DNA of 64,000 bases from NCBI GenBank assembly GCA_034928305.1, contig JAYFOZ010000003.1, positions 1 to 64,000 of the forward strand. The letters run 5' to 3'. The notes under the pieces were generated by a model. It was given only the letters and a program-made list of their open reading frames with translations, was not told the DNA's origin and ran no database searches. The position numbers and the translations under genes are program-made. Each line of letters opens with the position of its first letter. Positions within the stretch are counted from its first letter, which is position 1. Source of the DNA: Methanomassiliicoccaceae archaeon (GTDB lineage: Archaea > Thermoplasmatota > Thermoplasmata > Methanomassiliicoccales > Methanomethylophilaceae). This document shows, in pieces, positions 1-64,000 of this stretch.

Positions 1-1528
1 TTACGTCTCCCCATCCGGAGGCGCAGATCCTCAGCTCGCGTCCGAAAACATCCATGAACGGCTCGGAGAGCTCTTCGAGCTTCCAAACCTCCATGCTCAG
101 ATCCTCCTTGGACTTCAGATCGATCAGCACATTGCCGCCGACCGCGAGCACGCGCATGCTGTCGACTGGAGAGGACCTGTGCCTGTCCAGAACATCGGCC
201 ATACGCAGCATCAATGCGCAATAGCGGATGTTCTTCACCTGCTGCTTGGGCATCCCCTTCAGAAGCTTGTAGCCTGCGCCCGGGAAGCGTTTGTGGTGGA
301 ACTTGGCCATGAGCGCCATATCCTCCAGTTCGGTCGACGAGAAACCGGGCATGTTCGAGTTAGAAATTATGGTATAGGAGTGATTGTTGTGCTTATTATA
401 GCTGATGAACTCGCCGATATCGTGCAGAATCGCCGCATATCCGAGCAGTTCCCTGACTTCTCCGTTCATGGAGTGCAGGCCCATGTCCTTCATGTTGTCG
501 AAGAGCTGCATCGTGAGCATGTTGACCTGTGAGGCGTGCTTCTCGTTGAACCCGCAACGCCTTGCAAGGGTCATCACGGAGGATCGCCTCAGATTGAACT
601 CCTTCCTGCCCTTTCCCAGAAGGTAGTCGAACTGCATCCCCTCTCTCAGCCCGCGTTCGCTTATGAATATCTTGTCGATCTCGAAAAGATACATCAGCCC
701 CTCGGCGATCGCTCCGCCGCCGATGATTATATCCGACCTTCCCGGGTTCATCCTGGGGACGTTGCGGCGCTGGACCTCGTCCATCGCGCACAGTTCTGCC
801 ATAAGCTCCGAAAGTTCTTTGCGCGTCATGTACGAGTAGTCGCCGTCTCTGCGGGCGGCGCACATCTCGGCCAGGTTTATCATGGTCCCCGACGACCCCA
901 CCGCCCGGTCGAATCCTATCTCCCGGAGCCTGTTGGCCGTGTTGATGGCAACTTTGTCCACCGCACGGAGTATCTTATCGTAGTCGGCTTTGGAGACGAC
1001 GCCGCTTTGATCTATCCCCAGCCCATACGAGAAACGGACCGAGCCTGCCATGAGGCTGTCCAAGAACAACATTTCGCTGCCTTTGGAAAGATTGATCTCG
1101 GTGCTTCCTCCGCCGAGGTCTATATCCACGCACCTGTCCGGAGGCCCGTAAGGCCCGAAGACCCCGAGCCCTACGAGCCTGGCCTCCTCGATGCCCGAAA
1201 TTATCCTCAGGTCCACGCCCGATTCCGAAGCCGCTTCCAGCAGTTCGTTCCTGTTGTACGCCTCGCGGGCGGCGCATGTCGCGAACGCGAATATCTCCTC
1301 CGCGCCCATGTCCTTGGCTATCTTGACGAACCGCCCTATCACCAGTTTCGTCCTTTCGATCGTGTCCTGGTCTATGTAGCCTTCCGCGAACAGGTTCTGG
1401 CCGAGCCTGACGGACTCCTTGTCGTCGAATATCGGGGTGCCCACCGAGTCGGTGAAGAACTGGGTCACCAGCACGTGTATGGAATTTGTCCCCACGTCTA
1501 TGAAGCCGACGGTCCTGCTGTCAACCAT
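1..1528 (-). CDS. ppx: Exopolyphosphatase, Ppx/GppA family with C-terminal HD domain (3' end outside window)
   Basis: Predicted to hydrolyse terminal phosphates of polyphosphate in the cytoplasm. I translated the open minus-strand frame from the ATG at 1528. It begins MVDSRTVGFIDVGTNSIHVL, the actin-fold phosphate-1 loop of the family, and has the second glycine-rich loop DIDLGGGSTEINL near residue 145. An HD-domain motif (AAILHDIGE) lies near 430-450, so this is the long Ppx form of about 500 residues. The frame is still open at base 1, so the last residues are missing. The ATG overlaps the ppk stop in the string ATGGTTGA, which suggests translational coupling. Synthesis and breakdown of polyphosphate are therefore encoded together. 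Confidence 0.9.
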   Translation of the reverse strand, partial: MVDSRTVGFIDVGTNSIHVLVTQFFTDSVGTPIFDDKESVRLGQNLFAEGYIDQDTIERTKLVIGRFVKIAKDMGAEEIFAFATCAAREAYNRNELLEAASESGVDLRIISGIEEARLVGLGVFGPYGPPDRCVDIDLGGGSTEINLSKGSEMLFLDSLMAGSVRFSYGLGIDQSGVVSKADYDKILRAVDKVAINTANRLREIGFDRAVGSSGTMINLAEMCAARRDGDYSYMTRKELSELMAELCAMDEVQRRNVPRMNPGRSDIIIGGGAIAEGLMYLFEIDKIFISERGLREGMQFDYLLGKGRKEFNLRRSSVMTLARRCGFNEKHASQVNMLTMQLFDNMKDMGLHSMNGEVRELLGYAAILHDIGEFISYNKHNNHSYTIISNSNMPGFSSTELEDMALMAKFHHKRFPGAGYKLLKGMPKQQVKNIRYCALMLRMADVLDRHRSSPVDSMRVLAVGGNVLIDLKSKEDLSMEVWKLEELSEPFMDVFGRELRICASGWGDV

Positions 1529-3593
1529 GCCAGCACCCTCTGTGGTCTATCAGCCACTTCTGCGACCTGATCAACGGGTCCTTTTTCTTCCTGACCACCG
1601 GCACATACGTACCGTCGGCGGTAAGCTCTCTCGCCTTGACGTTGTCGGAAAGATGGACATGCAGGATGTTGTCCCTTACGGATATCAGCATATCCTTGTC
1701 GAGGACCGGGAACAATGTCTCGACCCTTGCCAAAAGATTCCTCGGCATTATGTCCGAAGAGCCCATGTACATCTCGGGGTCCCCTCCGTTCTCGAAATAG
1801 TATATTCTTGCGTGCTCCAGGAACCTGTCGATCACCCTTACGACCCGTATGTTCTCCGAAACGCCCGGTATTCCGGGGCGCAGGCAGCATAGGCCGCGTA
1901 TGTTGAGCTCGATCTTCACGCCCGCTATCGATGCGCTGTAGAGGCTGGCTATGATGTCCGCATCGATCAGGCCGTTGGCCTTCAGCACGATGTACCCGCT
2001 GCCGGTCTCCTCCTTGCGCTTGATCTCGCGGCTTATCTTATCTATAAGCGAAGATTTGAGGTTCAGAGGCGACACCAGCAGATGTTTGTATTCCTTCGGG
2101 CCGAAATAGCCCGTCAGCGAATTGAACAATTCTCCGACGTCCTCTCCGATGTCCTCATTGACCGTCAGGAACGATATGTCGGCATACTGCTTGGCCGTGC
2201 TTACATTGTAGTTGCCGGAGCTCATGTGGGTATATCTTACGAGATGCCCCCCCTCCAGGCGCACCACCTGAAGAAGCTTCGAATGGACCTTCAGTTCTAT
2301 CGGGCCGAAGACCACATGTATCCCCAGCTGTTCCATGCTTTTTGCAAGCTGGATATTGTTGGTCTCGTCGAACTTGGCCCTGATCTCCATAAGGACGGAG
2401 ACGGTCTTGCCCCTCTCTCTCGCATCCCTCAGCGCCTGGATTATCGACGGGTCCTTGCCTATCCTGTACAGGCACACCTTGATGCTCTGCACTGCCGGGT
2501 CATGGGCGGCCTCCTGAAGGAACCTGACTATGATCCCGAAAGATTCGTACGGATGGTAAAGCACCCAGTCCCTCTTGGCGACCGCATCGAATATCGACGA
2601 CCCCTCGGCAAGCTCCGGAGGGCAGTGCGGCTTGAACTCCTTCTCCTTCAAACTTGGAATGTTGAGATCGTACAGTTCCCATAGGCTGTTCAGCATCAGT
2701 GGGGAATTGGAGCTGTGTATCTGCTGCGCGTTCAGATTCAGGTTCTTGCCGAAAAGATCGACCATGTCCTGAGGCATGCTCGACTCGGTCACCATCCTTA
2801 CAGGGAAACCGGTGCCTCTGCCTTCGATGGATTCCTCGACCGCCGACATGAGGTCGCATGCCTCGTCGATGGTGACCTTCGTGTCGGCGTTCCTGGTCAC
2901 CCTGAACGCGTAGACGCCGTTTATCTCGAAACCGGGGAACAGCTTGTGCACGTTGTGACGCACGATGTCCTCCAGCAGAATATAGTCGAAGCCTGATGAT
3001 TCGGACGGAATGCGCACAAAGCGATTGAACGGTCCCAGGGGGACCTTGATCCTCGCATACATGCCCTGGCCCTTGGGCCCTTCCATCTTGACCGCTAAGC
3101 TCAGCGAGTTGTTGGAAATGAACGGGAAGGGATGTGAAACGTCAAGTGCCAGAGGTGTGAGGAGCGGATGAATGCGGTCGTTGTAGAACAAATCGACGGC
3201 CTCCGTCTGCTCGTCCGAAAGATCGTCGATGGACAGGATCCTTATACCTGTTCTTGAGAGTTCGGACCTCAGTTCGTGCCAACAGGCATTGTATCCGTTC
3301 AACAGCTCCGCCACCTTGGAATTGATCTTTGACAGCAGGCGGGCGGTATCGTGCTCTATGTCGGGCGCGTCCAGTATCGGTGCGCCTGCAACTATGCCGT
3401 TGATTATCCCCGGGACACGGATCATGAAGAACTCGTCCAGGTTCCCATAGCAGATGGCCAGGAACTTCAGGCGCTCGAGCAGCGGGACGTCCTTGTCGTT
3501 CGCCTCGTCCAGGCAGCTCCTGTTGAACTCGAGCCACGAAAGCTCCCTGTTGATATACAGATTCGGATCGTAAAGATCTATATGGTCCATCAT
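1521..3593 (-). CDS. ppk: Polyphosphate kinase (PPK1)
   Basis: Transfers the gamma phosphate of ATP to polyphosphate through a phosphohistidine. The protein is about 690 residues, the usual PPK1 length. It starts with the N-terminal helical region (NRELSWLEFNRSCLDEA) and contains both phospholipase-D-like histidine motifs: VHSKLL near residue 434, the expected autophosphorylated histidine, and EHARIYYFENGG near 594. Several starts are possible. The frame extends to an ATG at 3605 inside hisD, but the double ATG at 3593/3590 sits just after the string GGAGTGAG, so I prefer 3593. It is sandwiched between hisD and ppx with overlapping ends, so it is almost certainly co-transcribed with both. Confidence 0.93.
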   Translation of the reverse strand: MMDHIDLYDPNLYINRELSWLEFNRSCLDEANDKDVPLLERLKFLAICYGNLDEFFMIRVPGIINGIVAGAPILDAPDIEHDTARLLSKINSKVAELLNGYNACWHELRSELSRTGIRILSIDDLSDEQTEAVDLFYNDRIHPLLTPLALDVSHPFPFISNNSLSLAVKMEGPKGQGMYARIKVPLGPFNRFVRIPSESSGFDYILLEDIVRHNVHKLFPGFEINGVYAFRVTRNADTKVTIDEACDLMSAVEESIEGRGTGFPVRMVTESSMPQDMVDLFGKNLNLNAQQIHSSNSPLMLNSLWELYDLNIPSLKEKEFKPHCPPELAEGSSIFDAVAKRDWVLYHPYESFGIIVRFLQEAAHDPAVQSIKVCLYRIGKDPSIIQALRDARERGKTVSVLMEIRAKFDETNNIQLAKSMEQLGIHVVFGPIELKVHSKLLQVVRLEGGHLVRYTHMSSGNYNVSTAKQYADISFLTVNEDIGEDVGELFNSLTGYFGPKEYKHLLVSPLNLKSSLIDKISREIKRKEETGSGYIVLKANGLIDADIIASLYSASIAGVKIELNIRGLCCLRPGIPGVSENIRVVRVIDRFLEHARIYYFENGGDPEMYMGSSDIMPRNLLARVETLFPVLDKDMLISVRDNILHVHLSDNVKARELTADGTYVPVVRKKKDPLIRSQKWLIDHRGCWHG

Positions 3594-3594
3594 C

Positions 3595-4851
3595 TCACTC
3601 CACATCGTCGAAGCGGACCTTCACTGAATCGCAGTGCGCGTGCAGTCCTTCCGATGTGGATAGCATTTCGATCGTCGGCGCAAGCGACTCCAGCCCTTCA
3701 CGGGTCAGCATCTGCACGGTGGATGTCTTGCGGAAGTGTGCCACGTTCAGGCCGGACGCGGTGGAGGAGTTTCCCGCCGTAGGCAGGACGTGGTTGGTCC
3801 CTGAAGCGTAGTCTCCGGCAGCCACAGGCGTATATGGGCCGACGAATATCGAGCCTGCATTCCTGACCTTGGAAAGAACGGCCATGGGATCGGATGTCTG
3901 TATCGAAAGATGCTCGGGGGCGATCCTGTTCATTATGTCGATGGCCGAACCCATATCTCCGGCGACGATGTAACCTGAGTTCTCGAGCGCCTTGAGTATT
4001 ATATTCTTTCTGGGCTGGCCCTCCATCATGCGCTCCATCGCTTCCCAGACGATGTCCGGCATGTCCGGATCGTCCGTTATGAGCAGACTGGCGGACGATG
4101 GGTCGTGCTCGGCCTGTGCTATTAGGTCTGCCGCGATATAGTCGCATACTGCGCTGGAATCCGCCAGCACCCCGATCTCGCTGGGCCCTGCGGGGAAATC
4201 TATCTCGACCTCGTTGCGGAGCATCATCTTCGCTGCGGTCACGTACACGTTTCCCGGACCGACGATTTTCTGGACCTTGGGTACGCTCTCGGTGCCCATG
4301 GCCATTGCCGCCACGGCCTGAGCTCCCCCTATCTTGTATATCTCGTCGGCTCCGGCGATGTCCATGGCGACAAGAGTCGCAGGGTTGACGGGCGCAGGGG
4401 TGCAGCATATTATCTCGCCGACACCTGCGACCCTGGCCGGAATTATGCACATCAGCGCGGTGCTGGGATATGATGCGCGGCCTCCTGGAACGTAGCATCC
4501 GATCCTTTCGAGGGGGGTGCTCTTCACTCCCAATGTTATTCCCGGCTCGACCTCTCTCAGCCACATGTCCGGAGGGACCTGCATCTCATGGAAGCGCTCG
4601 ATGTTGTATGCAGCGTTCTCCAGTTCTTCGACGAGTTCCTGATCGATCGAATCGTATGCATCCTCGATCTCTTCGCGTGTTACCTCCAGCCGTTTGAGGT
4701 CCTGTTTGTCGAATTTCTTGGTAAGCTCGAACAGCGCTACATCTCCGCCTGTGCGAACTTCATCGATGATGCTGCTAACCGCATCCGTGACATCTCCGAC
4801 CTTCGACGCGCGGTTCTCCTTCCAGAAATCCTCGCTTACGTGCTTCCACAT
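3595..4851 (-). CDS. hisD: Histidinol dehydrogenase
   Basis: Zn-dependent four-electron oxidation of L-histidinol to L-histidine, the last two steps of histidine synthesis. The protein is about 418 residues from the chosen ATG. Family motifs seen: [22 protein letters not shown], the catalytic Glu-His pair in APEHLSIQT near residue 313, and the C-terminal [15 protein letters not shown] with the substrate-binding residues. The frame runs upstream to 4959, but that extension would lie across a TATA box (4875-4883). The ATG at 4851 is 28 nt from the box and gives the normal family length, so the mRNA is probably leaderless. No other his gene is nearby. Coupling to ppk is by direct overlap of coding ends. 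Confidence 0.93.
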
Positions 4852-4874
4852 GGCGCCCGAATCATAGTCCCGTG

Positions 4875-4883
4875 ATTTATATT
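4875..4883 (-). promoter_or_regulatory. TATA box of the hisD-ppk-ppx operon
   Basis: The minus-strand string AATATAAAT is centred 28 nt upstream of the hisD ATG at 4851. Archaeal transcription starts about 25 nt after the box centre, which would place the mRNA start at or next to the ATG (leaderless). Confidence 0.6.
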
Positions 4884-4889
4884 GAACGA

Positions 4890-5390
4890 TGTGGTTTCTG
4901 CTGAATTGCGGCGCTGCACGTCTTTTTTTACTGTGCGGTCCGTTCAAAACTTTTGGCATATGGTGAACGGCCCTTCATCCGAAACGGCATATCGGACGTG
5001 CTTTTATCGATCTATAGGATTAACGGACCCTTGATACTGCAAAAGTGCGTCGATCGAATTGACTTGATCGCATCTTTCAACATCCACAGAACGAAATGGA
5101 ATCGGTCGCCCCAGAGTCAGGGGGCGCTACGGATGCGGCAGAGCCCTGAAATGAGGTTGCGAGGGCAAGATAAGACTTCGAAACCTTGGGCTTTTACCTA
5201 GGATCTTGACCAAAGCCGTTGTCGGGTGGCGGAAGATTTTCAACGAGGCTGCATCTCGATAGACACGTTAACGAAAGCAATCGGACCGGCGGCTCTGCGA
5301 CCCTGGGCAAATACGAAAAGCATTTTTACCCTAACTGGGATTGAAGACGTGCAGGACTTGAGTTCCAGCTAAGACTTTGAAGCACAATCG
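4890..5390. other. Long intergenic region with several predicted hairpins, no recognisable gene
   Basis: About 500 bases between the hisD promoter and the trkA promoter hold no credible ORF. I see a perfect 6-bp hairpin CGCCCC/GGGGCG at 5107-5126 and a GCCCT/AGGGC hairpin at about 5143-5166. A CAAGAT/ATCTTG pair encloses a CCTTGG/CCTAGG hairpin at about 5165-5210. A plus-strand TATA-like stretch lies near 5000-5015. This would fit a structured non-coding RNA, but I could not match it to RNase P, SRP, 5S or tRNA consensus elements. Confidence 0.3.
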
Positions 5391-5396
5391 ATATAA
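5391..5396 (+). promoter_or_regulatory. TATA box for trkA-trkH
   Basis: ATATAA at 5391 lies about 34 nt before the trkA ATG at 5428. A Shine-Dalgarno GGAG at 5419-5422 is 5 nt from that ATG. Together they predict a short leader of roughly 10 nt and fix the start 17 codons downstream of the longest open frame. Confidence 0.55.
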
Positions 5397-5427
5397 TGGG
5401 ACCATATATCTCAGTACAGGAGCTCAG

Positions 5428-6777
5428 ATGAACATTATCATTATCGGCGCGGGAAATGTCGGATTCACCTCCGCAGAGACCCTATCGACCGTCCACAATG
5501 TTATGATGATCGAAAAGGACGCTCTGAGGGCCGACACCGTCAAGAACATGCTGAATGTTTCGGTGCTCCACGAGGACGGCACCAATCCTAAGATCCTAGA
5601 GCTGGCAATAGAGAAGCACGATGCGGACATTATAGTCTCGACGCTTCCGTCGGACGGCCTGAACCTGTTCGTTTGCATCGTATCGAAGAAATGCAGGCCG
5701 GCGCTGCGCACGGTAGCCACGATCAAGAACCCCGATTATATGATAACGACGACGAGCGAGGGGGACGTTGGCGTCGATATGATCATCTCCCCCGAGATCA
5801 TCAGCTCGAACAAGATATTCAAACTGGCCACGCTGGAGAACGTCGTGGATTACGAAACGATCAAATCCCTGGGACTGGCTATTGCAACTTTCAGAGTAAG
5901 CGGTTCCCAAAGCATCGTAGGGAATGTCATACTTAATCTGGACATCCCGGACGAGTGCAACATAGTTTGCATATATCGTGGCGACGACGTGATCATCGAT
6001 GTTGAAACAGCCGAAATCCGTCCCGAAGACCGCATAACCGTCATCGGCAGCGAGAGGGGCATGGAGGCCTTCAATGCGATGATAGGTATCGAAGAGGAGG
6101 CCCTGGAATTCGTCATACTCGGTGCGGGCGTCGTGGGAATGAACGTAGCCAAAGCCTTGAGCAAAATGAACAAGAAAGTATACGTTAAAATCATAGAAGA
6201 GAACACAGACCTCTGCAGGGAGGCCGCCCGCACTCTTACGGACGCCATTGTCGTCAACTCGGATTCGCTCGATCCGCATATACTGAAAACGGAGAATGTG
6301 GGAAGGGCCGACGTTCTGATCAGCGTGACCGATGCGGATGAAAAAAATCTGCTTGCGTGCATGGCATCCCTCAAGTTCGGTACCAGGAAAGTCATATCGA
6401 GATACCTTACGAGGGAATACAAGGACATATTCCGCTTTACCGGGATAGAGACCATTATCGGATATCATCTGATCATCGCCAACGAGATAACAAAAGGTCT
6501 CATTTCGGACGAGGACTCGATCCTCAAGATGAAACACGAAAGCGAGTATTTCTTCAGTGTGAAAATAGACGCGAAATCGCCTCTGTTCAACCATTTCTTC
6601 GGAGATCTGGACATTCCCGAGGGAGTCCGTTTTGCCGCGGTGTTGCGAAACGGGAGGATATTATATCCCAAATACGACACTAATTTCAAGGAAAACGACA
6701 GAGTGCTCATCTATGCATACATGTCCAAAATGTCGGCTGTGAAAAAGCTGCTGGGAAAGAACATGCCGGGGCTGTGA
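5428..6777 (+). CDS. trkA: Trk potassium uptake system, NAD-binding regulatory subunit TrkA
   Basis: Cytoplasmic gating ring subunit of a Trk K+ channel. The 449-residue protein contains two tandem RCK units. The first dinucleotide-binding loop is at the N-terminus (MNIIIIGAGNVGFTSAETL) and the second near residue 230 (VILGAGVVGMNVAKALSK). Each is followed by an RCK_C (TrkA_C) type domain. The ATG at 5428 is chosen because of the SD GGAG at 5419-5422 and because it starts directly at the Rossmann strand. The partner channel trkH begins 3 nt after the stop, so this is a two-gene operon. Binding of NAD(H) or ATP at the RCK pockets is known for the family and is not proven here. Confidence 0.95.
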   Translation: MNIIIIGAGNVGFTSAETLSTVHNVMMIEKDALRADTVKNMLNVSVLHEDGTNPKILELAIEKHDADIIVSTLPSDGLNLFVCIVSKKCRPALRTVATIKNPDYMITTTSEGDVGVDMIISPEIISSNKIFKLATLENVVDYETIKSLGLAIATFRVSGSQSIVGNVILNLDIPDECNIVCIYRGDDVIIDVETAEIRPEDRITVIGSERGMEAFNAMIGIEEEALEFVILGAGVVGMNVAKALSKMNKKVYVKIIEENTDLCREAARTLTDAIVVNSDSLDPHILKTENVGRADVLISVTDADEKNLLACMASLKFGTRKVISRYLTREYKDIFRFTGIETIIGYHLIIANEITKGLISDEDSILKMKHESEYFFSVKIDAKSPLFNHFFGDLDIPEGVRFAAVLRNGRILYPKYDTNFKENDRVLIYAYMSKMSAVKKLLGKNMPGL

Positions 6778-6780
6778 TAA

Positions 6781-8355
6781 TTGTCGCTTATCGAAGGAGA
6801 GGTGAAAATAAGCAAAGGTGCCCGCTGGAGGAACACCGTACTGCATACTCTCGGGCTCATAATGCTCCTTATGGGGATTTCGCTTATCGCCCCGTTCGCT
6901 ACCGCCGTCTATTTTGGGGAAGACTACGAGATATTCCTGACGCCCCTTTTCATAATGGTCCTTGTCGGCCTTGTGATGCTCATAATGTTCAAGGAGGAAG
7001 ATGACGGCCTTCAGGCAACTTCCGGAATAATGATGATCGGGGGTGCGTTTTTGATAATGCTGCTGGTCGGCGCCACTCCGTTCATTCTTTACGGGATGCC
7101 GCTTATCGACTCGCTTTTCGAATCGATGAGCGGGATTACAACCACCGGATATACGATGGTCAGGGATTTCGAGACCTTCCCTCAGAGCCTTTTCCTGTGG
7201 AGGTCGATGACCCAGTGGATGGGAGGCGTATCGGTAATCCTGATATTCCTTTATATGTTGCCAATAATGGGAATTGGCGGAAAAGGATTCTTCATCAACG
7301 AGATGTCCGGCTCGGGCACAAAGAACTTTTCCGTAAGGCTGAAGGACTCTGCCAAGAGCTTCCTTTTGATCTATGTGCTGCTGACGGTCGTCCAGGCCAT
7401 ACTTCTTAATTTATTCGGGGTGAGCGTGATAGATTCCGTATGCATGACGCTCTCCACAGTATCGACCGGGGGATTCATGAACAGCGCCAACAGCATAGCG
7501 GATTACAACTACATGGTCAAGATGATAGATGTAGCGTTCATGCTTCTGGGCGGTACGAACTTCTACATCCACTTCAAGGGATTGTACAAGGGGCGCCTGA
7601 AACCGTATTTCAAGAACACGGAGTTCAGATGGACCATCTATTGGTATGTGGGAGTGAGCATTCTCATAACCATGCTTCTAACACAGGCCAGCAGGAACAT
7701 CGAACTCGGTCATCTGGCTGAAACGATGGCAGATTCGCTGTTCACCGTTGTTTCCATGGGAACCTCCACCGGGTTCGCCGTGGTGGACTTCACCGACCCT
7801 GCCATATGGCCGGTGCCGCTTTGCTCCATACTTTTGCTGATCGTGGCTTTCGCGGGGGGCATGAGCGGATCTACCGCAGGAGGTGTCAAGATGTACCGTT
7901 TTGTCATAATCGGCAAGTACATCAAGAACAGCATCTACAAGACCCTTCACCCTATGGCCGTATACGATGTGAAATTGGACGGCAGCAGCGTGGAGGAGTC
8001 TTCGGTCATAAATGCCTTTATAACGCTGGCACTGTTCGCTTTGACCATAGTGATCGCATCCGTGATTTTCATGCTGATGGGCATTCTGCCCATCGATTCG
8101 GTCGGGCTCGCCGTAACCTCCGTGTGCAACACCGGAGCTTCGATAGGAGAATACGGACCGTTCGATACCCTTTATTCGCTGGACCCTATAGTTAAAACAA
8201 TCATGATCTTGATCATGTTCCTCGGACGTCTTGAAATAGCCACCGCACTGCTGTTCTTCATGCCCGGCTTCTGGAAGGAGGTCGTCAGGAACAGAGGCAG
8301 AAGGGCCCGCACGATCAGCGAATTCAGCATACGGGACCGCATATACAGGCGCTGA
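6781..8355 (+). CDS. trkH: Trk potassium channel/transporter membrane subunit TrkH
   Basis: Polytopic membrane protein that conducts K+ (family TrkH/KtrB). The four pore-loop signatures of the superfamily are visible: GITTTGYT near residue 118, STVSTGGFMNS near 226, MGTSTGFAVV near 330 and CNTGASIGEYG near 450, each with the selectivity-filter glycine. The C-terminus is short and basic. The start is either TTG at 6781, immediately after trkA, or GTG at 6802, which has GGAGA close upstream. The stop (8353-8355) directly abuts the stop of the convergent TPR gene, with no spacer. Confidence 0.95.
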   Translation: MSLIEGEVKISKGARWRNTVLHTLGLIMLLMGISLIAPFATAVYFGEDYEIFLTPLFIMVLVGLVMLIMFKEEDDGLQATSGIMMIGGAFLIMLLVGATPFILYGMPLIDSLFESMSGITTTGYTMVRDFETFPQSLFLWRSMTQWMGGVSVILIFLYMLPIMGIGGKGFFINEMSGSGTKNFSVRLKDSAKSFLLIYVLLTVVQAILLNLFGVSVIDSVCMTLSTVSTGGFMNSANSIADYNYMVKMIDVAFMLLGGTNFYIHFKGLYKGRLKPYFKNTEFRWTIYWYVGVSILITMLLTQASRNIELGHLAETMADSLFTVVSMGTSTGFAVVDFTDPAIWPVPLCSILLLIVAFAGGMSGSTAGGVKMYRFVIIGKYIKNSIYKTLHPMAVYDVKLDGSSVEESSVINAFITLALFALTIVIASVIFMLMGILPIDSVGLAVTSVCNTGASIGEYGPFDTLYSLDPIVKTIMILIMFLGRLEIATALLFFMPGFWKEVVRNRGRRARTISEFSIRDRIYRR

Positions 8356-9198
8356 TCACTGTTTTCCGCCACATTCTTTCAATATCCTCACGGCCGCCGG
8401 ATTCCCCGGTTCCTTCTCGTTCATAGCTCCGGCGACAATGCTTGCCTCGCGGAGCTTGCCTTTATCCATAAGGCTGAGCGCCAACATCTCCATCGCACCG
8501 ATGTGGGAAGGATCGGAACGTAAAGCTTTGGATGCGAATGCACCTGCGGACTGGCTCTTTCCATCTGCATGCATGACGTAAGCTGCTATTGCATTAGCGT
8601 CGGAAGAGTTTTTATCGTTCTTGAGCAGAACACGCGCAAACTTGACAGCTTCCTTCTCCATCCCTGCGAATATCAGGGCGGTGCAGCGTGAACGCTTGAC
8701 ATCATAGCTTTCGGGAAAATCATTCAACAGGGATTCCGTGAGTTCCAGTGCCTTTCGGGATTCGCCCGAGGACGATAGCCCGTCAGCCATGAGTACCCTG
8801 TCCGAGATGAACGGCCGCGAGATCTTTTCTACGACAGATACAGATTCTCCGTAACGGCCCAACATATTCAGCACCAGTGCGTACTCTCTCATGACGGCGT
8901 CTTCCTCCCCCAGGTCAGCGAGTATCCCGGCCGCCAGGTCCGCTCTTCCGAGGCCCCTCATTGCCTGCGCCACCTGGAACAGCGTCACGGTTCTCTCGGG
9001 AAGGTTTTCGCTCAATTCTTCAAGAACGTTCTCGGATGATGTATTTCTCCCGATTATCATGAGCGTCGATGCGCACTGTATTCGAACGAACGGGTCGCCG
9101 GAAGAAGATGCCAGGGACAGCAGCATCGCCTCTGCGGCATCGATATTGCCGGCGGAGATTGCTTTTTTGACCTCGAAGAATGTTTTTTCGACTTCCAT
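8356..9198 (-). CDS. TPR-repeat protein of unknown function
   Basis: 280 residues made almost entirely of helix-turn-helix repeats of about 34 residues with TPR-like spacing of Ala, Gly and Tyr (for example VFEKISRP-type and ALELTESLLNDFPESYDVKRSR segments). No catalytic motif, signal peptide or membrane segment is visible. The ATG at 9198 is preferred over an in-frame start at 9246 because a TATA-like TTTATTTC lies 27 nt upstream of it. It is divergent from the AAA ATPase/DUF4435 pair across an 88-nt shared region with an inverted repeat. It may be an accessory or regulatory partner of that pair (inference) or an unrelated scaffold. Confidence 0.75.
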   Translation of the reverse strand: MEVEKTFFEVKKAISAGNIDAAEAMLLSLASSSGDPFVRIQCASTLMIIGRNTSSENVLEELSENLPERTVTLFQVAQAMRGLGRADLAAGILADLGEEDAVMREYALVLNMLGRYGESVSVVEKISRPFISDRVLMADGLSSSGESRKALELTESLLNDFPESYDVKRSRCTALIFAGMEKEAVKFARVLLKNDKNSSDANAIAAYVMHADGKSQSAGAFASKALRSDPSHIGAMEMLALSLMDKGKLREASIVAGAMNEKEPGNPAAVRILKECGGKQ

Positions 9199-9286
9199 CG
9201 TGGCACAGAGTTGTTCAAATGAAATAAAGATAGTCCCTTGGGACAACGACGGGTACTTAAAATATCCTTACAGACATGCGGACATA
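9199..9286. promoter_or_regulatory. Divergent promoter region with 12-bp inverted repeat
   Basis: This 88-nt spacer serves the TPR gene (minus) and the AAA ATPase gene (plus). TATA-like boxes sit at 9221-9229 (minus, 27 nt from its ATG) and 9255-9266 (plus, 26 nt from its ATG), so both transcripts look leaderless. Between them, at 9233-9244, is GTCCC-TT-GGGAC, a compact dyad placed where one bound protein could control both directions. Confidence 0.45.
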
Positions 9287-10360
9287 ATGAAGATCAGAAC
9301 GATAACGGTTTACGGGCTCTTCGACGAATGCGACTGCAGCGTCAGTCTCAACCCTGGGCCTGTGACCTTTATCTATTCGACGAATGGGTTCGGCAAATCG
9401 ACCGTCATGAGATCGGTCGTCGCCCTGCTCAGAGGGGAGTTCGACGTACTTTCACGCATGCCCTTCGAGAGGATGGATGTTAATTTCTCCGGCGATACGA
9501 CGCTTATCGTCGAAAACCGCAACGAAATTAACGTCCTCATACAAAAGAACGAACTCGAACAGACGATAGAAGAAGCAGAGCTGCACAGATTGTTCCGGGT
9601 ATCGTACATCCCGCCGGAGAGACAGTCGGTCAGGAGGAAGGACGGGCATGTTGTTCCCGCCATTTCGGTGTATGCGGCCGAGATAAAGGACCGCATCAGA
9701 TATGCAAAAGAGAACGGCAACCTTTTGTTACCTACGGATTCTCAACGCCTCAATCTGTCGGACGGAGACTTCGTGCTCCTCTTTAAAGACCTCAAAGCCA
9801 AGTTGGATTTCATGAAAGGGGCCGGACTCGAGCCCGAGATGCCTTCCGGCCTTCGCTTCCCGCCCGAGCGCCACGACCTGACATCCAGAAAGAGGCAGGA
9901 TTATCAGAATCTGGCCTTCGGTCTTAGCGAATATATCAGAAGATTCTACCGGCTCGCAGAATCCATAGTCGTATTCAAGGATATCATCAACGGTCTTTTG
10001 ATCGGAAAGAACATCGAGATAAACGAAAAAGACAACCTGACCGTAAGGCTCAACAGCGGTAAGGAACTGCCTTTGATCTCGTTGTCCTCGGGAGAGAAGC
10101 AGATCATGGTGATAATATACCGCCTGCTTTTTCAGACGGAAAACAGTTCCCTGGTGGCCCTCGACGAGCCCGAGAACTCCTTGCATGTGGAATGGCAGCA
10201 GAAGCTCGGGAACATACTCGTTGATCTGGCGAAGCTTAGGGACCTTCAGTTCATCATAGCAACCCACTCGCCTCAGATAATCCATGACAAATGGGATATG
10301 GCAAGGGAGCTGAAAGCTAACAATGCGGGATACACTGACGCCGGCAGACATTGCGAATGA
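9287..10360 (+). CDS. AAA/ABC-type ATPase, AriA-like subunit of a putative PARIS-type defence system
   Basis: 357-residue SMC/RecF/OLD-like ATPase: Walker A in STNGFGKSTVMRS near residue 35, ABC signature LSSGEKQIM near 265, and Walker B LVALDEPENSLH near 288, followed by the H-loop region (IATHSPQ). The short middle section has little coiled coil. The ATG at 9287 has a TATA box 26 nt upstream. The longer frame to 8891 overlaps the antisense TPR gene and is rejected. The next gene, a DUF4435 protein, overlaps its end by 38 nt. An AAA_15/AAA_21-type ATPase followed by a DUF4435 TOPRIM protein is the known architecture of PARIS (AriA-AriB). Membership is inferred from architecture only; the ATPase is on the short side. 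Confidence 0.8.
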   Translation: MKIRTITVYGLFDECDCSVSLNPGPVTFIYSTNGFGKSTVMRSVVALLRGEFDVLSRMPFERMDVNFSGDTTLIVENRNEINVLIQKNELEQTIEEAELHRLFRVSYIPPERQSVRRKDGHVVPAISVYAAEIKDRIRYAKENGNLLLPTDSQRLNLSDGDFVLLFKDLKAKLDFMKGAGLEPEMPSGLRFPPERHDLTSRKRQDYQNLAFGLSEYIRRFYRLAESIVVFKDIINGLLIGKNIEINEKDNLTVRLNSGKELPLISLSSGEKQIMVIIYRLLFQTENSSLVALDEPENSLHVEWQQKLGNILVDLAKLRDLQFIIATHSPQIIHDKWDMARELKANNAGYTDAGRHCE

Positions 10361-11189
10361 GATATCGATGCTGATGTCTTCCGTCGAGGATACCGTCCTC
10401 GTTGTCGAGGGGGTAACAGACAGCAGGCTCTACGGCAAGTTCAGCGATAAGGATCATGTGAAGATAGTCGTCGGTCATTCCAAAGACAACGTACGGAAGT
10501 CCGTCGACGAGTGTTGGAGCAGACGCGGCCTGATAGCGATTGTCGGCATAGTCGATTCCGACCTCGACAGGATCGTGGGCAAAAAACGGTCTCCTCCTAT
10601 TTTTCAGACCGACCGGCGCGACCTGGAGATGATGATGATCGGCAGCCCGGCCCTCGACGACATATTGTGCGAATATGCCGATGCGTTCGCCCTAGAGGAC
10701 TTCGAAAGTAAATACGGCCCGATTTTCGACGCCGTAGTGTCGGCGTGCTATCCTGTGGGCCTTTTGATGTACATCTCGGACAGGCTCAAGCTGAGCCTAT
10801 CTTTCAGGAACCTCGACTTCGAGAGATTCATAGACCGCAGGACGCTCCAGGTCGACATCAAACAACTTGTGAACGAGGTCATCAGCTCGACCATGAACGT
10901 CTGTATCGGCAAGAACGAGCTTCTTCGCCATGTAACGGAAGAGATGACGGAAGATCGTGACCCGATAGATTTTGCCAGGGGACACGACGCGGTAGAGGTC
11001 CTTCTCATCGGCCTGAAATATATTTTCGGCTCGTTCAACAGCAAGAACCTGCGCGAAGGCGAGCTTTCCGGATCTCTGAGGCTGGCATTCAGCGACGTTT
11101 ACTTCCACGGCACAGACCTGTACTCCGATACAAGCGACTGGGCGAAGAAGCAGTGTTTCAAACTGTGGTCACTCAATCTTAAGGTCTGA
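10323..11189 (+). CDS. DUF4435 (TOPRIM-like) protein, AriB-like putative effector nuclease
   Basis: 288 residues. The N-terminal half shows a TOPRIM-like pattern: DTVLVVEGVTDSRLYGKF near residues 23-41 (glutamate after the first strand) and GIVDSDLDRIVG near 80 (acidic DxD). It then has RDLEMMM near 98, as in DUF4435 proteins. In PARIS, AriB is a DUF4435 nuclease released by AriA on sensing a phage anti-restriction protein. Family knowledge supports a toxic nuclease role, but this protein is untested. It starts inside the end of the ATPase gene (38-nt overlap), which predicts coupled expression. Its 3' end overlaps the convergent xseB gene by 21 nt. Confidence 0.8.
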   Translation: MRDTLTPADIANEISMLMSSVEDTVLVVEGVTDSRLYGKFSDKDHVKIVVGHSKDNVRKSVDECWSRRGLIAIVGIVDSDLDRIVGKKRSPPIFQTDRRDLEMMMIGSPALDDILCEYADAFALEDFESKYGPIFDAVVSACYPVGLLMYISDRLKLSLSFRNLDFERFIDRRTLQVDIKQLVNEVISSTMNVCIGKNELLRHVTEEMTEDRDPIDFARGHDAVEVLLIGLKYIFGSFNSKNLREGELSGSLRLAFSDVYFHGTDLYSDTSDWAKKQCFKLWSLNLKV

Positions 11190-11402
11190 CCTCTTGACGC
11201 CTTCGGATGTTTCCGTTATCTTCTGCACTCTGCGTTCGCTTTCCTCGAGTATCTTCTTGCAACGGTCCCTGAGCACGGTCGCACGTTCGTAGACCTCCAA
11301 ACTTTTGTCAAGATCGAGTGTGCCGCTTTCCAGTTCCTTAACCAACGCTTCGAGTGCGGTGATGCATTCCTCGAAGTTCATTTTTCCAATATCTTCATTC
11401 AT
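11169..11402 (-). CDS. xseB: Exodeoxyribonuclease VII small subunit
   Basis: 77-residue helical protein with the XseB pattern NFEECITALEALVKELESGTLDLDKSLEVYE, which forms the hairpins that coat XseA. It overlaps the end of xseA by 8 nt and, on the opposite strand, the end of the DUF4435 gene by 21 nt. ExoVII degrades single-stranded DNA from both ends. It is bacterial in distribution, so an archaeal copy suggests old lateral transfer. Confidence 0.92.
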   Translation of the reverse strand: MNEDIGKMNFEECITALEALVKELESGTLDLDKSLEVYERATVLRDRCKKILEESERRVQKITETSEGVKRSDLKIE

Positions 11403-12729
11403 CGTACTTCACCTTCCTGACCTCCGCATCGGCCCCTCCGTCGCGGAACGCGATGGATATCATCGATCCCTGCGAAAGAGACTTGGCTGACGTTAAAGTA
11501 TGACCGTCCTTGTCCGTCACATAGCTGTATCCCCTTTCCAGGACACTGCGCGGGTTAAGGGCGGACGACCTCTGATCTATCGCATCGAGCTTCGACGCGG
11601 CATCCTTGATGCGACGGTCGATGGCCAGCGTCATCCTTCCCGAGACGAACGCAAGGCGTTCGCACAGCGATGAGACTCTGCTCGAAGCGGCGGCCGGCGA
11701 TATCTTGGACTCCACCGAGTTGAAGCGGGACCTCATGCCCTGTACAGAGGACCTTAGGGCTGCATCGGCCCTGTCCGAGAGCTGTCCCACGCGGATCTCC
11801 AGCATTGAGAGTTTCTCGTATTGGCGCGATATCTCCAATTTTGACGCTGCCATATCGACACGCGAGCGCATTTTAACCGCTACGTGGTCAAGCGCCCTGC
11901 CCACGCGTATTCCGAACCCGTCCACCTGTTTGATGACCTCTCGCTTGTCGCGGAGCGCCATCTCTGCGGCCCCGGTCGGCGTCGGAGCCCTCACATCGGC
12001 AACGAAATCGGCTATCGTAAAATCAGATTCGTGACCGACTGCGGAAATGATCGGAGCTTTAGAAGAAGCGATCGCCCTAGCGACCTTCTCCTCGTTAAAG
12101 GCCCAGAGGTCCTCGATGGACCCGCCTCCTCTTCCCACGATGATGACGTCCACTTTTTCTCGGTTGAGGGCCTCGATCCCCCTTACGATGGATTCGGCTG
12201 CGCCTTCTCCCTGGACCTGGGCGGGCGCAAGCAAGATGTCTGCGGGAAAAAGCCTCCCGGACGTTGTAACTATATCATGGATCACCGCTCCGCTCTCCGA
12301 TGTGACGACGCCTATTGTCCTGGGATATACTGGAAGCTTCCTTTTTCTGGAAACATCGAAGAGACCCTCGCTCTCCAGCTTCTTCCTGAGCTTCTCGTAC
12401 TCTAGGAATAAGTCGCCTATTCCCGCACGGTTCATCGTCTCCACGATGAACTGGTAGCTGCCTTTGGCGACATACAGGTCGACGTGTCCGAAGGCCATGA
12501 TCTTCGTATTGTCCTGGGGTTCGAAATCTATCCTCCCCCTGGACCCTTTGAACATGACGGAACGTATTTCGCTGCCTTCGTCCTTGAGCGTGAAATAATA
12601 ATGGCCGCTGGAGTATAGCTTGAGGTTCGATATCTCGCCAATGACCCAGACATCCTTAACGGCGGGTGATTCCGACAAAATGGAACGCACCCTTGTATTA
12701 AGCTGTGTGACGGTCAGCCTGTCTGCCAT
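11395..12729 (-). CDS. xseA: Exodeoxyribonuclease VII large subunit
   Basis: 444 residues, the normal XseA length. The N-terminal OB fold (SNLKLYSSGHYYFTLKDEGSEI) is followed by the catalytic domain with the invariant strings VIIVGRGGGSIEDLWAFNEE and SAVGHESDFTIADFVADVRAPTPTGAAE. A long coiled-coil region and a C-terminal segment (LERGYSYVTDKDG) complete the family architecture. The ATG at 12729 follows a GGGGGTT string that can act as SD. The small subunit follows with an 8-nt overlap. It is divergent from the hotdog thioesterase across 92 nt. All recognisable catalytic regions are intact, so the archaeal enzyme is probably active. Confidence 0.95.
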   Translation of the reverse strand: MADRLTVTQLNTRVRSILSESPAVKDVWVIGEISNLKLYSSGHYYFTLKDEGSEIRSVMFKGSRGRIDFEPQDNTKIMAFGHVDLYVAKGSYQFIVETMNRAGIGDLFLEYEKLRKKLESEGLFDVSRKRKLPVYPRTIGVVTSESGAVIHDIVTTSGRLFPADILLAPAQVQGEGAAESIVRGIEALNREKVDVIIVGRGGGSIEDLWAFNEEKVARAIASSKAPIISAVGHESDFTIADFVADVRAPTPTGAAEMALRDKREVIKQVDGFGIRVGRALDHVAVKMRSRVDMAASKLEISRQYEKLSMLEIRVGQLSDRADAALRSSVQGMRSRFNSVESKISPAAASSRVSSLCERLAFVSGRMTLAIDRRIKDAASKLDAIDQRSSALNPRSVLERGYSYVTDKDGHTLTSAKSLSQGSMISIAFRDGGADAEVRKVKYDE

Positions 12730-12793
12730 GCAACCCCCATTGTTCGAACCGCTTTAATGTGTTGGGTCCGACCGTTCATTTTTTGAGTTTCCG

Positions 12794-12800
12794 TTAAATA
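12794..12800 (+). promoter_or_regulatory. TATA box of the hotdog thioesterase gene
   Basis: TTAAATA is centred 25 nt before the ATG at 12822, which predicts a leaderless transcript. Confidence 0.5.
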
Positions 12801-12821
12801 CGGTACTGCACATATTTCGCC

Positions 12822-13256
12822 ATGGACCGTGAAAAACTGCTTTCCATAACCGAAGATAGTTGCAGATATGACATAGATAGGATAGAATCTATGTCCAAGG
12901 CTCCATTCGCGATGGAGTTGGGCATCACCCTGATCTATGTGTCAAAAAAGAAGGCTGTCGCGCAGATGCAGGTCGATGGCCGGAAACTCAACAGCCTCGG
13001 GTTCCTCCATGGTGCCGCGACCTTCGGATTGATAGACCATACTTTCGCAGTTGCATGCAGCATCGGCTGCGATTCGATATGCCAATGCGGCAGCGTCCAC
13101 TATTACAGGCCCGTCAGAGAAGGGGTCCTGACGGCCGAGGCCGTCCTTGTTAACGAGTCCCGTTCGATAGCCGACTACGAGGTCAAAGTGTACGGCGACG
13201 GAAAGCTGATCGCCTCCGCCGTGTGTACGGGCTTCAAATTGGGGGCAAATAGATGA
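12822..13256 (+). CDS. PaaI-type hotdog-fold thioesterase
   Basis: 144-residue single hotdog domain, probably an acyl-CoA thioesterase of unknown substrate. The signature helix and catalytic motif is visible as GFLHGAATFGLIDHTFAVA near residue 64, with the acidic residue in the helix, followed by the strand VHYYRPVREGVLTAEAVLV. The gene overlaps the next one by ATGA, so the two are translationally coupled. A thioesterase coupled to a zinc-ribbon membrane protein gives no clear pathway. Confidence 0.85.
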   Translation: MDREKLLSITEDSCRYDIDRIESMSKAPFAMELGITLIYVSKKKAVAQMQVDGRKLNSLGFLHGAATFGLIDHTFAVACSIGCDSICQCGSVHYYRPVREGVLTAEAVLVNESRSIADYEVKVYGDGKLIASAVCTGFKLGANR

Positions 13257-13702
13257 CCGATAGAAAATGTCCGGAATGCGGGGAGATAGTTCCGTCCCTG
13301 AGCGTGACGTGCCCCAAATGTTACAGTTCGGTCCCTAGGACCGATGATGTGCCAGATAAAAAAGAAACTTCGTCATCGAAGGACAATGACCGAAAGGCGG
13401 GCGACAAAAGCATATTGATAGCAACACTGCTTGCCGCAATACCCGGCATATTCGGCCTTCAGGGCCTGGGAAGGATATATTTGGACTACCGGAGCGAAAA
13501 AGGATGGTTCTTCCTCGTCTTCGGAGCTGTGCTGTTCGCCCTCATTTACCTGTGCATAAATTGGTGGGATGTGGCCGGTTCCTTCACGAGAGTACTGTTG
13601 CTCCTGGCATTGGCGATCCTTGTCATGCTCTACATATCTTCATATCTGGCACAGTTAGCGGACGCCCACTTTGGATCTGTCTTCAAAATGTTCCGGTTTT
13701 AA
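13253..13702 (+). CDS. Zinc-ribbon membrane protein with TM2-like region
   Basis: 149 residues. It begins with a zinc ribbon (CPECGE ... CPKC, two CxxC pairs within the first 24 residues), then a charged, Ser/Lys/Asp-rich linker to about residue 50, then three hydrophobic segments. The first of these contains GIFGLQGLGRIYL, reminiscent of the TM2 domain loop, and the other two are near 82-100 and 107-130. No enzymatic motif is visible. The stop overlaps the convergent DnaQ-fold gene by 4 nt. Confidence 0.75.
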   Translation: MTDRKCPECGEIVPSLSVTCPKCYSSVPRTDDVPDKKETSSSKDNDRKAGDKSILIATLLAAIPGIFGLQGLGRIYLDYRSEKGWFFLVFGAVLFALIYLCINWWDVAGSFTRVLLLLALAILVMLYISSYLAQLADAHFGSVFKMFRF

Positions 13703-14253
13703 TAAAGACCATGGGAGCGAAGCACGACGATCATCTGCGAGGTCATCTGTGCCAGATCCAGAGCTCTTCTTCCATCCCCTATACCTGCGGGGTCGCCGGG
13801 ACAAATTACCGAATAAGCATATCTTATTCGTTCGTTAAGCGTTTTTCCGGGTTCAGACATTGCGTTCCTGGGTATCCTGCGCGAAACAGAAGGCATCACC
13901 GACACCTCGTGTGTAAGGTCCCAAGGTTCGTAGAGCAGATATTTACCGAACACCTCGCCGATATCGAAACATGCAACGTCATTGCCGTTGAAGATCTTTT
14001 TTACATACGTTGCGACATCCATGACCGGAGAACCGAGATAAAGCTCCCGGACATCCATGCCTGAGGTTGCAGAAAGCCAGTCCAGCGAGGACTTTCCGAT
14101 GTCCATCGGATCCAATAGGACAACATCGTGGTAGACGGTATCGAAATCCTTGTATCCGGGATCGACACGGCAGATCCCTATCTCGGCCACCACGTTCTCC
14201 GGATATCCTTTCTCGCCGTCTCCGTTGATTTCTACAACGTATAACTCCGACAC
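13699..14253 (-). CDS. DnaQ-fold exonuclease paralogue with lost catalytic residues
   Basis: 184 residues from a GTG at 14253, or 206 from the ATG at 14319. I prefer 14253 because AATTAATTAC lies about 26 nt upstream and the protein then starts, like its paralogue, right before the first strand. It aligns by eye over its full length with the gene at 22538-23143 (shared: xxCRVD, GKxL-YEPW, GDPAGI). The DEDDh residues are gone: paralogue DTE is EIN here, the NxxYD aspartate is Val, and the terminal His of HRAMSD is Arg. It is therefore predicted to be a non-catalytic binding protein. It is divergent from the AddB-like gene. Confidence 0.75.
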   Translation of the reverse strand: MSELYVVEINGDGEKGYPENVVAEIGICRVDPGYKDFDTVYHDVVLLDPMDIGKSSLDWLSATSGMDVRELYLGSPVMDVATYVKKIFNGNDVACFDIGEVFGKYLLYEPWDLTHEVSVMPSVSRRIPRNAMSEPGKTLNERIRYAYSVICPGDPAGIGDGRRALDLAQMTSQMIVVLRSHGLY

Positions 14254-14363
14254 GCAACCCGCATTGCTACGACAGTAATTAATTCCGCCGATTTTCCCCG
14301 GCTGAGGGTCATTGAGCATTGGTATGGAAAGAATTACTATCTCCCGACAGATATGGGGGTCAG

Positions 14364-17057
14364 ATGAACAGGTCCAAGAGCATCGATGAAATATACGAAG
14401 AGGTGAGGGAATACGATATCGTCATAACGAACGATGCTCCGCTCGCGACCGCCCTAAATGCGCGTATAGACCGACCTACCGTCGGAGGCTTTGCATACAC
14501 GCCGAGGCAGCTGGCGGCCGACCTTTCGATTCAGATACTTGGCGAACCGCTAAGGAGCGACCTTGACGTCGTTGCCACCGTTTCCGATGAGACTGGTTAC
14601 GGGTTCAAGTATGTTCATGGCGAAATCGAAAACATAAGAAACATAAGGAAATACACATCGGACGTCGAAAAATACCTGTACTCGCGCCTGTCCCGCAACA
14701 TCTACAATTCTTACAGGGTACTTCCGACGATAGAAAAGGCAATGGACATCTTTGTCCCCGAAACATACCATGAGAACAGCAGGCACGGGTACGTAATTTC
14801 CGATAACATGTTCGCCGGAAAAAAGACGGCCGTGATCGGGATAGAATTCTTCGACGACCTCGACAAACATTTCATACCGATAAAGCACGAGGAAATCGAA
14901 ATAGCCGTTCAAGATGAGGATTTCGAGATCGGCGAAATATTCGAGATAGGCAACGACAGGCAGATCGCCGAGAACATCATCGACCTGATCGACTCCGAAC
15001 GCGCCACGGACGTAGCCATCGTTATGGATACGGAGAGCGGTATCGCCGATGCCGTCCGCGCCGCTTTGTATAGGCGCGGAATACCGTTCAAGAATACTAT
15101 GGCCGTCCGCGATCTTTCCCAGATAAGGGACTATCTGCGATTCCTTAATCTGGGCGCATCATACGGAACTGTCAGGGTCAGACATGTGAGGGAGCTTTTC
15201 TCCGCTTACAAGGGCACCATAAAATCCAAGCATGACAACGTGCTCCTTTCCAGGCTTCCGGAGATCGGAGGAAGGGCGCTGGAACTTGCGGAATGTATGA
15301 AGAACCTGGAAAAAATGACATTCCTTGAGGTCTGCGACCTGGTGGTGGGCGAACGGCACAGGCCCCAGGTCCATATCCTGCTTGAAGAGCTGAATTTTAC
15401 AGAAAAGAAAGTGACTCCGCAGCTGATCGGAGAAATGAACTACGCCGTGAACAACGTATCCGAGCTCCACCACAATGAGCAGATACCCGACAGCGAAAAG
15501 AAGGGCGTTCTGTTGGCCGACTGCCACCGCTCCATGTTCGTCGACCGTCCTTTCGTCGCGTTCCTCGGAATGGGGGAGGAATGGGGCAACAAGATAATCG
15601 GAAGGCAGTATATCGATAAAGAGGCCGAGGCGGAGATGGACGCAATGAAATTCAGAGTCCTTCTTCAGCAGGGGACATCCCGCATCTATGCCGTGAACAC
15701 CACAAAGAACGGTAAGGCCGCCCGTCCGACCTCGCTGTTCGACGGTATCTGCAAACTTGAGGGCAAAGTGCACTCCATCACCGGTTTCGGGGACATTGCC
15801 CAGGTAAGGAAAGGGTCGTGGTACAAAGAAGAGCCCGAGATCTTCCCCTATAGTGGCTCCGAACCCGTAGATTGTGGCGCCGACTGTGGTTGGAAGTTTA
15901 CCAAATCGTCATACAACAACTACTGCGAGTGCCCCCGTGCATTCTATTATGGAAATCTTGTTACAACGCCGGACAACGAGCATACCGCTTTCGGCAACCT
16001 GCTGCATGAGTTCGCCGAGATGTACGTCTGTTATCCCGACCATGTTAGAAAAAGAGGCCTTGAATATTATGCAGAGCGTATAGGCGAAACCTACGCCGGC
16101 CTGTCGTGCCCCCTCATGGAGAACGTGGATATGGACCGCATACGCGTTGCCCTGAGAAACCTGATCGCCTTCATAGATGTCCAGAGACGGGAACCTGTCC
16201 CCTTGGATATGAAAAACACATCGCGCAAGTATCCAAACGGCCTTATGGAATCAGAAGGGCTTGAGATGTGCAGCAGTTACGCCGAGAGGGACATGACCTC
16301 TTCCGAATATCCGATATACGGCAAGTTCGACCTCCTGATCGGCCCCTGCTCGATCGATTACAAGACAGGGAAATACAATTCGGAAACCGAGGTTGTCAAA
16401 GGTCTCGATCCGGAGAACAAAGGCTACATGGAAACTCAGCCGATGATGTATCTCGCGCTCATCCCAGAGGCCGGGACGGGAGGAACTCCGGTTTTCCGCC
16501 TTTTCTTTATATTTGGCACCGACGGACGTGTCAAAGAAGGAACCTCCGTGCTTGACAATAAAGTGGACGTGCGTCTGCTGAAGGAAACAAAGATGGAGGC
16601 GCTGGCAGACCCGAATTCACCTCCCAGGGAGGATTTCGAGGGCGTAACGTCCTATGCCGAGATGTATGAAAACTGGGATTCTTTCATATCGCCGATACTG
16701 TCGTCGGGTCTTTCTCCAGAGAATTGGGAAAATGACGGAGTGCTTATCGATTCCATATTGTCATCGTTAAGATTGACATCGAACAAAACAAACATCAAAA
16801 AAGTCGTTGGCGCTTTGAAGAGATTAAAGAAATTTTCAGAGCCCGACTACTGGGCATGCGAAGGAGAGGTCTGCATCCCATCCGACTCCATGGGCAGATT
16901 CCTCGAGAAACTGTTGGATGATCACGCAGCCGCTTCGAAAAAGATGAGGTCCAGATTCGCCCCGGAACCGCGCATGGATTGCAGCAGATGCAATTTCATT
17001 TCTGTTTGCACCCGCGAGCCTGTTATCGCAGAAGAGGAGGGCGAAGAAGATGTCTAA
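14364..17057 (+). CDS. AddB-like Fe-S PD-(D/E)XK nuclease with degenerate helicase region
   Basis: 897 residues from the ATG at 14364, which follows a GGGGGT string. A TTG at 14319 is possible but less likely. The N-terminal 500 residues resemble an inactivated UvrD-type fold and lack a GxGKT loop. The C-terminal nuclease has YGKFDLLIG followed by IDYKTGKY near residues 650-665. Four cysteines bracket it as in AddB: one in YNNYCECPRAFYYG near 520, and three in MDCSRCNFISVC near 871-883. They predict a [4Fe-4S] staple. It overlaps the AddA-like gene by 8 nt. Likely role: end resection together with that helicase. Archaea normally use HerA-NurA for this. Confidence 0.85.
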   Translation: MNRSKSIDEIYEEVREYDIVITNDAPLATALNARIDRPTVGGFAYTPRQLAADLSIQILGEPLRSDLDVVATVSDETGYGFKYVHGEIENIRNIRKYTSDVEKYLYSRLSRNIYNSYRVLPTIEKAMDIFVPETYHENSRHGYVISDNMFAGKKTAVIGIEFFDDLDKHFIPIKHEEIEIAVQDEDFEIGEIFEIGNDRQIAENIIDLIDSERATDVAIVMDTESGIADAVRAALYRRGIPFKNTMAVRDLSQIRDYLRFLNLGASYGTVRVRHVRELFSAYKGTIKSKHDNVLLSRLPEIGGRALELAECMKNLEKMTFLEVCDLVVGERHRPQVHILLEELNFTEKKVTPQLIGEMNYAVNNVSELHHNEQIPDSEKKGVLLADCHRSMFVDRPFVAFLGMGEEWGNKIIGRQYIDKEAEAEMDAMKFRVLLQQGTSRIYAVNTTKNGKAARPTSLFDGICKLEGKVHSITGFGDIAQVRKGSWYKEEPEIFPYSGSEPVDCGADCGWKFTKSSYNNYCECPRAFYYGNLVTTPDNEHTAFGNLLHEFAEMYVCYPDHVRKRGLEYYAERIGETYAGLSCPLMENVDMDRIRVALRNLIAFIDVQRREPVPLDMKNTSRKYPNGLMESEGLEMCSSYAERDMTSSEYPIYGKFDLLIGPCSIDYKTGKYNSETEVVKGLDPENKGYMETQPMMYLALIPEAGTGGTPVFRLFFIFGTDGRVKEGTSVLDNKVDVRLLKETKMEALADPNSPPREDFEGVTSYAEMYENWDSFISPILSSGLSPENWENDGVLIDSILSSLRLTSNKTNIKKVVGALKRLKKFSEPDYWACEGEVCIPSDSMGRFLEKLLDDHAAASKKMRSRFAPEPRMDCSRCNFISVCTREPVIAEEEGEEDV

Positions 17058-19926
17058 GGAACCGAACCAGTCTCAGAAGAGCATCGCCGAGGGGCTGAAC
17101 GGCTTCTATGTAGTGGATGCAGGGCCCGGAACAGGCAAGACTTTCACGATAGTCAGCAGATATGTGAACATCCTTAGCAGGCCGGACGTTCAGACGAGAG
17201 ACATCCTGTTGCTCACATTCACCAAGAACGCCGCCACCGAAATGGAAGAGCGTATCCGCGAGAGGCTTGCCGAGGGAGACCTAGGGAAGGATACAAGACA
17301 GATACAGGCCGGGACATTCGACTCTTTCTGCTACTCGATCGTCAAAGAATCACCGGAGTCTGTCAGCGACTTCCTGGGTTTCGGCGAACGACTCACCCGC
17401 AGCGCGGCGCTTGTGGACAACGAAACGCTCAACAGAGAGTATTTCAGTGACTTCTTTGACCGCTTCAACGCCGAGCGCGGCAGCGAATACGGAGATATCG
17501 CCGTGATGGCCAGCACCATCCCTTCGGACGTGTACGCTCTTATCGGCAAACTCATGTCGAAGGGGATCGTCCCTCTCAGCAGAGGATGGTTCGGAGGAAG
17601 GGACGGCAAGGACCTTCTGGGAGATACCGCAAAGGTCCTTTCATCACTGTATAGGATGAACGGAGACTCCAAGGACAGGAATAAGCTGTTGAAGCGCATA
17701 TCCAAGATCGTCGGCGGGGGGGAGCTTATCTCTTCCGGGTTCCCGCCGGTTTCGGCGGAGGAGGAGATCCCTTCGGAGATCCTGGAATCTGCGGCCAAGG
17801 AAGACAGATCCGGGATACTGAAATTCATACATGACGTCTATTACGAATACATACGGCGTTCGGTCGCCGACGACAGGCTCACCTACGGTCTTACCTCGGT
17901 CTTCGCATTCATAATCTTATACAGCAACGCGGGCGTCAGGGAACGCATGTCCTCCAGATATGTGATGATAGATGAATTCCAGGACACAAACGAGAACCAG
18001 ATGATGATCGCACTGATGCTCCTCAGGGAGCCCAACCTCTGTGTGGTTGGAGACTGGAAACAGGGCATCTACGGATTCAGGTTCGTCTCCATCGACAATA
18101 TAATCGATTTTGAGAGGCGCGCCGTAAGCATGCGTTCTTACCTCAACGACGACATAGAGCGCATTCCATTCAGAATACCGGCCGTCACGAGGCTCACATT
18201 GGACCGGAACTACCGCAGTTCACAAGAGATAATAGATACTTCTTTTGCCGTGCTGGGTATCCCTGGTTCCGATAACGAAAAGGTATCGCTCGATCCCGCG
18301 ACCGTCACCAAACTTATGTCCGGTAACGAAGCCATCGGCAGCGACACGCACGTGAGGTTTGTGAAGACTCCGTCATCCGACCAGGCCGCGGAGACTGTTT
18401 CCAGGATCATAGATTACGTCACCGGCGAATACACCGTGCACGTCGGCGAAGAGACCAGAAGGCCGAAGTACGGCGATATCGCCGTGATATGCAAAAACAG
18501 TCGCATGTGCCGTGCCGTCTACGAAGAGGCGAAGTCTAGAGGCGTCGAAGCCTTCCTGCAGGGGGACGTGGAGATCATGTCCACCAGGGAGGGGAAGCTG
18601 CTGCTCGCATGGCTGAAATACATAAACAACAGGCAGGACCCGTGGGGGCTCGTGGGCATTCTTTCCGACATGGAATACAGTCTCGATGACATCAAAAGGA
18701 TCTTACGGCCCGACAGTGAGGGCCGCTTTGCCGATGCCCCTTCGGAGATCTCCGAATTCAGGAGGGAACTGCTTAAGAAGAAACGCAGGGTCACGGACCT
18801 TATATCCTCCGTCTTCTCGCACTACGGACTGAACAACGACGTCACGCAGGCGATAATAACCACGCTGTCCTCCGCCCACCGTTCTTCTCTGCTGACGATA
18901 TCCGACCTCATCAGGATAATCGAGACCGATATCGCAGAACACAATACGTACAGCATCGACGCGGACCTGAACTCCGATGCGGTTCTGATACAGACGATGC
19001 ACAAATCGAAGGGGCTTGAATATCCGATAGTTATAATACCGCAGCTGGACAAAGGTGTCATCCCTAATACCAGGGGCGATACCTCTGTCATCTCGTTCAA
19101 CGAGACGGACGGCGTCAGGTGCACCAAGGAACTGGTATCGGCCGACGGCTACCTTAGGACAGGGCGTTCATGGAAGACGATGCTCGTACGTGCGTCCGCA
19201 GACAAAGATTACAGCGAGGACCGTCGCACGCTGTTCGTGGCGATTTCGAGAGCTGAACAGTATATCACGATGATATGCGGCGACAGGCCGTCCAAATTCA
19301 TATCGACGTTGTCGGGAGACAGTTACGAGGAGGCGCTGGGACATCTGTCCGCCCCCGTGTCCGATAAAAAGGAACGCGTCATACGAAAACCAGAACTGGC
19401 ACCCTTCCAATCGCGTCGCCGGGTCATCGGTGTCCATGACATCATGGTCTTCAACGGTCTTTCTCCCGAGGAGGGGGCCGACGAGGTTTCGGGAAAGGGC
19501 ATGGAGTACGGAAAGAAAGTTCATGCGATCGCCGAGGGGCTTGCAAAGGGCATCGAACCGAAGGAAAGCGTCCCGGAGATACCCGCCATAAAGGAGGTCC
19601 TGGCATCCGTCAGCGGCGCAGACCTGATACTCGTCGAGGCGCACTGCCTGCTGCCTTTGAACGGCATCAACGTCTCGCTGAGCGGTTACATCGATATGCT
19701 GGCACTTTATCCGGACCGCGCTGTGGTACATGATTACAAGACGGATGTTTCAAAAAACAACCTGGAAGCATACAAGCTTCAGCTCAGCGTTTACGCTTAC
19801 GCAGCAGAAGGATTCTACAAGAGGCCGACAACATGCGTCATAGATTTCGTATCTTTGGGCGACACTGTCGAATTCGACCCTATACCCAGAGATGAAATAG
19901 AATCGGCTGTACAGATGATTTTATAA
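17050..19926 (+). CDS. AddA/RecB-like UvrD-family helicase-nuclease
   Basis: 958-residue superfamily 1A helicase fused to a RecB-type nuclease. Motifs in order: Q-like NQSQKSIAE at 6-14, Walker A AGPGTGKTFTI at 24-34, motif Ia LLLTFTKNAATEMEERI, motif II MIDEFQDTNENQ near 308, motif III GDWKQGIYGFR, motif IV LDRNYRSSQEI, and motif VI TLFVAISRAEQYI near 730. The C-terminal nuclease shows GYIDMLALYPDRAVVHDYKTD near 880-897, followed by the QLSVYAYA helix (Ql..Y motif). With the preceding gene it forms a heterodimeric AddAB-like machine. The start overlaps the stop of its partner (ATGTCTAA). Nothing is visibly missing. Confidence 0.92.
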   Translation: MSKEPNQSQKSIAEGLNGFYVVDAGPGTGKTFTIVSRYVNILSRPDVQTRDILLLTFTKNAATEMEERIRERLAEGDLGKDTRQIQAGTFDSFCYSIVKESPESVSDFLGFGERLTRSAALVDNETLNREYFSDFFDRFNAERGSEYGDIAVMASTIPSDVYALIGKLMSKGIVPLSRGWFGGRDGKDLLGDTAKVLSSLYRMNGDSKDRNKLLKRISKIVGGGELISSGFPPVSAEEEIPSEILESAAKEDRSGILKFIHDVYYEYIRRSVADDRLTYGLTSVFAFIILYSNAGVRERMSSRYVMIDEFQDTNENQMMIALMLLREPNLCVVGDWKQGIYGFRFVSIDNIIDFERRAVSMRSYLNDDIERIPFRIPAVTRLTLDRNYRSSQEIIDTSFAVLGIPGSDNEKVSLDPATVTKLMSGNEAIGSDTHVRFVKTPSSDQAAETVSRIIDYVTGEYTVHVGEETRRPKYGDIAVICKNSRMCRAVYEEAKSRGVEAFLQGDVEIMSTREGKLLLAWLKYINNRQDPWGLVGILSDMEYSLDDIKRILRPDSEGRFADAPSEISEFRRELLKKKRRVTDLISSVFSHYGLNNDVTQAIITTLSSAHRSSLLTISDLIRIIETDIAEHNTYSIDADLNSDAVLIQTMHKSKGLEYPIVIIPQLDKGVIPNTRGDTSVISFNETDGVRCTKELVSADGYLRTGRSWKTMLVRASADKDYSEDRRTLFVAISRAEQYITMICGDRPSKFISTLSGDSYEEALGHLSAPVSDKKERVIRKPELAPFQSRRRVIGVHDIMVFNGLSPEEGADEVSGKGMEYGKKVHAIAEGLAKGIEPKESVPEIPAIKEVLASVSGADLILVEAHCLLPLNGINVSLSGYIDMLALYPDRAVVHDYKTDVSKNNLEAYKLQLSVYAYAAEGFYKRPTTCVIDFVSLGDTVEFDPIPRDEIESAVQMIL

Positions 19927-19946
19927 GCGGATTCGGTTCAGGTCTT

Positions 19947-22550
19947 ATGGCAGTCCGCGGCCTGAGCGCCGATGAGGTTAATCAGCGAAGGGCTTCAGGC
20001 TTGGTGAATACCGTCGAGTCTTCCGTAAGCCGCAGTTACAGGGATATTTTCATAGAGAACTTCCTGAACTGGTTCAACCTCATACTGATGCTGCTGGGCG
20101 TTGCACTGTATCTTCTCGAGGAATATACCAGTGCAATATCGGCCACTGGCATAATCGCACTGAACATATTGGTGTCCACTCTCCAGGAGATCAAGGCCAA
20201 ACGCAGGCTCGATAAGATCGCACTGCTGCTGAGGCCGAAGGTCATCGTCATCAGGGACGGTTTGGAGAGAGAGATCGACCAATCCGAAATTGTTATGGAC
20301 GACGTCATCCACCTGGTCTCCGGCGACCAGGCGCTGGTCGACGGCGAACTGATCGAGATGCGTTCTCTCGAGATGGACGAGGCCGCATTGAGCGGAGAAT
20401 CGAGCCCCATAAGGAAGCACGTGGGGGACACCATATTCTCCGGGTCTTACTGCGTGACGGGCGAGGCGTACTTCAGAACCACCGCCCTGGGCTCCGATAC
20501 ATATGCATCGAAGATGCTCGTCAGCGCCCGCAGCTACAAAAAGAAGAAAACTCCGCTGCAGATGGAGACGACCGCGGTCACGCAGCTGCTGATCTCCGTT
20601 GCCGCATTGATACTTATCATATACACCGTTCTGAAGCTCATCACGGGCGCCAACACGACCCTGAACGAGCTGCTTAAAACGGCCACCATAATTCTGGACG
20701 TCGTTCCGATAGCCCTATTTTTGCTTATAACTCTGACTTACATGATAGCCGCCATCCGCATGGCGGACACCGGATTGCTTCTGCAGAGGTCCAACTCCGT
20801 CGAGTCGATGAGCCATGTGAACACCGTGTGCATGGACAAGACCGGAACGATCACCACCAACCGCCTTATCTTCAGAAAGATGGACATGAGGATGGATGAG
20901 GACCGCGCCAGGAAGCTCATCAGATTGTTCGTAGGCTCCACAGGAAGCCACAACCGTACCGTGGGGGTATTGAAGAGCGAATTCGGTTCTGAAGAGAGCA
21001 ACCTGATCGAAGAGATCCAGTTCTCTTCCGAAAGGAAATACAGCGCCGTCCGGACCCAGAAGGACGGGACGGAGTATGTCGTGATCATGGGGGCCTGGAA
21101 CACCCTGAAGGACCATGTAGAGGACAAGATGGACATACAGGAGGTCATCACGTCCATGTCGAGGCAGGGGCTCAGGAACGTGGTTCTCTGCGAGGGGAGC
21201 GGCAGACTCTTCGACGGAGAGGAGCCTGTCATCCCGAACGGCCTAAGAATTATAGGAGTGGCGGCAATCGCAGACGAGGTACGTGCCGACTGCAGAGAGA
21301 CCATGGACGTATTCCTGAAAAACGGCATTGATATAAAGGTGATATCCGGGGACGATCCGGAAACCGTAAACGCCCTTTTCAGCATCGCAGAGATACCGGG
21401 AGAAAGAAGGATAATCTCCGGTGACGAGCTCGACGCGCTAAAAGGCCAAGAGAAGACGGATACGATACTGGCCACCAACATATTCGGACGTATGAGGCCC
21501 GATCACAAGGAAGTGATCATCGACACCCTCAAGCTGAACAACAGGTACGTCGCGATGGTCGGGGACGGCGTCAACGATGTCAAGGCCATTAAGGCTGCAC
21601 AGGTCGGCATCGCATTGGAGAGCGGGAGCGGCGCCGCACGCGGAGCGGCGGACATGGTACTCATGAGAGATAATTTCGCGGCCCTGCCCAAGGCCCTCAT
21701 GGAGGGCCGCAGGACCGTCACCGGGATGCGGGATATTCTCAAGATCTATCTGACCAGGAATTTCACGCTGGTATTTCTTATAGTATTTACGCTGCTGTTG
21801 CTTGGCAACTCGCCGCTGCTGCCGATACAGAACACGATGTACGCTTTGCTCACCGTTTCCATATCGGCATTCCTGATGACCCTCTGGGCCAAGCCGGACG
21901 ACAACGGAGATATGGTCCTTCCGGAAGTGATCCGTTTCGCAATCCCTTCTGCATTCCTTATCGGATTGTTCGGAATCGTCATCTACATAATTTTCTACTT
22001 CGGGACCGGGACGTTCATAAACATCGACTATCACGCCATGGCCGAATCGGCCGGAGTACCGTACATCGACCTGGTAAAATCTCTGGACCTGGCGGGAACA
22101 GACGCGACGATCGGCATGTTCGAGAACGATATACGCGAGATCAACGCCCGCAATGCAATGCTGTTCTTCATCATACTGGCCGGAATATTGGAGCTTTTGC
22201 TCGTGCACCCGATACACAGATTCCTGTCGGTGAACGAAAGAAAGGTCACAAAGGACATCAAGCCGACGCTATTGGTCATTCTTCTCCTCCTGCTGTTCTC
22301 CTGCGTCTACTTCGTTCCGGCGACCGATTGGTTCATGATCAGATACATATCGACCGCGGTGTTCCCGGCGGAATATTATATTCCGATAATCGGCCTTGCA
22401 CTGGTCTGGTTGTTCGTCCTGAGGACCGCGTTGCGCAGCGGACTGTTCTCTTCCATTTCGATCTACACCGAAACGTGGTTCAACAATAAGCTCGACAAGG
22501 AAGTCGAAAAGAGCATGAGGGAAGACAGCGCCCCGGATCAAGGCGAGTAA
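19947..22550 (+). CDS. P-type cation-transporting ATPase, substrate uncertain
   Basis: 867 residues with all P-type landmarks: actuator loop ALSGESSPIRK near 147, phosphorylation site CMDKTGTITTNRL (Asp at about 297), hinge MVGDGVNDVKAIKAAQVGIAL near 540, and membrane helices at 40-85, 210-275 and a C-terminal bundle. The helix-4 motif just before the catalytic loop reads DVVPIALFLL. It is neither the PEGL of standard Ca2+ pumps nor the CPx of heavy-metal pumps, and it recalls the CtpE branch. A 20-nt gap after the helicase gene suggests co-transcription with the nuclease operon. Substrate prediction beyond cation is not justified. Confidence 0.88.
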   Translation: MAVRGLSADEVNQRRASGLVNTVESSVSRSYRDIFIENFLNWFNLILMLLGVALYLLEEYTSAISATGIIALNILVSTLQEIKAKRRLDKIALLLRPKVIVIRDGLEREIDQSEIVMDDVIHLVSGDQALVDGELIEMRSLEMDEAALSGESSPIRKHVGDTIFSGSYCVTGEAYFRTTALGSDTYASKMLVSARSYKKKKTPLQMETTAVTQLLISVAALILIIYTVLKLITGANTTLNELLKTATIILDVVPIALFLLITLTYMIAAIRMADTGLLLQRSNSVESMSHVNTVCMDKTGTITTNRLIFRKMDMRMDEDRARKLIRLFVGSTGSHNRTVGVLKSEFGSEESNLIEEIQFSSERKYSAVRTQKDGTEYVVIMGAWNTLKDHVEDKMDIQEVITSMSRQGLRNVVLCEGSGRLFDGEEPVIPNGLRIIGVAAIADEVRADCRETMDVFLKNGIDIKVISGDDPETVNALFSIAEIPGERRIISGDELDALKGQEKTDTILATNIFGRMRPDHKEVIIDTLKLNNRYVAMVGDGVNDVKAIKAAQVGIALESGSGAARGAADMVLMRDNFAALPKALMEGRRTVTGMRDILKIYLTRNFTLVFLIVFTLLLLGNSPLLPIQNTMYALLTVSISAFLMTLWAKPDDNGDMVLPEVIRFAIPSAFLIGLFGIVIYIIFYFGTGTFINIDYHAMAESAGVPYIDLVKSLDLAGTDATIGMFENDIREINARNAMLFFIILAGILELLLVHPIHRFLSVNERKVTKDIKPTLLVILLLLLFSCVYFVPATDWFMIRYISTAVFPAEYYIPIIGLALVWLFVLRTALRSGLFSSISIYTETWFNNKLDKEVEKSMREDSAPDQGE

Positions 22551-23143
22551 GTTCCATCGCGGAACATCTGCACCAGTATGTGCGACGCGACCTTGGCATC
22601 CGACATCGCGCGGTGCTCCTGAACCCCCTCGATCCCGGCAGGGTCCCCTTCCACTATTTTTTCGTACGCAAGATCCAGCTTGGGATACTGGTACTGCCTC
22701 CCGTAATATTGGCTGGGCACCTTACATATGGGGGTGGCGGCCTTCATAATATCCGTGCACTCTGTGAAGAGGTCCTTCATGTTCCACGGTTCGTGGTAGA
22801 GGAACTTGCCCATATCATACTCCGTATTGTAAGACGTTACCCTCTTCCCCCTCAGAAGTTTCCTTACGTCGGCGACCACTTCCCGCATGGGAGGGGCCGA
22901 ATCGACCATGTCGAGCGTCATGTCCGTGTTCTCGAATATCCATGCATTGCGACGATATTCGTTCCATTCGGACGTATCGTAGCCTACCACTGAAGAATAT
23001 ACCGGTTCCACGGTGCCTTTTTCCAGGTCCACCCTGCATACTGCAATGTCGACTATGACGTCCTGGGGATGTCCTTTCAGGCCGGTGGTCTCCGTGTCGA
23101 GAACGTATATCTCGCCTGCAAAGAAATTGTCCAGCGTGCTCAT
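22538..23143 (-). CDS. DnaQ-like 3'-5' exonuclease (DEDDh)
   Basis: 201 residues with an intact DEDDh active site: IYVLDTETTGLKG near 12-24 (ExoI), YNTEYDMGKFLYHEPW near 105-120 (ExoII, Asp present) and EHRAMSDAKVASHIL near 178-192 (ExoIII, His and Asp). It is the active-looking paralogue of the degenerate protein at 13699-14253; together they bracket the AddAB-like operon. It is not part of a polymerase here and could trim DNA or RNA 3' ends. Its start overlaps the small membrane protein gene upstream by ATGA. Its stop overlaps the convergent P-type ATPase by 13 nt. Confidence 0.9.
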   Translation of the reverse strand: MSTLDNFFAGEIYVLDTETTGLKGHPQDVIVDIAVCRVDLEKGTVEPVYSSVVGYDTSEWNEYRRNAWIFENTDMTLDMVDSAPPMREVVADVRKLLRGKRVTSYNTEYDMGKFLYHEPWNMKDLFTECTDIMKAATPICKVPSQYYGRQYQYPKLDLAYEKIVEGDPAGIEGVQEHRAMSDAKVASHILVQMFRDGTYSP

Positions 23144-23415
23144 TTCCTACGCCCCTCCTCTTTTACTTCGTCCTTGTATCTGGAGTATCTGATCAGCTTG
23201 TACAATGAGTACAGAAAGATCAGGAGGACCGTCGCAGGAAGATACACCGGAGAATAATAGTCTAAAATCTGGGAGACCGTCAAAGAGGACAGGTCTATGA
23301 CTTCCAATGCGAAACCCATCGACGGCACTGTCTGCGCAATGGCCGCGGCGTCCCCGGCCGTCAGCGGTACGGCGAAGGGCACAGCGAGTGAAATTATCAA
23401 AGCCATCGATCTCAT
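23140..23415 (-). CDS. Small membrane protein, function unknown
   Basis: 91 residues. It starts with a hydrophobic stretch (ALIISLAVPFAVPL), which may be a signal peptide or first membrane helix. A second helix follows (VYLPATVLLIFLYSLYKLI, about residues 57-75), then a highly basic/acidic tail YKDEVKEEGRRK that should face the cytoplasm. It is coupled to the DnaQ-like exonuclease by an ATGA overlap, which is the main reason to treat it as real. No family recognised. Confidence 0.6.
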   Translation of the reverse strand: MRSMALIISLAVPFAVPLTAGDAAAIAQTVPSMGFALEVIDLSSLTVSQILDYYSPVYLPATVLLIFLYSLYKLIRYSRYKDEVKEEGRRK

Positions 23416-23489
23416 CGCGGTCGCATAGCATTCGTTTTATAAAAACGGCAATCAAAAAAGATATCAATCGAACGCCCCGATACGTGGAC

Positions 23490-23684
23490 ATGAGCGTTGT
23501 AATCTCGATGTACGGAAAAAATACGGAAATCGCCGCCGAAGGCACTCTGGGCGAAGCTTTTCGTTCCATGGGTCTGCTCCCGAACGCGTTCCTGTTCCTG
23601 ATGAAAGGGACGCCCGTCCCTTCCGACACGCCCCTCGAGGACGGTATGGTCGTCCAGGCGATCAAGGTCGCTTCCGGCGGATGA
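23490..23684 (+). CDS. Ubiquitin-like small archaeal modifier / sulfur carrier (MoaD/ThiS fold)
   Basis: 64 residues ending in Gly-Gly (IKVASGG), the hallmark of beta-grasp sulfur carriers and SAMPs. The string SDTPLEDGMVVQAIKVASGG matches the ThiS/MoaD C-terminal pattern. ATG at 23490 is chosen because the upstream part of the longer frame is antisense-like, Arg-rich sequence, and a TATA-like TTTTATAAAA lies about 50 nt upstream. No E1-like (ThiF/MoeB/UbaA), MoaE or thiamine gene is near, so sulfur transfer and protein modification cannot be told apart. The stop abuts the convergent CobQ-like gene. Confidence 0.85.
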   Translation: MSVVISMYGKNTEIAAEGTLGEAFRSMGLLPNAFLFLMKGTPVPSDTPLEDGMVVQAIKVASGG

Positions 23685-24518
23685 TCATTGTTCGGCGATT
23701 TTGTTTAGTGCTTCGAAATCGAAGCCGCAACGCTCCGCCTCGGATATAAGTGAGTCCAGGTTCTCCAGGTACGCCGAACTTGTATCTTTTCCGGACATCC
23801 TGCCGCCGGAATTCGAGAGGGAATCCTCTTCGGGGAACCTGAGGTCCGCATAAGGGAGTATACCGAGGCACTTCATGCCCGTGGCATCCTCGATGCTCGC
23901 TATGCCGCTCCCGAGTATCGTCGGGTCGCCGCGGAAACGGTTGATGATGAATCCCTTCAGCAGTCCGCGCTGTCCCTCCGGGATCAGCTTCCACGTGCCG
24001 TAAAGGGCTGCGAACACGCCCCCTCTTTCTATATCTCCTACAAGTACCGATGGTATGTTCCTATCGCGCATCATGCCCACGTTGGCGATGTCCCTCTCGC
24101 GGAGATTTATCTCCGCCGGGGATCCGGAGCCTTCGCATACCACCGCATCGAACATCCCTCTGAGCCTGTCATAGGCCTTGCAGGCCTCTGCTGTCGCAAT
24201 TCCTATGTCCAGCGGCTTATCGTCCGTAATATCGGCATAGGGAATCCCGTTGAGCACGACCTGTATCCTGCCGTTGCCGCTGGGCTTCAGCAATATCGGG
24301 TTCATGTCCGTGACGGGGGCCGTCCCGGAGGCCATGGCCTGGAAGGCCTGACCTATCCCTATCTCCCCTCCGTCGGACGTGGCGTAAGAATTTAAGGACA
24401 GATTGGAAGCCTTGAAGGGTGCGACGCGGACCCCTTTGCGGGAAAGGTATCTGCAATACATGGCCGACACCGTGGTCTTACCGGCCCCCGATGATGTGCC
24501 CAGGAAAAGGACCTTCAC
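23685..24518 (-). CDS. CobQ/CbiP-like amide synthase N-terminal domain only (no amidotransferase domain)
   Basis: 277 residues. The P-loop is GTSSGAGKTTVSAMYC at 7-22. Further motifs shared with cobyric acid synthase: APFKASNLSLNSY, MNPILLKPSGNGRIQVVLNG, CEGSGSPAEINLRERDIAN and DIERGGVFAALYGTW. The protein stops near residue 277, where full CobQ continues into the class I glutamine amidotransferase with its catalytic Cys. It therefore cannot supply its own ammonia. It is encoded directly after a full-length CobQ homologue (ATGA overlap), so it may use that protein's glutaminase or act on a different substrate. Remaining motifs are intact, so I do not call it a pseudogene. Confidence 0.85.
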   Translation of the reverse strand: MKVLFLGTSSGAGKTTVSAMYCRYLSRKGVRVAPFKASNLSLNSYATSDGGEIGIGQAFQAMASGTAPVTDMNPILLKPSGNGRIQVVLNGIPYADITDDKPLDIGIATAEACKAYDRLRGMFDAVVCEGSGSPAEINLRERDIANVGMMRDRNIPSVLVGDIERGGVFAALYGTWKLIPEGQRGLLKGFIINRFRGDPTILGSGIASIEDATGMKCLGILPYADLRFPEEDSLSNSGGRMSGKDTSSAYLENLDSLISEAERCGFDFEALNKIAEQ

Positions 24519-26323
24519 CGTACCGCCCCTATGATGTCCATGATCTTGTTCATATCCAATGCGTCCTCGAACACGTCCGCCAGCTTATCCAGGTTCCAGT
24601 CCACGTAATCGTTGTAGTCGACGCTTTCCGGAGCCGTGTTCCCGCCCTTGACGAACGAAAGGAAATATCCGCGGAAGTCCTGGGTGTCGAACGCCCCGTG
24701 CAGATATGTGCCGAACAGCATCTCGTCCTCGCGGACCGAACCTTCATCCGTGTTGCCGGAAAAACCTTCGATGGAGAACAGCGGCCTTTCCCTCACTTCC
24801 GTCCCGCCCATATGTATCTGGTAACCGGTCACTTCGCCGCCGGTGGCGATTATCTTTCCGCGTTCCTGCCTCACGCATTTCTCGTAACGTTCCCATGACG
24901 TGACGTTATCGAAGAACCCGAGCCCCTGGGTTTCGGACGGTTTTCCGTCCTCGATACCCTTGGGGTCCGACAGCAGCGAGCCCATCATCTGATATCCGCC
25001 GCAGAGCCCGATGATCGGCACCTTTCCTTTCATCGAGAGTATCTTTGCCGCAATCCCGTTTTCCTTCATCCATCTGAGGTCCGAGATAGTATTCTTGGTC
25101 CCCGGAAGCACGATCGCGTCCGCGCCGTCGAACTCCTCGGGCCTATCGGCGAATACCACCGTCGTGTCCTCGAGGAAAAGCGGATCCAGGTCGGTGAAGT
25201 TGGATATCCGGGGGAACTTGACGACCGCGATGCGCATCGAACCTGTGCCCACGGTACGTGAATTGCGGAAGCTCTCGGAGTCCTCGCTCGGAAGCTTAAC
25301 ATCGGCATGCGGAACGATACCTATCACCGGTATCGCCAGCATCTTCTCCAGCTCGTCGGCCCCGGACCTCATTTTTCCGGTGTCTCCCCTGACATTGTTG
25401 ATTATTATCCCCTTGATCCGCTTCCTGTCGTTCTCAGGGATCAGCTCGACGGTTCCGAGCGCATATGCGAACGCACCGCCCCACTCAGCGTTCACAACCA
25501 GCAAGCAGTCTGCGTCCGCGATGACCGCCGCCTGCATGTTCGCTATGTCTGAATCATAGATGTTTATCTCGGCGGGGGACCCCGCGCCCTCCATCACCAC
25601 GATATCATATCTGTCAAGAAGGAAATCGATATTTCTTTTCACGGCCTCTCTGCCTGGTCCCGGGACGAACTCCGAATAATAGGAAGAGACATCATAATCT
25701 GCGAAGGGCTTCCCCTCGACCACGACCTGCGAGACCATATCGCCCTTCGGCTTCATGAGTATCGGGTTCATATGATAGTCGGTGTTCTTCAGGCCCGCGG
25801 CCTGCGCCTGCAGCGCCTGTATCATGGCAATCTCCGAACCCGTCCTCGTAACCTTTGAGTTCAGGCTCATATTCTGTGATTTGAAAGGCGCCGTGACGAA
25901 ACCTTTCCTATGAAGGATCCTGCATAAAGCGGCAACTGTCACGGATTTGCCGGCGTCGGATGTCGCGCCCAACACCATGATCGCCCTTCCCCTGCGCCAG
26001 AACTTCTTCTTCGCATCAGAAAAGATCTCGGCCATCCTCTCGTCGCCACATTCTTCGAAACCGGTACGTCTGATCTCGTCCAGAACGAAGCATGCGACCT
26101 CCCTGCGATGGATGAAAAGACAGTCCGAACAGTCCCATACTTCACTGCCGCGCCTGGATTCTATGAACTTCCCGAACTTTTCGTCCTCGCACGGATAGAA
26201 CGGGCAGAAACAGAAGGTGCAGTCCTGGCCGATGAAATGGCTGGGATGGTACGGGCATCCGTGGTCGGAACCTGTATGGCCCCTCTCGACCTCCTCCTTC
26301 ACTTTCTTTTTGATGCAGTCCAT
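24515..26323 (-). CDS. cobQ: Cobyric acid synthase CobQ with N-terminal Cys-rich domain
   Basis: 602 residues. Residues 1-105 form an unusual Cys-rich module (pairs CTFCFC, CPFYPC, WDCSDC and single Cys), matching the cysteine-rich small domain seen in methanogens and likely to bind Zn or Fe-S. CobQ follows: P-loop GATSDAGKSVTVAALC, APFKSQNMSLNSK, MNPILMKPKGD, and the amidotransferase with VLPGTKNTISDL, nucleophile GLCGGYQMMG and GTYLHGAFD. It would amidate corrin side chains b, d, e and g using glutamine and ATP. The start at 26323 is preferred over 26353, which lies inside the TATA box. The truncated paralogue follows with an ATGA overlap. Confidence 0.9.
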   Translation of the reverse strand: MDCIKKKVKEEVERGHTGSDHGCPYHPSHFIGQDCTFCFCPFYPCEDEKFGKFIESRRGSEVWDCSDCLFIHRREVACFVLDEIRRTGFEECGDERMAEIFSDAKKKFWRRGRAIMVLGATSDAGKSVTVAALCRILHRKGFVTAPFKSQNMSLNSKVTRTGSEIAMIQALQAQAAGLKNTDYHMNPILMKPKGDMVSQVVVEGKPFADYDVSSYYSEFVPGPGREAVKRNIDFLLDRYDIVVMEGAGSPAEINIYDSDIANMQAAVIADADCLLVVNAEWGGAFAYALGTVELIPENDRKRIKGIIINNVRGDTGKMRSGADELEKMLAIPVIGIVPHADVKLPSEDSESFRNSRTVGTGSMRIAVVKFPRISNFTDLDPLFLEDTTVVFADRPEEFDGADAIVLPGTKNTISDLRWMKENGIAAKILSMKGKVPIIGLCGGYQMMGSLLSDPKGIEDGKPSETQGLGFFDNVTSWERYEKCVRQERGKIIATGGEVTGYQIHMGGTEVRERPLFSIEGFSGNTDEGSVREDEMLFGTYLHGAFDTQDFRGYFLSFVKGGNTAPESVDYNDYVDWNLDKLADVFEDALDMNKIMDIIGAVR

Positions 26324-26351
26324 TTCCGGCCCCAGGTTGGATGGTATTACC

Positions 26352-26365
26352 AATATAATATTTGG
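26352..26365 (-). promoter_or_regulatory. TATA box of the cobQ operon
   Basis: The minus-strand AAATATTATATTGG lies about 35 nt before the ATG at 26323 and contains the alternative ATG at 26353, which excludes that start. Confidence 0.5.
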
Positions 26366-26423
26366 AGGTACGGCCGAACATCCAGCTCACTTTCGGAATA
26401 TTCGGCGGACCTGGGGAGACCAT

Positions 26424-26431
26424 ACTTAAAC
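26424..26431 (+). promoter_or_regulatory. TATA box of the YhaO/YhaN-like operon
   Basis: ACTTAAAC is centred 27 nt upstream of the ATG at 26454, which predicts a leaderless mRNA and supports this start over the in-frame alternative at 26439. Confidence 0.5.
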
Positions 26432-26453
26432 TTCCGTATTGTTACAGTGGGCT

Positions 26454-27641
26454 ATGTCTGACTTTAAATTCATCCACTGCGCGGACCTGCATCTGGGCAG
26501 CAGGTTCTCGGGAATAAGGTCCAGGAACGGGGACCTTGCGAAAAAGATGACGGAGTCCACATTCTCTTCTTTCTCAAGGATAGCCGACCTCGCACGTTCC
26601 GAGGACGCAGATTTCATGGTGATATCGGGAGACGTCTTCGACAAAGAGACGATCACTCCTCTGACCAGGTTCCGCTTTGCCGAAATCCTAGAAGATATGA
26701 AAATCCCATGTTTCATCGCATGGGGGAACCATGACCATACGACGAGCTGGGAGGACAGCATTCCTCTGCCGAGGAACGTCCATGAGTTCGGCGGAGAGCC
26801 CGAGCAACAGATACTGGACCTGAAGAACGGCGGTACCGTCGAGATATCCGGCATAAGCTTCACCTCAAAAAATACCAGCGAAGACCTGGCAGTGAAGCTG
26901 GACGGCAGGAAGGACATTTTCACCGTCGGATGCGTGCACTGCGACGTCGATTCCCAGGACGGATCGGGTTACGCGCCCACCCGGCTTGGCGATCTGATCC
27001 CGAAGAACATCAACTATTGGGCACTGGGTCACATCCATAAGCGCGCCGTGCTGCACGAGCGCCCTTATGTCGTATATCCCGGGAATTCACAGGGAAGGAA
27101 CATCAAAGAGTCTGGAGAGAAGGGCGCTTATGTCGTCAAGGTCGCCTCGAACATAGTCACCGAGATGCGTTTCGTGCCCACCCAGACGATGGTGTGGGAG
27201 AAGATGGAAGTAGATATCACCGGATGCGATCTGGGCTCTTTCGTCGAACGCGCTTCCTCGCTGATCGGGAGAGACTCCGTGGTGCGCCTTGTGATAAACG
27301 GGCGCGGAGTGCTCGACCGCATGCTAAGGTCCGACCCTGACGATGTTATGGAAGCGATACGTAAGAGGGCCGCCGGTACGTTGGCCGATATCGAGGTCAA
27401 CTCAAAACCGGAGAGAGCGCCTGTCGTCGGAGGGAACGACCTTGTATCGAAGGTCGCGGCCGTGTCCGAAGCGGTGATGAACATGGAAAGGAAAGACCTG
27501 ATCGAAACGATCTGCAGCACCAAGACTTCGAAAAATCACCTGCAACAATATTTCGAATCACTGAGCGACGAGGAACTCAGAAACGTCGTCAACGATGCGA
27601 AGATCAGATTGATGGAGCGTTTCTCGGAGGCGTCCGAATGA
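26454..27641 (+). CDS. Mre11/SbcD/YhaO-family DNA exonuclease (metallophosphoesterase)
   Basis: 395 residues. All phosphoesterase motifs are present: HCADLHLGS near 8, VISGDVFD near 55, WGNHDH near 90, HCDVDSQDGSGYAPT near 160 and ALGHIHKR near 190. The C-terminal third is helical and resembles YhaO rather than the long archaeal Mre11 capping region. The enzyme is expected to cleave DNA ends with Mn2+. Its partner gene starts within the stop codon (ATGA overlap 27638-27641). The pairing with a membrane-anchored ATPase is the YhaO-YhaN arrangement of Firmicutes. A herA-nurA neighbourhood, typical for archaeal mre11-rad50, is absent. Confidence 0.9.
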   Translation: MSDFKFIHCADLHLGSRFSGIRSRNGDLAKKMTESTFSSFSRIADLARSEDADFMVISGDVFDKETITPLTRFRFAEILEDMKIPCFIAWGNHDHTTSWEDSIPLPRNVHEFGGEPEQQILDLKNGGTVEISGISFTSKNTSEDLAVKLDGRKDIFTVGCVHCDVDSQDGSGYAPTRLGDLIPKNINYWALGHIHKRAVLHERPYVVYPGNSQGRNIKESGEKGAYVVKVASNIVTEMRFVPTQTMVWEKMEVDITGCDLGSFVERASSLIGRDSVVRLVINGRGVLDRMLRSDPDDVMEAIRKRAAGTLADIEVNSKPERAPVVGGNDLVSKVAAVSEAVMNMERKDLIETICSTKTSKNHLQQYFESLSDEELRNVVNDAKIRLMERFSEASE

Positions 27642-29980
27642 TCATAGAGTCAGTGCGTATCCGCCTCTTCGGAAAGACCGCGAACAAGGATTACGGTCAG
27701 ATGTTCCCGGGACTTACCGTCTATTACGGCGAGAACGAGAGCGGGAAGACCACGCTTAAGGAATTCATCAGAACCACCCTTTTCAAAACTGCAACGCGCA
27801 AGAACAATTATCCGCTGACCATGAGCACCGATTCCGGCGAGGTGGACTGCATAACCGATTCGGGAGAGAAGTTCACTATAACAAGGGCCGGCAACAAGAT
27901 AGTGTCCAGCATCGGAAAGATGCCACCGGAGATATCCGGAGTGGACCCGGACGTCTACAGGAGCGTTTACGCCATGAACCCGGACGACCTCATAGATACG
28001 GCCGTCGTCGATTCCGGCGATATCAAAAGGAAATTCCTAACGGTTCCCGGGGGAGAGAACATGCCCCAGATATCGGAATCCATAGATTGCGAGATGGAGG
28101 CTCTTCTGAATCAGTCCAAGATCACCGATTCCAGGGGAATCGGCAAGCTTAGACGCGAGATCGACGAAAACGCCAAAGCCATCGATCTAGCCAGATTGAA
28201 AGGACCCGAATATTGCAGGTTGGCGAAGGACGAGGCCGAAATAATATCGGAACTCGCTGTGCTCAGAGAGAAGCAGGCGGAAGGCGAAAAGGTCAGGGCC
28301 CGGATAAGAGCATACGGAGAACAGAAGAAGAACATGCTCGAATACGGGGAGCTGGAACTGAGCCGTAACGTTATGGGCGACGCCGACAGGGCTCCGCCCG
28401 AGGGAATGGCCAAGTACAGGGAGCTGAGGGACTCGGTCGGATTCAGGCTCGCAAAAAAAGAAGATGCCGAAAAGAAACTGGACGAGATCGGAGAAAAACT
28501 CGGAGGCGCCTCTTTCGATGCCGTAGAACGGAACAGAGCGCGCATACTGTCCCTTAACGAGAACATAGGCTCATACAGATCCGCGGCGTCCGATATGAGG
28601 GCGATCGGTGAAGAAGTTTCCATACTGGATTCGGATATCGCCTCGCTGATGGACGGCAGACTGGACGAAGATACCGCCAGGAACGCCGACACGGGCCAAG
28701 ATGTGATCGACCGGGCCTCCGATACACGGATGCCTAAAAAGAACAACGTGCCTGCCATCGTGCTCTTGGCTCTTGCGGCCGTTTCGGCCGTGGCCGCATT
28801 CGTTACGGCCGTCCCATACATTTACGTCGTCGCGGCGGTGTTCGCCGTTCTTGCGGCGGTCACCGTTCTCCGTTCCGTAAAACCTGCCGCGGACCTCTTC
28901 GACGACTACATCGTATCCCGCGGATTCCCGCCCGGTACACGCAGAGAGGAGGTCGCCGGGCTCTGTTCCGTCATAGACAGCATCAGGAGGTTGGAGGAAA
29001 AGCGCCAGTCCTACATTGGACGCGTCAGAGACATGGAGGCATCGATAAACGGATTAGATTCCGAACTTGCATCGGTAGCATCCGAAGTGGGCATCGAACG
29101 CGTTTCCTTCGAGGCCGACGTGCGCATGCTCAACGCCCTCGTCGCATCTCTCTCCGGGATAACCGATGCAGCCAAAACGGCAGAAAGTGCCCGCTCCGAA
29201 TATCTGGACGCCCGGGCCGTCCTCGACGGATACCTCGCCCCCTATGGGTCGGCGGAGGAGCTTGAAAGGATAGTGAAGCTCAAGATCGAACGGGACCGGA
29301 CCGACGAAAGGATGGATAATATAAAAACCATCTTGGGTTCGGCCGGCATCGACATGGTATCCGAACCTCCCCCGCTGCCGGACGACCTGACTGCGGAAAT
29401 CGGTGAAAAACAGATAAATCTTGGAAAAATAAGCAACCAGAAGGCCGCCATACTCAGAGACTCGGACACCGAGCGCCTCTACAACGAGAGAAGCTCGCTG
29501 GAGACCGAGCTGTGCTCGGAGAAGCGCAGGTGGGGGGTCCTTTCGTTGGAGAAACATATATCTGACGCCGCATGCGACGATATCTACGACAATATGCAGC
29601 CGCGCGTGATCCAGACCGCCGACAGATATCTGGAGATGATGACGAAGGGGATTTACCGCATGGACGGTAACCCTCGTACGAAGAATGTTTCCATACGAAG
29701 CGGGACAGAAATAAAATCTAAGGATCAATGGAGTTCCGGCCTTGCGGGGCAGGTATGCCTCTCGCTCAAGCTGGCGGTCGCGAAGGAGATGTCGGACGAA
29801 AAGCTTCCGATATTGTTGGACGATGTGTTGCTGGTGTTCGATTCGGAAAGGAAGCTCGGCGCATGCCGTGCGCTTTCCGAGGTCGCAAAGGATATGCAGA
29901 TCATATTCTTCACCTGCGACCGCGAGACATATGGATTCATGAAGCAGGTTGGAGCGAAAACGGTGGAGATATCGCTCTGA
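27638..29980 (+). CDS. YhaN/Rad50-like SMC ATPase with internal transmembrane hairpin
   Basis: 780 residues. N-terminal Walker A YYGENESGKTTLKEFI near 29-45. Coiled coil then follows, and a hydrophobic hairpin at about 370-412 (PAIVLLALAAVSAVAAF and YIYVVAAVFAVLAAVTVL). More coiled coil leads to the C-terminal lobe with ABC signature-like WSSGLAGQVCLSLKLAVA near 697 and Walker B LPILLDDVLLVFD near 725. There is no CxxC zinc hook; the membrane hairpin replaces it at the tip. Known YhaN (SbcE) proteins share this feature. It probably tethers the nuclease complex to the membrane. Confidence 0.88.
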   Translation: MIIESVRIRLFGKTANKDYGQMFPGLTVYYGENESGKTTLKEFIRTTLFKTATRKNNYPLTMSTDSGEVDCITDSGEKFTITRAGNKIVSSIGKMPPEISGVDPDVYRSVYAMNPDDLIDTAVVDSGDIKRKFLTVPGGENMPQISESIDCEMEALLNQSKITDSRGIGKLRREIDENAKAIDLARLKGPEYCRLAKDEAEIISELAVLREKQAEGEKVRARIRAYGEQKKNMLEYGELELSRNVMGDADRAPPEGMAKYRELRDSVGFRLAKKEDAEKKLDEIGEKLGGASFDAVERNRARILSLNENIGSYRSAASDMRAIGEEVSILDSDIASLMDGRLDEDTARNADTGQDVIDRASDTRMPKKNNVPAIVLLALAAVSAVAAFVTAVPYIYVVAAVFAVLAAVTVLRSVKPAADLFDDYIVSRGFPPGTRREEVAGLCSVIDSIRRLEEKRQSYIGRVRDMEASINGLDSELASVASEVGIERVSFEADVRMLNALVASLSGITDAAKTAESARSEYLDARAVLDGYLAPYGSAEELERIVKLKIERDRTDERMDNIKTILGSAGIDMVSEPPPLPDDLTAEIGEKQINLGKISNQKAAILRDSDTERLYNERSSLETELCSEKRRWGVLSLEKHISDAACDDIYDNMQPRVIQTADRYLEMMTKGIYRMDGNPRTKNVSIRSGTEIKSKDQWSSGLAGQVCLSLKLAVAKEMSDEKLPILLDDVLLVFDSERKLGACRALSEVAKDMQIIFFTCDRETYGFMKQVGAKTVEISL

Positions 29981-30002
29981 CTGGATCGTACCAAGAAAAT
30001 AC

Positions 30003-30259
30003 CTATGGCGGCGCGTACGAAACATTTATGCATTCGTCGCCGCCACAGGGCGATTGCATAGGCGCTCCGTCATATGCATCGGAGACGGTCGGCACTTCGT
30101 TCTGTGCGGAGTACCGGTCGCCGTCCGAGACAGACCCGACCTCGCTGGATGTAACTACGATGACGAGGCTCGCCAATATCAAAGACAGCAACAGACAAAA
30201 AAGAAAGGTGATGGCCTTGGGAGGCTTGTTGCTTTTTTTCAGCTTTTTGATACCCCCAT
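30003..30259 (-). pseudogene. Possible small secreted/membrane protein interrupted at a poly-G run
   Basis: In the frame ending with TAG at 30003-30005 I read KKSNKPPKAITFLFCLLLSL and onward: a basic N-terminus, a strong hydrophobic helix, then about 50 polar residues with CGGDEC. The only normal start in that frame is a TTG inside the helix (30191). An ATG at 30259 precedes it out of frame by one base, at a run of five G (30253-30257). A sixth G would give MGGIKKLKKSNKPPK and restore a classic signal peptide. It could be a real frameshift, a phase-variable gene, a sequencing error or chance. It is the only candidate frame I examined that ends in TAG. Confidence 0.3.
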
Positions 30260-30718
30260 AATATCAAACTGAGTTTACAACTATTTCCTTCTATCGTCCA
30301 ACGTTGCAGCTTCGCATAAGCGTTCCTACCGCCCCTATGACGCCAAAAAACACCGCTTATGACATGGTTGCGGTGCAATCGAAAAATGCTTAACCCAAAA
30401 ATATAACACAAACACTTCATTTTGTAATGTGCGCCCTTGATTCGTCGGCTACCCTAAGGCATACGACGAAAATCAGGGTTAAATTCATCTGTTTTCCGCA
30501 AAACGTTATAAGCGTGATATGCATTTGAGCATTAAGGGAATTGAATGTTCCCTGTTCACTGATTCACTATCAATCGGCAACCCCGTACAAATGACCGGGT
30601 TGCGAGACCAAAATAGATACCGCTGAGCGGGAAAGACGACAGGTCTGAGACGAGAATACAGTTCGCGTAGGGCAAATGCCTATGAGAAAGAGCTGAGCAG
30701 GGCATAATCTCTTCCTTC
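30260..30718. other. 460-bp non-coding region with predicted hairpins upstream of dnaG (candidate structured leader or ncRNA)
   Basis: No credible ORF. A TATA-like GTTATAAG at 30505-30512 would start a transcript near 30533, about 185 nt before the dnaG ATG, and I see no good TATA nearer dnaG. The presumptive RNA holds hairpins GGGAA/TTCCC (30536-30552), GCAACCC/GGGTTGC (30577-30603) and CCGC-TGA-GCGG (30620-30630). A paired stretch TAGG/CCTA lies near 30668-30682. On the distal side lies CACCGC/GCGGTG at about 30351-30375. No match to a known RNA family was recognised. Confidence 0.35.
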
Positions 30719-32293
30719 ATGGAAATGATTCAAATGTACGCAGATCCAACAGCTACAAAATATTTGGTTAAAGCGAAAATAAACGCTGACGGTGTCGTGG
30801 AGAAACCCGACGTCGTGGGAGCGATATTCGGACAGACGGAAGGACTTCTCGGCGACGACCTGGACCTCAGAGATCTCCAAAAAACAGGGAGGATCGGAAG
30901 GATAGAAGTCGATGTAACCTCGAAGGGCGGAAGGTCCGAAGGTAACATCACGATGTCCTCCAGCCTCGACCAGGTTGAAACAGTAATCCTCGCATCTGCT
31001 CTGGAGACCGTCGATCGCGTGGGTCCCTGCAAGGCATTCATAAAGGTCCTCGGGATCGAGGATGTAAGGATAACCAAGAGGGAGAAGGTCATAGAACGCG
31101 CCAAAGAGCTCCTTTCCGAGCTCATAAAGCAGTCGAAAGGGACCAGCTCCGACCTTACGGACAACATAAGAAAGAGCCTGCAGGTCGAAGAGATAGTATC
31201 ATACGGCAAGGACAGGTGCCCTGCCGGACCTAACGTCAAGGATGCCGAGGCAATAATAGTCGTCGAGGGCAGATCGGACGTTCTGAACTGCCTCAGGGCA
31301 GGGATTAAGAACGCCATAGCCGTCGAAGGGACAGATATCCCCAAGACGGTTCAGGACCTCTCCAAAGAGAGGGTCGTCACCGCGTTCGTAGACGGCGACA
31401 GAGGAGGAGAACTGATTCTGAAGGAGCTTTTCCAGGTGGCCGAGGTCGACTTCGTCGCCCGCGCTCCCCGCGCCCAGGAAGTTGAAGAGCTCACACAGAA
31501 GCAGCTTGTGAAATGTCTCCGCAACAAGATACCTGCAGACCAGTACATGGAAATGAACGGTATAACGGTCGAAGAGCCCAAGGAGAAAGAAGAGGAAAAG
31601 GAGAAGGAAGAAGATTCCAGGCCTCCCAGAAGGGAACAGCACTCCAGCCACGACCGCCACCAGAATCAGAATCAGAATCAGAACGCAAGGTCGAGAGATG
31701 ATGACCGCGCTCCCAGGAAGGAGAGATTCAACACCGAAGCCGCAGACAGGTTCAAGAAGAAAGAGGTCAGGGAAGAGCCCGAGGTTGCAGAAGAATCCGA
31801 GCCCGAGCAGGTGAAAGAGAACGTGAAACCTGAGGTTGTGAAACCTGAGGTTGCAAGGCACGAGACCGTAAGAAATGAATCTGCAAGGACCGAGGCCTCA
31901 AAACCCGAGGTCGAAGAGAAGAACAATGCAGAGACAGATGAAAAGCCCACGAGGTCCCTCCGCGCAAAGAGGCCCAGAAGGGCCGACAAGGCGCTGACGG
32001 AAGACCAGGTCTTCTTCAGAGATATGCTCGCCGACATGGCATCCACCCACAATGCGAAACTTCTCGACGCCGAGAAGAAGATTGTAAAAGAGGTAGCCGT
32101 GAAGAGCCTCGCCGACACCCTCAAGGAAGAGGGCGAGGGAATCGCATCCATCGTCTTCGACGGAGTAATATCTCAGAGGATAGTAGATGTCTGCGATGAG
32201 AAGAAGATCGGTGTTGTGGTCGCCACCCGCAAGGGAAAGGTCTCCAAACTGCCGGCCGACATGACTCTCTGGGCAAAGGACGATTTCTACTGA
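30719..32293 (+). CDS. dnaG: DnaG-type protein (archaeal primase-like, exosome-associated)
   Basis: 524 residues. It opens with the archaeal DnaG domain (DPTATKYLVKAKINADGVVEK). TOPRIM core: AIIVVEGRSDVLNCLRAGI near 178 and AFVDGDRGGELILKEL near 222. From about 285 to 415 it has a low-complexity, charged linker: E/K runs, an HQNQNQNQN tract, and imperfect PEV/KPEV repeats. A conserved C-terminal domain follows (DQVFFRDMLADMASTHNAKLLDAEKKI...). In archaea this protein associates with the RNA exosome and has primase activity in some species. A LonB-like gene follows after 9 nt. The start could also be the ATG at 30725. Confidence 0.95.
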   Translation: MEMIQMYADPTATKYLVKAKINADGVVEKPDVVGAIFGQTEGLLGDDLDLRDLQKTGRIGRIEVDVTSKGGRSEGNITMSSSLDQVETVILASALETVDRVGPCKAFIKVLGIEDVRITKREKVIERAKELLSELIKQSKGTSSDLTDNIRKSLQVEEIVSYGKDRCPAGPNVKDAEAIIVVEGRSDVLNCLRAGIKNAIAVEGTDIPKTVQDLSKERVVTAFVDGDRGGELILKELFQVAEVDFVARAPRAQEVEELTQKQLVKCLRNKIPADQYMEMNGITVEEPKEKEEEKEKEEDSRPPRREQHSSHDRHQNQNQNQNARSRDDDRAPRKERFNTEAADRFKKKEVREEPEVAEESEPEQVKENVKPEVVKPEVARHETVRNESARTEASKPEVEEKNNAETDEKPTRSLRAKRPRRADKALTEDQVFFRDMLADMASTHNAKLLDAEKKIVKEVAVKSLADTLKEEGEGIASIVFDGVISQRIVDVCDEKKIGVVVATRKGKVSKLPADMTLWAKDDFY

Positions 32294-32302
32294 GGAAATC
32301 CC

Positions 32303-33823
32303 ATGACAGAAAAGAGGCCCGTAAAAAACTGGAGCGATGTGACCGAGCTGTCCTCCACCGGCGATATCCGTCTGCCATCCGACCCCCTGGATAGGGTGCT
32401 GGGTCAGAACGGGGCCATCGAAATGGCCAAGATCGCCGCAAAACAGCGAAGAAACCTGCTCCTGGTCGGGCCTCCCGGCACCGGCAAGTCGATGATAGCT
32501 CAAGCGCTGTCGTTGAACCTGCCGGTGCCGAAACATGAGGTACGCGTGGTGAAGAACCCCGAAAACAGCGAGAGGCCCCTCTTAGAAGTGGTGGACGATA
32601 AGGAGGTCGTCCGGGAAGAGGACCTTACGGCCGAGACCGTAGGAAAAATTCTAGAACCCAAGAACGCCCCTGTGAACGTCGCAGAGAGGCTAGGGTTCCG
32701 CTGTAAGAAATGCGGAGCATATTCCAGTCCCCACGACCTTGTGTGCCCCGAATGTCAGACCGGAAAAACAAACGTTGCGGGAAATGCGCCCTTCGCCGAC
32801 CTCTTCGGCAGCCTTATGGAATCATTCAACGGGCAGCCGACGCTCGCAGGAAAGGACCGCGTAAATACCACCCGCACGCTTGCCGACGGCACTGAAGAGA
32901 CGATCGTCTTCGAAAGGGCCGGCGACAACATCCGCATGCTCGACCAGAAATCTCTGGAAAAAAGGAGCCAACTCCAAGGCACCAAGAACAAGAAGATACT
33001 TGTCAAACTCAGGAGGAATCCGTTCGTTATGGCCACCGGTTCGTCCGAGACCGAACTTCTGGGAGACGTTTTACATGATCCATATGGCGGTCATGAAAAA
33101 CTAGGCTCCCCTGCTTACGAGAGGGTCGTCGCCGGAGCGGTACACGAAGCCCATGAGGGCGTTCTCTTCATCGACGAGATTTCGCATCTCGGAAATCTCC
33201 AGAGATATATTCTAACGGCGATGCAGGAGGGGACGTTCCCGATAACGGGGCACAACCCGCAGTCGGCGGGAGCCAGTGTCAGAGTTGACGCGGTCCCCTG
33301 CGACTTCATACTGGTAGCCGCCTGTAACATACAGGATATCGAAAACATCCTTTCTCCGTTGCGTTCGCGTATAATCGGTAACGGATACGAAGTGCTGGTC
33401 GACACGGTTATGCCGGACAACAGCGAGAACCGCGCCAAATACGCCCAGTTCGTGGCCCAAGAGGTCCAGAAGGACGGACGTATCCCGCATGCAGAAATAC
33501 CTGCAGTGGAAGAACTGATCAAGGAGGGCCGCCGCAGGGCGAAGCTGGACGACCAGTCGAATTCGCTTACTCTGAGGCTGAGGGAGATGGGCGGGCTCAT
33601 ACGCGCGGCAGGAGACATCGCCGTAATGGACGGCGAGGACATGATCACCGCGGAACATGTACGCAGAGCGCTAAAGCGTGCGATGCCTGTTGAAGAACAG
33701 ATAAAGAACAAATACGGATCGTACACCAAGGGCCTTTCCAAAGACGTGACAAGCGCTCAGAAAGAAACATCCCAGTATTATTTCCAGAACGAGCACGTAC
33801 CTGACGACAGCATGTTCAACTGA
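32303..33823 (+). CDS. LonB-like AAA+ ATPase with zinc ribbon, lacking the Lon protease domain
   Basis: 506 residues. Walker A LLLVGPPGTGKSMIAQAL near 52-69, Walker B EGVLFIDEISHLGNLQ near 286, and sensor-like AACNIQDIENILSPLRSRI near 345 with the arginine finger region. This is the AAA+ module of archaeal LonB. An insert near 132-152 carries CKKCGAYSSPHDLVCPEC, a zinc ribbon. The two LonB membrane helices and the C-terminal Ser-Lys peptidase domain are absent, and the protein ends with a polar tail. It may be an unfoldase or remodelling ATPase. The 9-nt gap links it to dnaG, which hints at a role near the exosome or primase (inference). Confidence 0.85.
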   Translation: MTEKRPVKNWSDVTELSSTGDIRLPSDPLDRVLGQNGAIEMAKIAAKQRRNLLLVGPPGTGKSMIAQALSLNLPVPKHEVRVVKNPENSERPLLEVVDDKEVVREEDLTAETVGKILEPKNAPVNVAERLGFRCKKCGAYSSPHDLVCPECQTGKTNVAGNAPFADLFGSLMESFNGQPTLAGKDRVNTTRTLADGTEETIVFERAGDNIRMLDQKSLEKRSQLQGTKNKKILVKLRRNPFVMATGSSETELLGDVLHDPYGGHEKLGSPAYERVVAGAVHEAHEGVLFIDEISHLGNLQRYILTAMQEGTFPITGHNPQSAGASVRVDAVPCDFILVAACNIQDIENILSPLRSRIIGNGYEVLVDTVMPDNSENRAKYAQFVAQEVQKDGRIPHAEIPAVEELIKEGRRRAKLDDQSNSLTLRLREMGGLIRAAGDIAVMDGEDMITAEHVRRALKRAMPVEEQIKNKYGSYTKGLSKDVTSAQKETSQYYFQNEHVPDDSMFN

Positions 33824-33836
33824 ACAAAATTTTTAA

Positions 33837-33857
33837 AGGGGGGCTTTCGCCCCCTAA
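33837..33857. terminator. GC-rich hairpin between convergent genes
   Basis: AGGGGGGC-TTTC-GCCCCCT, flanked by T/A-rich sequence on both sides (ATTTTTAAA before, TAAATGATTTT after). It sits in the 40-nt gap between the LonB-like stop and the peroxiredoxin stop, so it could end transcripts from both directions. Confidence 0.6.
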
Positions 33858-33863
33858 ATGATT

Positions 33864-34586
33864 TTACTGCTTCTTTTCCTTGCGGAAGGTGAGGAACCAG
33901 TCGTAGCTGTACTTGTCATCGGACCTGCTGACATCTGCCATGCGTTCCTTCGCTGCACCGCAGCTTCCGGGTGCAGGGATGATGACATCGTCTCCGGGTT
34001 TCCAGTTGGCAGGTGTGGCACATTTGTCTTTGTCCGCCTTCTGCAGAGCGATGACCACTCTCTTGATCTCCTCCATGTTGCGTCCGGTGCTTGCCGGGTA
34101 GTATAGGATGGTCCTGATCTTTCCATTGGGATCTATGACGAACGTCGCACGTACCGCAGAAGTAGACGTCTTGTCGTGGATCATGCCATATTTGTTGGCA
34201 ACATTCATGCTAACGTCGTCGATCAGCGGGAACGAGATCTCTTCACCTTTCTTGTGAGGTCCCCACTCCATCTGACAGAGCGACCTGAGCCACGCGATGT
34301 GCGAGTGGATAGAATCTATCGAGAGTCCGACGAGCTGGGTGTTGAGGGCTTTGAACTCCTCCGTCATTGCGGCAAAGGTCATGAACTCGGTGGAGCAGAC
34401 TGGCGTGAAATCCGCGGGATGGGAAAAAAGAATGACCCATTTTCCCTTGAAATCCTCGGGAAAGTTAATCTGACCCTGAGTGGTGTTCGCCTTGAAAGCG
34501 GGCGCGTCCTCCCCAATGAGAGGGATTCTCGGGCTGAATTCTGCATCGTCATAGCAGTAGCAGCAACAAGGTTCTTCGTTTTCCAT
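33864..34586 (-). CDS. Peroxiredoxin (Prx6/thioredoxin peroxidase type) with Cys-rich N-terminus
   Basis: 240 residues. The peroxidatic motif is HPADFTPVCSTEF, with two more C-terminal Cys (DKDKCATPANW and APGSCGAAKER), as in archaeal 2-Cys Prx6-type peroxidases that reduce H2O2. Residues 1-14 read MENEEPCCCYCYDD: four Cys within 5 positions, not part of the usual fold, possibly a metal or disulfide tag. The ATG at 34586 has a textbook GGAGGT (34594-34599) 7 nt upstream and a TATA-like CCTATAATA around 34621-34630. That is a better start than the in-frame codon at 34607. Confidence 0.93.
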   Translation of the reverse strand: MENEEPCCCYCYDDAEFSPRIPLIGEDAPAFKANTTQGQINFPEDFKGKWVILFSHPADFTPVCSTEFMTFAAMTEEFKALNTQLVGLSIDSIHSHIAWLRSLCQMEWGPHKKGEEISFPLIDDVSMNVANKYGMIHDKTSTSAVRATFVIDPNGKIRTILYYPASTGRNMEEIKRVVIALQKADKDKCATPANWKPGDDVIIPAPGSCGAAKERMADVSRSDDKYSYDWFLTFRKEKKQ

Positions 34587-34593
34587 ATTTTTT

Positions 34594-34599
34594 ACCTCC
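34594..34599 (-). promoter_or_regulatory. Strong Shine-Dalgarno of the peroxiredoxin gene
   Basis: GGAGGT, 7 nt before the ATG at 34586. It stands out in a window where most first genes look leaderless and suggests high expression. Confidence 0.7.
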
Positions 34600-34663
34600 G
34601 ACAGCAATCATCCCTCGGATTATTATAGGTGTTGGACGAACCAGAAATCGAATTAAATGGCGA

Positions 34664-35113
34664 TTATGAGTTCTGGACCGTAGTGCCGATCATCCTGATC
34701 GCATCTCCGCCATTGTTGTAGAACGCCGGCAGGGACTCCGTGACTATGAAACCGCGGACCCTGTAGAAGTTTATCGCCGCCTCGTTTTCTATGCGGACCT
34801 CGAGCTGGACCGTATATGCGCCCTCGGTAACGGCGCGCCGCCGTAGTGCCGCCAGAAGTTCCGATCCGACACCTTGGCACCTGTTCTGCCTTTCAACGGC
34901 CAAAAGTGCTATTCCCACGCGGTCCGGCCCCAGATAAGAACCGCAAATGAATCCGATAACCCTGCCGGTAACAGAACAAGCTACAATCTGCCCGCCGGGC
35001 CACTGCCTTAGGAAATACGAAAAAACCTCCGGCAGATAATATTCATCGAGCGAGCTCGTAGCGATCGCGTACACGCGGGGGAGGTCCTCTTCGGACATCT
35101 GTCTTATTATCAC
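34664..35113 (-). CDS. GNAT-family N-acetyltransferase (RimI-like)
   Basis: 149 residues. The acetyl-CoA loop is visible as RQNRCQGVGSELLAALRRRA near residues 73-92 (Q/RxxGxG/A), followed by LEVRIENEAAINFYRVRGF, which is the RimI-type C-terminal signature. It is probably a protein N-terminal or small-molecule acetyltransferase. It starts within the stop of the PLD-like gene (ATGA overlap). Confidence 0.88.
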   Translation of the reverse strand: MIIRQMSEEDLPRVYAIATSSLDEYYLPEVFSYFLRQWPGGQIVACSVTGRVIGFICGSYLGPDRVGIALLAVERQNRCQGVGSELLAALRRRAVTEGAYTVQLEVRIENEAAINFYRVRGFIVTESLPAFYNNGGDAIRMIGTTVQNS

Positions 35114-37179
35114 CGATTTCTCCTCTTCCGTTTTTCTCGGGAATCCCGAGTTCTTTCTGCCCTGATGGTACCCAGGACTGCCACGGAGGCTGACACTATT
35201 ATTGCTAAGTATACTGAATTGACATTAATACTGTCGGTTCCGGGACTTTGTTCGTCAATGATGTATTCGGCCATTGCAACGGCGGATCTTCCTGTATCTT
35301 CCTCAATTACCGTAACGACGAGAGTATGCTTTCCGGGCTCCAATTCATCATAAGATATCTTCGGTATAGAGGACCTCCGTACGAATCTCCCGTCACCGTA
35401 GATGTCCCATACATACTCATAATCTCCTTTCGGCGCTATTTCCACCTCAAAAAAGCCGAAGTCGCCCGGTAGGCGATTATCGAAACGACTGATCTCGACA
35501 GCTATCTTCCCGGAGCGGTCGTTGTTGTTCCAGTCTTCAAGGAAATACGAAGAATAATAATCTGCGACATCTGGAGATTTTATAATCACGGCAGCTTCCC
35601 TATTGCGGAAAAACGACGTGTCGGTCCAGTTGACAGAACCTATCCATACGCTGTCGTCGACGATCACGCCCTTATTATGAGTTAGCCAAAATCCTTCCCC
35701 TCCGTTTATTCCCGCGGCCTTCATGCGGGTGGTCGTGTTGATAAGGCCTATCTCGGCCGACTTGCCGCCTGTGTCGTTGGTAATGTCCAGCAACAGTCTG
35801 CAGTCCACGCCGCGGGATGCCGAATCGACCATCCATGACACCGGTGAATCTTCCGATATGCCGAGATAAGAGTCCGACAGGTCCATCTGCTGGGCATACG
35901 CTCTGGTCTCGGAGCCTTCGATAAAAGACCTGAGCGATTCGTAAGAGTTGTCCGGAGATAATATCGGCGATACGCTGCAATCCCTGAATGTCATGCTTTC
36001 GTGGCTGTCGTCATGCGTCAGGCCCGGATCGGAATATATCAGGCCGCCTTCGAAACGGGTCTGTTCCGGATAAAGTGCCAGCATATCTTTGCAATCGCCA
36101 AACGCGGTACTGCTGTCGTTAAAAAATATCTCTCGCATATATTTTGCGTAATCCTCGCTTTCGAATACGGCCCCCCATCCTCTGTTGCCATTGCCCGTGC
36201 CCATGTTGGACTCGGTCCAATTCTCTGAAGTGATTATGGTTGTTTTTCCATCGATCACGGCATATTTTGTATGGACGTACGTAAATCTGTTTCCGGAGTC
36301 GGAGAGGTCTTGCGACCTTGGATCGTTTATCAGCGTTATGGTACCGCCGCTTTCTACCAGACATTTCATCATGGTGCGCTCTGTGTTTGTTTGCCCTTTG
36401 TCCCCTAAGGGAGACCCTTCGAGAAGTATATTCACATCTACGCCCCTTTCTGCCAGCAGACAGAGGAGTGCCATGGTGTTCCTGCTTGTGATCTGGTAGA
36501 TCGATATCAGTACTTCCTCCCTGGCCGATTCGAGAGCATTGTATATCTCCGCGCCGTGGCATTCGGGAAAGGTGAACGGCGTGACATCTGCAATGAACGA
36601 AACACCGTCGATCCTATCTGTCATCCCCGGACGGGAAAGCCTCCAATCGGCCGCACTGTCCGTATCTGTCAAAGAAAAACGCACCAGATACCTGTCGTTT
36701 GTTGGCTTGTCTGCGACAGGGCCGTTCCATCCCTCTGCCGTGACGTTCCCCCAGCAGACCGAATCCAAAAACACTTTTTTGGGACTGTAAAAGCAAAGTC
36801 CGTCGCCCGCATCTGCGAGTTTGAAGCTTTTATCTGCGGTTATGCCGAACGTACCTACCTCGTATGCGAAAAATCCCGAATCGCCGGGACGTTCCAGAAA
36901 GGTTTGGACGGCATCTGTGTCAAAAGATATTGTTATGTCCGTCAAAGGTGCGATTATCAAAGATTTCGTAAAAACGAGGTCACCTTCGCCGTCCGTGAGA
37001 TAATATCCTTTCAGATCTCGCTGGTAAGTGCTGCCGTTATAGAGCGAAAAGCCTTCGGTGCCTTTCGGCTGAACCTCGGATATAAAAATGCCGTCCTGAA
37101 CTGCCGCCATGCTCTCGTTTACGAAAAATGCGGGCGAAACAGCAACGAGCACCACTAAAAATATCGATGTGAGCCTCAT
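35110..37179 (-). CDS. Secreted, membrane-anchored phospholipase D-like protein with lamin-tail domain
   Basis: About 689 residues from ATG 37179 (or 696 from 37200). It has a signal peptide (MRLTSIFLVVLVAVSPAFFV), then a lamin-tail-like beta domain from about 30 to 190 (GIFISEVQPKGTEGFSLYNG). Two HKD phosphodiesterase motifs follow: VHTKYAVIDGKTTIITSENW near 300 and THNKGVIVDDSVWIGSVNW near 496. A PKD-like beta domain lies near 590-655, then a C-terminal helix SVYLAIIVSASVAVLGTI with a basic tail. The domain order predicts an extracellular enzyme anchored at its C-terminus, acting on phospholipid or nucleic acid (extracellular DNase is possible). Co-transcribed with a GNAT gene. Confidence 0.85.
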   Translation of the reverse strand: MRLTSIFLVVLVAVSPAFFVNESMAAVQDGIFISEVQPKGTEGFSLYNGSTYQRDLKGYYLTDGEGDLVFTKSLIIAPLTDITISFDTDAVQTFLERPGDSGFFAYEVGTFGITADKSFKLADAGDGLCFYSPKKVFLDSVCWGNVTAEGWNGPVADKPTNDRYLVRFSLTDTDSAADWRLSRPGMTDRIDGVSFIADVTPFTFPECHGAEIYNALESAREEVLISIYQITSRNTMALLCLLAERGVDVNILLEGSPLGDKGQTNTERTMMKCLVESGGTITLINDPRSQDLSDSGNRFTYVHTKYAVIDGKTTIITSENWTESNMGTGNGNRGWGAVFESEDYAKYMREIFFNDSSTAFGDCKDMLALYPEQTRFEGGLIYSDPGLTHDDSHESMTFRDCSVSPILSPDNSYESLRSFIEGSETRAYAQQMDLSDSYLGISEDSPVSWMVDSASRGVDCRLLLDITNDTGGKSAEIGLINTTTRMKAAGINGGEGFWLTHNKGVIVDDSVWIGSVNWTDTSFFRNREAAVIIKSPDVADYYSSYFLEDWNNNDRSGKIAVEISRFDNRLPGDFGFFEVEIAPKGDYEYVWDIYGDGRFVRRSSIPKISYDELEPGKHTLVVTVIEEDTGRSAVAMAEYIIDEQSPGTDSINVNSVYLAIIVSASVAVLGTIRAERTRDSREKRKRRNR

Positions 37180-37275
37180 CGCACGCGTGTCTGCGTTCAC
37201 GCATATTAGGGCACCAGCTACAGTTAGTGCGCTCGCGCCGCCTATCTACACTGATATTCGGAAACGGAGCGAGCT

Positions 37276-37968
37276 TCAGATTTTTCCCACGAGATCTCTT
37301 ACGGTGGCCTCTGGGTCCTTGGACCTTACTACTCCGGAGGCTAGAAGCACTCCGTCGGCCCCAAGGTCGAGTGCCGCCCTGACATCGGCGCCCGTCTTTA
37401 TCCCTGCACCGCAAAGGATCATGACCGTGTGGTTGACGGACCTGACGGCATCGACAGTGTTCTCGATGATGGCAGGATTGGCCTTCGTAACGGAAAGGTC
37501 CCCTCCGATCAGGTCGGGGGGTTCCACCGCTATGAAATCCGGACGGAATTGCGCGACTTGGGCCGCGATCTTGTCGTTGTCCGAACAAATAACAGTGATC
37601 AGATCCGACGCCTTGGCCAGATCGTTGCACTCGGATATTTCGTTCAATCTGATCTTGTGCTCTGTATGATTGATCAGTGTGCCAGCGGCGCCGCAGCTCT
37701 TGACCATGGCAGGTGTTACCCACCCCGTCGCGGAACCGGGGGCCCGGGGGTCGATGTTCTGTGCGAACACAGGAATATTCACATTCCTGGCTATGTAACC
37801 CAGGTCGACCATGGGCGGGCATATGCCCACCCTAAGCCCCGACTCCTCTGAGACCTTCTCGCATATCTTGGCAAGCTCCAAGGCGCCAGGTCCGTTGACC
37901 TCCTGGTATGCCTTGAAGTTCACTATTATGACCGGTCTATGGAACTTTCTCTCACTCAATGTTCTCAA
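37276..37968 (-). CDS. tpiA: Triosephosphate isomerase (archaeal type)
   Basis: About 230 residues, the short archaeal form. Active-site residues: Lys in VNFKAYQE, His in INHTEHKIR and Glu in AVEPPDLIGG, with the phosphate-binding GVLLASGVV at the end. The start is a TTG at 37968 or 37959, both inside the 3' end of the fbp gene, so translation is coupled. It interconverts DHAP and GAP and feeds the adjacent FBPA/P enzyme in gluconeogenesis. Confidence 0.95.
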   Translation of the reverse strand: MRTLSERKFHRPVIIVNFKAYQEVNGPGALELAKICEKVSEESGLRVGICPPMVDLGYIARNVNIPVFAQNIDPRAPGSATGWVTPAMVKSCGAAGTLINHTEHKIRLNEISECNDLAKASDLITVICSDNDKIAAQVAQFRPDFIAVEPPDLIGGDLSVTKANPAIIENTVDAVRSVNHTVMILCGAGIKTGADVRAALDLGADGVLLASGVVRSKDPEATVRDLVGKI

Positions 37969-39094
37969 ACCTCGACGTAAGGGAACTGAGGACCTCCGGC
38001 CTGGAGGTGTATTCCATTTCCTCCGGTCCGAGTATCGATGGCATGAACGGACCCTGGCTCCTCATGAGCATGGATGCTTTGATTGCGTCCGTCCTTGCCT
38101 TGTTCCAGGTTTCCCCCTTGAAAAAGTCCACGGGTGTGTGTTCTCCGTTCTTGGAGTTGATAGGCTCGAGGCCCTGCAGCTTTCCGTTGTTAAGCTGGAA
38201 TCCGAGACAGCATATCCTCGGAGGTCCGTCGAAATAGACGGGGTCCGAGTCTTCGGGAGAGCATGGATACAGCGCCCCATAGTGGGATCCCCTCATCCAG
38301 CCCGCCACTAGGGTCGGGTTGATAAATGGCTGAAGGTATTCGCCGACAGATGGCAGGCCGCTCTGTGCGCGACAGACGCAGACCGGGTCGTCCTTGCCGA
38401 CATACTTGCCCGCTGTGAGATTGAGCTTGTCGGTAGACACCACACATGCTGGTCCGATGCCTGCTCTGGAGTCGATCCTCTTGATCGCATATCTCGATGT
38501 GTCGCCGAGAAGGCTCAGTATGCTGAGGGTCTCTTCGGGAGAGGACATTACAACCTTCTTGTGGTCCATTACATCCTGGATCCCTACATCGAATCCCATT
38601 TTTGCCCTTGCATCGATTACCAGCCCGGTAGTCGTGAACGGGTCCAGGAAAATCCTGGAAAGGATGGGGGAATATGCAGACGGTTCCGTTTTGTCCGCCA
38701 TGAAGAATAACATGGGCTCGGACTTCCTCTCCACGAAGGAAAACTCGGCCGATCCTGGGCCTGCTCCCTTGACGTTACCGGAGAACACATCCGTCAGGAT
38801 GTCCTGTCCGGCTGCGTAGAGCTTCATGGATTTGGCGATCTTGGTCGCTCTCTGGAAACACTCCCAGGCTGCGCCGTGGACGTCTTTGTTTCCGACACCT
38901 TTGTAATGTGTCATGAAAAGATTGATGTCGTCACCCACGCGCGTCACGTAAAAATCTTCGACGATTCCCTGCTTCTGTGCGTCCTTAAGGACTTCCCTGG
39001 ATGCCTCGAGCATCGAGGGGTGGGGTTTGGAATGTCCGACAACGGACCCGACGTCCGCCTTTATCACTGATACTGTTACTTTTTCCTCTGACAT
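37952..39094 (-). CDS. fbp: Fructose-1,6-bisphosphate aldolase/phosphatase (type V)
   Basis: About 380 residues of the bifunctional archaeal enzyme that condenses DHAP and GAP and dephosphorylates the product. Family strings: TVSVIKADVGSVVGH at the N-terminus, THYKGVGNKDVHGAAW, FSGNVKGAGPG, FLDPFTTTGLVID, and GWMRGSHYGALYPC near the catalytic Tyr. The ATG at 39094 gives the normal N-terminus; 39106 is an in-frame alternative. The TATA-like TTATAAATTAA at about 39133-39145 fits either. It forms an overlapping gluconeogenic pair with tpiA. Confidence 0.95.
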   Translation of the reverse strand: MSEEKVTVSVIKADVGSVVGHSKPHPSMLEASREVLKDAQKQGIVEDFYVTRVGDDINLFMTHYKGVGNKDVHGAAWECFQRATKIAKSMKLYAAGQDILTDVFSGNVKGAGPGSAEFSFVERKSEPMLFFMADKTEPSAYSPILSRIFLDPFTTTGLVIDARAKMGFDVGIQDVMDHKKVVMSSPEETLSILSLLGDTSRYAIKRIDSRAGIGPACVVSTDKLNLTAGKYVGKDDPVCVCRAQSGLPSVGEYLQPFINPTLVAGWMRGSHYGALYPCSPEDSDPVYFDGPPRICCLGFQLNNGKLQGLEPINSKNGEHTPVDFFKGETWNKARTDAIKASMLMRSQGPFMPSILGPEEMEYTSRPEVLSSLTSRFENIE

Positions 39095-39281
39095 GGATAC
39101 ACCCATCTCGAAACTAGACCGAGTAGGAGGTTTAATTTATAATACTTATTCCCGCACGCAATACTGGTCGGTCATGGCGTGCTGCAAACACAAAGCGCCC
39201 AGCGATCGTATCTCTGCACTAGATGCCTGTTGTTTTGTGGCTGAAGTTATTTATCATAAGCGTATATAACCGTTCGATAAA

Positions 39282-40586
39282 ATGACCCTCATACGGAACA
39301 CAAAAAACATCGCGGTCGGGGACGGCACGGTCACAGTGAAGGGCTGGGCACAGGACATCAGAAATTTGGGGGGCATATCCTTCCTGACGCTCAGAGACAG
39401 ATTCGGGACCGTACAGGTAACGATGCCTAAGAAGAAGATCGACCCGGAGATTTTTGTGATGCTGACCACCCTTTCAAGAGAGTCGGCCGTTTCGATAACT
39501 GCGGAAGTCAAAGAAAGCAACCAGACCGCTCTGGGCCTTGAATTGATTCCGATCGATGCCGAGATTGTTTCAGAGGCCGCAGTACCTCTGCCCATGGGTG
39601 TCGTCGACAAAGTGAACGTCGAGATGGACACCCGCCTCAACCACCGGTTCATGGACATACGCAAGCCTGAAATAACGGCGATATTCGAGCTGAAATCCAT
39701 AATGTTCGGCCTGATATCCGAAGCATGCCGGGAGAACGGCTTCGTCCAGGTCTCGACACCGAAGATCAACTCTTCCGGTGCCGAGGGAGGCGCTACGCTC
39801 TTCAAAGTAGACTATTTCGGAAGAGATGCATATCTGGCACAGAGCCCTCAGCTCTACAAGCAGATCCTGATGTCGACGGGTTTGGACCGCGTTTTCGAGA
39901 TATCTCCGGCGTTCCGTGCCGAGAACTCCAACACCAACCGACATGTCACCGAATTCATATCTTTCGACGGAGAGATGGCATGGATATCGTCCGAGGAAGA
40001 GGTCATGTCGATGATCGAGAAGATTATGGATTTCGTACTGACGGGAATCAAGAAAAAAGGTTCCGAACAGCTCGGCATACTTGGTAAGGACATCAATGTG
40101 CCAGCAATACCATATCCTCGTCTAAGTTACGAAGAATGCCTGAATATAGTTCGCCAGGGCGGGCTCGACCTCAAAGACGGCGACGACCTCGGTACGGAGG
40201 GCGAGAAGATAGTGGGCGACTACATGTCGTCAAAGGGTTTCGACCTTTACTTCATATGCGAATACCCCGAGGACGCAAAGCCCTTCTATATCATGGAGAA
40301 GGACGGCACCCCTTACTCGTACTCGTTCGACCTGGACTACAAGGGGCAGGAGATATCTTCCGGAGGACAGAGGGAACACCGCATAGACCGTCTGATATCC
40401 AGAATCGAAAAGAAAGGGCTGGACCCGAAAGATTTCGAGTTTTATCTGGAAGCTTTCAGATACGGCATGCCTTCACACGGCGGATGGGGAATAGGAATGG
40501 AAAGGCTCTTGGTAAAAATGCTCGACCTGCCCAACATAAGGGAGGCTATTTTGTTCCCGAGGGATGTGTCAAGATTGTCCCCCTGA
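39282..40586 (+). CDS. aspS: Aspartyl-tRNA synthetase (archaeal type)
   Basis: 434 residues, short archaeal/eukaryal class IIb form without the bacterial insertion. N-terminal OB anticodon-binding domain (VTVKGWAQDIRNLGGISFLTL). Catalytic motifs 2 (SPAFRAENSNTNRHVTEF) and 3 (GGWGIGMERLLVKML). The anticodon-binding part decides whether it also charges tRNA-Asn; I cannot settle that, and no asnS or gatCAB lies in the window. Upstream AT-rich boxes (TTTATCATAA at about 39250) fit a short or absent leader. Confidence 0.95.
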   Translation: MTLIRNTKNIAVGDGTVTVKGWAQDIRNLGGISFLTLRDRFGTVQVTMPKKKIDPEIFVMLTTLSRESAVSITAEVKESNQTALGLELIPIDAEIVSEAAVPLPMGVVDKVNVEMDTRLNHRFMDIRKPEITAIFELKSIMFGLISEACRENGFVQVSTPKINSSGAEGGATLFKVDYFGRDAYLAQSPQLYKQILMSTGLDRVFEISPAFRAENSNTNRHVTEFISFDGEMAWISSEEEVMSMIEKIMDFVLTGIKKKGSEQLGILGKDINVPAIPYPRLSYEECLNIVRQGGLDLKDGDDLGTEGEKIVGDYMSSKGFDLYFICEYPEDAKPFYIMEKDGTPYSYSFDLDYKGQEISSGGQREHRIDRLISRIEKKGLDPKDFEFYLEAFRYGMPSHGGWGIGMERLLVKMLDLPNIREAILFPRDVSRLSP

Positions 40587-40620
40587 TGGTTTCGGCACTT
40601 TCGGCCACCCTATGGTCCGA

Positions 40621-40630
40621 TTTATAAACA
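40621..40630 (+). promoter_or_regulatory. TATA box of hjc
   Basis: TTTATAAACA is centred 25 nt before the ATG at 40650; it argues for that start rather than the frame-opening ATG at 40635. Confidence 0.55.
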
Positions 40631-40649
40631 TCTTATGTATTTTTACCTC

Positions 40650-41186
40650 ATGGCTCCACCGGGCGACATCTATGAAAGAGAGCTGAAGTACCTTCTTTCA
40701 GGGGACCCTAAGGTCATAGCTAAGATGGTCAAGACATGCGACGCTACCGAGACCGAAGCCTATAACACGATGCTTAAAGAGCCGTTCCTTGTTGTCAGGG
40801 CGGCCGGTTCCCTCGGTGTCGACCTTGTTGCGCTTCGATGGGACTTTTCATTTCCGATCGAAGTTAAGAGCTCGAACGATAGCACCATGCATTTCAGCAG
40901 GAACACCCGACTGACAGAGCAGGCAGACCAGATGCTTGAGGAGTGCCAGAAATCTCATTTGATACCGATTTACGCATACCGGCTAAAGGGCTTCAGAGGA
41001 GACCCGTGGAGGATTTTCACGATTCCTTCGGAAGCTCGGCTTAGGGGCAGGTGCGGCCTGCTCGACAGACGTATTCCTAAAATGGATATTTCGAACAACG
41101 GTAATTTCATCATGAGATGGGAGAGCGGCATGAAACTCAGCGAGTTCATCTCATACGTGTGCATGTCCAATTATGATACGGATTGA
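40650..41186 (+). CDS. hjc: Holliday junction resolvase Hjc
   Basis: 178 residues. The archaeal resolvase pattern is complete: YERELKYLL at the start (catalytic Glu), VVRAAGSLGVDLVAL near 50 (Asp) and FPIEVKSSNDSTMHFS near 70 (ExK). It cuts four-way junctions symmetrically as a dimer. The region from about 35 residues onward carries a small insertion, and the C-terminus is longer than in minimal Hjc. It probably has its own promoter, 64 nt after aspS. Confidence 0.92.
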   Translation: MAPPGDIYERELKYLLSGDPKVIAKMVKTCDATETEAYNTMLKEPFLVVRAAGSLGVDLVALRWDFSFPIEVKSSNDSTMHFSRNTRLTEQADQMLEECQKSHLIPIYAYRLKGFRGDPWRIFTIPSEARLRGRCGLLDRRIPKMDISNNGNFIMRWESGMKLSEFISYVCMSNYDTD

Positions 41187-41355
41187 GGGGCCGTCGGCAC
41201 TCATAGGGCTCATCATAGATCAGCATGAAATCATCTTCATCCGGCCAGCCTCGAAGCCCAGATGCATAAGATGGTTATTGTCTTTATCCTCAATAGAAAT
41301 CCAGTGAATTGTCAAAAATCAAATACCGATAACAACATCTGCGCATGTGGTGGAA

Positions 41356-41817
41356 ATGTTCAAGAAGAAAAGGGGTAGTGCAAAATCGGTGAAGAATGCC
41401 GTATGCAGAGCGCTTGACAGCTTCGATTACAAATACGAGATTGCAGAGGACGAACCCGTAGTATATTTGGCCGCCAACGGCGAAGACCTCCCCATCGGAA
41501 TGGTCCTAGCCGCGGACGACGAGCATAAAACACTGAACATCTACTGCCGCCTCATGTTCGAGGTTCCTCTCAGCAAAAGAAGCGAGCTCACGGTGGAACT
41601 GAACAAGATCAACAACACCATAAACAACGGCAGCTTCATCATGGATTCGGAAGAAGGTTACATTTCATTCAAGGTCATACAGAGCTATATCGACGGAGTG
41701 CCCTCCCAAAATCTCATAAAACACCTGATAAAGATGTCTTTCCAGACTGCCGACCTTCACGACGGGGAACTGAAAGAGCTCATCCCCAAGTGCGGCTGGG
41801 AAATGATGTACCGCTGA
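41356..41817 (+). CDS. YbjN-like domain protein
   Basis: 153 residues from ATG 41356, or GTG 41347. The pattern DEHKTLNIYCRLMFEVPLSKRSELTVELNKINNTINNG is typical of the YbjN/tertiary chaperone-like sensory fold, with two alternating beta-alpha units. No membrane segment or catalytic residue. The function is unknown; bacterial YbjN proteins are described as regulators or chaperone-like. The stop abuts the convergent nadA stop with no spacer. Confidence 0.75.
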   Translation: MFKKKRGSAKSVKNAVCRALDSFDYKYEIAEDEPVVYLAANGEDLPIGMVLAADDEHKTLNIYCRLMFEVPLSKRSELTVELNKINNTINNGSFIMDSEEGYISFKVIQSYIDGVPSQNLIKHLIKMSFQTADLHDGELKELIPKCGWEMMYR

Positions 41818-42720
41818 TCAGTCCAGGGAAAGCATCCTTTCCACAGGTATGCGTGCCTTCCTGGATATGTCCGGGTCCAGGACTACTTCTCCGTTGCCAT
41901 CGACCAAAGACCTGTATATAAGGCGAAGATTCGTCATCTTAATTGTCTGGCACAGTGCGTTCGGAGGAAAATAGAACTTTGCATCGGGGCGCACTTTACT
42001 GAGTCTGTGTAGCATCCCTACTTCAGTGGCGATGATAAATTCGTTGTTGTTGGATACATGGACGAAGTCGATCATCTTCTCGGTGGAACCGATGAAATCC
42101 GACATTGCTAGAACGTCGAAAGTACATTCCGGATGACTGACGACATCGGCCCCGGGATGTAACGTCCTCAGGTCCTCGATCTGCCATGTGGTTATACCGT
42201 GGTGTGCCGAGCAGTATCCATGGAACGGGATTATGTTCTTTTCAGGCAGCTTGTTTGCCGTATAGGCTGCCAGGTTCATGTCCGGAATGAAAATTATGTC
42301 CTCTTCTTCGAGAGAAGCTGTGGCCTTGATCGAATTGGAGGATGTGCAGCATATGTCCGATTCGGCCTTCACGTCTGCAGTAGTGTTCACGTAAGCTACG
42401 ACTGCCGCATCGGGGTACATTTTCCGCATTTCCCTGACCTGGGCCGCGGTGCACATAGATGCCATGGAACAACCTGCCCTGGGCTCCGGCAGGAGAACTT
42501 TTTTGTCGGGATTCAATATCTTGGCGGTCTCGCCCATGAAACTGACTCCGCAGAATATTATTATCTCAGCTTCCGTTTCCGCAGCTTTGCGTGACAGCCC
42601 AAGGGAATCGCCCACATAGTCGGCCACGTCTTGGACCTCTGGCAAGGTGTAATTATGCGCGAGTATCACTGCATTCTTCTCTTTTTTGAGCTGCTGAATG
42701 GATTCGAGTGAGATTTCCAT
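41818..42720 (-). CDS. nadA: Quinolinate synthase
   Basis: 300 residues. Condenses iminoaspartate with DHAP to quinolinate for NAD synthesis, using a [4Fe-4S] cluster. The three cluster cysteines appear at the expected places: GCSMASMC (81-type), SHPECTFDV region and PPNALCQTIKMTNL. Also visible are LAHNYTLPEVQDVADYVGDS at the N-terminus and HHGITTW. The minus-strand TATA GGTTTATTTATAG (42738-42750) lies 24 nt upstream, so the mRNA is probably leaderless. nadB and nadC are not in the window. Confidence 0.95.
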   Translation of the reverse strand: MEISLESIQQLKKEKNAVILAHNYTLPEVQDVADYVGDSLGLSRKAAETEAEIIIFCGVSFMGETAKILNPDKKVLLPEPRAGCSMASMCTAAQVREMRKMYPDAAVVAYVNTTADVKAESDICCTSSNSIKATASLEEEDIIFIPDMNLAAYTANKLPEKNIIPFHGYCSAHHGITTWQIEDLRTLHPGADVVSHPECTFDVLAMSDFIGSTEKMIDFVHVSNNNEFIIATEVGMLHRLSKVRPDAKFYFPPNALCQTIKMTNLRLIYRSLVDGNGEVVLDPDISRKARIPVERMLSLD

Positions 42721-42737
42721 CGCGCCGTTATATGATT

Positions 42738-42780
42738 CTATAAATAAACCCTTACTTCGAACGTGGGCTATAAAAATATA
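42738..42780. promoter_or_regulatory. Divergent TATA boxes for nadA and mptD
   Basis: GGTTTATTTATAG (minus, 42738-42750) is 24 nt from the nadA ATG. CTATAAAAATATA (plus, 42768-42780) is about 29 nt from the mptD ATG at 42803. Both transcripts should have no or minimal leaders. Confidence 0.55.
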
Positions 42781-42802
42781 ATTGAAACGTACTTACCCAA
42801 AG

Positions 42803-43195
42803 ATGATGGACAGGGAGTCTTTGGCTGCCAGCAGATTCGATTGTTCCGTTCGCGAACGGGCACTCTTCGAGGCCGGTATAAAGATGGGCACGATATACCA
42901 TCAATTCGTAGGTACCCCCGTGGATAAGAATGGCGTCGAGACCTTGGAAGCCGCGATGGTAAAGAGCATATGCTCGCAACCTTATGTAGAGAGTGCCAGC
43001 ATACATATCGATCGCAGCGTATTCGACAGGTCCCTCGACAGATACTCGTATTTCTCGCTTACCGGCGAAAAAATAGATGCGGTTGTCCGCATAAAGATCC
43101 ATGGCGTATCGGTCACAGCGGAGATGCGCTATGACCCAGAGATCGGATATCCCCTGATGTTCGTATCAAATATCGAGGAGCAGCCGCAACCGTGA
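42803..43195 (+). CDS. mptD: Archaeal dihydroneopterin aldolase
   Basis: 130 residues of the archaea-specific DHNA family (formerly DUF372), which makes 6-hydroxymethyl-dihydropterin for methanopterin. The diagnostic strings are FEAGIKMGTIYHQFVGTPVDKNGVETLE and the later QPYVESASIHI plus YFSLTGEKIDAVV. The frame opens at a TTG (42782), but that lies just after the TATA box, so the ATG at 42803 or 42806 is chosen. Confidence 0.85.
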   Translation: MMDRESLAASRFDCSVRERALFEAGIKMGTIYHQFVGTPVDKNGVETLEAAMVKSICSQPYVESASIHIDRSVFDRSLDRYSYFSLTGEKIDAVVRIKIHGVSVTAEMRYDPEIGYPLMFVSNIEEQPQP

Positions 43196-43246
43196 ACATA
43201 CTATATATTAGGAACGCTATACAGGTGTACTCTGGGTAACGACATT

Positions 43247-43792
43247 ATGGCTCATGATATTAAGATCGGCATCACAGGCCTCCCTGGATCGGGGAAGACA
43301 TATGTGCTGCTAAAGGTCATCGAGATGCTGGGCGACAGCGACCTCCACATAGGAGGTATGATCAACGAACCAATAGATGACGGCAGACGTAAGACTGGAT
43401 GTTCCGTACGAAACCTTGTAACCGGGGAAACAGAGGTCTTCGCCAGCACCGAAATAGAGAGCCGCATTATGGTAGGTAAGCTGGGAGTAGATATCGAGGC
43501 GCTTGAGAAAGTGGGCGTGAATGCGATAAGACGTGCGTGCGAAGACTGCGACATTATCGTAATCGACGAGGTGGGAAAACTCGAGGTCGAGTGTCCAGCC
43601 TTCATCGAAGCTGTTAAAGAGGCGCTCGATGCCGGCAAACCCATGATAATCACTCTTCACAAAAAATCTAGAAATCCTCTTCTGCAGGACATAAGAAGAC
43701 GTGACGATGTCCGCATTCTTGAAGTGACTCCGACGAACCGCAATCTTCTGCCTTATAAGATAATGCACCTTATGAGCGGTGAAGATAACTGA
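43247..43792 (+). CDS. THEP1-type nucleoside-triphosphatase
   Basis: 181 residues. P-loop ITGLPGSGKTYVLLKVIEML at 9-28 and Walker B DCDIIVIDEVGKLEVECPAF near 103-122, both in the THEP1 form (DEVG.ME/LE). Archaeal THEP1 enzymes hydrolyse NTPs broadly; the cellular role is unknown. A TATA-like ACTATATATTAGG lies about 40 nt upstream. Its stop TGA shares its last base with the trm1 ATG, so the two are coupled. A link to RNA modification is possible. Confidence 0.9.
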   Translation: MAHDIKIGITGLPGSGKTYVLLKVIEMLGDSDLHIGGMINEPIDDGRRKTGCSVRNLVTGETEVFASTEIESRIMVGKLGVDIEALEKVGVNAIRRACEDCDIIVIDEVGKLEVECPAFIEAVKEALDAGKPMIITLHKKSRNPLLQDIRRRDDVRILEVTPTNRNLLPYKIMHLMSGEDN

Positions 43793-44898
43793 TGTCGCAA
43801 ACCGTCATCGTCAAAGAGGGGGGCACCCTTTTGTCCGTTCCCTCGGAACATTCTTCCGGCGGACCCGGAAAAAAGAATTCGGAGATATTCTTCAATGAGC
43901 AGATGGCCTTCAACAGGGACGTCAGCGTCATGTTGCTCCGTTCACTGGGTCCGGGAATTACTGCGGCCGATGCCATGACTGCGACCGGCGCACGTGCAGC
44001 AAGGATTGCCAACGAGGTCCCCGGATCGGTCGTCACCGCTAACGACATCAATCCCGGTTCGATGGAATATATCAGGAAGAACATCGAAATTAACGGTCTG
44101 ACAAACTGCACCCCTTCCAACAAGGATCTTCACATTTTGTTCTCCGAACATGCCTTCGGTTATGTCGACCTCGATCCTTTCGGTTCACCGGCGCCGTTCA
44201 TCCAATCGGCGATCAGAGGATGCAGCAGGAAGGGGATCATGGCCATTACCGCAACGGATACAGCTCCGTTGGCAGGGGCGCATTCTGCCAAATGCCGGAG
44301 AAGATATCAGTCTGAACCGGTAAGGGGATATATGTGCCACGAGGGCGGCCTGCGTATTCTGATGTGCACCATTGCCAGAGAACTGGCGAAATTCGACCGC
44401 GGAATGGTACCTATGCTGTCGTTTTCGGCCGACCACTACTATAGGACATATGTGCGGATTGTCGAGGGAGCTGTTGCAGCCGACAATACTCTGGCACAAT
44501 TGGGCTATATGCAATATGACACAAAAACCATGGAACGCTCGATATCTGCTAAATCAGATGACCTGCACCGTCTCGGACCGTTCTGGACGGGAAAGCTCCA
44601 CGACCCTGAGGTACTGAGAAATATGTCCCCGGAGGGAATGGCGGACGAACGCAGATGCCAGAAGATGCTCGACCTTTGGCGGGGAGAGATAGATTCGGAG
44701 GTCTTCGTCTACGACCTGAGCGAGCTGTCTTCTCATATCAAGATGTCGCCTCCGAAGATCGATGCGATGGTGGATGCATTGTGCCAGCATGGAAAAGCAT
44801 CAAGGACCCATATGTCTCCGACCTCGTTCAAGACCGACCTTCCTCTTAGCGAAATTATCGATACCTACCGCCGCTCCAGCCCCGATGCCGACCGATAA
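43792..44898 (+). CDS. trm1: tRNA (guanine26-N2)-dimethyltransferase
   Basis: 368 residues. SAM-dependent enzyme that dimethylates G26 of tRNAs. Motif I is AADAMTATGARAARIANEV, the acidic loop ANDINPGSMEYIRKN, and the catalytic-site motif YVDLDPFGSPAPFIQSAI (DPFG). The C-terminal domain contains ADHYYRTYVRIVEGA. The start overlaps the stop of the THEP1 gene by one base. Confidence 0.95.
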   Translation: MSQTVIVKEGGTLLSVPSEHSSGGPGKKNSEIFFNEQMAFNRDVSVMLLRSLGPGITAADAMTATGARAARIANEVPGSVVTANDINPGSMEYIRKNIEINGLTNCTPSNKDLHILFSEHAFGYVDLDPFGSPAPFIQSAIRGCSRKGIMAITATDTAPLAGAHSAKCRRRYQSEPVRGYMCHEGGLRILMCTIARELAKFDRGMVPMLSFSADHYYRTYVRIVEGAVAADNTLAQLGYMQYDTKTMERSISAKSDDLHRLGPFWTGKLHDPEVLRNMSPEGMADERRCQKMLDLWRGEIDSEVFVYDLSELSSHIKMSPPKIDAMVDALCQHGKASRTHMSPTSFKTDLPLSEIIDTYRRSSPDADR

Positions 44899-44939
44899 GA
44901 CATTTTATAGGGGAACGCTCTTGAGGTTTTGGTGAGCAG

Positions 44940-46244
44940 TTGCCGGGTCTAGTTATCATAGGCGCACAATGGGGAGACGAGGGAAAAGGAAAAATTACCG
45001 ACTATCTGGCCGATGATGCCGAGATGGTCGTGAGATTCCAGGGCGGCAACAACGCCGGTCATACCATCATTATCGATGGGAAGACCTTCAAGCTCCAGGC
45101 CCTCCCTTCCGGAGTGCTGAGGCCTGACAAGACCGCCGTTATAGGCAACGGCGTGGTCATCAATATGGAAGAGATGGAAGACGAAATAAAACGTATCGTC
45201 GGCGCGGGCGGCTCCATAGCTAACTTGAAAATCTCAGACCGTGCGCACCTCATTATGAACTATCACAAGAAGCTCGACGGTGCCGAGGAAAAATACCGCG
45301 GCGATAAACCCGTCGGGACAACGAAAAAAGGAATCGGCCCGGCATATCAGGACAAGATCTCCCGAATTGGCTTCAGGGTCGGAGACCTTTATGAAGAGGA
45401 TCTTCTCAAGGAAAAGATTTCTTTCATGATTCCGTACAAAAAAGACCTCCTCAATATGATGGACGTTGAAAATTGCGAATGTTCCAACGAATCCCTTTAT
45501 AAAAAAATGATGAAGTGGCGCGACATGGTGGACGGCCTTGTGTGCGACACCTCTGTTTTGATCAACGACACGCTTGACAAGGGCAAAAAAGTAGTTTTCG
45601 AAGGCGCCCAGGGCGCCATGTTGGATATCGATCACGGCACATACCCTTACGTGACGTCATCTTCCACATGCGCAGGCGGAGCGTGCACCGGTGCGGGCGT
45701 CGCCCCCAAAAAGATAGATAGCGTCGTAGGATGCCTGAAAGCTTACACCACGCGTGTCGGCGAGGGACCTATGGTCACCGAGATGCAGGGAGAAGAGGAA
45801 GAAAACCTCCAGAGGCTCGGCGGAGAGTTCGGCGTGGTCACAGGCCGCGGACGCAGGTGTGGCTGGCTCGACCTCGTGCAGGCGGAATATTCTGCGAGGC
45901 TCAGCGGTTTTACCTCCATTGCGATCACAAAGATCGACGTTCTTTGCGGTTACAAAGAGGTCAAAGTCTGCACTGCATACGAAATAGATGGAAAAATCGT
46001 CAAACACTTCCCCGCATCCCTTTCGAAACTATGCATCGCGAAGCCCGTTTACAAAACGATGAGGGGCTGGGAAGGATGGAGCGACACCGCAGAGGTCGTC
46101 AGAAACGGCTACGAAGCACTCCCTGAAGAGATGAAATCGTACGTCTCGCTCATCGAGAACGAACTGAAGGTCCCCGTAGATATTGTAAGTGTAGGGCCGG
46201 GACGCGAGGAGACTATCATCCGTCGCAGTCCCTGGCACAGTTGA
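44940..46244 (+). CDS. purA: Adenylosuccinate synthetase
   Basis: 434 residues. Ligates IMP and aspartate with GTP in AMP synthesis. N-terminal GAQWGDEGKGKITDYLADDA with the catalytic Asp, NNAGHTI with the catalytic His, and GVGEGPM/GRRCGWLDL in the C-terminal half. The start is TTG at 44940, supported by GGTGA 5 nt upstream and the alignment of QWGDEGKGK close to the N-terminus. A TATA-like TTTTATAG lies near 44902-44909. Confidence 0.95.
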   Translation: MPGLVIIGAQWGDEGKGKITDYLADDAEMVVRFQGGNNAGHTIIIDGKTFKLQALPSGVLRPDKTAVIGNGVVINMEEMEDEIKRIVGAGGSIANLKISDRAHLIMNYHKKLDGAEEKYRGDKPVGTTKKGIGPAYQDKISRIGFRVGDLYEEDLLKEKISFMIPYKKDLLNMMDVENCECSNESLYKKMMKWRDMVDGLVCDTSVLINDTLDKGKKVVFEGAQGAMLDIDHGTYPYVTSSSTCAGGACTGAGVAPKKIDSVVGCLKAYTTRVGEGPMVTEMQGEEEENLQRLGGEFGVVTGRGRRCGWLDLVQAEYSARLSGFTSIAITKIDVLCGYKEVKVCTAYEIDGKIVKHFPASLSKLCIAKPVYKTMRGWEGWSDTAEVVRNGYEALPEEMKSYVSLIENELKVPVDIVSVGPGREETIIRRSPWHS

Positions 46245-46261
46245 AGTTTAGAACTGATCAT

Positions 46262-46381
46262 TCAATTGGGATAATAGAAGAACGCGAACACTGTAACGGC
46301 CAGTACCGCGAGGAACATTGCTGCTCCTATGATCTTGTTATTACGTTTCCTGTTCTTTTCCCCGACATCTTCGACTGCCAT
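46262..46381 (-). CDS. 39-residue single-span membrane peptide
   Basis: ATG at 46381, stop TGA at 46262-46264. The sequence has a charged N-terminus (MAVEDVGEKNRKRNNKIIG) followed by one membrane helix (AAMFLAVLAVTVFAFFYY). The positive-inside rule puts the N-terminus in the cytoplasm. GGTGA sits 5 nt before the ATG, and a TATA-like CTTAAAATAAGC lies about 50 nt upstream. It sits between purA (convergent) and ubiD. Size, SD and charge pattern support a real small protein of unknown role. Confidence 0.6.
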   Translation of the reverse strand: MAVEDVGEKNRKRNNKIIGAAMFLAVLAVTVFAFFYYPN

Positions 46382-46443
46382 TGATTCACCTTTCCCATTG
46401 GGATATACGCTTCGGTATGCTTCCGCTTATTTTAAGACCTTCG

Positions 46444-47712
46444 TCATTTTTTACGGACGGTAGCTTTCCTGAACATTTTCAAATCGGCGTCCAGCGGAAG
46501 CGTGGCATCGTAACCTACCTTCCATGTTGTACCGCTGGTGCTCGGGTCCAGGGAGGATCCTGCGGCGCCCGGTATCCTGATGATCTTGTCCGCCTGCATC
46601 CTTGTTGCAACAGCCCATTCGACCTCGCGGTCGTTTGAGATATCAATGTCGTCGTCCACTACGATAACCTGCTTCATCGAAGGATGGCCTGTAAAGGCCG
46701 CCATTATTGCATTGACCCCGTCTCCTTCCTTGTTCTTGGCGATGGATACAACTCCGTTGAACCAACAGCAACCTCCTTCGGTCAGGCGTACGGCCTTCAC
46801 TCTGGGCACGGCCTGCCTGACCGTCCTGAGTATCATCGGCTCTCTGGGGAGCCCCATAAGCAGAAAGTGCTCCCATCCTCCAGGCAACAGCAAATGGAAT
46901 ATCGGATCCTTGCATGTCCAGACCTTGTCGATTTTTATAATCGGCTGTTGCCTTATCACATCATATGTGCCAGTAATATCTACGAATGGGCCTTCGGCGG
47001 TCTCGTCCAATGTTATGCGCCCCTCCAGCACATAGTCTGTGTCGGCAGGTACGAAAATGCCGTTGTCGCATTTACCGACCTCCAGAGGCGATTTGTCCGC
47101 ATTGATGCGAAGAGCCGAGGCGACCTCCAGCTCATCCGCCCCGTAGTCCATTGAAGTCGCAGCTGCAAGAAGGACCTCTGCAGGGACACCGATGCATATC
47201 GATATCTTCAGCTCCTTTCCTTCTTTTTTTGCGGCATTGTACATGGTGAACAGATGCCTGGGCACCAACCGGACCGCGATGGTATTGTGGTCCATTATCA
47301 TCATCCTGTGAAAAGAGATGTTCTTCATACCTTTCCACTCGGCGACTATGACTCCGGCAGAGATGTACCTTCCACCGTCCTCCGGGAAGTATTTCGGAAT
47401 TGGAATATCGGTCAGGTCCACCTTCTGCATGGTAGCCTTGAAGGCCGGCTCCTTCGTCTCGACGTAAGGCTTGGGAGAGCTTACCGCGGATGCCATGGCG
47501 CTGACTATGTCAGAGGGTCCGATCCCCAGCGCATCGGCGATTTTCTCCCTTGTTGAGAAACGGTTGCCGATAGCCTTTCCACCGTTCAGATCCGTGAAAT
47601 AGAACGTTTTGGACTGGTCCTTTGCAAGGGCCTCCGTCACCTCTCCGGAATCGGGGTCGACCTTCCTCTCTATCTTCTCGATCCCGCCGGTAAGTGATTC
47701 TTTGACTGTCAT
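46444..47712 (-). CDS. UbiD-family decarboxylase, probably trans-anhydromevalonate 5-phosphate decarboxylase
   Basis: 422 residues. Belongs to the prenylated-FMN decarboxylases: IPIPKYFPEDGGRYISAGVIV, SFHRMMIMDHNTIAVRLVPRHLF, CIGVPAEVLLAAATSM and DYVLEGRITLDETAEGPFVDITGTY with conserved Glu residues. In most archaea the single UbiD homologue acts in the modified mevalonate pathway that makes isoprenoids for lipids. That assignment is inferred from lineage; no UbiX or mevalonate gene is adjacent. A TATA-like TTTTAATAAATACC about 27 nt before the ATG suggests a leaderless transcript. Confidence 0.88.
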   Translation of the reverse strand: MTVKESLTGGIEKIERKVDPDSGEVTEALAKDQSKTFYFTDLNGGKAIGNRFSTREKIADALGIGPSDIVSAMASAVSSPKPYVETKEPAFKATMQKVDLTDIPIPKYFPEDGGRYISAGVIVAEWKGMKNISFHRMMIMDHNTIAVRLVPRHLFTMYNAAKKEGKELKISICIGVPAEVLLAAATSMDYGADELEVASALRINADKSPLEVGKCDNGIFVPADTDYVLEGRITLDETAEGPFVDITGTYDVIRQQPIIKIDKVWTCKDPIFHLLLPGGWEHFLLMGLPREPMILRTVRQAVPRVKAVRLTEGGCCWFNGVVSIAKNKEGDGVNAIMAAFTGHPSMKQVIVVDDDIDISNDREVEWAVATRMQADKIIRIPGAAGSSLDPSTSGTTWKVGYDATLPLDADLKMFRKATVRKK

Positions 47713-47795
47713 AATTCCAGATTAACACTAAGGTATTTATTAAAAGTGAGCGCCGAGCGGTCAACGATTTATAGAAGCATCAGAATTCAGGGCCG

Positions 47796-49478
47796 ATGAC
47801 ATCGGACAGCCTGGAAGAGAGCATAAGAAAGTTCGCACTTCAGAATGCGGTATTTTTTAAAGGAAAGGCGAACCCGAAGGCCGTTTTCGGCAAGATACTC
47901 GGCGGGTTCCCGGAATACAGGTCCAAGTCTGCAGAGATTGGGGCGCTGGTCGATTCGATAGTGTCCGAAGTTAACGCAATGGGTCTTGAGTCCCAGACGT
48001 CCGAACTTGAAAAGATTGATTCATCCATGCTTGTGAAGGAAAAGAAAGAGCGCATTTACGAACTGCCTGCCCTCGACAACGTGGAAGATAAGATCGTGAT
48101 GCGCATCGCCCCCGGCCCTTCAGGCCCTTTGCATATAGGCCACACAAGGGTATCGGTCCTTAACGATGAATATGTAAAGAGATACGGCGGAAAGCTCATT
48201 CTCAGGATGGAGGACACCAACCCCGAGAAGATAGATTCAGAAGCTTACAGGATGATACCCGAGGACCTCGATTGGCTTGGCGTCAAGATCGATGAGACAT
48301 ATATCCAGTCCGAGCGGTTCGAGATTTATTACAATCATGTCAAAAAGCTCATAGAAATGAGAATGGCATACATCTGCACATGCAACGGTGACGACTGGCG
48401 CGGAATGAAGGAAAAAGGAGAGGCTTGCCCTTGCAGAGAACTTCCGGTCGAAGTACAGCTTGAAAGATATGACAGAATGTTGTCCGGAGAATATGGGGCA
48501 GGGGAGGCCGTTGCCGTGGTCAAGACTGATCTGAACCACCCCAACCCCGCCGTCAGAGATTTCGTTGCCCTGCGCGTTGTCTATCATCCGCATCCCATTA
48601 CGGGCGACAGGTACTGCGCTTACCCGATGATGAACCTCTCGGTCGCCATAGACGACCACCTGATGGGCATGACCCATGTCATACGTGGGAAGGACCATCT
48701 GAACAACACCAACAGACAGGAGTATATCTTCGATTATTTCGGGTGGAAAAAACCGACATATTATCACTATGGACTTGTGAATATCCCGGACAGTGTTCTG
48801 AAAACTTCCATAATCAAACAATGCATCCATGACGGCGAATACTCGGGCTGGGACGACGTCAGGACCGGAACAGTGCGGGCACTGGAGAGAAGAGGCATAA
48901 AGCCTGATGCGCTCAGGCGCTATTGGGTAGAGGCAGGGATGAAATCTGTTGACATACAGTTTTCGTGGGACAACCTTTATGGTATGAACAGAGACATCAT
49001 AGATGACATATCTAACAGATATTTCTTCGTCCAGGATCCTGTCAGGTACGATATTTCAGGCAGGGACAGCATATGCGGATATGCCCCGTTGCATCCTGAC
49101 CACCCGGAGCGCGGCATCCGCAATTATTCGATCGACGGGAGCAATACCGTCTTCATTTCCGCATGCGACTCCAAGATTTTCGCCGATGCCGGCGAAATAA
49201 GGCTAAAGGACCTCTGTAACATCAAATACGGAACACCGGCGATTTACGACGGCAACGACGTCTCGATACTGAAGACAGGGATACGGGCGGTCCAATGGGT
49301 CTGTCGCGAAAGCATCCCCGCGACAATCCTTATGCCTGACGGAACAGTCATCGAGGGACTCGTCGAAAATACCATACTGAATGAAAAGAGCGATATCGTT
49401 CAGTTCGAGAGAATAGGTTTCGTAAAGCTGGAAAATGTCTCCCCCAAGAGGATCGAAGCCGTATACACCCACCGCTGA
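47796..49478 (+). CDS. gltX: Glutamyl-tRNA synthetase (archaeal/eukaryal type)
   Basis: 560 residues. Class Ib signature RIAPGPSGPLHIGHTRVSVL near 105-124 (HIGH) and the KMSKS-like VLKTSIIKQ near 330. The C-terminal anticodon domain is all-beta as in GlnRS/archaeal GluRS, unlike bacterial GluRS. A TATA box at 47768-47773 lies about 26 nt before the ATG (leaderless). In archaea this enzyme usually charges both tRNA-Glu and tRNA-Gln, followed by GatDE, which is not in the window. Confidence 0.95.
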   Translation: MTSDSLEESIRKFALQNAVFFKGKANPKAVFGKILGGFPEYRSKSAEIGALVDSIVSEVNAMGLESQTSELEKIDSSMLVKEKKERIYELPALDNVEDKIVMRIAPGPSGPLHIGHTRVSVLNDEYVKRYGGKLILRMEDTNPEKIDSEAYRMIPEDLDWLGVKIDETYIQSERFEIYYNHVKKLIEMRMAYICTCNGDDWRGMKEKGEACPCRELPVEVQLERYDRMLSGEYGAGEAVAVVKTDLNHPNPAVRDFVALRVVYHPHPITGDRYCAYPMMNLSVAIDDHLMGMTHVIRGKDHLNNTNRQEYIFDYFGWKKPTYYHYGLVNIPDSVLKTSIIKQCIHDGEYSGWDDVRTGTVRALERRGIKPDALRRYWVEAGMKSVDIQFSWDNLYGMNRDIIDDISNRYFFVQDPVRYDISGRDSICGYAPLHPDHPERGIRNYSIDGSNTVFISACDSKIFADAGEIRLKDLCNIKYGTPAIYDGNDVSILKTGIRAVQWVCRESIPATILMPDGTVIEGLVENTILNEKSDIVQFERIGFVKLENVSPKRIEAVYTHR

Positions 49479-51404
49479 TCAGAAGAACATCAAAAGCCAG
49501 TTTGCAACGGCGCCTATAGCGATGGCCGTGCCGATCGAAAGGGCGGATACTGCAAGGGTCTCCTTCCAACCTATCTCGCGCCATATCACGGCCATTGTCG
49601 CAAGGCACGGCATGTATATCGCCATGACGAGTCCGAAAACAAAGAACTGTTCCGGGCCCATGAAAGATCCCAGTTCGAATATGCCGACGCTTGCTGCAAT
49701 AATGGCCAGCATTCCTACGGCCATCTCCTTTCTGAGCACGCCCACGATGAACGCGAGAATTACGGCCGCAGGAAGTCCCAGCATTGTGACGGTTACGAAT
49801 GATAGCGGTCCGATTACAAAGTCGAGAAGATTGTAATTGAGGGCGACCTCCAGAAATATGCTGCCTACGACCAGGAGCGGGAACGCGATCATAAAGAAGT
49901 CCTTTATGCGGTCCCAAGTTTTGAAAAGTACGTTCTTCACAGATGGTTTGGAGAGGTCGGGTATCTCCATCGCAAGGTTAGAGGGCTCGTATTTTAGGAA
50001 ACGGTTGAGCGCCAGTCCCAGAACTATCAAAAGTACCAGAACTATCAAAAGTATCGCGAAAGCATATATGAATCCGGAGTATTTTCCTACTATTCCGAAT
50101 ATTATCGCCATCTGAGCGGAACAGGGTATGCACATAACGATGAGCGATGTGAGGATCAACTTCTCGCGACGAGAGCGTATTGTGCGTATGGCCATGATGG
50201 CTGGCACATTGCATCCCAGTCCCACTATCATAGGTATGAAAGCTCCTCCGTGAAGACCGAAACGGTGCATCGTCCTGTCTACCAGAACTACTGCCCTGGG
50301 CAGGTAACCTGTATCCTCTAGGAAACCGAGTATGATGTAGAAGACCATTATGTAGGGAATCACGAGAGTGAGTATCGCTCTGATGCTTCCATCGATGCCC
50401 AGCATTACGGCCTCGCCCATATCTCCGCCGAAGTTCTTGCCGAAATCGACCAAAGAATTGCCTATGACCGCGTCGTAGACATAACTCACCGCTTCGTCGA
50501 GCAGTGACCCCAAGAAGATCATCGTTATGAAAAGCAGCAGGCCCACTCCGATCAGGATGGGTATCCCGGTTGATGGCGTTATCATCATATCGGACAGTCT
50601 GTCTTTGCGACTGAACTTTGTCTGGGTCCTCGTCTGGACTTTCCTGACTATAGCGTTTGAGACAGAATATCTGTCCCTGGCTATCGCGATATCAGATGAT
50701 TCGCCGTGTTCCGTTTCGAACTTGTTGCGCAGATTTGAGGCTATCTCGGCCGTTGCCGGCATGATGTCTTCTATGAAGGACCTGGTCCCTTCGATAAGTT
50801 TCACTGCTGTTCCGCGTTGATCGAACCTGGTTTTCTTTAGATGGTCTGTGATCTCATCTATAGCGGCCTCGAGATGCATCTCATACTTTACCTGGAATGT
50901 CGACCTTCTTCCGAGCCCTTCGCAAAGCGCATCCGCAAGGTGGTCGACCCCCTCGGACGTCTTTGCCGAAACAGGCACGACCGGGATGTCGAGAATGCGT
51001 TCGAGTTCCTTGTAGTCCGTATCGTATTTCTTGCGGGCCTCATCTACTTTGTTGACCGCAAGTATTATCGGAAGACCCAGTTCGATGACCTCGAAACATA
51101 GTACGAGGCTGCTCTGAAGATTGGTCGCATCGGCGATCACGATGACGGAATCTATGTCCGGGTCCCGGACCATCTCTAGGACGACCTCCTCATCGTCAGA
51201 ATTTCCAGACATGCCATAGGTTCCGGGCAGATCGAATATGCGGACCTTGTTGCCGTTCCTTGTGACGACCGCTTCCTTGAAGGTCACGGTGGTGCCGGCA
51301 TAGTTGGAAGATATTACACCTACTCCTGTAAGCCTGGTAAATAATGATGATTTCCCGACATTCGGTTGCCCGATTAAGGCCGTTGTGAACATTCCGTCCT
51401 GCAT
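49479..51404 (-). CDS. feoB: Ferrous iron transporter FeoB
   Basis: 641 residues. N-terminal G domain: G1 IGQPNVGKSSLFTRLTG, G2 YAGTTVTF, G3 DLPGTYGM, G4 NKVDEA, G5 VPVSAKTSEG, followed by the helical GDI-like domain to about 260. The membrane domain has two Gate repeats (MVGLGCNVPAIMAIRTI and later AFPLLVVGSIFLEVAL). It moves Fe2+ into the cytoplasm. The ATG overlaps the regulator's stop by one base (TAATG), so regulator and transporter are co-transcribed. There is no separate feoA; that domain is fused to the regulator. Confidence 0.95.
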   Translation of the reverse strand: MQDGMFTTALIGQPNVGKSSLFTRLTGVGVISSNYAGTTVTFKEAVVTRNGNKVRIFDLPGTYGMSGNSDDEEVVLEMVRDPDIDSVIVIADATNLQSSLVLCFEVIELGLPIILAVNKVDEARKKYDTDYKELERILDIPVVPVSAKTSEGVDHLADALCEGLGRRSTFQVKYEMHLEAAIDEITDHLKKTRFDQRGTAVKLIEGTRSFIEDIMPATAEIASNLRNKFETEHGESSDIAIARDRYSVSNAIVRKVQTRTQTKFSRKDRLSDMMITPSTGIPILIGVGLLLFITMIFLGSLLDEAVSYVYDAVIGNSLVDFGKNFGGDMGEAVMLGIDGSIRAILTLVIPYIMVFYIILGFLEDTGYLPRAVVLVDRTMHRFGLHGGAFIPMIVGLGCNVPAIMAIRTIRSRREKLILTSLIVMCIPCSAQMAIIFGIVGKYSGFIYAFAILLIVLVLLIVLGLALNRFLKYEPSNLAMEIPDLSKPSVKNVLFKTWDRIKDFFMIAFPLLVVGSIFLEVALNYNLLDFVIGPLSFVTVTMLGLPAAVILAFIVGVLRKEMAVGMLAIIAASVGIFELGSFMGPEQFFVFGLVMAIYMPCLATMAVIWREIGWKETLAVSALSIGTAIAIGAVANWLLMFF

Positions 51405-52069
51405 TATTCATCACTCGGCTCAACGTAAACGAACGACGCCATCTCGGAATCAAGAGCGAATGTAGAATTGCCGACGGTGATGACCTTAGGGCCGGACCTG
51501 GAACCGTTGCTGACCACGCAGACGTCCCTTCCGGGCACGAATCCCATCGATATCAGCTTCTTTATTGTATGCGAATCTTCACATTTTAGGTGTGATATGC
51601 ATCCGCGATCCCCCTGCACCATCTCGCTCAGTTTTTTGTTGACGTGGCCGAGCCCGGTAGCGGCCCTGCATTGAACATCGCAGCTGGAACAATCGTCGTC
51701 GACCGGGGTCCCGATGATATGGCATATCCTGATCGCCGAATCGTCGGAAATCACATGCTCCATCTTATGGGCCTCCTCATGCGCCAAGTCGCGGTCCATG
51801 TTCAGAACGTCGGTGAGAAAGCGCTCCATGATGTGGTGCTTTCTGCGGATCTGTCTGGCGTAATTCAGGCCCTCGGAGGTCAGCTCCACCCCGCGGTATT
51901 TAGTGTAAGTTACAAAACCGTCGCTGGAAAGGACCTTTATCATCTCTGATACGCTGGCAGGAGATACTCCCAGCTTATTTGCCAAATCGTTGGTCTTGGC
52001 CCTGCCCTCGCCTTCCGTGAGACGCAATATCTCGATAAGATAATCTTCACGGTTACCGGATTTCATCAT
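51404..52069 (-). CDS. DtxR-family metal-dependent repressor with C-terminal FeoA domain
   Basis: 221 residues. Winged helix at 5-65 (DYLIEILRLTEGEGRAKTNDLANKLGVSPASVSEMIKVL) and a DtxR-type dimerisation/metal domain with HHIMERFL, EEAHKMEHVISD and a Cys-rich DDDCSSCDVQC stretch. A FeoA/SH3-like domain lies near 150-220 (KKLISMGFVPGRDVCVV). It is first in the operon with feoB and probably represses it when Fe2+ or Mn2+ is plentiful. A TTAG-N6-CTAA dyad lies at its promoter. The start is 52069 or 52066. Confidence 0.92.
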   Translation of the reverse strand: MMKSGNREDYLIEILRLTEGEGRAKTNDLANKLGVSPASVSEMIKVLSSDGFVTYTKYRGVELTSEGLNYARQIRRKHHIMERFLTDVLNMDRDLAHEEAHKMEHVISDDSAIRICHIIGTPVDDDCSSCDVQCRAATGLGHVNKKLSEMVQGDRGCISHLKCEDSHTIKKLISMGFVPGRDVCVVSNGSRSGPKVITVGNSTFALDSEMASFVYVEPSDE

Positions 52070-52090
52070 ATGGCGTATGTCTGGCCCGTT

Positions 52091-52111
52091 AATAAAATTA
52101 GTTATGCCTAA
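52091..52111 (-). promoter_or_regulatory. Promoter and candidate operator of the DtxR-FeoA/feoB operon
   Basis: A minus-strand TATA-like ATTTTATT (about 52092-52099) lies 25 nt from the ATG at 52069. Directly upstream, 52098-52111 is the dyad TTAG-TTATGC-CTAA, whose arms resemble DtxR/IdeR half sites. A repressor bound there would cover the TFB recognition site. Confidence 0.45.
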
Positions 52112-52165
52112 AATAGGAAAATATCGTGGCCGGGGGATCGACGGCCATAATTGGTTCGATCGCCA

Positions 52166-52477
52166 TTACTTCCGTTCGGCTTCCTTGCGATTCTTTTCAC
52201 GCTCGGCCTTCGCTCCGGCGACCATTTCCTGTTTTTCTTTCTCGGTCTTATCTATCTCCGCGTACTTCGCCTTGATATTTCCACAACATTTCTTAACGTC
52301 GAAGGTCTCTCCTTTAAGGAACGCTTGGTATATTCTGTCTCCGAGCTTGGATTTCATTTCCTCGATCTCTTTCTGGAGCTCGCGTATCTTGGAGTTGTAC
52401 TTGCTCTCGTCGATATCCGCTCCGATCTTATTGTCCACGTTCTTAATCCCGGCCGATACTTTGTCCATAAGTCCCAT
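52166..52477 (-). CDS. Small coiled-coil protein, function unknown
   Basis: 103 residues, almost entirely charged helix. Residues 24-60 (DESKYNSKIRELQKEIEEMKSKLGDRIYQAF) and 70-103 (KAKYAEIDKTEKEKQEMVAGAKAEREKNRKE) have heptad-like spacing. A single CC pair lies near 64. GGTGA is 6 nt before the ATG, and a TATA-like TTATTATAATTAC is about 36 nt upstream, so it has its own promoter. No family recognised. Confidence 0.7.
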   Translation of the reverse strand: MGLMDKVSAGIKNVDNKIGADIDESKYNSKIRELQKEIEEMKSKLGDRIYQAFLKGETFDVKKCCGNIKAKYAEIDKTEKEKQEMVAGAKAEREKNRKEAERK

Positions 52478-52524
52478 GTCTGCTCACCGAGTTGCAATCG
52501 AAGTGTAATTATAATAAGTGTGGG

Positions 52525-52543
52525 GCCCGCGCAGTGCGCGGGC
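52525..52543 (-). terminator. Perfect 8-bp GC hairpin after glyA
   Basis: GCCCGCGC-3 nt-GCGCGGGC, 18 nt past the glyA stop on the minus strand and just before the promoter of the coiled-coil gene. Probably ends glyA transcripts. Confidence 0.55.
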
Positions 52544-52561
52544 AAGTAGTTTAGAAGAGAA

Positions 52562-53845
52562 TCACGGTACAAGTTTGCGGTACTCGTAGGCAGGTTCTCC
52601 GGCGTTGAAACAGTACTGTATGTTCGAGAACTGTTTCTTCAGCGCCTTGACGTCCTTCTTGACCTTTGCGGGGTCTTCCTTCTTCTTGACCACGCGGGCG
52701 ATGAGTTCGGCGACCTCTTTCATCTCGCTTTCCTTCATGCCGACACGCGTCATCTCCTGAGAACCTAGCCTGAGGCCGGACGGGCGAACCGCGCTCGTGT
52801 CCCTGGGCAACATGTTCTTGTTACAGATGATATTAGCGTCCTCCAGAAGTTGTGCGCATTCTTTTCCGCCTCCGAACTCCGAAACATCAAGGGCGATCGC
52901 ATGGGACCTGGTGAAACCTAGGTCCGGGCAAAGGACCGGTATTCCGAGTTCGTACAGGGACTCGCCTAGCTGACGGGAGTTCTTGCATGCCTGTGCGGCG
53001 TAATCCTTAGCGAAAACTTCCATCTCCGCAAGCGTGACGGCTAGCGCCGCCATGGCGTGAAGGTGGTGGCTCGACGTGACACCGGGGAAAACCGCCTTCT
53101 GAAGCTTCTTCTCCTGATCTTCGGTCATATTCGATCCCAGGAGCAGCCCGTGGTTGGGTCCGGGGAACGTCTTGTGCGTCGACGACGATATGATGTTCAC
53201 CCCTTCTCTCAGAGGATCGTGGAACTGTCCGCCTGCGACGAGGCCTAGGACGTGCGCGCAGTCCTCCCATACGAGGCATCCGATCTCATTGAAAGTGTCC
53301 TCAAGCTCCTTGAGGGGCGGAGGGAACAGGAAAACGGAGAGGCCGAACTGGGCCACCTTGGGTTTTACTTCTTTGAGCAGCTTTATCGTCCCGTCGACAT
53401 CGAGATTCATGTTCTCTTCGTTGAACGGATAGTTGACCGAGTTGACCGCCCTCTGTCCGAAAGCTCCGAACTCGCATGTGGAAATGTGCGCCCCCTGTGC
53501 GAGCGCGCATGTGGTGATTGTATCTCCCGGCTCTGCAAATGCGAAAAGAACGGCCATGTTGGCAACCGTACCGGATATCGGCCTTACGTCGGCAAAATCG
53601 GCCTTGAACAGATTTTTGGCAAGCTCCATGGCTTTGGTCTCGACCTTGTCCACGTAGATGTTGCCCTGATAGTAGCGTTTTCCGGGAAGCCCCTCGGCAT
53701 ACCTGTCGGCGAAATCCGAGATTAGCATCTCTTTGGCCAGAGGGCTCATGAGATTCTCGGAAGCTATCATCGGAATGGATTCTTCGAACCATTTGTTGTG
53801 GTTCATTACCTGCTCTCTGATGTATTTGGCATCCTCTGCGGTCAT
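52562..53845 (-). CDS. glyA: Serine hydroxymethyltransferase
   Basis: 427 residues of the archaeal SHMT branch. Moves the serine C3 to a tetrahydropterin, giving glycine. PLP lysine in SSSTHKTFPGPNHGLLLG, and PMIASENLMSP at the N-terminus with the substrate-binding Ser-Glu. YYQGNIYVDKVE replaces the bacterial YYGG. The longest frame reaches 53911 into the neighbouring gene. The ATG at 53845 with GAGGTAAC upstream is preferred and gives the usual length. Confidence 0.95.
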   Translation of the reverse strand: MTAEDAKYIREQVMNHNKWFEESIPMIASENLMSPLAKEMLISDFADRYAEGLPGKRYYQGNIYVDKVETKAMELAKNLFKADFADVRPISGTVANMAVLFAFAEPGDTITTCALAQGAHISTCEFGAFGQRAVNSVNYPFNEENMNLDVDGTIKLLKEVKPKVAQFGLSVFLFPPPLKELEDTFNEIGCLVWEDCAHVLGLVAGGQFHDPLREGVNIISSSTHKTFPGPNHGLLLGSNMTEDQEKKLQKAVFPGVTSSHHLHAMAALAVTLAEMEVFAKDYAAQACKNSRQLGESLYELGIPVLCPDLGFTRSHAIALDVSEFGGGKECAQLLEDANIICNKNMLPRDTSAVRPSGLRLGSQEMTRVGMKESEMKEVAELIARVVKKKEDPAKVKKDVKALKKQFSNIQYCFNAGEPAYEYRKLVP

Positions 53846-53891
53846 TTTATCGTTACCTCGTAACCATTGCTCGGTAAAAAAGGATTGGTAA

Positions 53892-54911
53892 TCACTGGGG
53901 CATGTCCGCACGGTCTCTGACGTCGCGGAGTGGCTTTTCGGTGGTAGGATCCGTGCTGCGGAGGTCCGCTAGACATATCGACACGATGTCCCCGAGAATG
54001 ATACACTTGAGGTTTTTCTCAAGATTACTGGTACCTTCTACATGGTAAGTCACGATGTCCAGCTTTTTGTCCAAAAGGATGCCGATGGATGTGTCAGTCA
54101 TACTTTTTACCATTTTCGATGCGTTATCGTCATAAAGAACGACGGGGACGAAATTGCGGTTGTTGTTCCTGTCGTCCGTCCACCCCACGATCTCGTTGTG
54201 GTTGAACTCCGGGATCGACCCGCAGAAAGATATGTTCTTAGAATTCTCATTGATCTGGGTCTTCCACCTTATTGCGGATGAGCGCATATTCGCCAAACTG
54301 TATATGACCGGTATCTTATCGATCAGCTTGTCTGCGATCTTTTTTGCTTCTTCGCAATCGTTCTCCACGACCCTGTCCCTCTCCGCCTTCAGCGCGGGGA
54401 CGATCTTTCTGAGCTCTGTCTTCGCCTTGCATATGCCCATCTCCTCGAGGATAGACGCAAGCCTGCCTATGATGCTCCCCAGCGCCACGCGGGACTGCAT
54501 GCCGCCTGGCAGGGTCACCGCTATGTCCTTGCGACTGAGGCATCTGGAGTAAAGGTCTCCTCCGGATGTGACGCATATGACTTTGCAGTTGCAGCGAATG
54601 GCCTCATCATAAGCCATGAGCGTCTCCTTCGTGTTCCCCGAGTAGCTTACGAGGATGATCCATGTGTCCTCCCCGACCCACTTCGGGAATTCGGTCCTCC
54701 GGATCACCAAAAGCGGCGTCCTTGATACACCGTCGGCAAAATCAGATAATATTTCGCCCGCGAGGGCAGAGGCCCCCATGCCGCATATGCAGACCTTCTC
54801 TGCCTTCGGGACAGGGGGCATCTCTTCATCGAGCGCCGCCTCTATCTGCTCCGGAAAACTGGCGGTGTGTTTGAAGATCATCGTGCCCTGTATATTCTTC
54901 CCTTCGGACAT
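53892..54911 (-). CDS. Bifunctional phosphoglucose/phosphomannose isomerase
   Basis: 339 residues of the crenarchaeal/Thermoplasma-type PGI/PMI family. Two SIS domains: ICGMGASALAGEILSDF near 42 and LVSYSGNTKETLMAYDEAI near 87. Substrate residues lie in IRWKTQINENSK and the catalytic Glu/His in PEFNHNEIVGW near 240. A TATA-like TTAAATACGT at 54931-54940 is about 25 nt from the ATG, so leaderless. It interconverts F6P with G6P and M6P. Confidence 0.92.
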   Translation of the reverse strand: MSEGKNIQGTMIFKHTASFPEQIEAALDEEMPPVPKAEKVCICGMGASALAGEILSDFADGVSRTPLLVIRRTEFPKWVGEDTWIILVSYSGNTKETLMAYDEAIRCNCKVICVTSGGDLYSRCLSRKDIAVTLPGGMQSRVALGSIIGRLASILEEMGICKAKTELRKIVPALKAERDRVVENDCEEAKKIADKLIDKIPVIYSLANMRSSAIRWKTQINENSKNISFCGSIPEFNHNEIVGWTDDRNNNRNFVPVVLYDDNASKMVKSMTDTSIGILLDKKLDIVTYHVEGTSNLEKNLKCIILGDIVSICLADLRSTDPTTEKPLRDVRDRADMPQ

Positions 54912-55055
54912 CTATTGCACCAGCCGATGCACGTATTTAAACTGTTATTCATATCCGTTCCACCGAATAATGCGGATAATTATCGTCTACTAAATTACTG
55001 GTAAATTACCAACAGTTTTTTTATACTGTCGCCTTGGCAGGACCCTGGTGATTGA

Positions 55056-55765
55056 GTGAACTTCAAAAAGGCCCTGGATGACATAAGGCAGGGCAAGGTC
55101 ATACTTGTCTACGATTTCGACGACCGGGAAGGCGAGTCCGACCTGACGGTCGCCTCGCAATACATAACCTATGAGACGGTACAGATGATGAGGAAAAGGG
55201 CCGGAGGACTTATCTGCACGACCACTCCCTTCGAAAAAGCGCGCGACGTCGGACTCCCATATATGGCCGACGTCTATTTCGATGATTCGAACAGGTTCCC
55301 GCTCCTAAAGGCGATGGCCCCCGACGACATCCCTTACGACAATACGAAGTCTTCTTTCGGAGTGACGATTAACCATCGGAAGACATACACGGGAATAACT
55401 GACAGGGACAGGGCGCTCACTATCTCCAAATTCGCTGAAATCTTGTTCCGGGACAAGCCCGCATCCGAGATATCCAAGGAGATCGGAGAGGAGTTCCGGT
55501 CCCCGGGGCACGTCCATCTTCTGAACGCGACCGAACACATCCTCACCAACAGAAGGGGGCACACAGAACTCTGCACCGCCATGATGTACATGGCAGGCGT
55601 CAATCCTTCAGCCACCATATGCGAGATGATGGGGGACGACGGCAGGTCGATGACCAAGAAGGATGTCATGAAGTTCGCAGATGACAATAACATCGAATTC
55701 GTAACCGGCGACCAGGTCCTCGGCAGGTGGGAAGACTTCAAAAGAAAGAGCGGAGCCGACTGCTG

Positions 55766-55766
<1 letters not shown>
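55056..55766 (+). CDS. ribB: 3,4-dihydroxy-2-butanone 4-phosphate synthase
   Basis: 236 residues. Converts ribulose 5-phosphate to the four-carbon riboflavin precursor and formate. The acidic site VYDFDDREGESDLTVASQYIT lies near 19-39. The HVHLLNATEHILTNRRGHTELC segment carries the catalytic His and the RxGHTE motif. The start is GTG at 55056 with GGTGAT 4 nt upstream; a TATA-like TTTTATAC lies near 55017-55025. It is the first gene of a four-gene riboflavin operon with overlapping or nearly abutting genes. Confidence 0.95.
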
Positions 55767-56661
<895 letters not shown>

Positions 56662-56665
56662 AAAA

Positions 56666-57082
56666 ATGAAAGAATACAGGATAGGGATGGTGGCCGCCGA
56701 GTTCAACTTCGACGTCACGTCAATGATGATTGAAAGGGCAAAAGCAGAGGCGGAGTTCCTAGGAGTGAAAATCACCAAGGAGATATTCGTCCCCGGTGTT
56801 TACGACATGCCGTTGGCCGTTAAGAAGCTCGCCGAGCAGAAAGACATCGACGCCGTGATAACCATCGGCGCAGTGATCAAAGGCGAGACGGACCACGACC
56901 AGGTGATCATAGCCCAGGCCGCGAGGAAGATCACCGACCTTTCGCTCGACTACAACAAGCCCATCGCCCTCGGGATCTCCGGACCGGGAGAGACACAGCT
57001 TCAGGCCATGGACAGGATCGAGAAAGGGCGCGACGCAGTCGACGCCGTCGTCAAGATGCTTCAGAGACTTGAGAAAATTTAA
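56666..57082 (+). CDS. ribH: 6,7-dimethyl-8-ribityllumazine synthase
   Basis: 138 residues. VAAEFNFDVTSMMIERAK at the N-terminus, FVPGVYDMPLAVKKLAE, and GAVIKGETDHDQVI with the phosphate-binding and catalytic His residues. It condenses the RibB product with the ribityl pyrimidine. It is the last gene of ribB-ribL-ribC-ribH and is followed by a hairpin. Pyrimidine-branch enzymes (ArfA/B, RibD-type) are not here. Confidence 0.95.
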   Translation: MKEYRIGMVAAEFNFDVTSMMIERAKAEAEFLGVKITKEIFVPGVYDMPLAVKKLAEQKDIDAVITIGAVIKGETDHDQVIIAQAARKITDLSLDYNKPIALGISGPGETQLQAMDRIEKGRDAVDAVVKMLQRLEKI

Positions 57083-57090
57083 ACAGCAAT

Positions 57091-57114
57091 GCCATAGGGA
57101 ACTTTCCCTGTGGC
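57091..57114 (+). terminator. Terminator hairpin after the riboflavin operon
   Basis: GCCATAGGGAA/TTCCCTGTGGC, 8 nt past the ribH stop and followed by TTATTTTT. Fits an intrinsic-like terminator. Confidence 0.5.
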
Positions 57115-57161
57115 GGACGCTTATTTTTCACCGAAAAATTCGATGGACATATCTTAAAAAC

Positions 57162-57192
57162 TTATGAAATGTGCACGTGGCACATTTCATAA
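57162..57192 (-). terminator. Perfect 13-bp inverted repeat between convergent genes
   Basis: TTATGAAATGTGC, 5-nt loop, then its exact reverse complement. On the minus strand it lies 26 nt after the helicase stop and is followed by GTTTTTAAG, as expected for a terminator. It is longer and more perfect than needed for one, so a second function such as protein binding or RNA stability is possible. Confidence 0.55.
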
Positions 57193-57217
57193 ATTAGATT
57201 GTAAATGAGTTTTGGGA

Positions 57218-58744
57218 TCAGTACTGACCGTCGCCCTTTTTGGGTTTGTTTTCCTGATACTTGGGCTTCTGCTCGGCCGGTTCCATGAGGACGTCCTTCT
57301 TTTTGTGACGGTATTCGGACATGGTCTCCATGGTGCGGTCGCTTCTGTCCTCGCGTATCTCGATGAAAGATTTCGACCTTCCGAGCCCTACGTTTCCGAT
57401 AAAGCTGTCGTCGAGCTTTCCCACGTGTTTGACGAGGTCCAATATCTGATTCTTGCTGAAACCGTCATCGCGGCCCAGGTTGATCTGCAGCACCACCATT
57501 TTCTTTCCGTCTTCGGTGGTTGCGATTACCGGCCTGATCGGTTTCTTCTTTTCAGGTACCGGGGCGGCGGCGAACTGCCTCTGTGCCTTGGCGGGAGCTT
57601 TTACGTAATCCTCGACGATCATTGTGCCTGCGGATGGCATCTCGTCCGCCCTGACCTTACGGATCCTCTTTCCAGTCTCTCTTTCGTATTGCCTTATGTG
57701 GTATTCTTCCTGTTTCGTTACGAAAGATACAGCTACTCCTTCTTTTCCCGCACGTCCTGTCCTTCCGATCCTGTGAAGGTAGTTCTCGGAGTCCATGGGG
57801 ACGTCGAAGTTCACCACGAGGTCGATATTGTTGATGTCGAGGCCTCTTGCGGCGACGTCCGTCGCTATGAGGACCTGGAAGCGGTTGTTCCTGAAGCTGC
57901 GTATGGTCCTTTCCCTCTTGGCCTGGGGCATATCGCCGTGAAGGGTGCCGACCGTGATTTTATGAGACATATCGTCCGCGAGTGTATCGACCATCCTCTT
58001 GGTCTGACAGAAGACTACGGTTTTGGGGGACCCGTTCGTGACTATATGTTCGAGTACCTCTGCCTTGGCCCCTCTGGACATTGGGATCCAGTACTGAGTG
58101 ACCAGGTCCGATACGGGCTCGTCCCTGGAGACGCTGATCTCCATCGGGTCCTGCATCCTGTTGAAAGCGATGCGCTTTATGCTTTCAGCCATAGTGGCCG
58201 AGAACAGCAGCGTGTGCTTTTCCTTTGGAACGGCGTCCATGATGAAGTTGAGCTCATCGGCGAATCCCATGTCTAGCATGCGGTCCGCCTCGTCGAGGAC
58301 GACCTCGGTTATCTCGGAAAGGTCCAGAGCGCCGCGTGTGATCATGTCTTTGAGCCTTCCGGGGGTCCCTACAACTATGTCGGCCCCCCTCCTGAGCCCA
58401 TATGTCTGATCGCTTATGCTTGCTCCCCCGTATATGGAGATGCTCCTGTGGCCTGTGTATTTTGACAGCTTATAGATTTCGTTCTCCACCTGAGTGGCGA
58501 GCTCTCTCGTCGGGGCCAGAACGAGCGATGTCGGCTTTTTGGACCCGGGTTCGGTGCGCGCCATGATTATGAGCGCGTAAGTTCCCGTTTTCCCCGTTCC
58601 GGTCTGCGCCTGGGCGAATATGTCGCGTCCGGCCAGTCCAGCGGGCACCGCCTCGATCTGTATCGGGGTGGGCAGAGTCCAGCCCATGTCCGAAATTGCA
58701 TTCAAAAGTGTTACGTCCAAACCTAAATCTTCAAAACCTATCAT
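57218..58744 (-). CDS. DEAD-box RNA helicase with DbpA-like RNA-binding domain
   Basis: 508 residues. Q motif LPTPIQIEAVPAGLAG, motif I AQAQTGTGKT, Ia APTRELA, II VLDEADRMLD, III FSATMAES, V ATDVAARGLD, VI YLHRIGRTGRAG. After a linker comes a DbpA/CsdA-type RRM-like domain at about 405-470 (VVLQINLGRDDGFSKNQILDLVKHVGKL ... GLGRSKSFIEI). A basic, Lys/Gln-rich tail follows. It probably remodels structured RNA such as rRNA or acts at low temperature. The architecture is usual in bacterial DeaD/DbpA and suggests bacterial ancestry. Confidence 0.93.
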   Translation of the reverse strand: MIGFEDLGLDVTLLNAISDMGWTLPTPIQIEAVPAGLAGRDIFAQAQTGTGKTGTYALIIMARTEPGSKKPTSLVLAPTRELATQVENEIYKLSKYTGHRSISIYGGASISDQTYGLRRGADIVVGTPGRLKDMITRGALDLSEITEVVLDEADRMLDMGFADELNFIMDAVPKEKHTLLFSATMAESIKRIAFNRMQDPMEISVSRDEPVSDLVTQYWIPMSRGAKAEVLEHIVTNGSPKTVVFCQTKRMVDTLADDMSHKITVGTLHGDMPQAKRERTIRSFRNNRFQVLIATDVAARGLDINNIDLVVNFDVPMDSENYLHRIGRTGRAGKEGVAVSFVTKQEEYHIRQYERETGKRIRKVRADEMPSAGTMIVEDYVKAPAKAQRQFAAAPVPEKKKPIRPVIATTEDGKKMVVLQINLGRDDGFSKNQILDLVKHVGKLDDSFIGNVGLGRSKSFIEIREDRSDRTMETMSEYRHKKKDVLMEPAEQKPKYQENKPKKGDGQY

Positions 58745-58954
58745 GATCCTTTATCCCTAAATATTAAAAGCCCGCAAAACAAAGGACCCGTATATTTCAG
58801 CCGCTCTAGCATGGACTGTTATTTAAAACCTCCCAACTAACGGCGCTTATAAGTATGAAATGTTACCCGACATCCGCATTATCGTACCAATGTTGATGAT
58901 TTAAGAGGTTTGAAAACCTATTATGTCCAAGTTTTGGGACCGTCGGTACGAGCC

Positions 58955-59479
58955 TCACATCTTCTTAACGATTTCGTCCAAAGACTTCCTCTTTTTGGGC
59001 CTCTGGGGATCTTCGGCCTTGCGGTACCCGAAAGCGACGACCAGCATTATCTTCTTCTTCGCCCCTATGATCTCCTGGACCTTCTTGTTGCTGAAATACC
59101 CCATTATGCATGTGTCCAGGCCCTGTTCTGTAGCTTCTGCGGTCAGATATGCGCAGGCTATCCCTACGTCTATCGACCTGTAATCCAGCCCCGTTATCAT
59201 GGATCCGGCCTTCGCCGTAGCGTTGTAGCTGTCTTCGACAAAAATGACAAAGGCAGGACAATCTTCGACGAACTTGCCCATTCCCGAATTCTTGTGGTCC
59301 GAGAGCTCTTTCGATTTGTCACCCGTTACGGCATACATGGTGAATGGCTGTGCGTTGCATGCGGAAGGCGCGAGCCTCGCCGCTTCCAGACATGCATCCA
59401 GCTTCTCCTTCTCTACTGCCCTCGCCGGATCGTAAGAACGGCAACTTTGTCTTTTCTCGGTTATCTCGATGAAGTCCAT
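58955..59479 (-). CDS. Nitroreductase-family FMN oxidoreductase
   Basis: 174 residues from ATG 59479. EKRQSCRSYDPARAVEKEKL gives the FMN phosphate-binding Arg-Ser pattern, APSACNAQPFTMYAV the flavin site, and CIMGYFSNKKVQEIIGAKKKIMLVVAFGYRK the C-terminal half. It reduces quinones or nitro groups with NAD(P)H; the natural substrate is unknown. The start is chosen because TGTTAAAATA lies 27 nt upstream (59501-59510); the frame opens earlier at 59497. Confidence 0.9.
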   Translation of the reverse strand: MDFIEITEKRQSCRSYDPARAVEKEKLDACLEAARLAPSACNAQPFTMYAVTGDKSKELSDHKNSGMGKFVEDCPAFVIFVEDSYNATAKAGSMITGLDYRSIDVGIACAYLTAEATEQGLDTCIMGYFSNKKVQEIIGAKKKIMLVVAFGYRKAEDPQRPKKRKSLDEIVKKM

Positions 59480-59765
59480 GATCACAGTATGCTTCACGGA
59501 TATTTTAACAAAGACCGTATGGATTTTGGTGCTTATTCACTATATAATAAGGAACAGCGACGGGATCGATCTCGACAATGACGATATCCGGACGCGTATC
59601 GATCGGCGCACGCATGAAGCGGGGTAAACCTGAAACACAGAAACGAATGAACATGATCGGAACGGCCGGTCATGAGACGAACATCGATGTAATCCCGAAA
59701 CCTCGAAACACCGCTGATCATCGGTTCTGACGATCTCGAACATCTCCCGCGACATTGGTTTTTGT

Positions 59766-60971
59766 TCACTGATGCCTGTTGATGAACCTTTCCAGCTTGT
59801 CATAGGCTTCCTCGAGCGTCTCGAGGGGCGGCAGCAGTATGGTCCTGAAGTGATCGTTGCCGAACTCTTTGCAGAAACCCGATCCGTGAACCAGCACCAC
59901 GCCCTCTTCCTTTATCAGGTCGAGGACGAAATCCTTGTCGGACTTCCAGCGTCCCCTGAGGTCGATATGCGGGAACATGTACAGCGCACCGTGCGCCCTC
60001 CTGGTCTCGATGCCGTCTATCTCGTTAAGCCTCTTGTATGAGAAGTCCGCGCGCGCCCTCAGTTTGCGATTCATATCCTCGATATAGTCCTGAGGTCCCT
60101 GCAACGATGCCTTGGCCGCCTCCTGGCACGGGACGTTGGAGCATATGCGGGCACGGAACTGCTTCATCACGCCCTCGCGTATCTCGTCCATAAGGCCGGT
60201 GTCGTCCATGATGTAGAAGTAGCCGACCCTCCAGCCGGGCATAAGGTTCACCTTCGAGAACCCGTTCATGATGATCCTCGGCACGTCGCTTTTAAGTCTC
60301 GATGCAGAGAAAAAGTCCCCGTCGAACGCCAATTTATCGTAGATCTCGTCGGATATGAGCGGTATCTGGTATTCCGCACAGATGTCGCCTATCTCCCTGA
60401 TATCCTTCTCCTCGTACTCCGCGCCCGTCGGGTTGTTGGGATTGATCATAACCAGCGCCTTTGTGCGGTTGGTGATCCTCTTGCGGATCATATCCAGGTC
60501 CGGGGCCCACTCTTCTTCCTCGATCTGCCTGTAAGGAACGGTGCGGCCTTCATAGAATCCGATGTACTGTGAATATGAAGGATATCCGGGCCCGGGGACG
60601 AGGACCTCGTCACCCGGTTCCAGCAACGTGCCCATGAGGGCGTTGATGCCTTCGCTGACTCCCGCGCTGACGTAAACGTCGTCGGAAGTTATTCGGACCC
60701 CGTGCTTCTCGAACTCACGCTGTACGATCGCTTCCCTGAAGTCGAGATTCCCCTGGGAGTTCCCATATCCGTTATCGGTCTCGTCCACCGCGCGCCTCAG
60801 CTTCTCCTTGAAGTATTCGGGGGTCTGAAAATCCCATTTGTTGGGATCCCCTATGTTCAGGCCGATGATCTTCTTGCCAGCCTTTTGGGCCTCTTCTGCC
60901 GGGACGTTGACCTCGCGTATGGCGTAGTCCATGCCCATAGCCCTTCTCGAAGCCCTTATCATCTTCCTCAT
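59766..60971 (-). CDS. Class I/II aminotransferase (alanine/aspartate type)
   Basis: 401 residues of fold-type I PLP enzyme. NIGDPNKWDFQTPEYF near 38, VSAGVSEGINALMGTLLEPGDEVLVPGPGYPSY near 102, INPNNPTGAEY near 175, SDEIYDKLAF near 210, PLP lysine in MNGFSKVNLMPGWRVGYF near 239, and the carboxylate Arg in DHFRTILLPP near the end. The pattern resembles AlaA-type alanine or broad aspartate aminotransferases; the exact substrate is not fixed by sequence. The start is ATG 60971 or 60962. Confidence 0.92.
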   Translation of the reverse strand: MRKMIRASRRAMGMDYAIREVNVPAEEAQKAGKKIIGLNIGDPNKWDFQTPEYFKEKLRRAVDETDNGYGNSQGNLDFREAIVQREFEKHGVRITSDDVYVSAGVSEGINALMGTLLEPGDEVLVPGPGYPSYSQYIGFYEGRTVPYRQIEEEEWAPDLDMIRKRITNRTKALVMINPNNPTGAEYEEKDIREIGDICAEYQIPLISDEIYDKLAFDGDFFSASRLKSDVPRIIMNGFSKVNLMPGWRVGYFYIMDDTGLMDEIREGVMKQFRARICSNVPCQEAAKASLQGPQDYIEDMNRKLRARADFSYKRLNEIDGIETRRAHGALYMFPHIDLRGRWKSDKDFVLDLIKEEGVVLVHGSGFCKEFGNDHFRTILLPPLETLEEAYDKLERFINRHQ

Positions 60972-61001
60972 CGCGGTACCTTCTTCCAGTGCACGACGTT
61001 T

Positions 61002-62243
61002 TTAACTATTAACATTAACGTTCGATGCACCTTCGGCGAGCGTCGCTTTTTTATCGGCCATCCTCAGCAGAAGCACCAACACGAACGCTATCGCGCACGT
61101 GACCGCCGCCACTGCGAACGCGGGCGTCATATCGCCGGAGCTGGAAAGTATCTTGGAAAGGAAGGGGAATATCAGCGCGGAAGTTCCGAATCCCAGCGTC
61201 ACCAGGCCATAGTTCGTGCCCATGTTCTTGGTTCCGAAGTGGTCCGCCGTCACGGCCGCGTATGTGCCTGAGGCGCCTCCGAACGCTAAAGAAATTATGG
61301 CGACGCATACGAGGAACATCATTCCGTTCGCGAATATCATCATCAATATTCCCGCCGCAGTCATGAATATTATCAGGAATAAAGCGTAGGTGCGGCCTAT
61401 CCTGTCAGACAACCAGGATATCAAAAGACGCCCGGTGGCGCTGAAAAGACCGGTTATCATCACTCCCGTGACGGCATAATCTGCGAGACCGCGCTCGGTC
61501 GCAAGCGTAATGAGCTGAGGGTTCAGGATGAAGTACGCCGGGAGCACGAAAAACATCGACAGCGAAATGAGATAGAATGTGCGGGTGCCGAGCATCTCCC
61601 GTGGGGTGTACTGCTTCTGATTGGTGTTCTTCTTTGCCACAGCGCCGGGCACCGTGTATCCCTCAGGCGGGTTCGCCAGCATCAGGGACGAGGCCACGCA
61701 TATTGCCAAGAACGCCAACCCGAAGATCATGAACGTCTCCGGCACCCCCACATCTGCGAGCAGACTGTTAGCCAGCGGCGAGAATATTACTAGAGAGAAG
61801 CCGAACGACCCTACCATCGCTCCCGTGGCGAAACCGCGCCTGTCGGGGAACCATTTCTGTACGCATGCCACGGTGCAGGAGTAAACGATACCGACCCCGA
61901 GTCCGCCGATCATTCCGTACGTCAGGAATATCAGGTCCGCAGAAACGGGGGTTATGAACGACGTCAGAAGTATGCCGCCGGACATCGTGAGGCTGCCCAG
62001 GACCGCAATGAATCTGGGCCCGAACCTGTCTTGCAGAATGCCTCCGAAGAGTATCCCTATGACGAATGCCGATAACATCACCGACGAAACAAGGGCTATG
62101 TCGGCCGGAGACCTTTCCAGATATTCGGCAACGGGTGCCTTGAAAACCGCCCACATGTATATGACCCCGGCACATAGTTGCACTATCATTCCTGCAATCA
62201 GTATCGCGTATCGTTTCCTCAACTGTGGTGCGTTGCTTTCCAT
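61002..62243 (-). CDS. MFS transporter, oxalate/formate antiporter-like (OFA) family
   Basis: 413 residues, 12 membrane helices. The first helix is AILIAGMIVQLCAGVIYMWAVF, followed by the OFA-type loop FGGILQDRFGPRFIAVLGS and GLGVGIVYSCTVACVQKWFPDRRGFATGAMVGSFG. The second half begins YTPREMLGTRTFYLISLSMFFVLPA. It is probably a small carboxylate carrier; a lactate, oxalate or formate type cannot be distinguished. ATG 62243 is chosen; the open frame upstream crosses an AT-rich palindromic promoter. Confidence 0.9.
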   Translation of the reverse strand: MESNAPQLRKRYAILIAGMIVQLCAGVIYMWAVFKAPVAEYLERSPADIALVSSVMLSAFVIGILFGGILQDRFGPRFIAVLGSLTMSGGILLTSFITPVSADLIFLTYGMIGGLGVGIVYSCTVACVQKWFPDRRGFATGAMVGSFGFSLVIFSPLANSLLADVGVPETFMIFGLAFLAICVASSLMLANPPEGYTVPGAVAKKNTNQKQYTPREMLGTRTFYLISLSMFFVLPAYFILNPQLITLATERGLADYAVTGVMITGLFSATGRLLISWLSDRIGRTYALFLIIFMTAAGILMMIFANGMMFLVCVAIISLAFGGASGTYAAVTADHFGTKNMGTNYGLVTLGFGTSALIFPFLSKILSSSGDMTPAFAVAAVTCAIAFVLVLLLRMADKKATLAEGASNVNVNS

Positions 62244-62283
62244 AGGTATCCCGCTATTTTTTACAACCTTCAAGTGAGTTGTA

Positions 62284-62340
62284 GTATAATAAATTGCGTA
62301 CATTAATGTATTATAATGTACATTGTATTATAATTATAAT
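62284..62340. promoter_or_regulatory. AT-rich promoter with nested palindromes upstream of the MFS carrier
   Basis: TATA-like AATTTATTATA (minus, about 62286-62296) lies about 45 nt before the ATG. At 62298-62321 GTACATTA, 8 nt, TAATGTAC forms an inverted repeat, which itself contains the 12-bp palindrome TACATTAATGTA. A further repeat TATTATAATTATAAT follows. This looks like a regulator-binding cluster. Confidence 0.45.
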
Positions 62341-62672
62341 CATCGTGTGACGCTCAGAAAGTGATTGTCTCCTGTATTGCGTGTCATTAGGGCCGCATAT
62401 GGACGATGATTGTTTCAGATTTCGCCAAAGTCGATATCGATTGCGGTCTCGGCCTCGGTTCACCGCGAGCTTGCTGGCATCTGAAAGATGTTTGATTGCA
62501 TTTTGTATGCTATTTCGATGTATGTTGCCCGAGACCGGATCATAGGATCTACCACTTCGTTTTCTTCATCGATCGGACTTTTTCCCGAGAAAGAAAAAGC
62601 TCTGCTTCGCGAGTAATGCGCCGACGACCGAAATTGCATACGATGGGCTCATCGAACCTGGAAAATAAAAGC
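62341..62672. other. Intergenic region with no recognised gene
   Basis: About 330 bases without a credible ORF. It holds a CTTTTTC/GAAAAAG hairpin (62578-62599) and scattered GATGATT and CTGA strings near 62407-62485 that faintly recall box C/D guides, but no ordered C, D', C', D set. I see nothing decisive. Confidence 0.3.
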
Positions 62673-62682
62673 AAATTAATAC
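62673..62682 (+). promoter_or_regulatory. TATA box of the PAPS-reductase-family gene
   Basis: AAATTAATAC is centred 28 nt before the ATG at 62705, which predicts a leaderless mRNA. Confidence 0.45.
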
Positions 62683-62704
62683 GTCCGCTGTACTGGGCAG
62701 ATAC

Positions 62705-64000
62705 ATGGCGGCCGTGAGACTTGGTAAAAATCATCTCAGATGGTGCGGGGGATGCAACCTCCCGATAATGGAAAGCAAAAACTGTCCCGTATGCGGTTCT
62801 CAGACGGATGAAGTTGTCCTGACCCCGCCTGCAGACTCACGCCCAGCGTTCGACCAAGACATCGAAAAAATACGCGGAATAATCGATGCGACCTACGGAG
62901 AAGGTTCGGGAAACGCGGTCATACCTGACGATCATATCGTAATTCTTAACAAAGTACCCGGTCTCGACCGCATGGACGAGGTCGTATGCGACGGTACAGT
63001 CATAGCGACCATGAGGTTCGACCTCGGCGCCGGATGGAAATGCATATTGAGGATGCAGGGCGCGATGCGCCTAGAAGGGACCCTCAGCAAAGGGTATGTG
63101 ATCTGCGACGACGGCGCCGTCAAGTTCGTCCAGGAAAGCAAAAACCTAATGGCCCCCGGCGTTAACTCCGTACATCCGGATGTAAAAACAGGCGACGAGG
63201 TCGTCATAATTACTGCGGACGGCAAAGTCATAGCTGCAGGCAGCGCCAAGATGCCGGCCTCGGAGATGGTCGGAGGGAAAGGCGTGGCCGTCAAACCGAG
63301 ATGGTACAAACCCGAAGAAAAGCTTCAGCGCCCTGCAAGGCATGATTGGAAAGAAGTCGTCGAAGCCAACAGGGAAGTTATAGGCAAAAGGGTCGAAGAA
63401 GCTGTCGGATTCATAAAGAACACGATTGAGAAGAACCAGATTCCCGCCATTGTCTCTTTCTCCGGCGGCAAGGACAGCCAGGCCTGTCTGCTCCTGACAC
63501 TGGACGCGGGGCTTAAACTGCCTGTGCTTTTCGTCGACACCGGACTAGAGTTCGACGAGACCGTTCTGTTTGTTCACGATACCGTAAAAAGACACGACCT
63601 GGAACTTATCGAAGAAAAGGCTCCGACCGATGCCTTCTTCGGGAACCTCGTGTATTTCGGACCTCCCGCAAAAGACTACAGATGGTGCTGCAAGACGAAC
63701 AAGCTCGGGCCTACTGTCGGAGCTATCAACAAGAACTTCCCGAACGGTGTGCTCTCATTCATTGGACAAAGAAAATACGAATCCGAGGCCAGGAACGCCA
63801 AGCCCCGCATTTGGAGGAACCCCTGGACACCGGGGCAGCTCGGAGCGTCGCCGATACAGAACTGGTCCGCGATGCACGTATGGCTATACATCTTCAGCAA
63901 AGAGGAACCGTTCAACGTCTGGTACACCAGAGGGCTTGACAGGATCGGATGTTTCCTCTGCCCCGCATCGGACCTTGCAGAGTTCGATGCGATAGAGGGA
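62705..64000 (+). CDS. Zinc-ribbon/PUA/PAPS-reductase family protein (3' end outside window)
   Basis: I translated 432 codons from ATG 62705 (GTG 62714 possible). The frame is open at the window end. The N-terminal zinc ribbon (WCGGCNLP ... NCPVCGS) is followed by a PUA-like domain near 75-190 (MRLEGTLSKGYVICDDGAVKF). Then comes an adenine-nucleotide alpha-hydrolase core with PP-loop VSFSGGKDSQACLLLTLD near 250 and RWCCKTNKLGP near 325, plus IGCFLCPASD near the end. This three-part form is typical of methanogen proteins related to PAPS reductase. The PUA domain points to an RNA substrate, perhaps tRNA sulfuration, rather than sulfate reduction (inference). Confidence 0.85.
   Translation, partial: MAAVRLGKNHLRWCGGCNLPIMESKNCPVCGSQTDEVVLTPPADSRPAFDQDIEKIRGIIDATYGEGSGNAVIPDDHIVILNKVPGLDRMDEVVCDGTVIATMRFDLGAGWKCILRMQGAMRLEGTLSKGYVICDDGAVKFVQESKNLMAPGVNSVHPDVKTGDEVVIITADGKVIAAGSAKMPASEMVGGKGVAVKPRWYKPEEKLQRPARHDWKEVVEANREVIGKRVEEAVGFIKNTIEKNQIPAIVSFSGGKDSQACLLLTLDAGLKLPVLFVDTGLEFDETVLFVHDTVKRHDLELIEEKAPTDAFFGNLVYFGPPAKDYRWCCKTNKLGPTVGAINKNFPNGVLSFIGQRKYESEARNAKPRIWRNPWTPGQLGASPIQNWSAMHVWLYIFSKEEPFNVWYTRGLDRIGCFLCPASDLAEFDAIEG

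Follow-up and report, generated by a model that had tools for sequence, protein, structure and literature searches.

A PARIS-type AriA/AriB gene pair as a fixed, vertically inherited locus in one family of Methanomassiliicoccales archaea

The gene pair and its neighbours

The window analysed here is a stretch of 64,000 nucleotides from a Methanomassiliicoccaceae archaeon, a methanogen (GenBank assembly GCA_034928305.1, contig JAYFOZ010000003.1, positions 1 to 64,000). On its forward strand it carries two overlapping genes, for which an earlier, sequence-only reading had proposed a PARIS-like defence function. The pair and the flanking genes that serve as context are located as follows.

8356..9246, minus strand: TPR-repeat gene, upstream flank, in 36 of 39 family loci (context only)
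9287..10360, plus strand: ariA-like gene, ABC-type (AAA_15/AAA_21) ATPase of 357 aa, proposed sensor and inhibitor
10323..10360, plus strand: overlap of the ariA and ariB reading frames, 38 nt
10323..11189, plus strand: ariB-like gene, predicted DUF4435 TOPRIM nuclease of 288 aa, proposed effector
11169..11402, minus strand: xseB, exonuclease VII small subunit, downstream flank, in 39 of 39 family loci (context)
11395..12729, minus strand: xseA, exonuclease VII large subunit, downstream flank, in 39 of 39 family loci (context)

Positions, protein lengths and the 38-nt overlap agree exactly with the sequence-only reading; ATG codons at 9287 (ariA) and 10323 (ariB) open the two frames, which close with stops at 10360 and 11189, respectively. 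The overlap likely couples translation of the two genes; it is shorter in most other loci, and the length of 38 nt is not general. Both frames and their key motifs are preserved in all 50 aligned family loci (with Ser-38 of AriA replaced by Thr in two), and the pair can therefore be taken as real rather than as a chance arrangement of open frames. In 51 of 51 aligned loci, comprising these 50 and a single copy from outside the family (genome G109), ariA lies upstream of ariB as a separate, adjacent reading frame.

For comparison of the surroundings, 40 AriB loci were fetched with 11–15 kb of flanking sequence, 39 of them from the archaeal family. The genes xseB and xseA are convergent with the pair in all 39, the deepest genus (g11) included, and in the window xseB overlaps ariB tail-to-tail by 21 nt. 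TrkH and TrkA lie beyond the TPR gene in most of the fetched family loci, and none of xseB, xseA, TPR or TrkH/TrkA adjoins the G109 copy. The ten immediate neighbours in the window encode TrkA, TrkH, the TPR protein, XseB, XseA, a thioesterase, a PD-(D/E)XK protein, a UvrD helicase and two proteins without a Pfam match; no defence gene was recognised among these ten.

Two further groups of genes in the window were noted. At 14319–19926, 3 kb from the pair, a PD-(D/E)XK gene and a UvrD-helicase/PD-(D/E)XK gene stand next to each other, which we take to be AddB/AddA-like; together with xseBA they give this archaeon a set of DNA end-processing genes of bacterial type. At 26439–29980 a calcineurin-like nuclease gene is followed by an SMC/Rad50-like gene, and the two appear SbcD/SbcC-like by eye.

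Sequence motifs, predicted folds and relation to known systems

In the detection rule for PARIS (PMC9122126), bit thresholds are combined with gene adjacency: a protein matching AAA_15 (at least 32 bits) or AAA_21 (at least 27 bits) adjoins one matching DUF4435 (at least 27 bits). The first protein of the pair was matched by AAA_15 (4.1e-19, 69.9 bits, cut-off 32.1) and AAA_21 (66.5 bits, cut-off 27), the second by DUF4435 (2.4e-8, 34.5 bits, cut-off 27), and the genes overlap. By this rule and by predicted fold the pair is of PARIS type, and a PARIS-type function is predicted for it. No above-cut-off match for either protein was found in NCBIfam among the matches listed. With the PADLOC profiles, one of the checks proposed for the sequence-only reading, both assignments were recovered; the best model for the ATPase was AriA (1.4e-31), with the PtuA profiles ranking next, and the only AriB match was that of the second protein (1.2e-16).

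The motifs of an active ATPase are intact in AriA, namely a Walker A (N33..G36-K37-S38), the signature SSGE at 267–270, a Walker B (DEPE, 293–296) and H327; the signature and the Pfam matches together confirm the ABC-signature AAA ATPase that had been described. K37, S267-G269-E270, D293-E294 and H327 do not vary across the 50 family rows, and position 38 is Ser in 48 and Thr in 2. AriB, likewise, is the DUF4435 protein that had been named and not a member of another family, and the TOPRIM-like Glu and DxD attributed to it are present as E29 and D78-x-D80. Residues E29, D33, D78, D80, D97, D100 and G220-H221-D222 are identical in all 50 family loci, D82 is found in 48 of 50 rows and E102 in 49 of 50, leaving the TOPRIM Glu and acidic residues of a PARIS effector intact. 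In E. coli AriB the TOPRIM catalytic Glu is E26 (PMC12409363), to which the archaeal E29 would correspond.

AlphaFold2 models of both proteins were built from 43-row alignments, with mean pLDDT values of 93.0 for AriA and 93.7 for AriB. In Foldseek searches the best 15 rows for the AriA model were all PARIS AriA. Z scores of 20.3–25.3 were obtained against six PARIS AriA entries, the top row being 8v46_B (Z 25.3 by VIA-align, 327 residues, rmsd 6.0), and the first non-PARIS entry, the retron-Eco7 ATPase, followed at 18.7. A search of PDB chains with the 43-row AriA profile gave the same order, with AriA chains at 1.1e-33 to 1.2e-32 and the retron Ec83 ATPase next at 1.4e-12. For AriB, phmmer and the 43-row profile (hmmsearch) gave chance matches only against PDB chains. 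Its model had two Foldseek matches in the PDB at E <= 0.001, both PARIS AriB; Z was 14.9 against 8v46_D and 8ux9_A, again both PARIS AriB (254 residues, rmsd 4.5), and the next-best value, 7.8, belonged to OLD nucleases. The high rmsd in several structural rows is expected for flexible multidomain chains.

These structural comparisons, also proposed with the sequence-only reading, bear it out for both proteins and separate the pair from its more distant relatives. Against PtuA (Septu, retron Ec78/Ec83) and the Rad50/SMC ATPases the AriA model reached Z 16–18.7, below AriA itself, and the partners of PtuA and Rad50 are an HNH protein or Mre11, whereas the archaeal ATPase is partnered by DUF4435. 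The possibility that the ATPase would instead group with a housekeeping RecF/OLD clade did not materialise, as AriA structures match best. OLD-family nucleases (including retron Eco8 and Gabija-type proteins) share the combination of an ABC ATPase with a TOPRIM domain, but in OLD the two are joined in a single polypeptide and in the archaeal locus they are two overlapping genes; the AriB model matched OLD C-terminal regions at Z 7.5–7.8, clearly more weakly than PARIS AriB.

The closest characterised system is thus the PARIS of E. coli B185 type (8ux9, 8v45–8v49), which has in common with the archaeal pair the side-by-side genes for an ATPase and a DUF4435 TOPRIM protein that exceed the detection thresholds, the Walker A and B motifs, the signature, and the TOPRIM Glu and acidic residues. 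It is the best sequence match for the archaeal AriA and the best fold match for both proteins. The E. coli AriA has 464 aa, against 342–359 aa in 49 of 50 family rows (456 in the remaining one). From the short ATPase the sequence-only reading had drawn a possibly different trigger, from archaeal viruses; this is unsupported as stated. AriA length in relatives varies widely, from about 375 to 464 aa, and what the family chiefly does without are variable insertions after residues 86, 97, 113 and 155, which are present in most relatives. The loops absent from the archaeal AriA are variable in bacteria too, and on both grounds a short AriA was rejected as a qualitative novelty. The most variable block of AriA by column entropy is residues 141–160.

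Distribution, inheritance and loss

With AriB of the window as query, orthologues were found in 92 of 102 genomes of the archaeal family, in 42 of the 45 good ones (at least 90% complete) and in 13 of 14 genera, mostly as a single match per genome, second matches being short fragments. Across the order the count was 93 of 147, the only carrier among the 45 genomes outside the family being G109. The phyletic survey in Methanomassiliicoccales that the sequence-only reading had proposed therefore places the pair almost universally in one family and nearly nowhere else in the order. In an even sample of the phylum the 43-row profile matched 24 of 292 genomes, every match lying within the family. 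The matching contigs are assigned to Methanomethylophilaceae, Methanomethylophilus, Methanoplasma and Methanomassiliicoccaceae archaea, and the carriers come from guts, rumen, termites, digesters and sediments.

Other immune genes of the same genomes are patchy: cas1 was detected in 27 of the 102 family genomes (13 of 45 good ones) and the type I restriction domain HSDR_N in 20 (14 of 45). The difference between AriB and cas1 in good genomes has a Fisher p of about 2e-10, uncorrected for ancestry. The Pfam DUF4435 profile found only 60 of 102 family genomes, against 92 with the family's own protein, and one of the 60 (G033) was matched at another locus; since the general profile under-reports the locus, surveys that use it might record as patchy what is in fact a core gene. 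The G033 match is a second DUF4435 reading frame of 648 aa at an unrelated locus (L191:5973-7919), in a genome that also holds the core pair, and may be a DUF4435 system that is fused or of another kind.

Both genes are under purifying selection, as estimated from only four close genomes (dS 0.65–1.1), giving dN/dS of 0.103 for AriA and 0.089 for AriB, with nine neighbours at 0.039–0.140. For 33 loci with four neighbours, the AriAB tree was compared with a tree of TrkA, TrkH, xseA and TPR. The normalised Robinson-Foulds (RF) distance was 0.20; label-shuffled trees averaged 0.99 (lowest 0.93 of 200), and the neighbours compared with one another gave 0.40 (xseA vs Trk) and 0.33 (TPR vs Trk). Taken singly, AriB stood at 0.23 and AriA at 0.50, so that the AriA-only tree is weaker evidence of vertical inheritance; the Mantel correlation of AriAB and neighbour distances was 0.936. 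Because the neighbour genes are linked to the pair, this congruence shows inheritance with the locus, and it is the breadth of presence that argues for inheritance along the species tree. Distribution, synteny, invariant residues, dN/dS, the tree and the patchiness of cas1 and restriction genes together lead us to conclude that the pair was fixed in the family ancestor and has been passed on vertically since.

The nearest relatives outside the order are pairs from a clostridial group (Cellulosilyticum ruminicola and Clostridia metagenome-assembled genomes, L130-L134), with AriB identities of 33–36%. A quick tree was made from 34 AriA+AriB rows; in it, the 23 from the family formed one clade (support 97) with G109 as sister (100), and the clostridial pairs L130 and L132-L134 came next (95, midpoint root); three rows, G109 among them, have long branches. 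On this midpoint-rooted tree, passage of the pair from a bacterium into the archaea is no more than likely. AriA has 440 aa in G109 and 394–454 aa in the clostridial group, which fits a shortening of AriA in the family ancestor. The clostridial pair occurs in 9 of 24 genomes of its bacterial family group, against 92 of 102 for the archaeal pair, and its neighbours (NUDIX, HD and GH94 genes) are unlike those of the archaeal locus. As this sister group is itself partly syntenic, mobility may be lower across the whole subfamily than in PARIS elsewhere. Phage records gave no relatives at E <= 1e-3, and IMG/VR held six distant ones at 22–26% identity.

Like ariB, xseA is concentrated in the family, PF13742 being found in 93 of 102 family genomes and 2 of 45 others of the order, where the count rests on an OB-fold domain that also occurs in other proteins; exonuclease VII, too, was apparently acquired by the ancestor of the family. 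By hand count, xseA and ariB are both present (89) or both absent (48) in 137 of the order's 147 genomes. The exceptions run in both directions: G005-G007, G071, G096 and G136 have xseA without ariB, and G027, G039, G046 and G091 have ariB without detected xseA (with contig ends in at least some). G109 also has xseA, but it lies on a different contig and is broken into two frames. Because it reflects mostly one ancestral event, the coincidence carries little weight, and the idea that AriAB guards or depends on exonuclease VII was set aside. An in-frame TAG was seen inside otherwise open frames of xseA (G071, L158/L168) and cas1 (G053). These archaea are known to use pyrrolysine, and the codons may represent readthrough or assembly error.

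Ten family genomes had no AriB match. Five of them (G101, G029, G042, G071 and G096) are incomplete (59–84%) or broken at the locus. In two more, G060 and G068, the whole block of ariAB and xseA is missing; as the TrkA match is absent too, this could equally well reflect a gap in the assembly or a large deletion, and the joint loss was not considered telling. The remaining three, G005-G007, lack AriB at an intact site and belong to one genus, g5, which is losing the pair. G006 and G007 (0.7–0.8 Mb) have TPR–xseB gaps of 111 and 169 nt with no remnant of either gene, and G005 keeps an intact-looking AriA without AriB. A fourth member of the genus, G004, has an intact AriB and an AriA frame of 281 codons (L172:5720-6565) from which about 80–90 middle residues are absent, either a minimal AriA or a decaying copy. 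If AriB is a toxin that AriA restrains, AriA could outlast AriB but not the other way round; the pattern seen agrees with this, although the case is one genome. In that genome, aligned by eye, the positions of W336 and D334 are taken by Pro and Asn. W336 is Trp in 51 of 51 aligned loci and in 10 bacterial or viral relatives (61 with an AriB partner), and proline appears at this position only in the G005 AriA, whose AriB is lost. On this alignment pattern we hypothesise that W336 forms part of the surface by which AriA would hold AriB.

Possible function and rival readings

In E. coli PARIS, an AriA hexamer sequesters up to three AriB, which are released as an AriB dimer (PMC11455837) by triggers such as Ocr; the dimer is a two-metal RNase that cuts tRNA-Lys, -Thr and -Asn (PMC11455837, PMC12409363), and according to the latter this cleavage arrests growth. 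Because motifs and folds are conserved, the same chemistry is the best guess for the archaeal pair. By analogy, AriA would bind ATP, oligomerise and keep AriB as an inactive monomer until a trigger that fits the AriA assembly causes AriB to be let go. The freed AriB would dimerise, with its TOPRIM acidic residues binding two metal ions, and would cut RNA, most likely in tRNA anticodon stems, so that translation and growth would halt. We consider it probable that the pair is a functional PARIS-type sensor/effector that entered the family ancestor, became fixed at its place between the TPR gene and xseBA, and from then on was passed down vertically.

What the sequence-only reading had proposed therefore stands in sequence, architecture and predicted fold, and falls where it implied an ordinary mobile defence system. 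PARIS is described from hotspots on prophages and satellites (PMC9122126); the archaeal pair is syntenic, vertically inherited and near-universal in one family. Patchy presence and variable context are usual for PARIS without defining it, and neither is seen here. That the pair is nevertheless an ordinary mobile PARIS, merely common in this family, would agree with the published rule and with the fact that plasmids and viral contigs carry PARIS-type pairs whose profiles match, but we regard it as very improbable: the pair occupies one locus in 39 of 39 cases and occurs outside the family only in G109, cas1 and HSDR_N are distributed quite differently in the same genomes, and intact synteny with congruent trees is hard to obtain through repeated transfer. 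We are just as doubtful that the pair is a relic without function, or a repair ATPase of OLD/RecF type whose partner is unrelated; one genus is losing the pair, and Rad50/SMC share folds with such ATPases, but dN/dS is about 0.1, catalytic sites are invariant, and the structural matches to AriA and AriB exceed those to OLD, Rad50 and PtuA.

A domesticated pair deserves closer weighing. The family ancestor may once have captured an abortive-infection toxin/sensor pair that then became a core checkpoint, constitutively in place and cleaving tRNA on an internal or broadly conserved signal, with the C-terminal W336 of AriA as the AriB latch, a possibility that we hold tentatively. Its stricter form appears a shade less probable still: a housekeeping module acting as a constitutive stress or DNA-damage checkpoint through tRNA cleavage on an internal signal, the antiviral role being secondary or lost. 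The signal on AriA might, with the same reserve, be for example a repair intermediate or an ATP state near ExoVII/AddAB. Single-copy, near-universal presence at a fixed locus, rates of AriA and AriB that resemble those of neighbouring genes, the DNA-metabolism neighbours (xseBA and the PD-(D/E)XK and UvrD genes at 14319–19926) and the agreement of xseA and ariB across the order all speak for domestication. That agreement, however, is mostly one shared ancestry with exceptions both ways (G005-G007 and G136; four genomes with ariB in which xseA was not detected); the pair is dispensable in the small-genome genus g5, unlike an essential checkpoint; and no xseA was found in the fetched flanks of the clostridial relatives. 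An immune gene seldom shows near-fixation, synteny and ordinary rates, and these features suit a housekeeping role equally. A pair that is still a protective brake, antiviral or directed against mobile elements, is narrowly favoured over a purely housekeeping one. As HSDR_N is present in only 20 of 102 family genomes, a second line behind type I restriction, the only type considered, is unlikely as a general account.

Among the matches listed from open-licence PMC literature, no paper on the pair in Methanomassiliicoccales was found, and the word PARIS is absent from the main texts of a survey of archaeal immunity (PMC12988326) and of a survey of rumen defence systems (PMC11834463). What is new here is a PARIS-type pair as a fixed, vertically inherited core locus. 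In the former survey, of 7,747 archaeal genomes (2026), patchy distribution is given as a hallmark of defence systems (PMC12988326). A pair of PARIS type that has become fixed in an archaeal family, keeps its synteny and evolves slowly offers a testable exception to the patchy, mobile pattern of defence: a module of immunity now belongs to the core genome, or else normal physiology has taken over a toxin of abortive infection.

Follow-up and report, generated by a model that had tools for sequence, protein, structure and literature searches.

In AddAB helicase-nucleases the motor is AddA, and the nuclease of each subunit degrades one strand so that a 3′ overhang is left. The 3′ strand is bound by AddB, which in bacteria is also the subunit that recognises Chi; a Walker A motif is present in AddB of Bacillus subtilis and is not universal in AddB. 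Two related arrangements are known: AdnAB has two active motors, and RecBCD contains RecC, which lacks a live nuclease, and needs RecD. Enzymes of the AddAB/RecBCD type perform both repair and defence.

Mre11-Rad50 is called universally conserved, and HerA-NurA acts in archaeal resection (PMC7690668, PMC9960219, PMC12977600). An early comparative genome paper on the Methanomassiliicoccales treats replication, and nowhere in its main text are recombination, Mre11 or Rad50 brought up (PMC4153887). No description of AddAB in this order was found in the one open-access library that we searched, which is no proof of novelty. Here we analyse two overlapping genes of the family Methanomethylophilaceae in relation to these systems.

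Genomes and searches

The window, i.e. the whole stretch of DNA that was analysed, comprises the first 64 kb of a contig of 153,981 bases from a genome of 1.34 Mb that is 98.9% complete. Presence and absence of genes were counted in 61 genomes, 37 from the Methanomethylophilaceae (f1; order Methanomassiliicoccales) and 24 from sister families, the other families of that order being denoted f2-f6. The f1 genomes are mostly metagenome-assembled; five of them (G009, G015, G020, G026 and G035) consist of a single contig. Linkage was counted in named genome records with enough flanking sequence.

The AddB-AddA gene pair

Two overlapping genes had been claimed for this locus from the sequence alone, and both open reading frames are present on the forward strand. 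The gene for the AddB-like subunit (protein 1, 897 aa; 14364..17057) runs from an ATG at 14364 to a stop at 17057, and the gene for the AddA-like subunit (protein 2, 958 aa; 17050..19926) from an ATG at 17050 to a stop at 19926. The addB stop and the addA start overlap by 8 nt (17050..17057, +), which suggests translational coupling, and overlap or near-abutment of the two genes is kept in archaeal and bacterial homologues. Position 14364 is the better addB start because, with the TTG at 14319 as start, the longer frame would extend into the divergent gene upstream. Residues of protein 1 are numbered from this ATG.

Protein 1 combines an inactivated SF1 helicase fold with a PD-(D/E)XK nuclease domain (Pfam PDDEXK_1, 1.4e-11), and outside the nuclease domain no Pfam match was found above the cut-off. 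Neither a Walker A motif nor a DExx box occurs in 22 homologues from archaea and bacteria. The nuclease residues H548, D656, D665-x-K667, Q692 and Y696 (16005..16451, +) are invariant in the same 22 sequences, as are four cysteines: C523 in a CPRA motif (15930..15932, +) and the C-x2-C-x5-C triad of C873, C876 and C882 (16980..17009, +). On the basis of the alignment, protein 1 is predicted to have a live nuclease and a four-cysteine Fe-S site. The Fe-S site is confined to the members from f1, f4, Methanomicrobia and Ignavibacteria, since the AddBs of haloarchaea and of the family f33 lack the C-x2-C-x5-C triad.

Protein 2 is a UvrD-family SF1A helicase (Pfam UvrD-helicase, 6.1e-43) with a C-terminal RecB-type nuclease (PDDEXK_1, 2.5e-5). 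Invariant in an alignment of 21 sequences are GTGKT, within the Walker A motif DAGPGTGKT (17116..17142, +), motif II DEFQDT (17971..17988, +), and the nuclease residues H825, D882, D895-x-K897, Q911 and Y915 (19522..19794, +). Judged by these residues, the SF1A (UvrD) helicase motifs are complete and the RecB-type nuclease is live. The description of the two products in the sequence-only reading, an inactive-helicase Fe-S nuclease next to an active helicase-nuclease, is thus borne out by conservation in both alignments.

Curated sequence libraries do not recognise the pair as AddAB. They place protein 2 among UvrD, PcrA, RecB and AddA with no curated equivalog cut-off reached, and the NCBIfam AddA model scores it with 124.7 bits against a cut-off of 707.65. 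Protein 1 is not listed for the NCBIfam AddB model, and a PDB sequence search with protein 1 or its profile returned no AddB, which was found by structure search only. For this search AlphaFold2 models of moderate confidence were used (protein 1, pLDDT 82 and pTM 0.54; protein 2, pLDDT 84 and pTM 0.69). The top five PDB matches of the protein 1 model were B. subtilis AddB chains (best E 1.5e-13; TM-score by query length about 0.45); UvrD, AdnA and RecC came after them. The top four matches of the protein 2 model were AddA chains (best E 2e-37; TM-score by query length about 0.57), followed by RecB. The kinship is remote because over the matches of both subunits the sequence identity is 10-16% and the query TM-scores are 0.45-0.58.

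A profile-profile comparison (hhalign) of protein 1 with the canonical AddBs of sister families resulted in a match with Prob 96.6 and E 5e-10 that spans the helicase-like through the nuclease region. These canonical AddBs match the solved AddB 3u44_B at 3e-25 and also NCBIfam addB_Gpos. The AddB/AddA identity of the pair is upheld by the fold searches, the hhalign match and the linkage of the genes. Because the curated AddA and AddB sequence models miss the pair at cut-off, it is a distinct subtype of AddAB, compact and divergent.

Distribution and phylogeny

Protein 1 was found in 36 of the 37 Methanomethylophilaceae genomes and protein 2 in all 37, a frequency that excludes chance, and the two genes are linked in 50 out of 50 readable loci. 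Outside the family the compact pair occurs in one f4 genome (G039), in the distant family f33 of the same phylum, in one Methanomicrobia archaeon and in five Ignavibacteria, and in part in one Bacteroidetes bin. The compact AddB was additionally found in 33 haloarchaeal plasmid records, and AddA adjoins it in all eight that were opened.

In the AddA tree the Methanomethylophilaceae form one clade (100/99), haloarchaea and f33 another, and Ignavibacteria a third. All compact clades lie far from the canonical AddA of the sister families, on a long branch. Within the Methanomethylophilaceae the distribution and the tree are consistent with a core gene that was apparently inherited vertically. A transfer direction from bacteria to archaea was considered and dropped: a first tree paired the Methanomicrobia sequence with Ignavibacteria, and after addition of the haloarchaea it moved beside f4 and f1. 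A mobile or viral gene in the f1 host was likewise rejected, as no phage or viral contig matched and the plasmid matches are haloarchaeal.

The haloarchaeal pairs (L189-L196) reside on megaplasmids, and several have BREX-5, restriction or DNA methylase genes as neighbours; the neighbours were read in eight records, and their nearness to restriction genes is a descriptive observation. The f33 pair (L183, genome G089) has an AddB without the Fe-S triad. At L185 (genome G198) we observed a second copy in which AddA is apparently split into two reading frames and the usual neighbours are missing.

Resection genes of the host

The sequence-only reading had started from the general expectation that archaea resect ends with HerA-NurA-Mre11-Rad50. 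This is true in general, and the point becomes sharper here, as the Methanomethylophilaceae appear to have lost the canonical set. Of the 24 sister-family genomes, 22 matched an Mre11 query strongly (E 7e-94 or better); in the 37 f1 genomes similarity was absent or was of a weak, SbcD-type kind (E 3e-15 or worse), so that canonical Mre11 was found by similarity search in 0 out of 37. Full-length Rad50 was matched in 0 out of 37 f1 genomes compared to 21 out of 24 sister-family genomes. A full-length Rad50 query was used for this count instead of the Rad50 zinc-hook family, which was dropped as a presence test after it stayed silent in the Haloferax and Methanosarcina controls. While one must keep in mind that similarity searches may miss very divergent Mre11, Rad50 or NurA, the f1 loss is not an assembly gap, because the five single-contig genomes show the same absence. 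Absence in one draft is not decisive, since the sister-family genomes G050 and G055 also lack Mre11 and Rad50 matches.

In the sister families HerA, an Na+/H+ antiporter-like gene, Mre11 and Rad50 form a cluster. This Mre11-linked HerA type was seen only there and in none of the 37 f1 genomes; a second HerA-like gene is present in some f1 genera. We also observed that the sister-family cluster (L083-L090) contains no recognisable NurA. NurA (PF09376, a model that is positive in four archaeal controls) was found in 1 of the 61 genomes, and weakly. This single match, from a genome that belongs to the same genus as the window (G004:C5:167775-169496), adjoins a HerA-like ATPase and perhaps represents an accessory HerA-NurA pair.

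Other genes with a possible part in end processing lie in the window. XseA, the large subunit of exonuclease VII (11395..12729, −), is distributed in the order in the same way as the compact AddAB: it occurs in 36 of 37 f1 genomes and in G039, and the other 23 genomes contain no match above cut-off. Downstream of addA we found a divergent Mre11/SbcD-type metallophosphoesterase, YhaO-like by similarity (26439..27641, +), and an adjoining Rad50/YhaN-like ATPase (AAA_27; 27638..29980, +). G039, G053 and about 30 of the 37 f1 genomes contain strong matches to the YhaO-type gene; many of the f1 copies lie 4-9 kb downstream of AddA. As about 30 of the 37 genomes keep it, an Mre11-Rad50-like activity may persist in the family. 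In G039 the compact AddAB and XseA occur alongside HerA-Mre11-Rad50 genes, on short contigs for which mis-binning is possible.

Neighbouring genes

The sequence-only reading had the pair bracketed by a dead and a live DnaQ-fold paralogue. Both paralogues are real. The upstream gene, divergent from addB (13699..14319, −; homologues suggest a real start at a GTG near 14253), no longer encodes the catalytic residues D, E, D, H and D in nearly all copies, and only about three copies keep a part of them; judged by these residues it is a real pseudo-enzyme. The downstream gene (22538..23143, −) encodes an intact DEDDh exonuclease, which keeps its catalytic residues wherever they are readable and is regarded as a neighbour only. 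Between this gene and addA lies a P-type ATPase gene (19947-22550, +) that starts 20 bp after addA. This ATPase gene is probably co-transcribed with addA and has no evident functional tie to AddAB.

Linkage to the pair amounts to 37 of 52 loci for the upstream DnaQ gene, 19 of 37 for the downstream one and 39 of 41 for the P-type ATPase. The search for co-occurrence of the four genes thus confirmed the union of AddB and AddA and failed to confirm that of the DnaQ genes. No DnaQ gene was found beside the pair in the Ignavibacteria, the Methanomicrobia archaeon or the haloarchaeal plasmids, and these neighbours are also missing in several f1 genera. Over many genera a block is kept that consists of AriA-AriB, XseA, DnaQ, AddB, AddA, ATPase and DnaQ, followed by YhaO-YhaN. 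The order of genes in it owes no less to synteny than to function, because the DnaQ linkage is weaker than that of the P-type ATPase.

The AriA-AriB pair at the start of this block (8891-11189, +) is PARIS-like by model matches only, which cover both the AriA ATPase (PDLC04164, 4.3e-31; true start probably close to 9290) and the AriB TOPRIM/DUF4435 protein (1.2e-16). It is found upstream in the same place in 25 of 41 f1 loci. Such a fixed position is unusual for a defence system, and the pair may be a housekeeping OLD-family pair, for which archaeal Cran1 offers a comparison (PMC12796447).

Proposed role and alternatives

We propose that the pair forms a compact AddAB-type heterodimer and is probably the main enzyme for processing double-strand-break ends in the Methanomethylophilaceae, acting ahead of RadA. 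Resection of breaks is the most likely role because all parts of AddAB are present and the canonical alternatives are missing. Heterodimer formation, enzymatic activity and the role in vivo are what we infer from these genes, and the assignment of strands follows by homology to AddAB. AddA would move 3′-5′ on one strand and unwind the DNA end, and its nuclease would cut the 3′-ended strand. AddB, having no motor and a nuclease domain held together by the predicted Fe-S cluster, would scan the unwound 3′ strand; its nuclease, the second of the complex, would cut the 5′ strand. The product would be a 3′ overhang for RadA. Chi-type regulation, if any, could be a further property of the pair.

The main rival to this role is that of a defence nuclease against linear foreign DNA of phages or plasmids, with repair being incidental. 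The plasmid-borne and accessory state of the haloarchaeal homologues speaks for it, as do their neighbours, which comprise BREX-5 pglX/pglZ, a DNA cytosine methyltransferase, a type I restriction-like gene and an N-6 methylase, and also the PARIS-like pair upstream in many f1 loci. We nevertheless consider this unlikely: in the Methanomethylophilaceae the pair is a near-universal and apparently vertical core gene, whereas defence genes are usually patchy, the phages and viral contigs searched contain no relatives, and the family is without alternative canonical resection genes. A defence function would moreover not exclude repair, since AddAB and RecBCD do both jobs. An even less probable proposal, that of the sequence-only reading, joins AddB, AddA and both DnaQ-fold proteins into one resection or defence complex. 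The upstream protein, divergent beside addB in most loci, has lost its catalytic residues nearly everywhere and could be kept for a non-catalytic reason, and the downstream copy is intact; yet both are linked to the pair less tightly than the P-type ATPase, and the pair does without them in Ignavibacteria, Methanomicrobia, Haloarchaea and several f1 genera, so that we do not retain the four-protein machine. It is very improbable that a generic UvrD helicase-nuclease and a Cas4-like nuclease merely share an operon here and work independently of each other. Pfam and PADLOC do report nothing beyond generic UvrD, PDDEXK and a weak resemblance to Cas4; yet protein 1 has the AddB-like fold over its full length, unlike a Cas4 of about 200 aa, and the pair stays together in every readable locus with its overlap kept across two domains of life. 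For the same reasons, i.e. 897 aa, the AddB-like fold and the constant helicase partner, a Cas4 or stand-alone RecB nuclease lacking co-conservation with the helicase, which would have spoken against the AddAB assignment, was not what we found.

With resection by the compact AddAB as the preferred reading, a broader scenario has in our view about an even chance of being correct. The Methanomethylophilaceae would have swapped the canonical Mre11-Rad50-HerA for a bacterial-style kit of compact AddAB, exonuclease VII and YhaO/YhaN-type proteins, with AddAB passing ends to RadA and f4 (G039) retaining both sets. The family, which includes cultured human-gut methanogens (Methanomethylophilus), would then represent a natural replacement experiment, without either canonical set and with an AddAB-like enzyme. 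This would make it possible to test whether RadA can be fed by a bacterial-type resection enzyme, whether archaea can do without Mre11-Rad50, and whether they have Chi-like signals.

Comparison with known systems

The system that is expected to do the same job, HerA-NurA with Mre11-Rad50, shares no homology with the pair, and its canonical set is missing here. AdnAB and RecBCD belong to the same helicase-nuclease superfamily, and both were rejected as identities. The second motor of AdnAB is absent, as no Walker A or DExx occurs in the 22 protein 1 homologues. RecC chains rank below AddB in the structure search, the nuclease residues of protein 1 are invariant, and no RecD gene was found in the neighbourhood of the pair. 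Gabija consists of the OLD-family nuclease GajA and the helicase GajB; this candidate was discarded as well, since the GajB similarity is of the generic UvrD kind, the fold of protein 2 matches AddA first, and its partner is AddB-like and not GajA.

Closest to the pair is AddAB itself. B. subtilis AddA and AddB (PDB 3u44/4cei) are the best structural match of each f1 subunit, and they share the gene order addB-addA, the helicase and nuclease of AddA, and the inactive helicase fold, nuclease and four-cysteine Fe-S site of AddB. The f1 pair differs in its shorter subunits (897 and 958 compared to 1,166 and 1,232 aa), in the missing Walker A of AddB, in its archaeal host and in scores far under the NCBIfam cut-offs. 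The missing Walker A is not treated as defining for membership in AddAB.

Within the order, the canonical AddAB of f2 and f6 (L069-L075) likewise consists of overlapping AddB and AddA genes and has four cysteines in the nuclease. It is longer (AddB 1,039-1,048 aa, AddA mostly 1,090-1,137 aa), matches addA_Gpos up to 2.7e-121 and has a Fe-S spacing of C-x3-C-x5-C, compared to C-x2-C-x5-C in the compact AddB. It is full length in 7 out of 24 non-f1 genomes, a patchy distribution that is unrelated to that of the compact pair. The same compact pair and gene order are found in Ignavibacteria (L170-L175), in the Methanomicrobia archaeon (L174) and on the haloarchaeal plasmids (L189-L196), where AddB is devoid of the triad; in these hosts the annotation of the genes goes no further than 'PD-(D/E)XK nuclease family protein' and 'ATP-dependent DNA helicase'.
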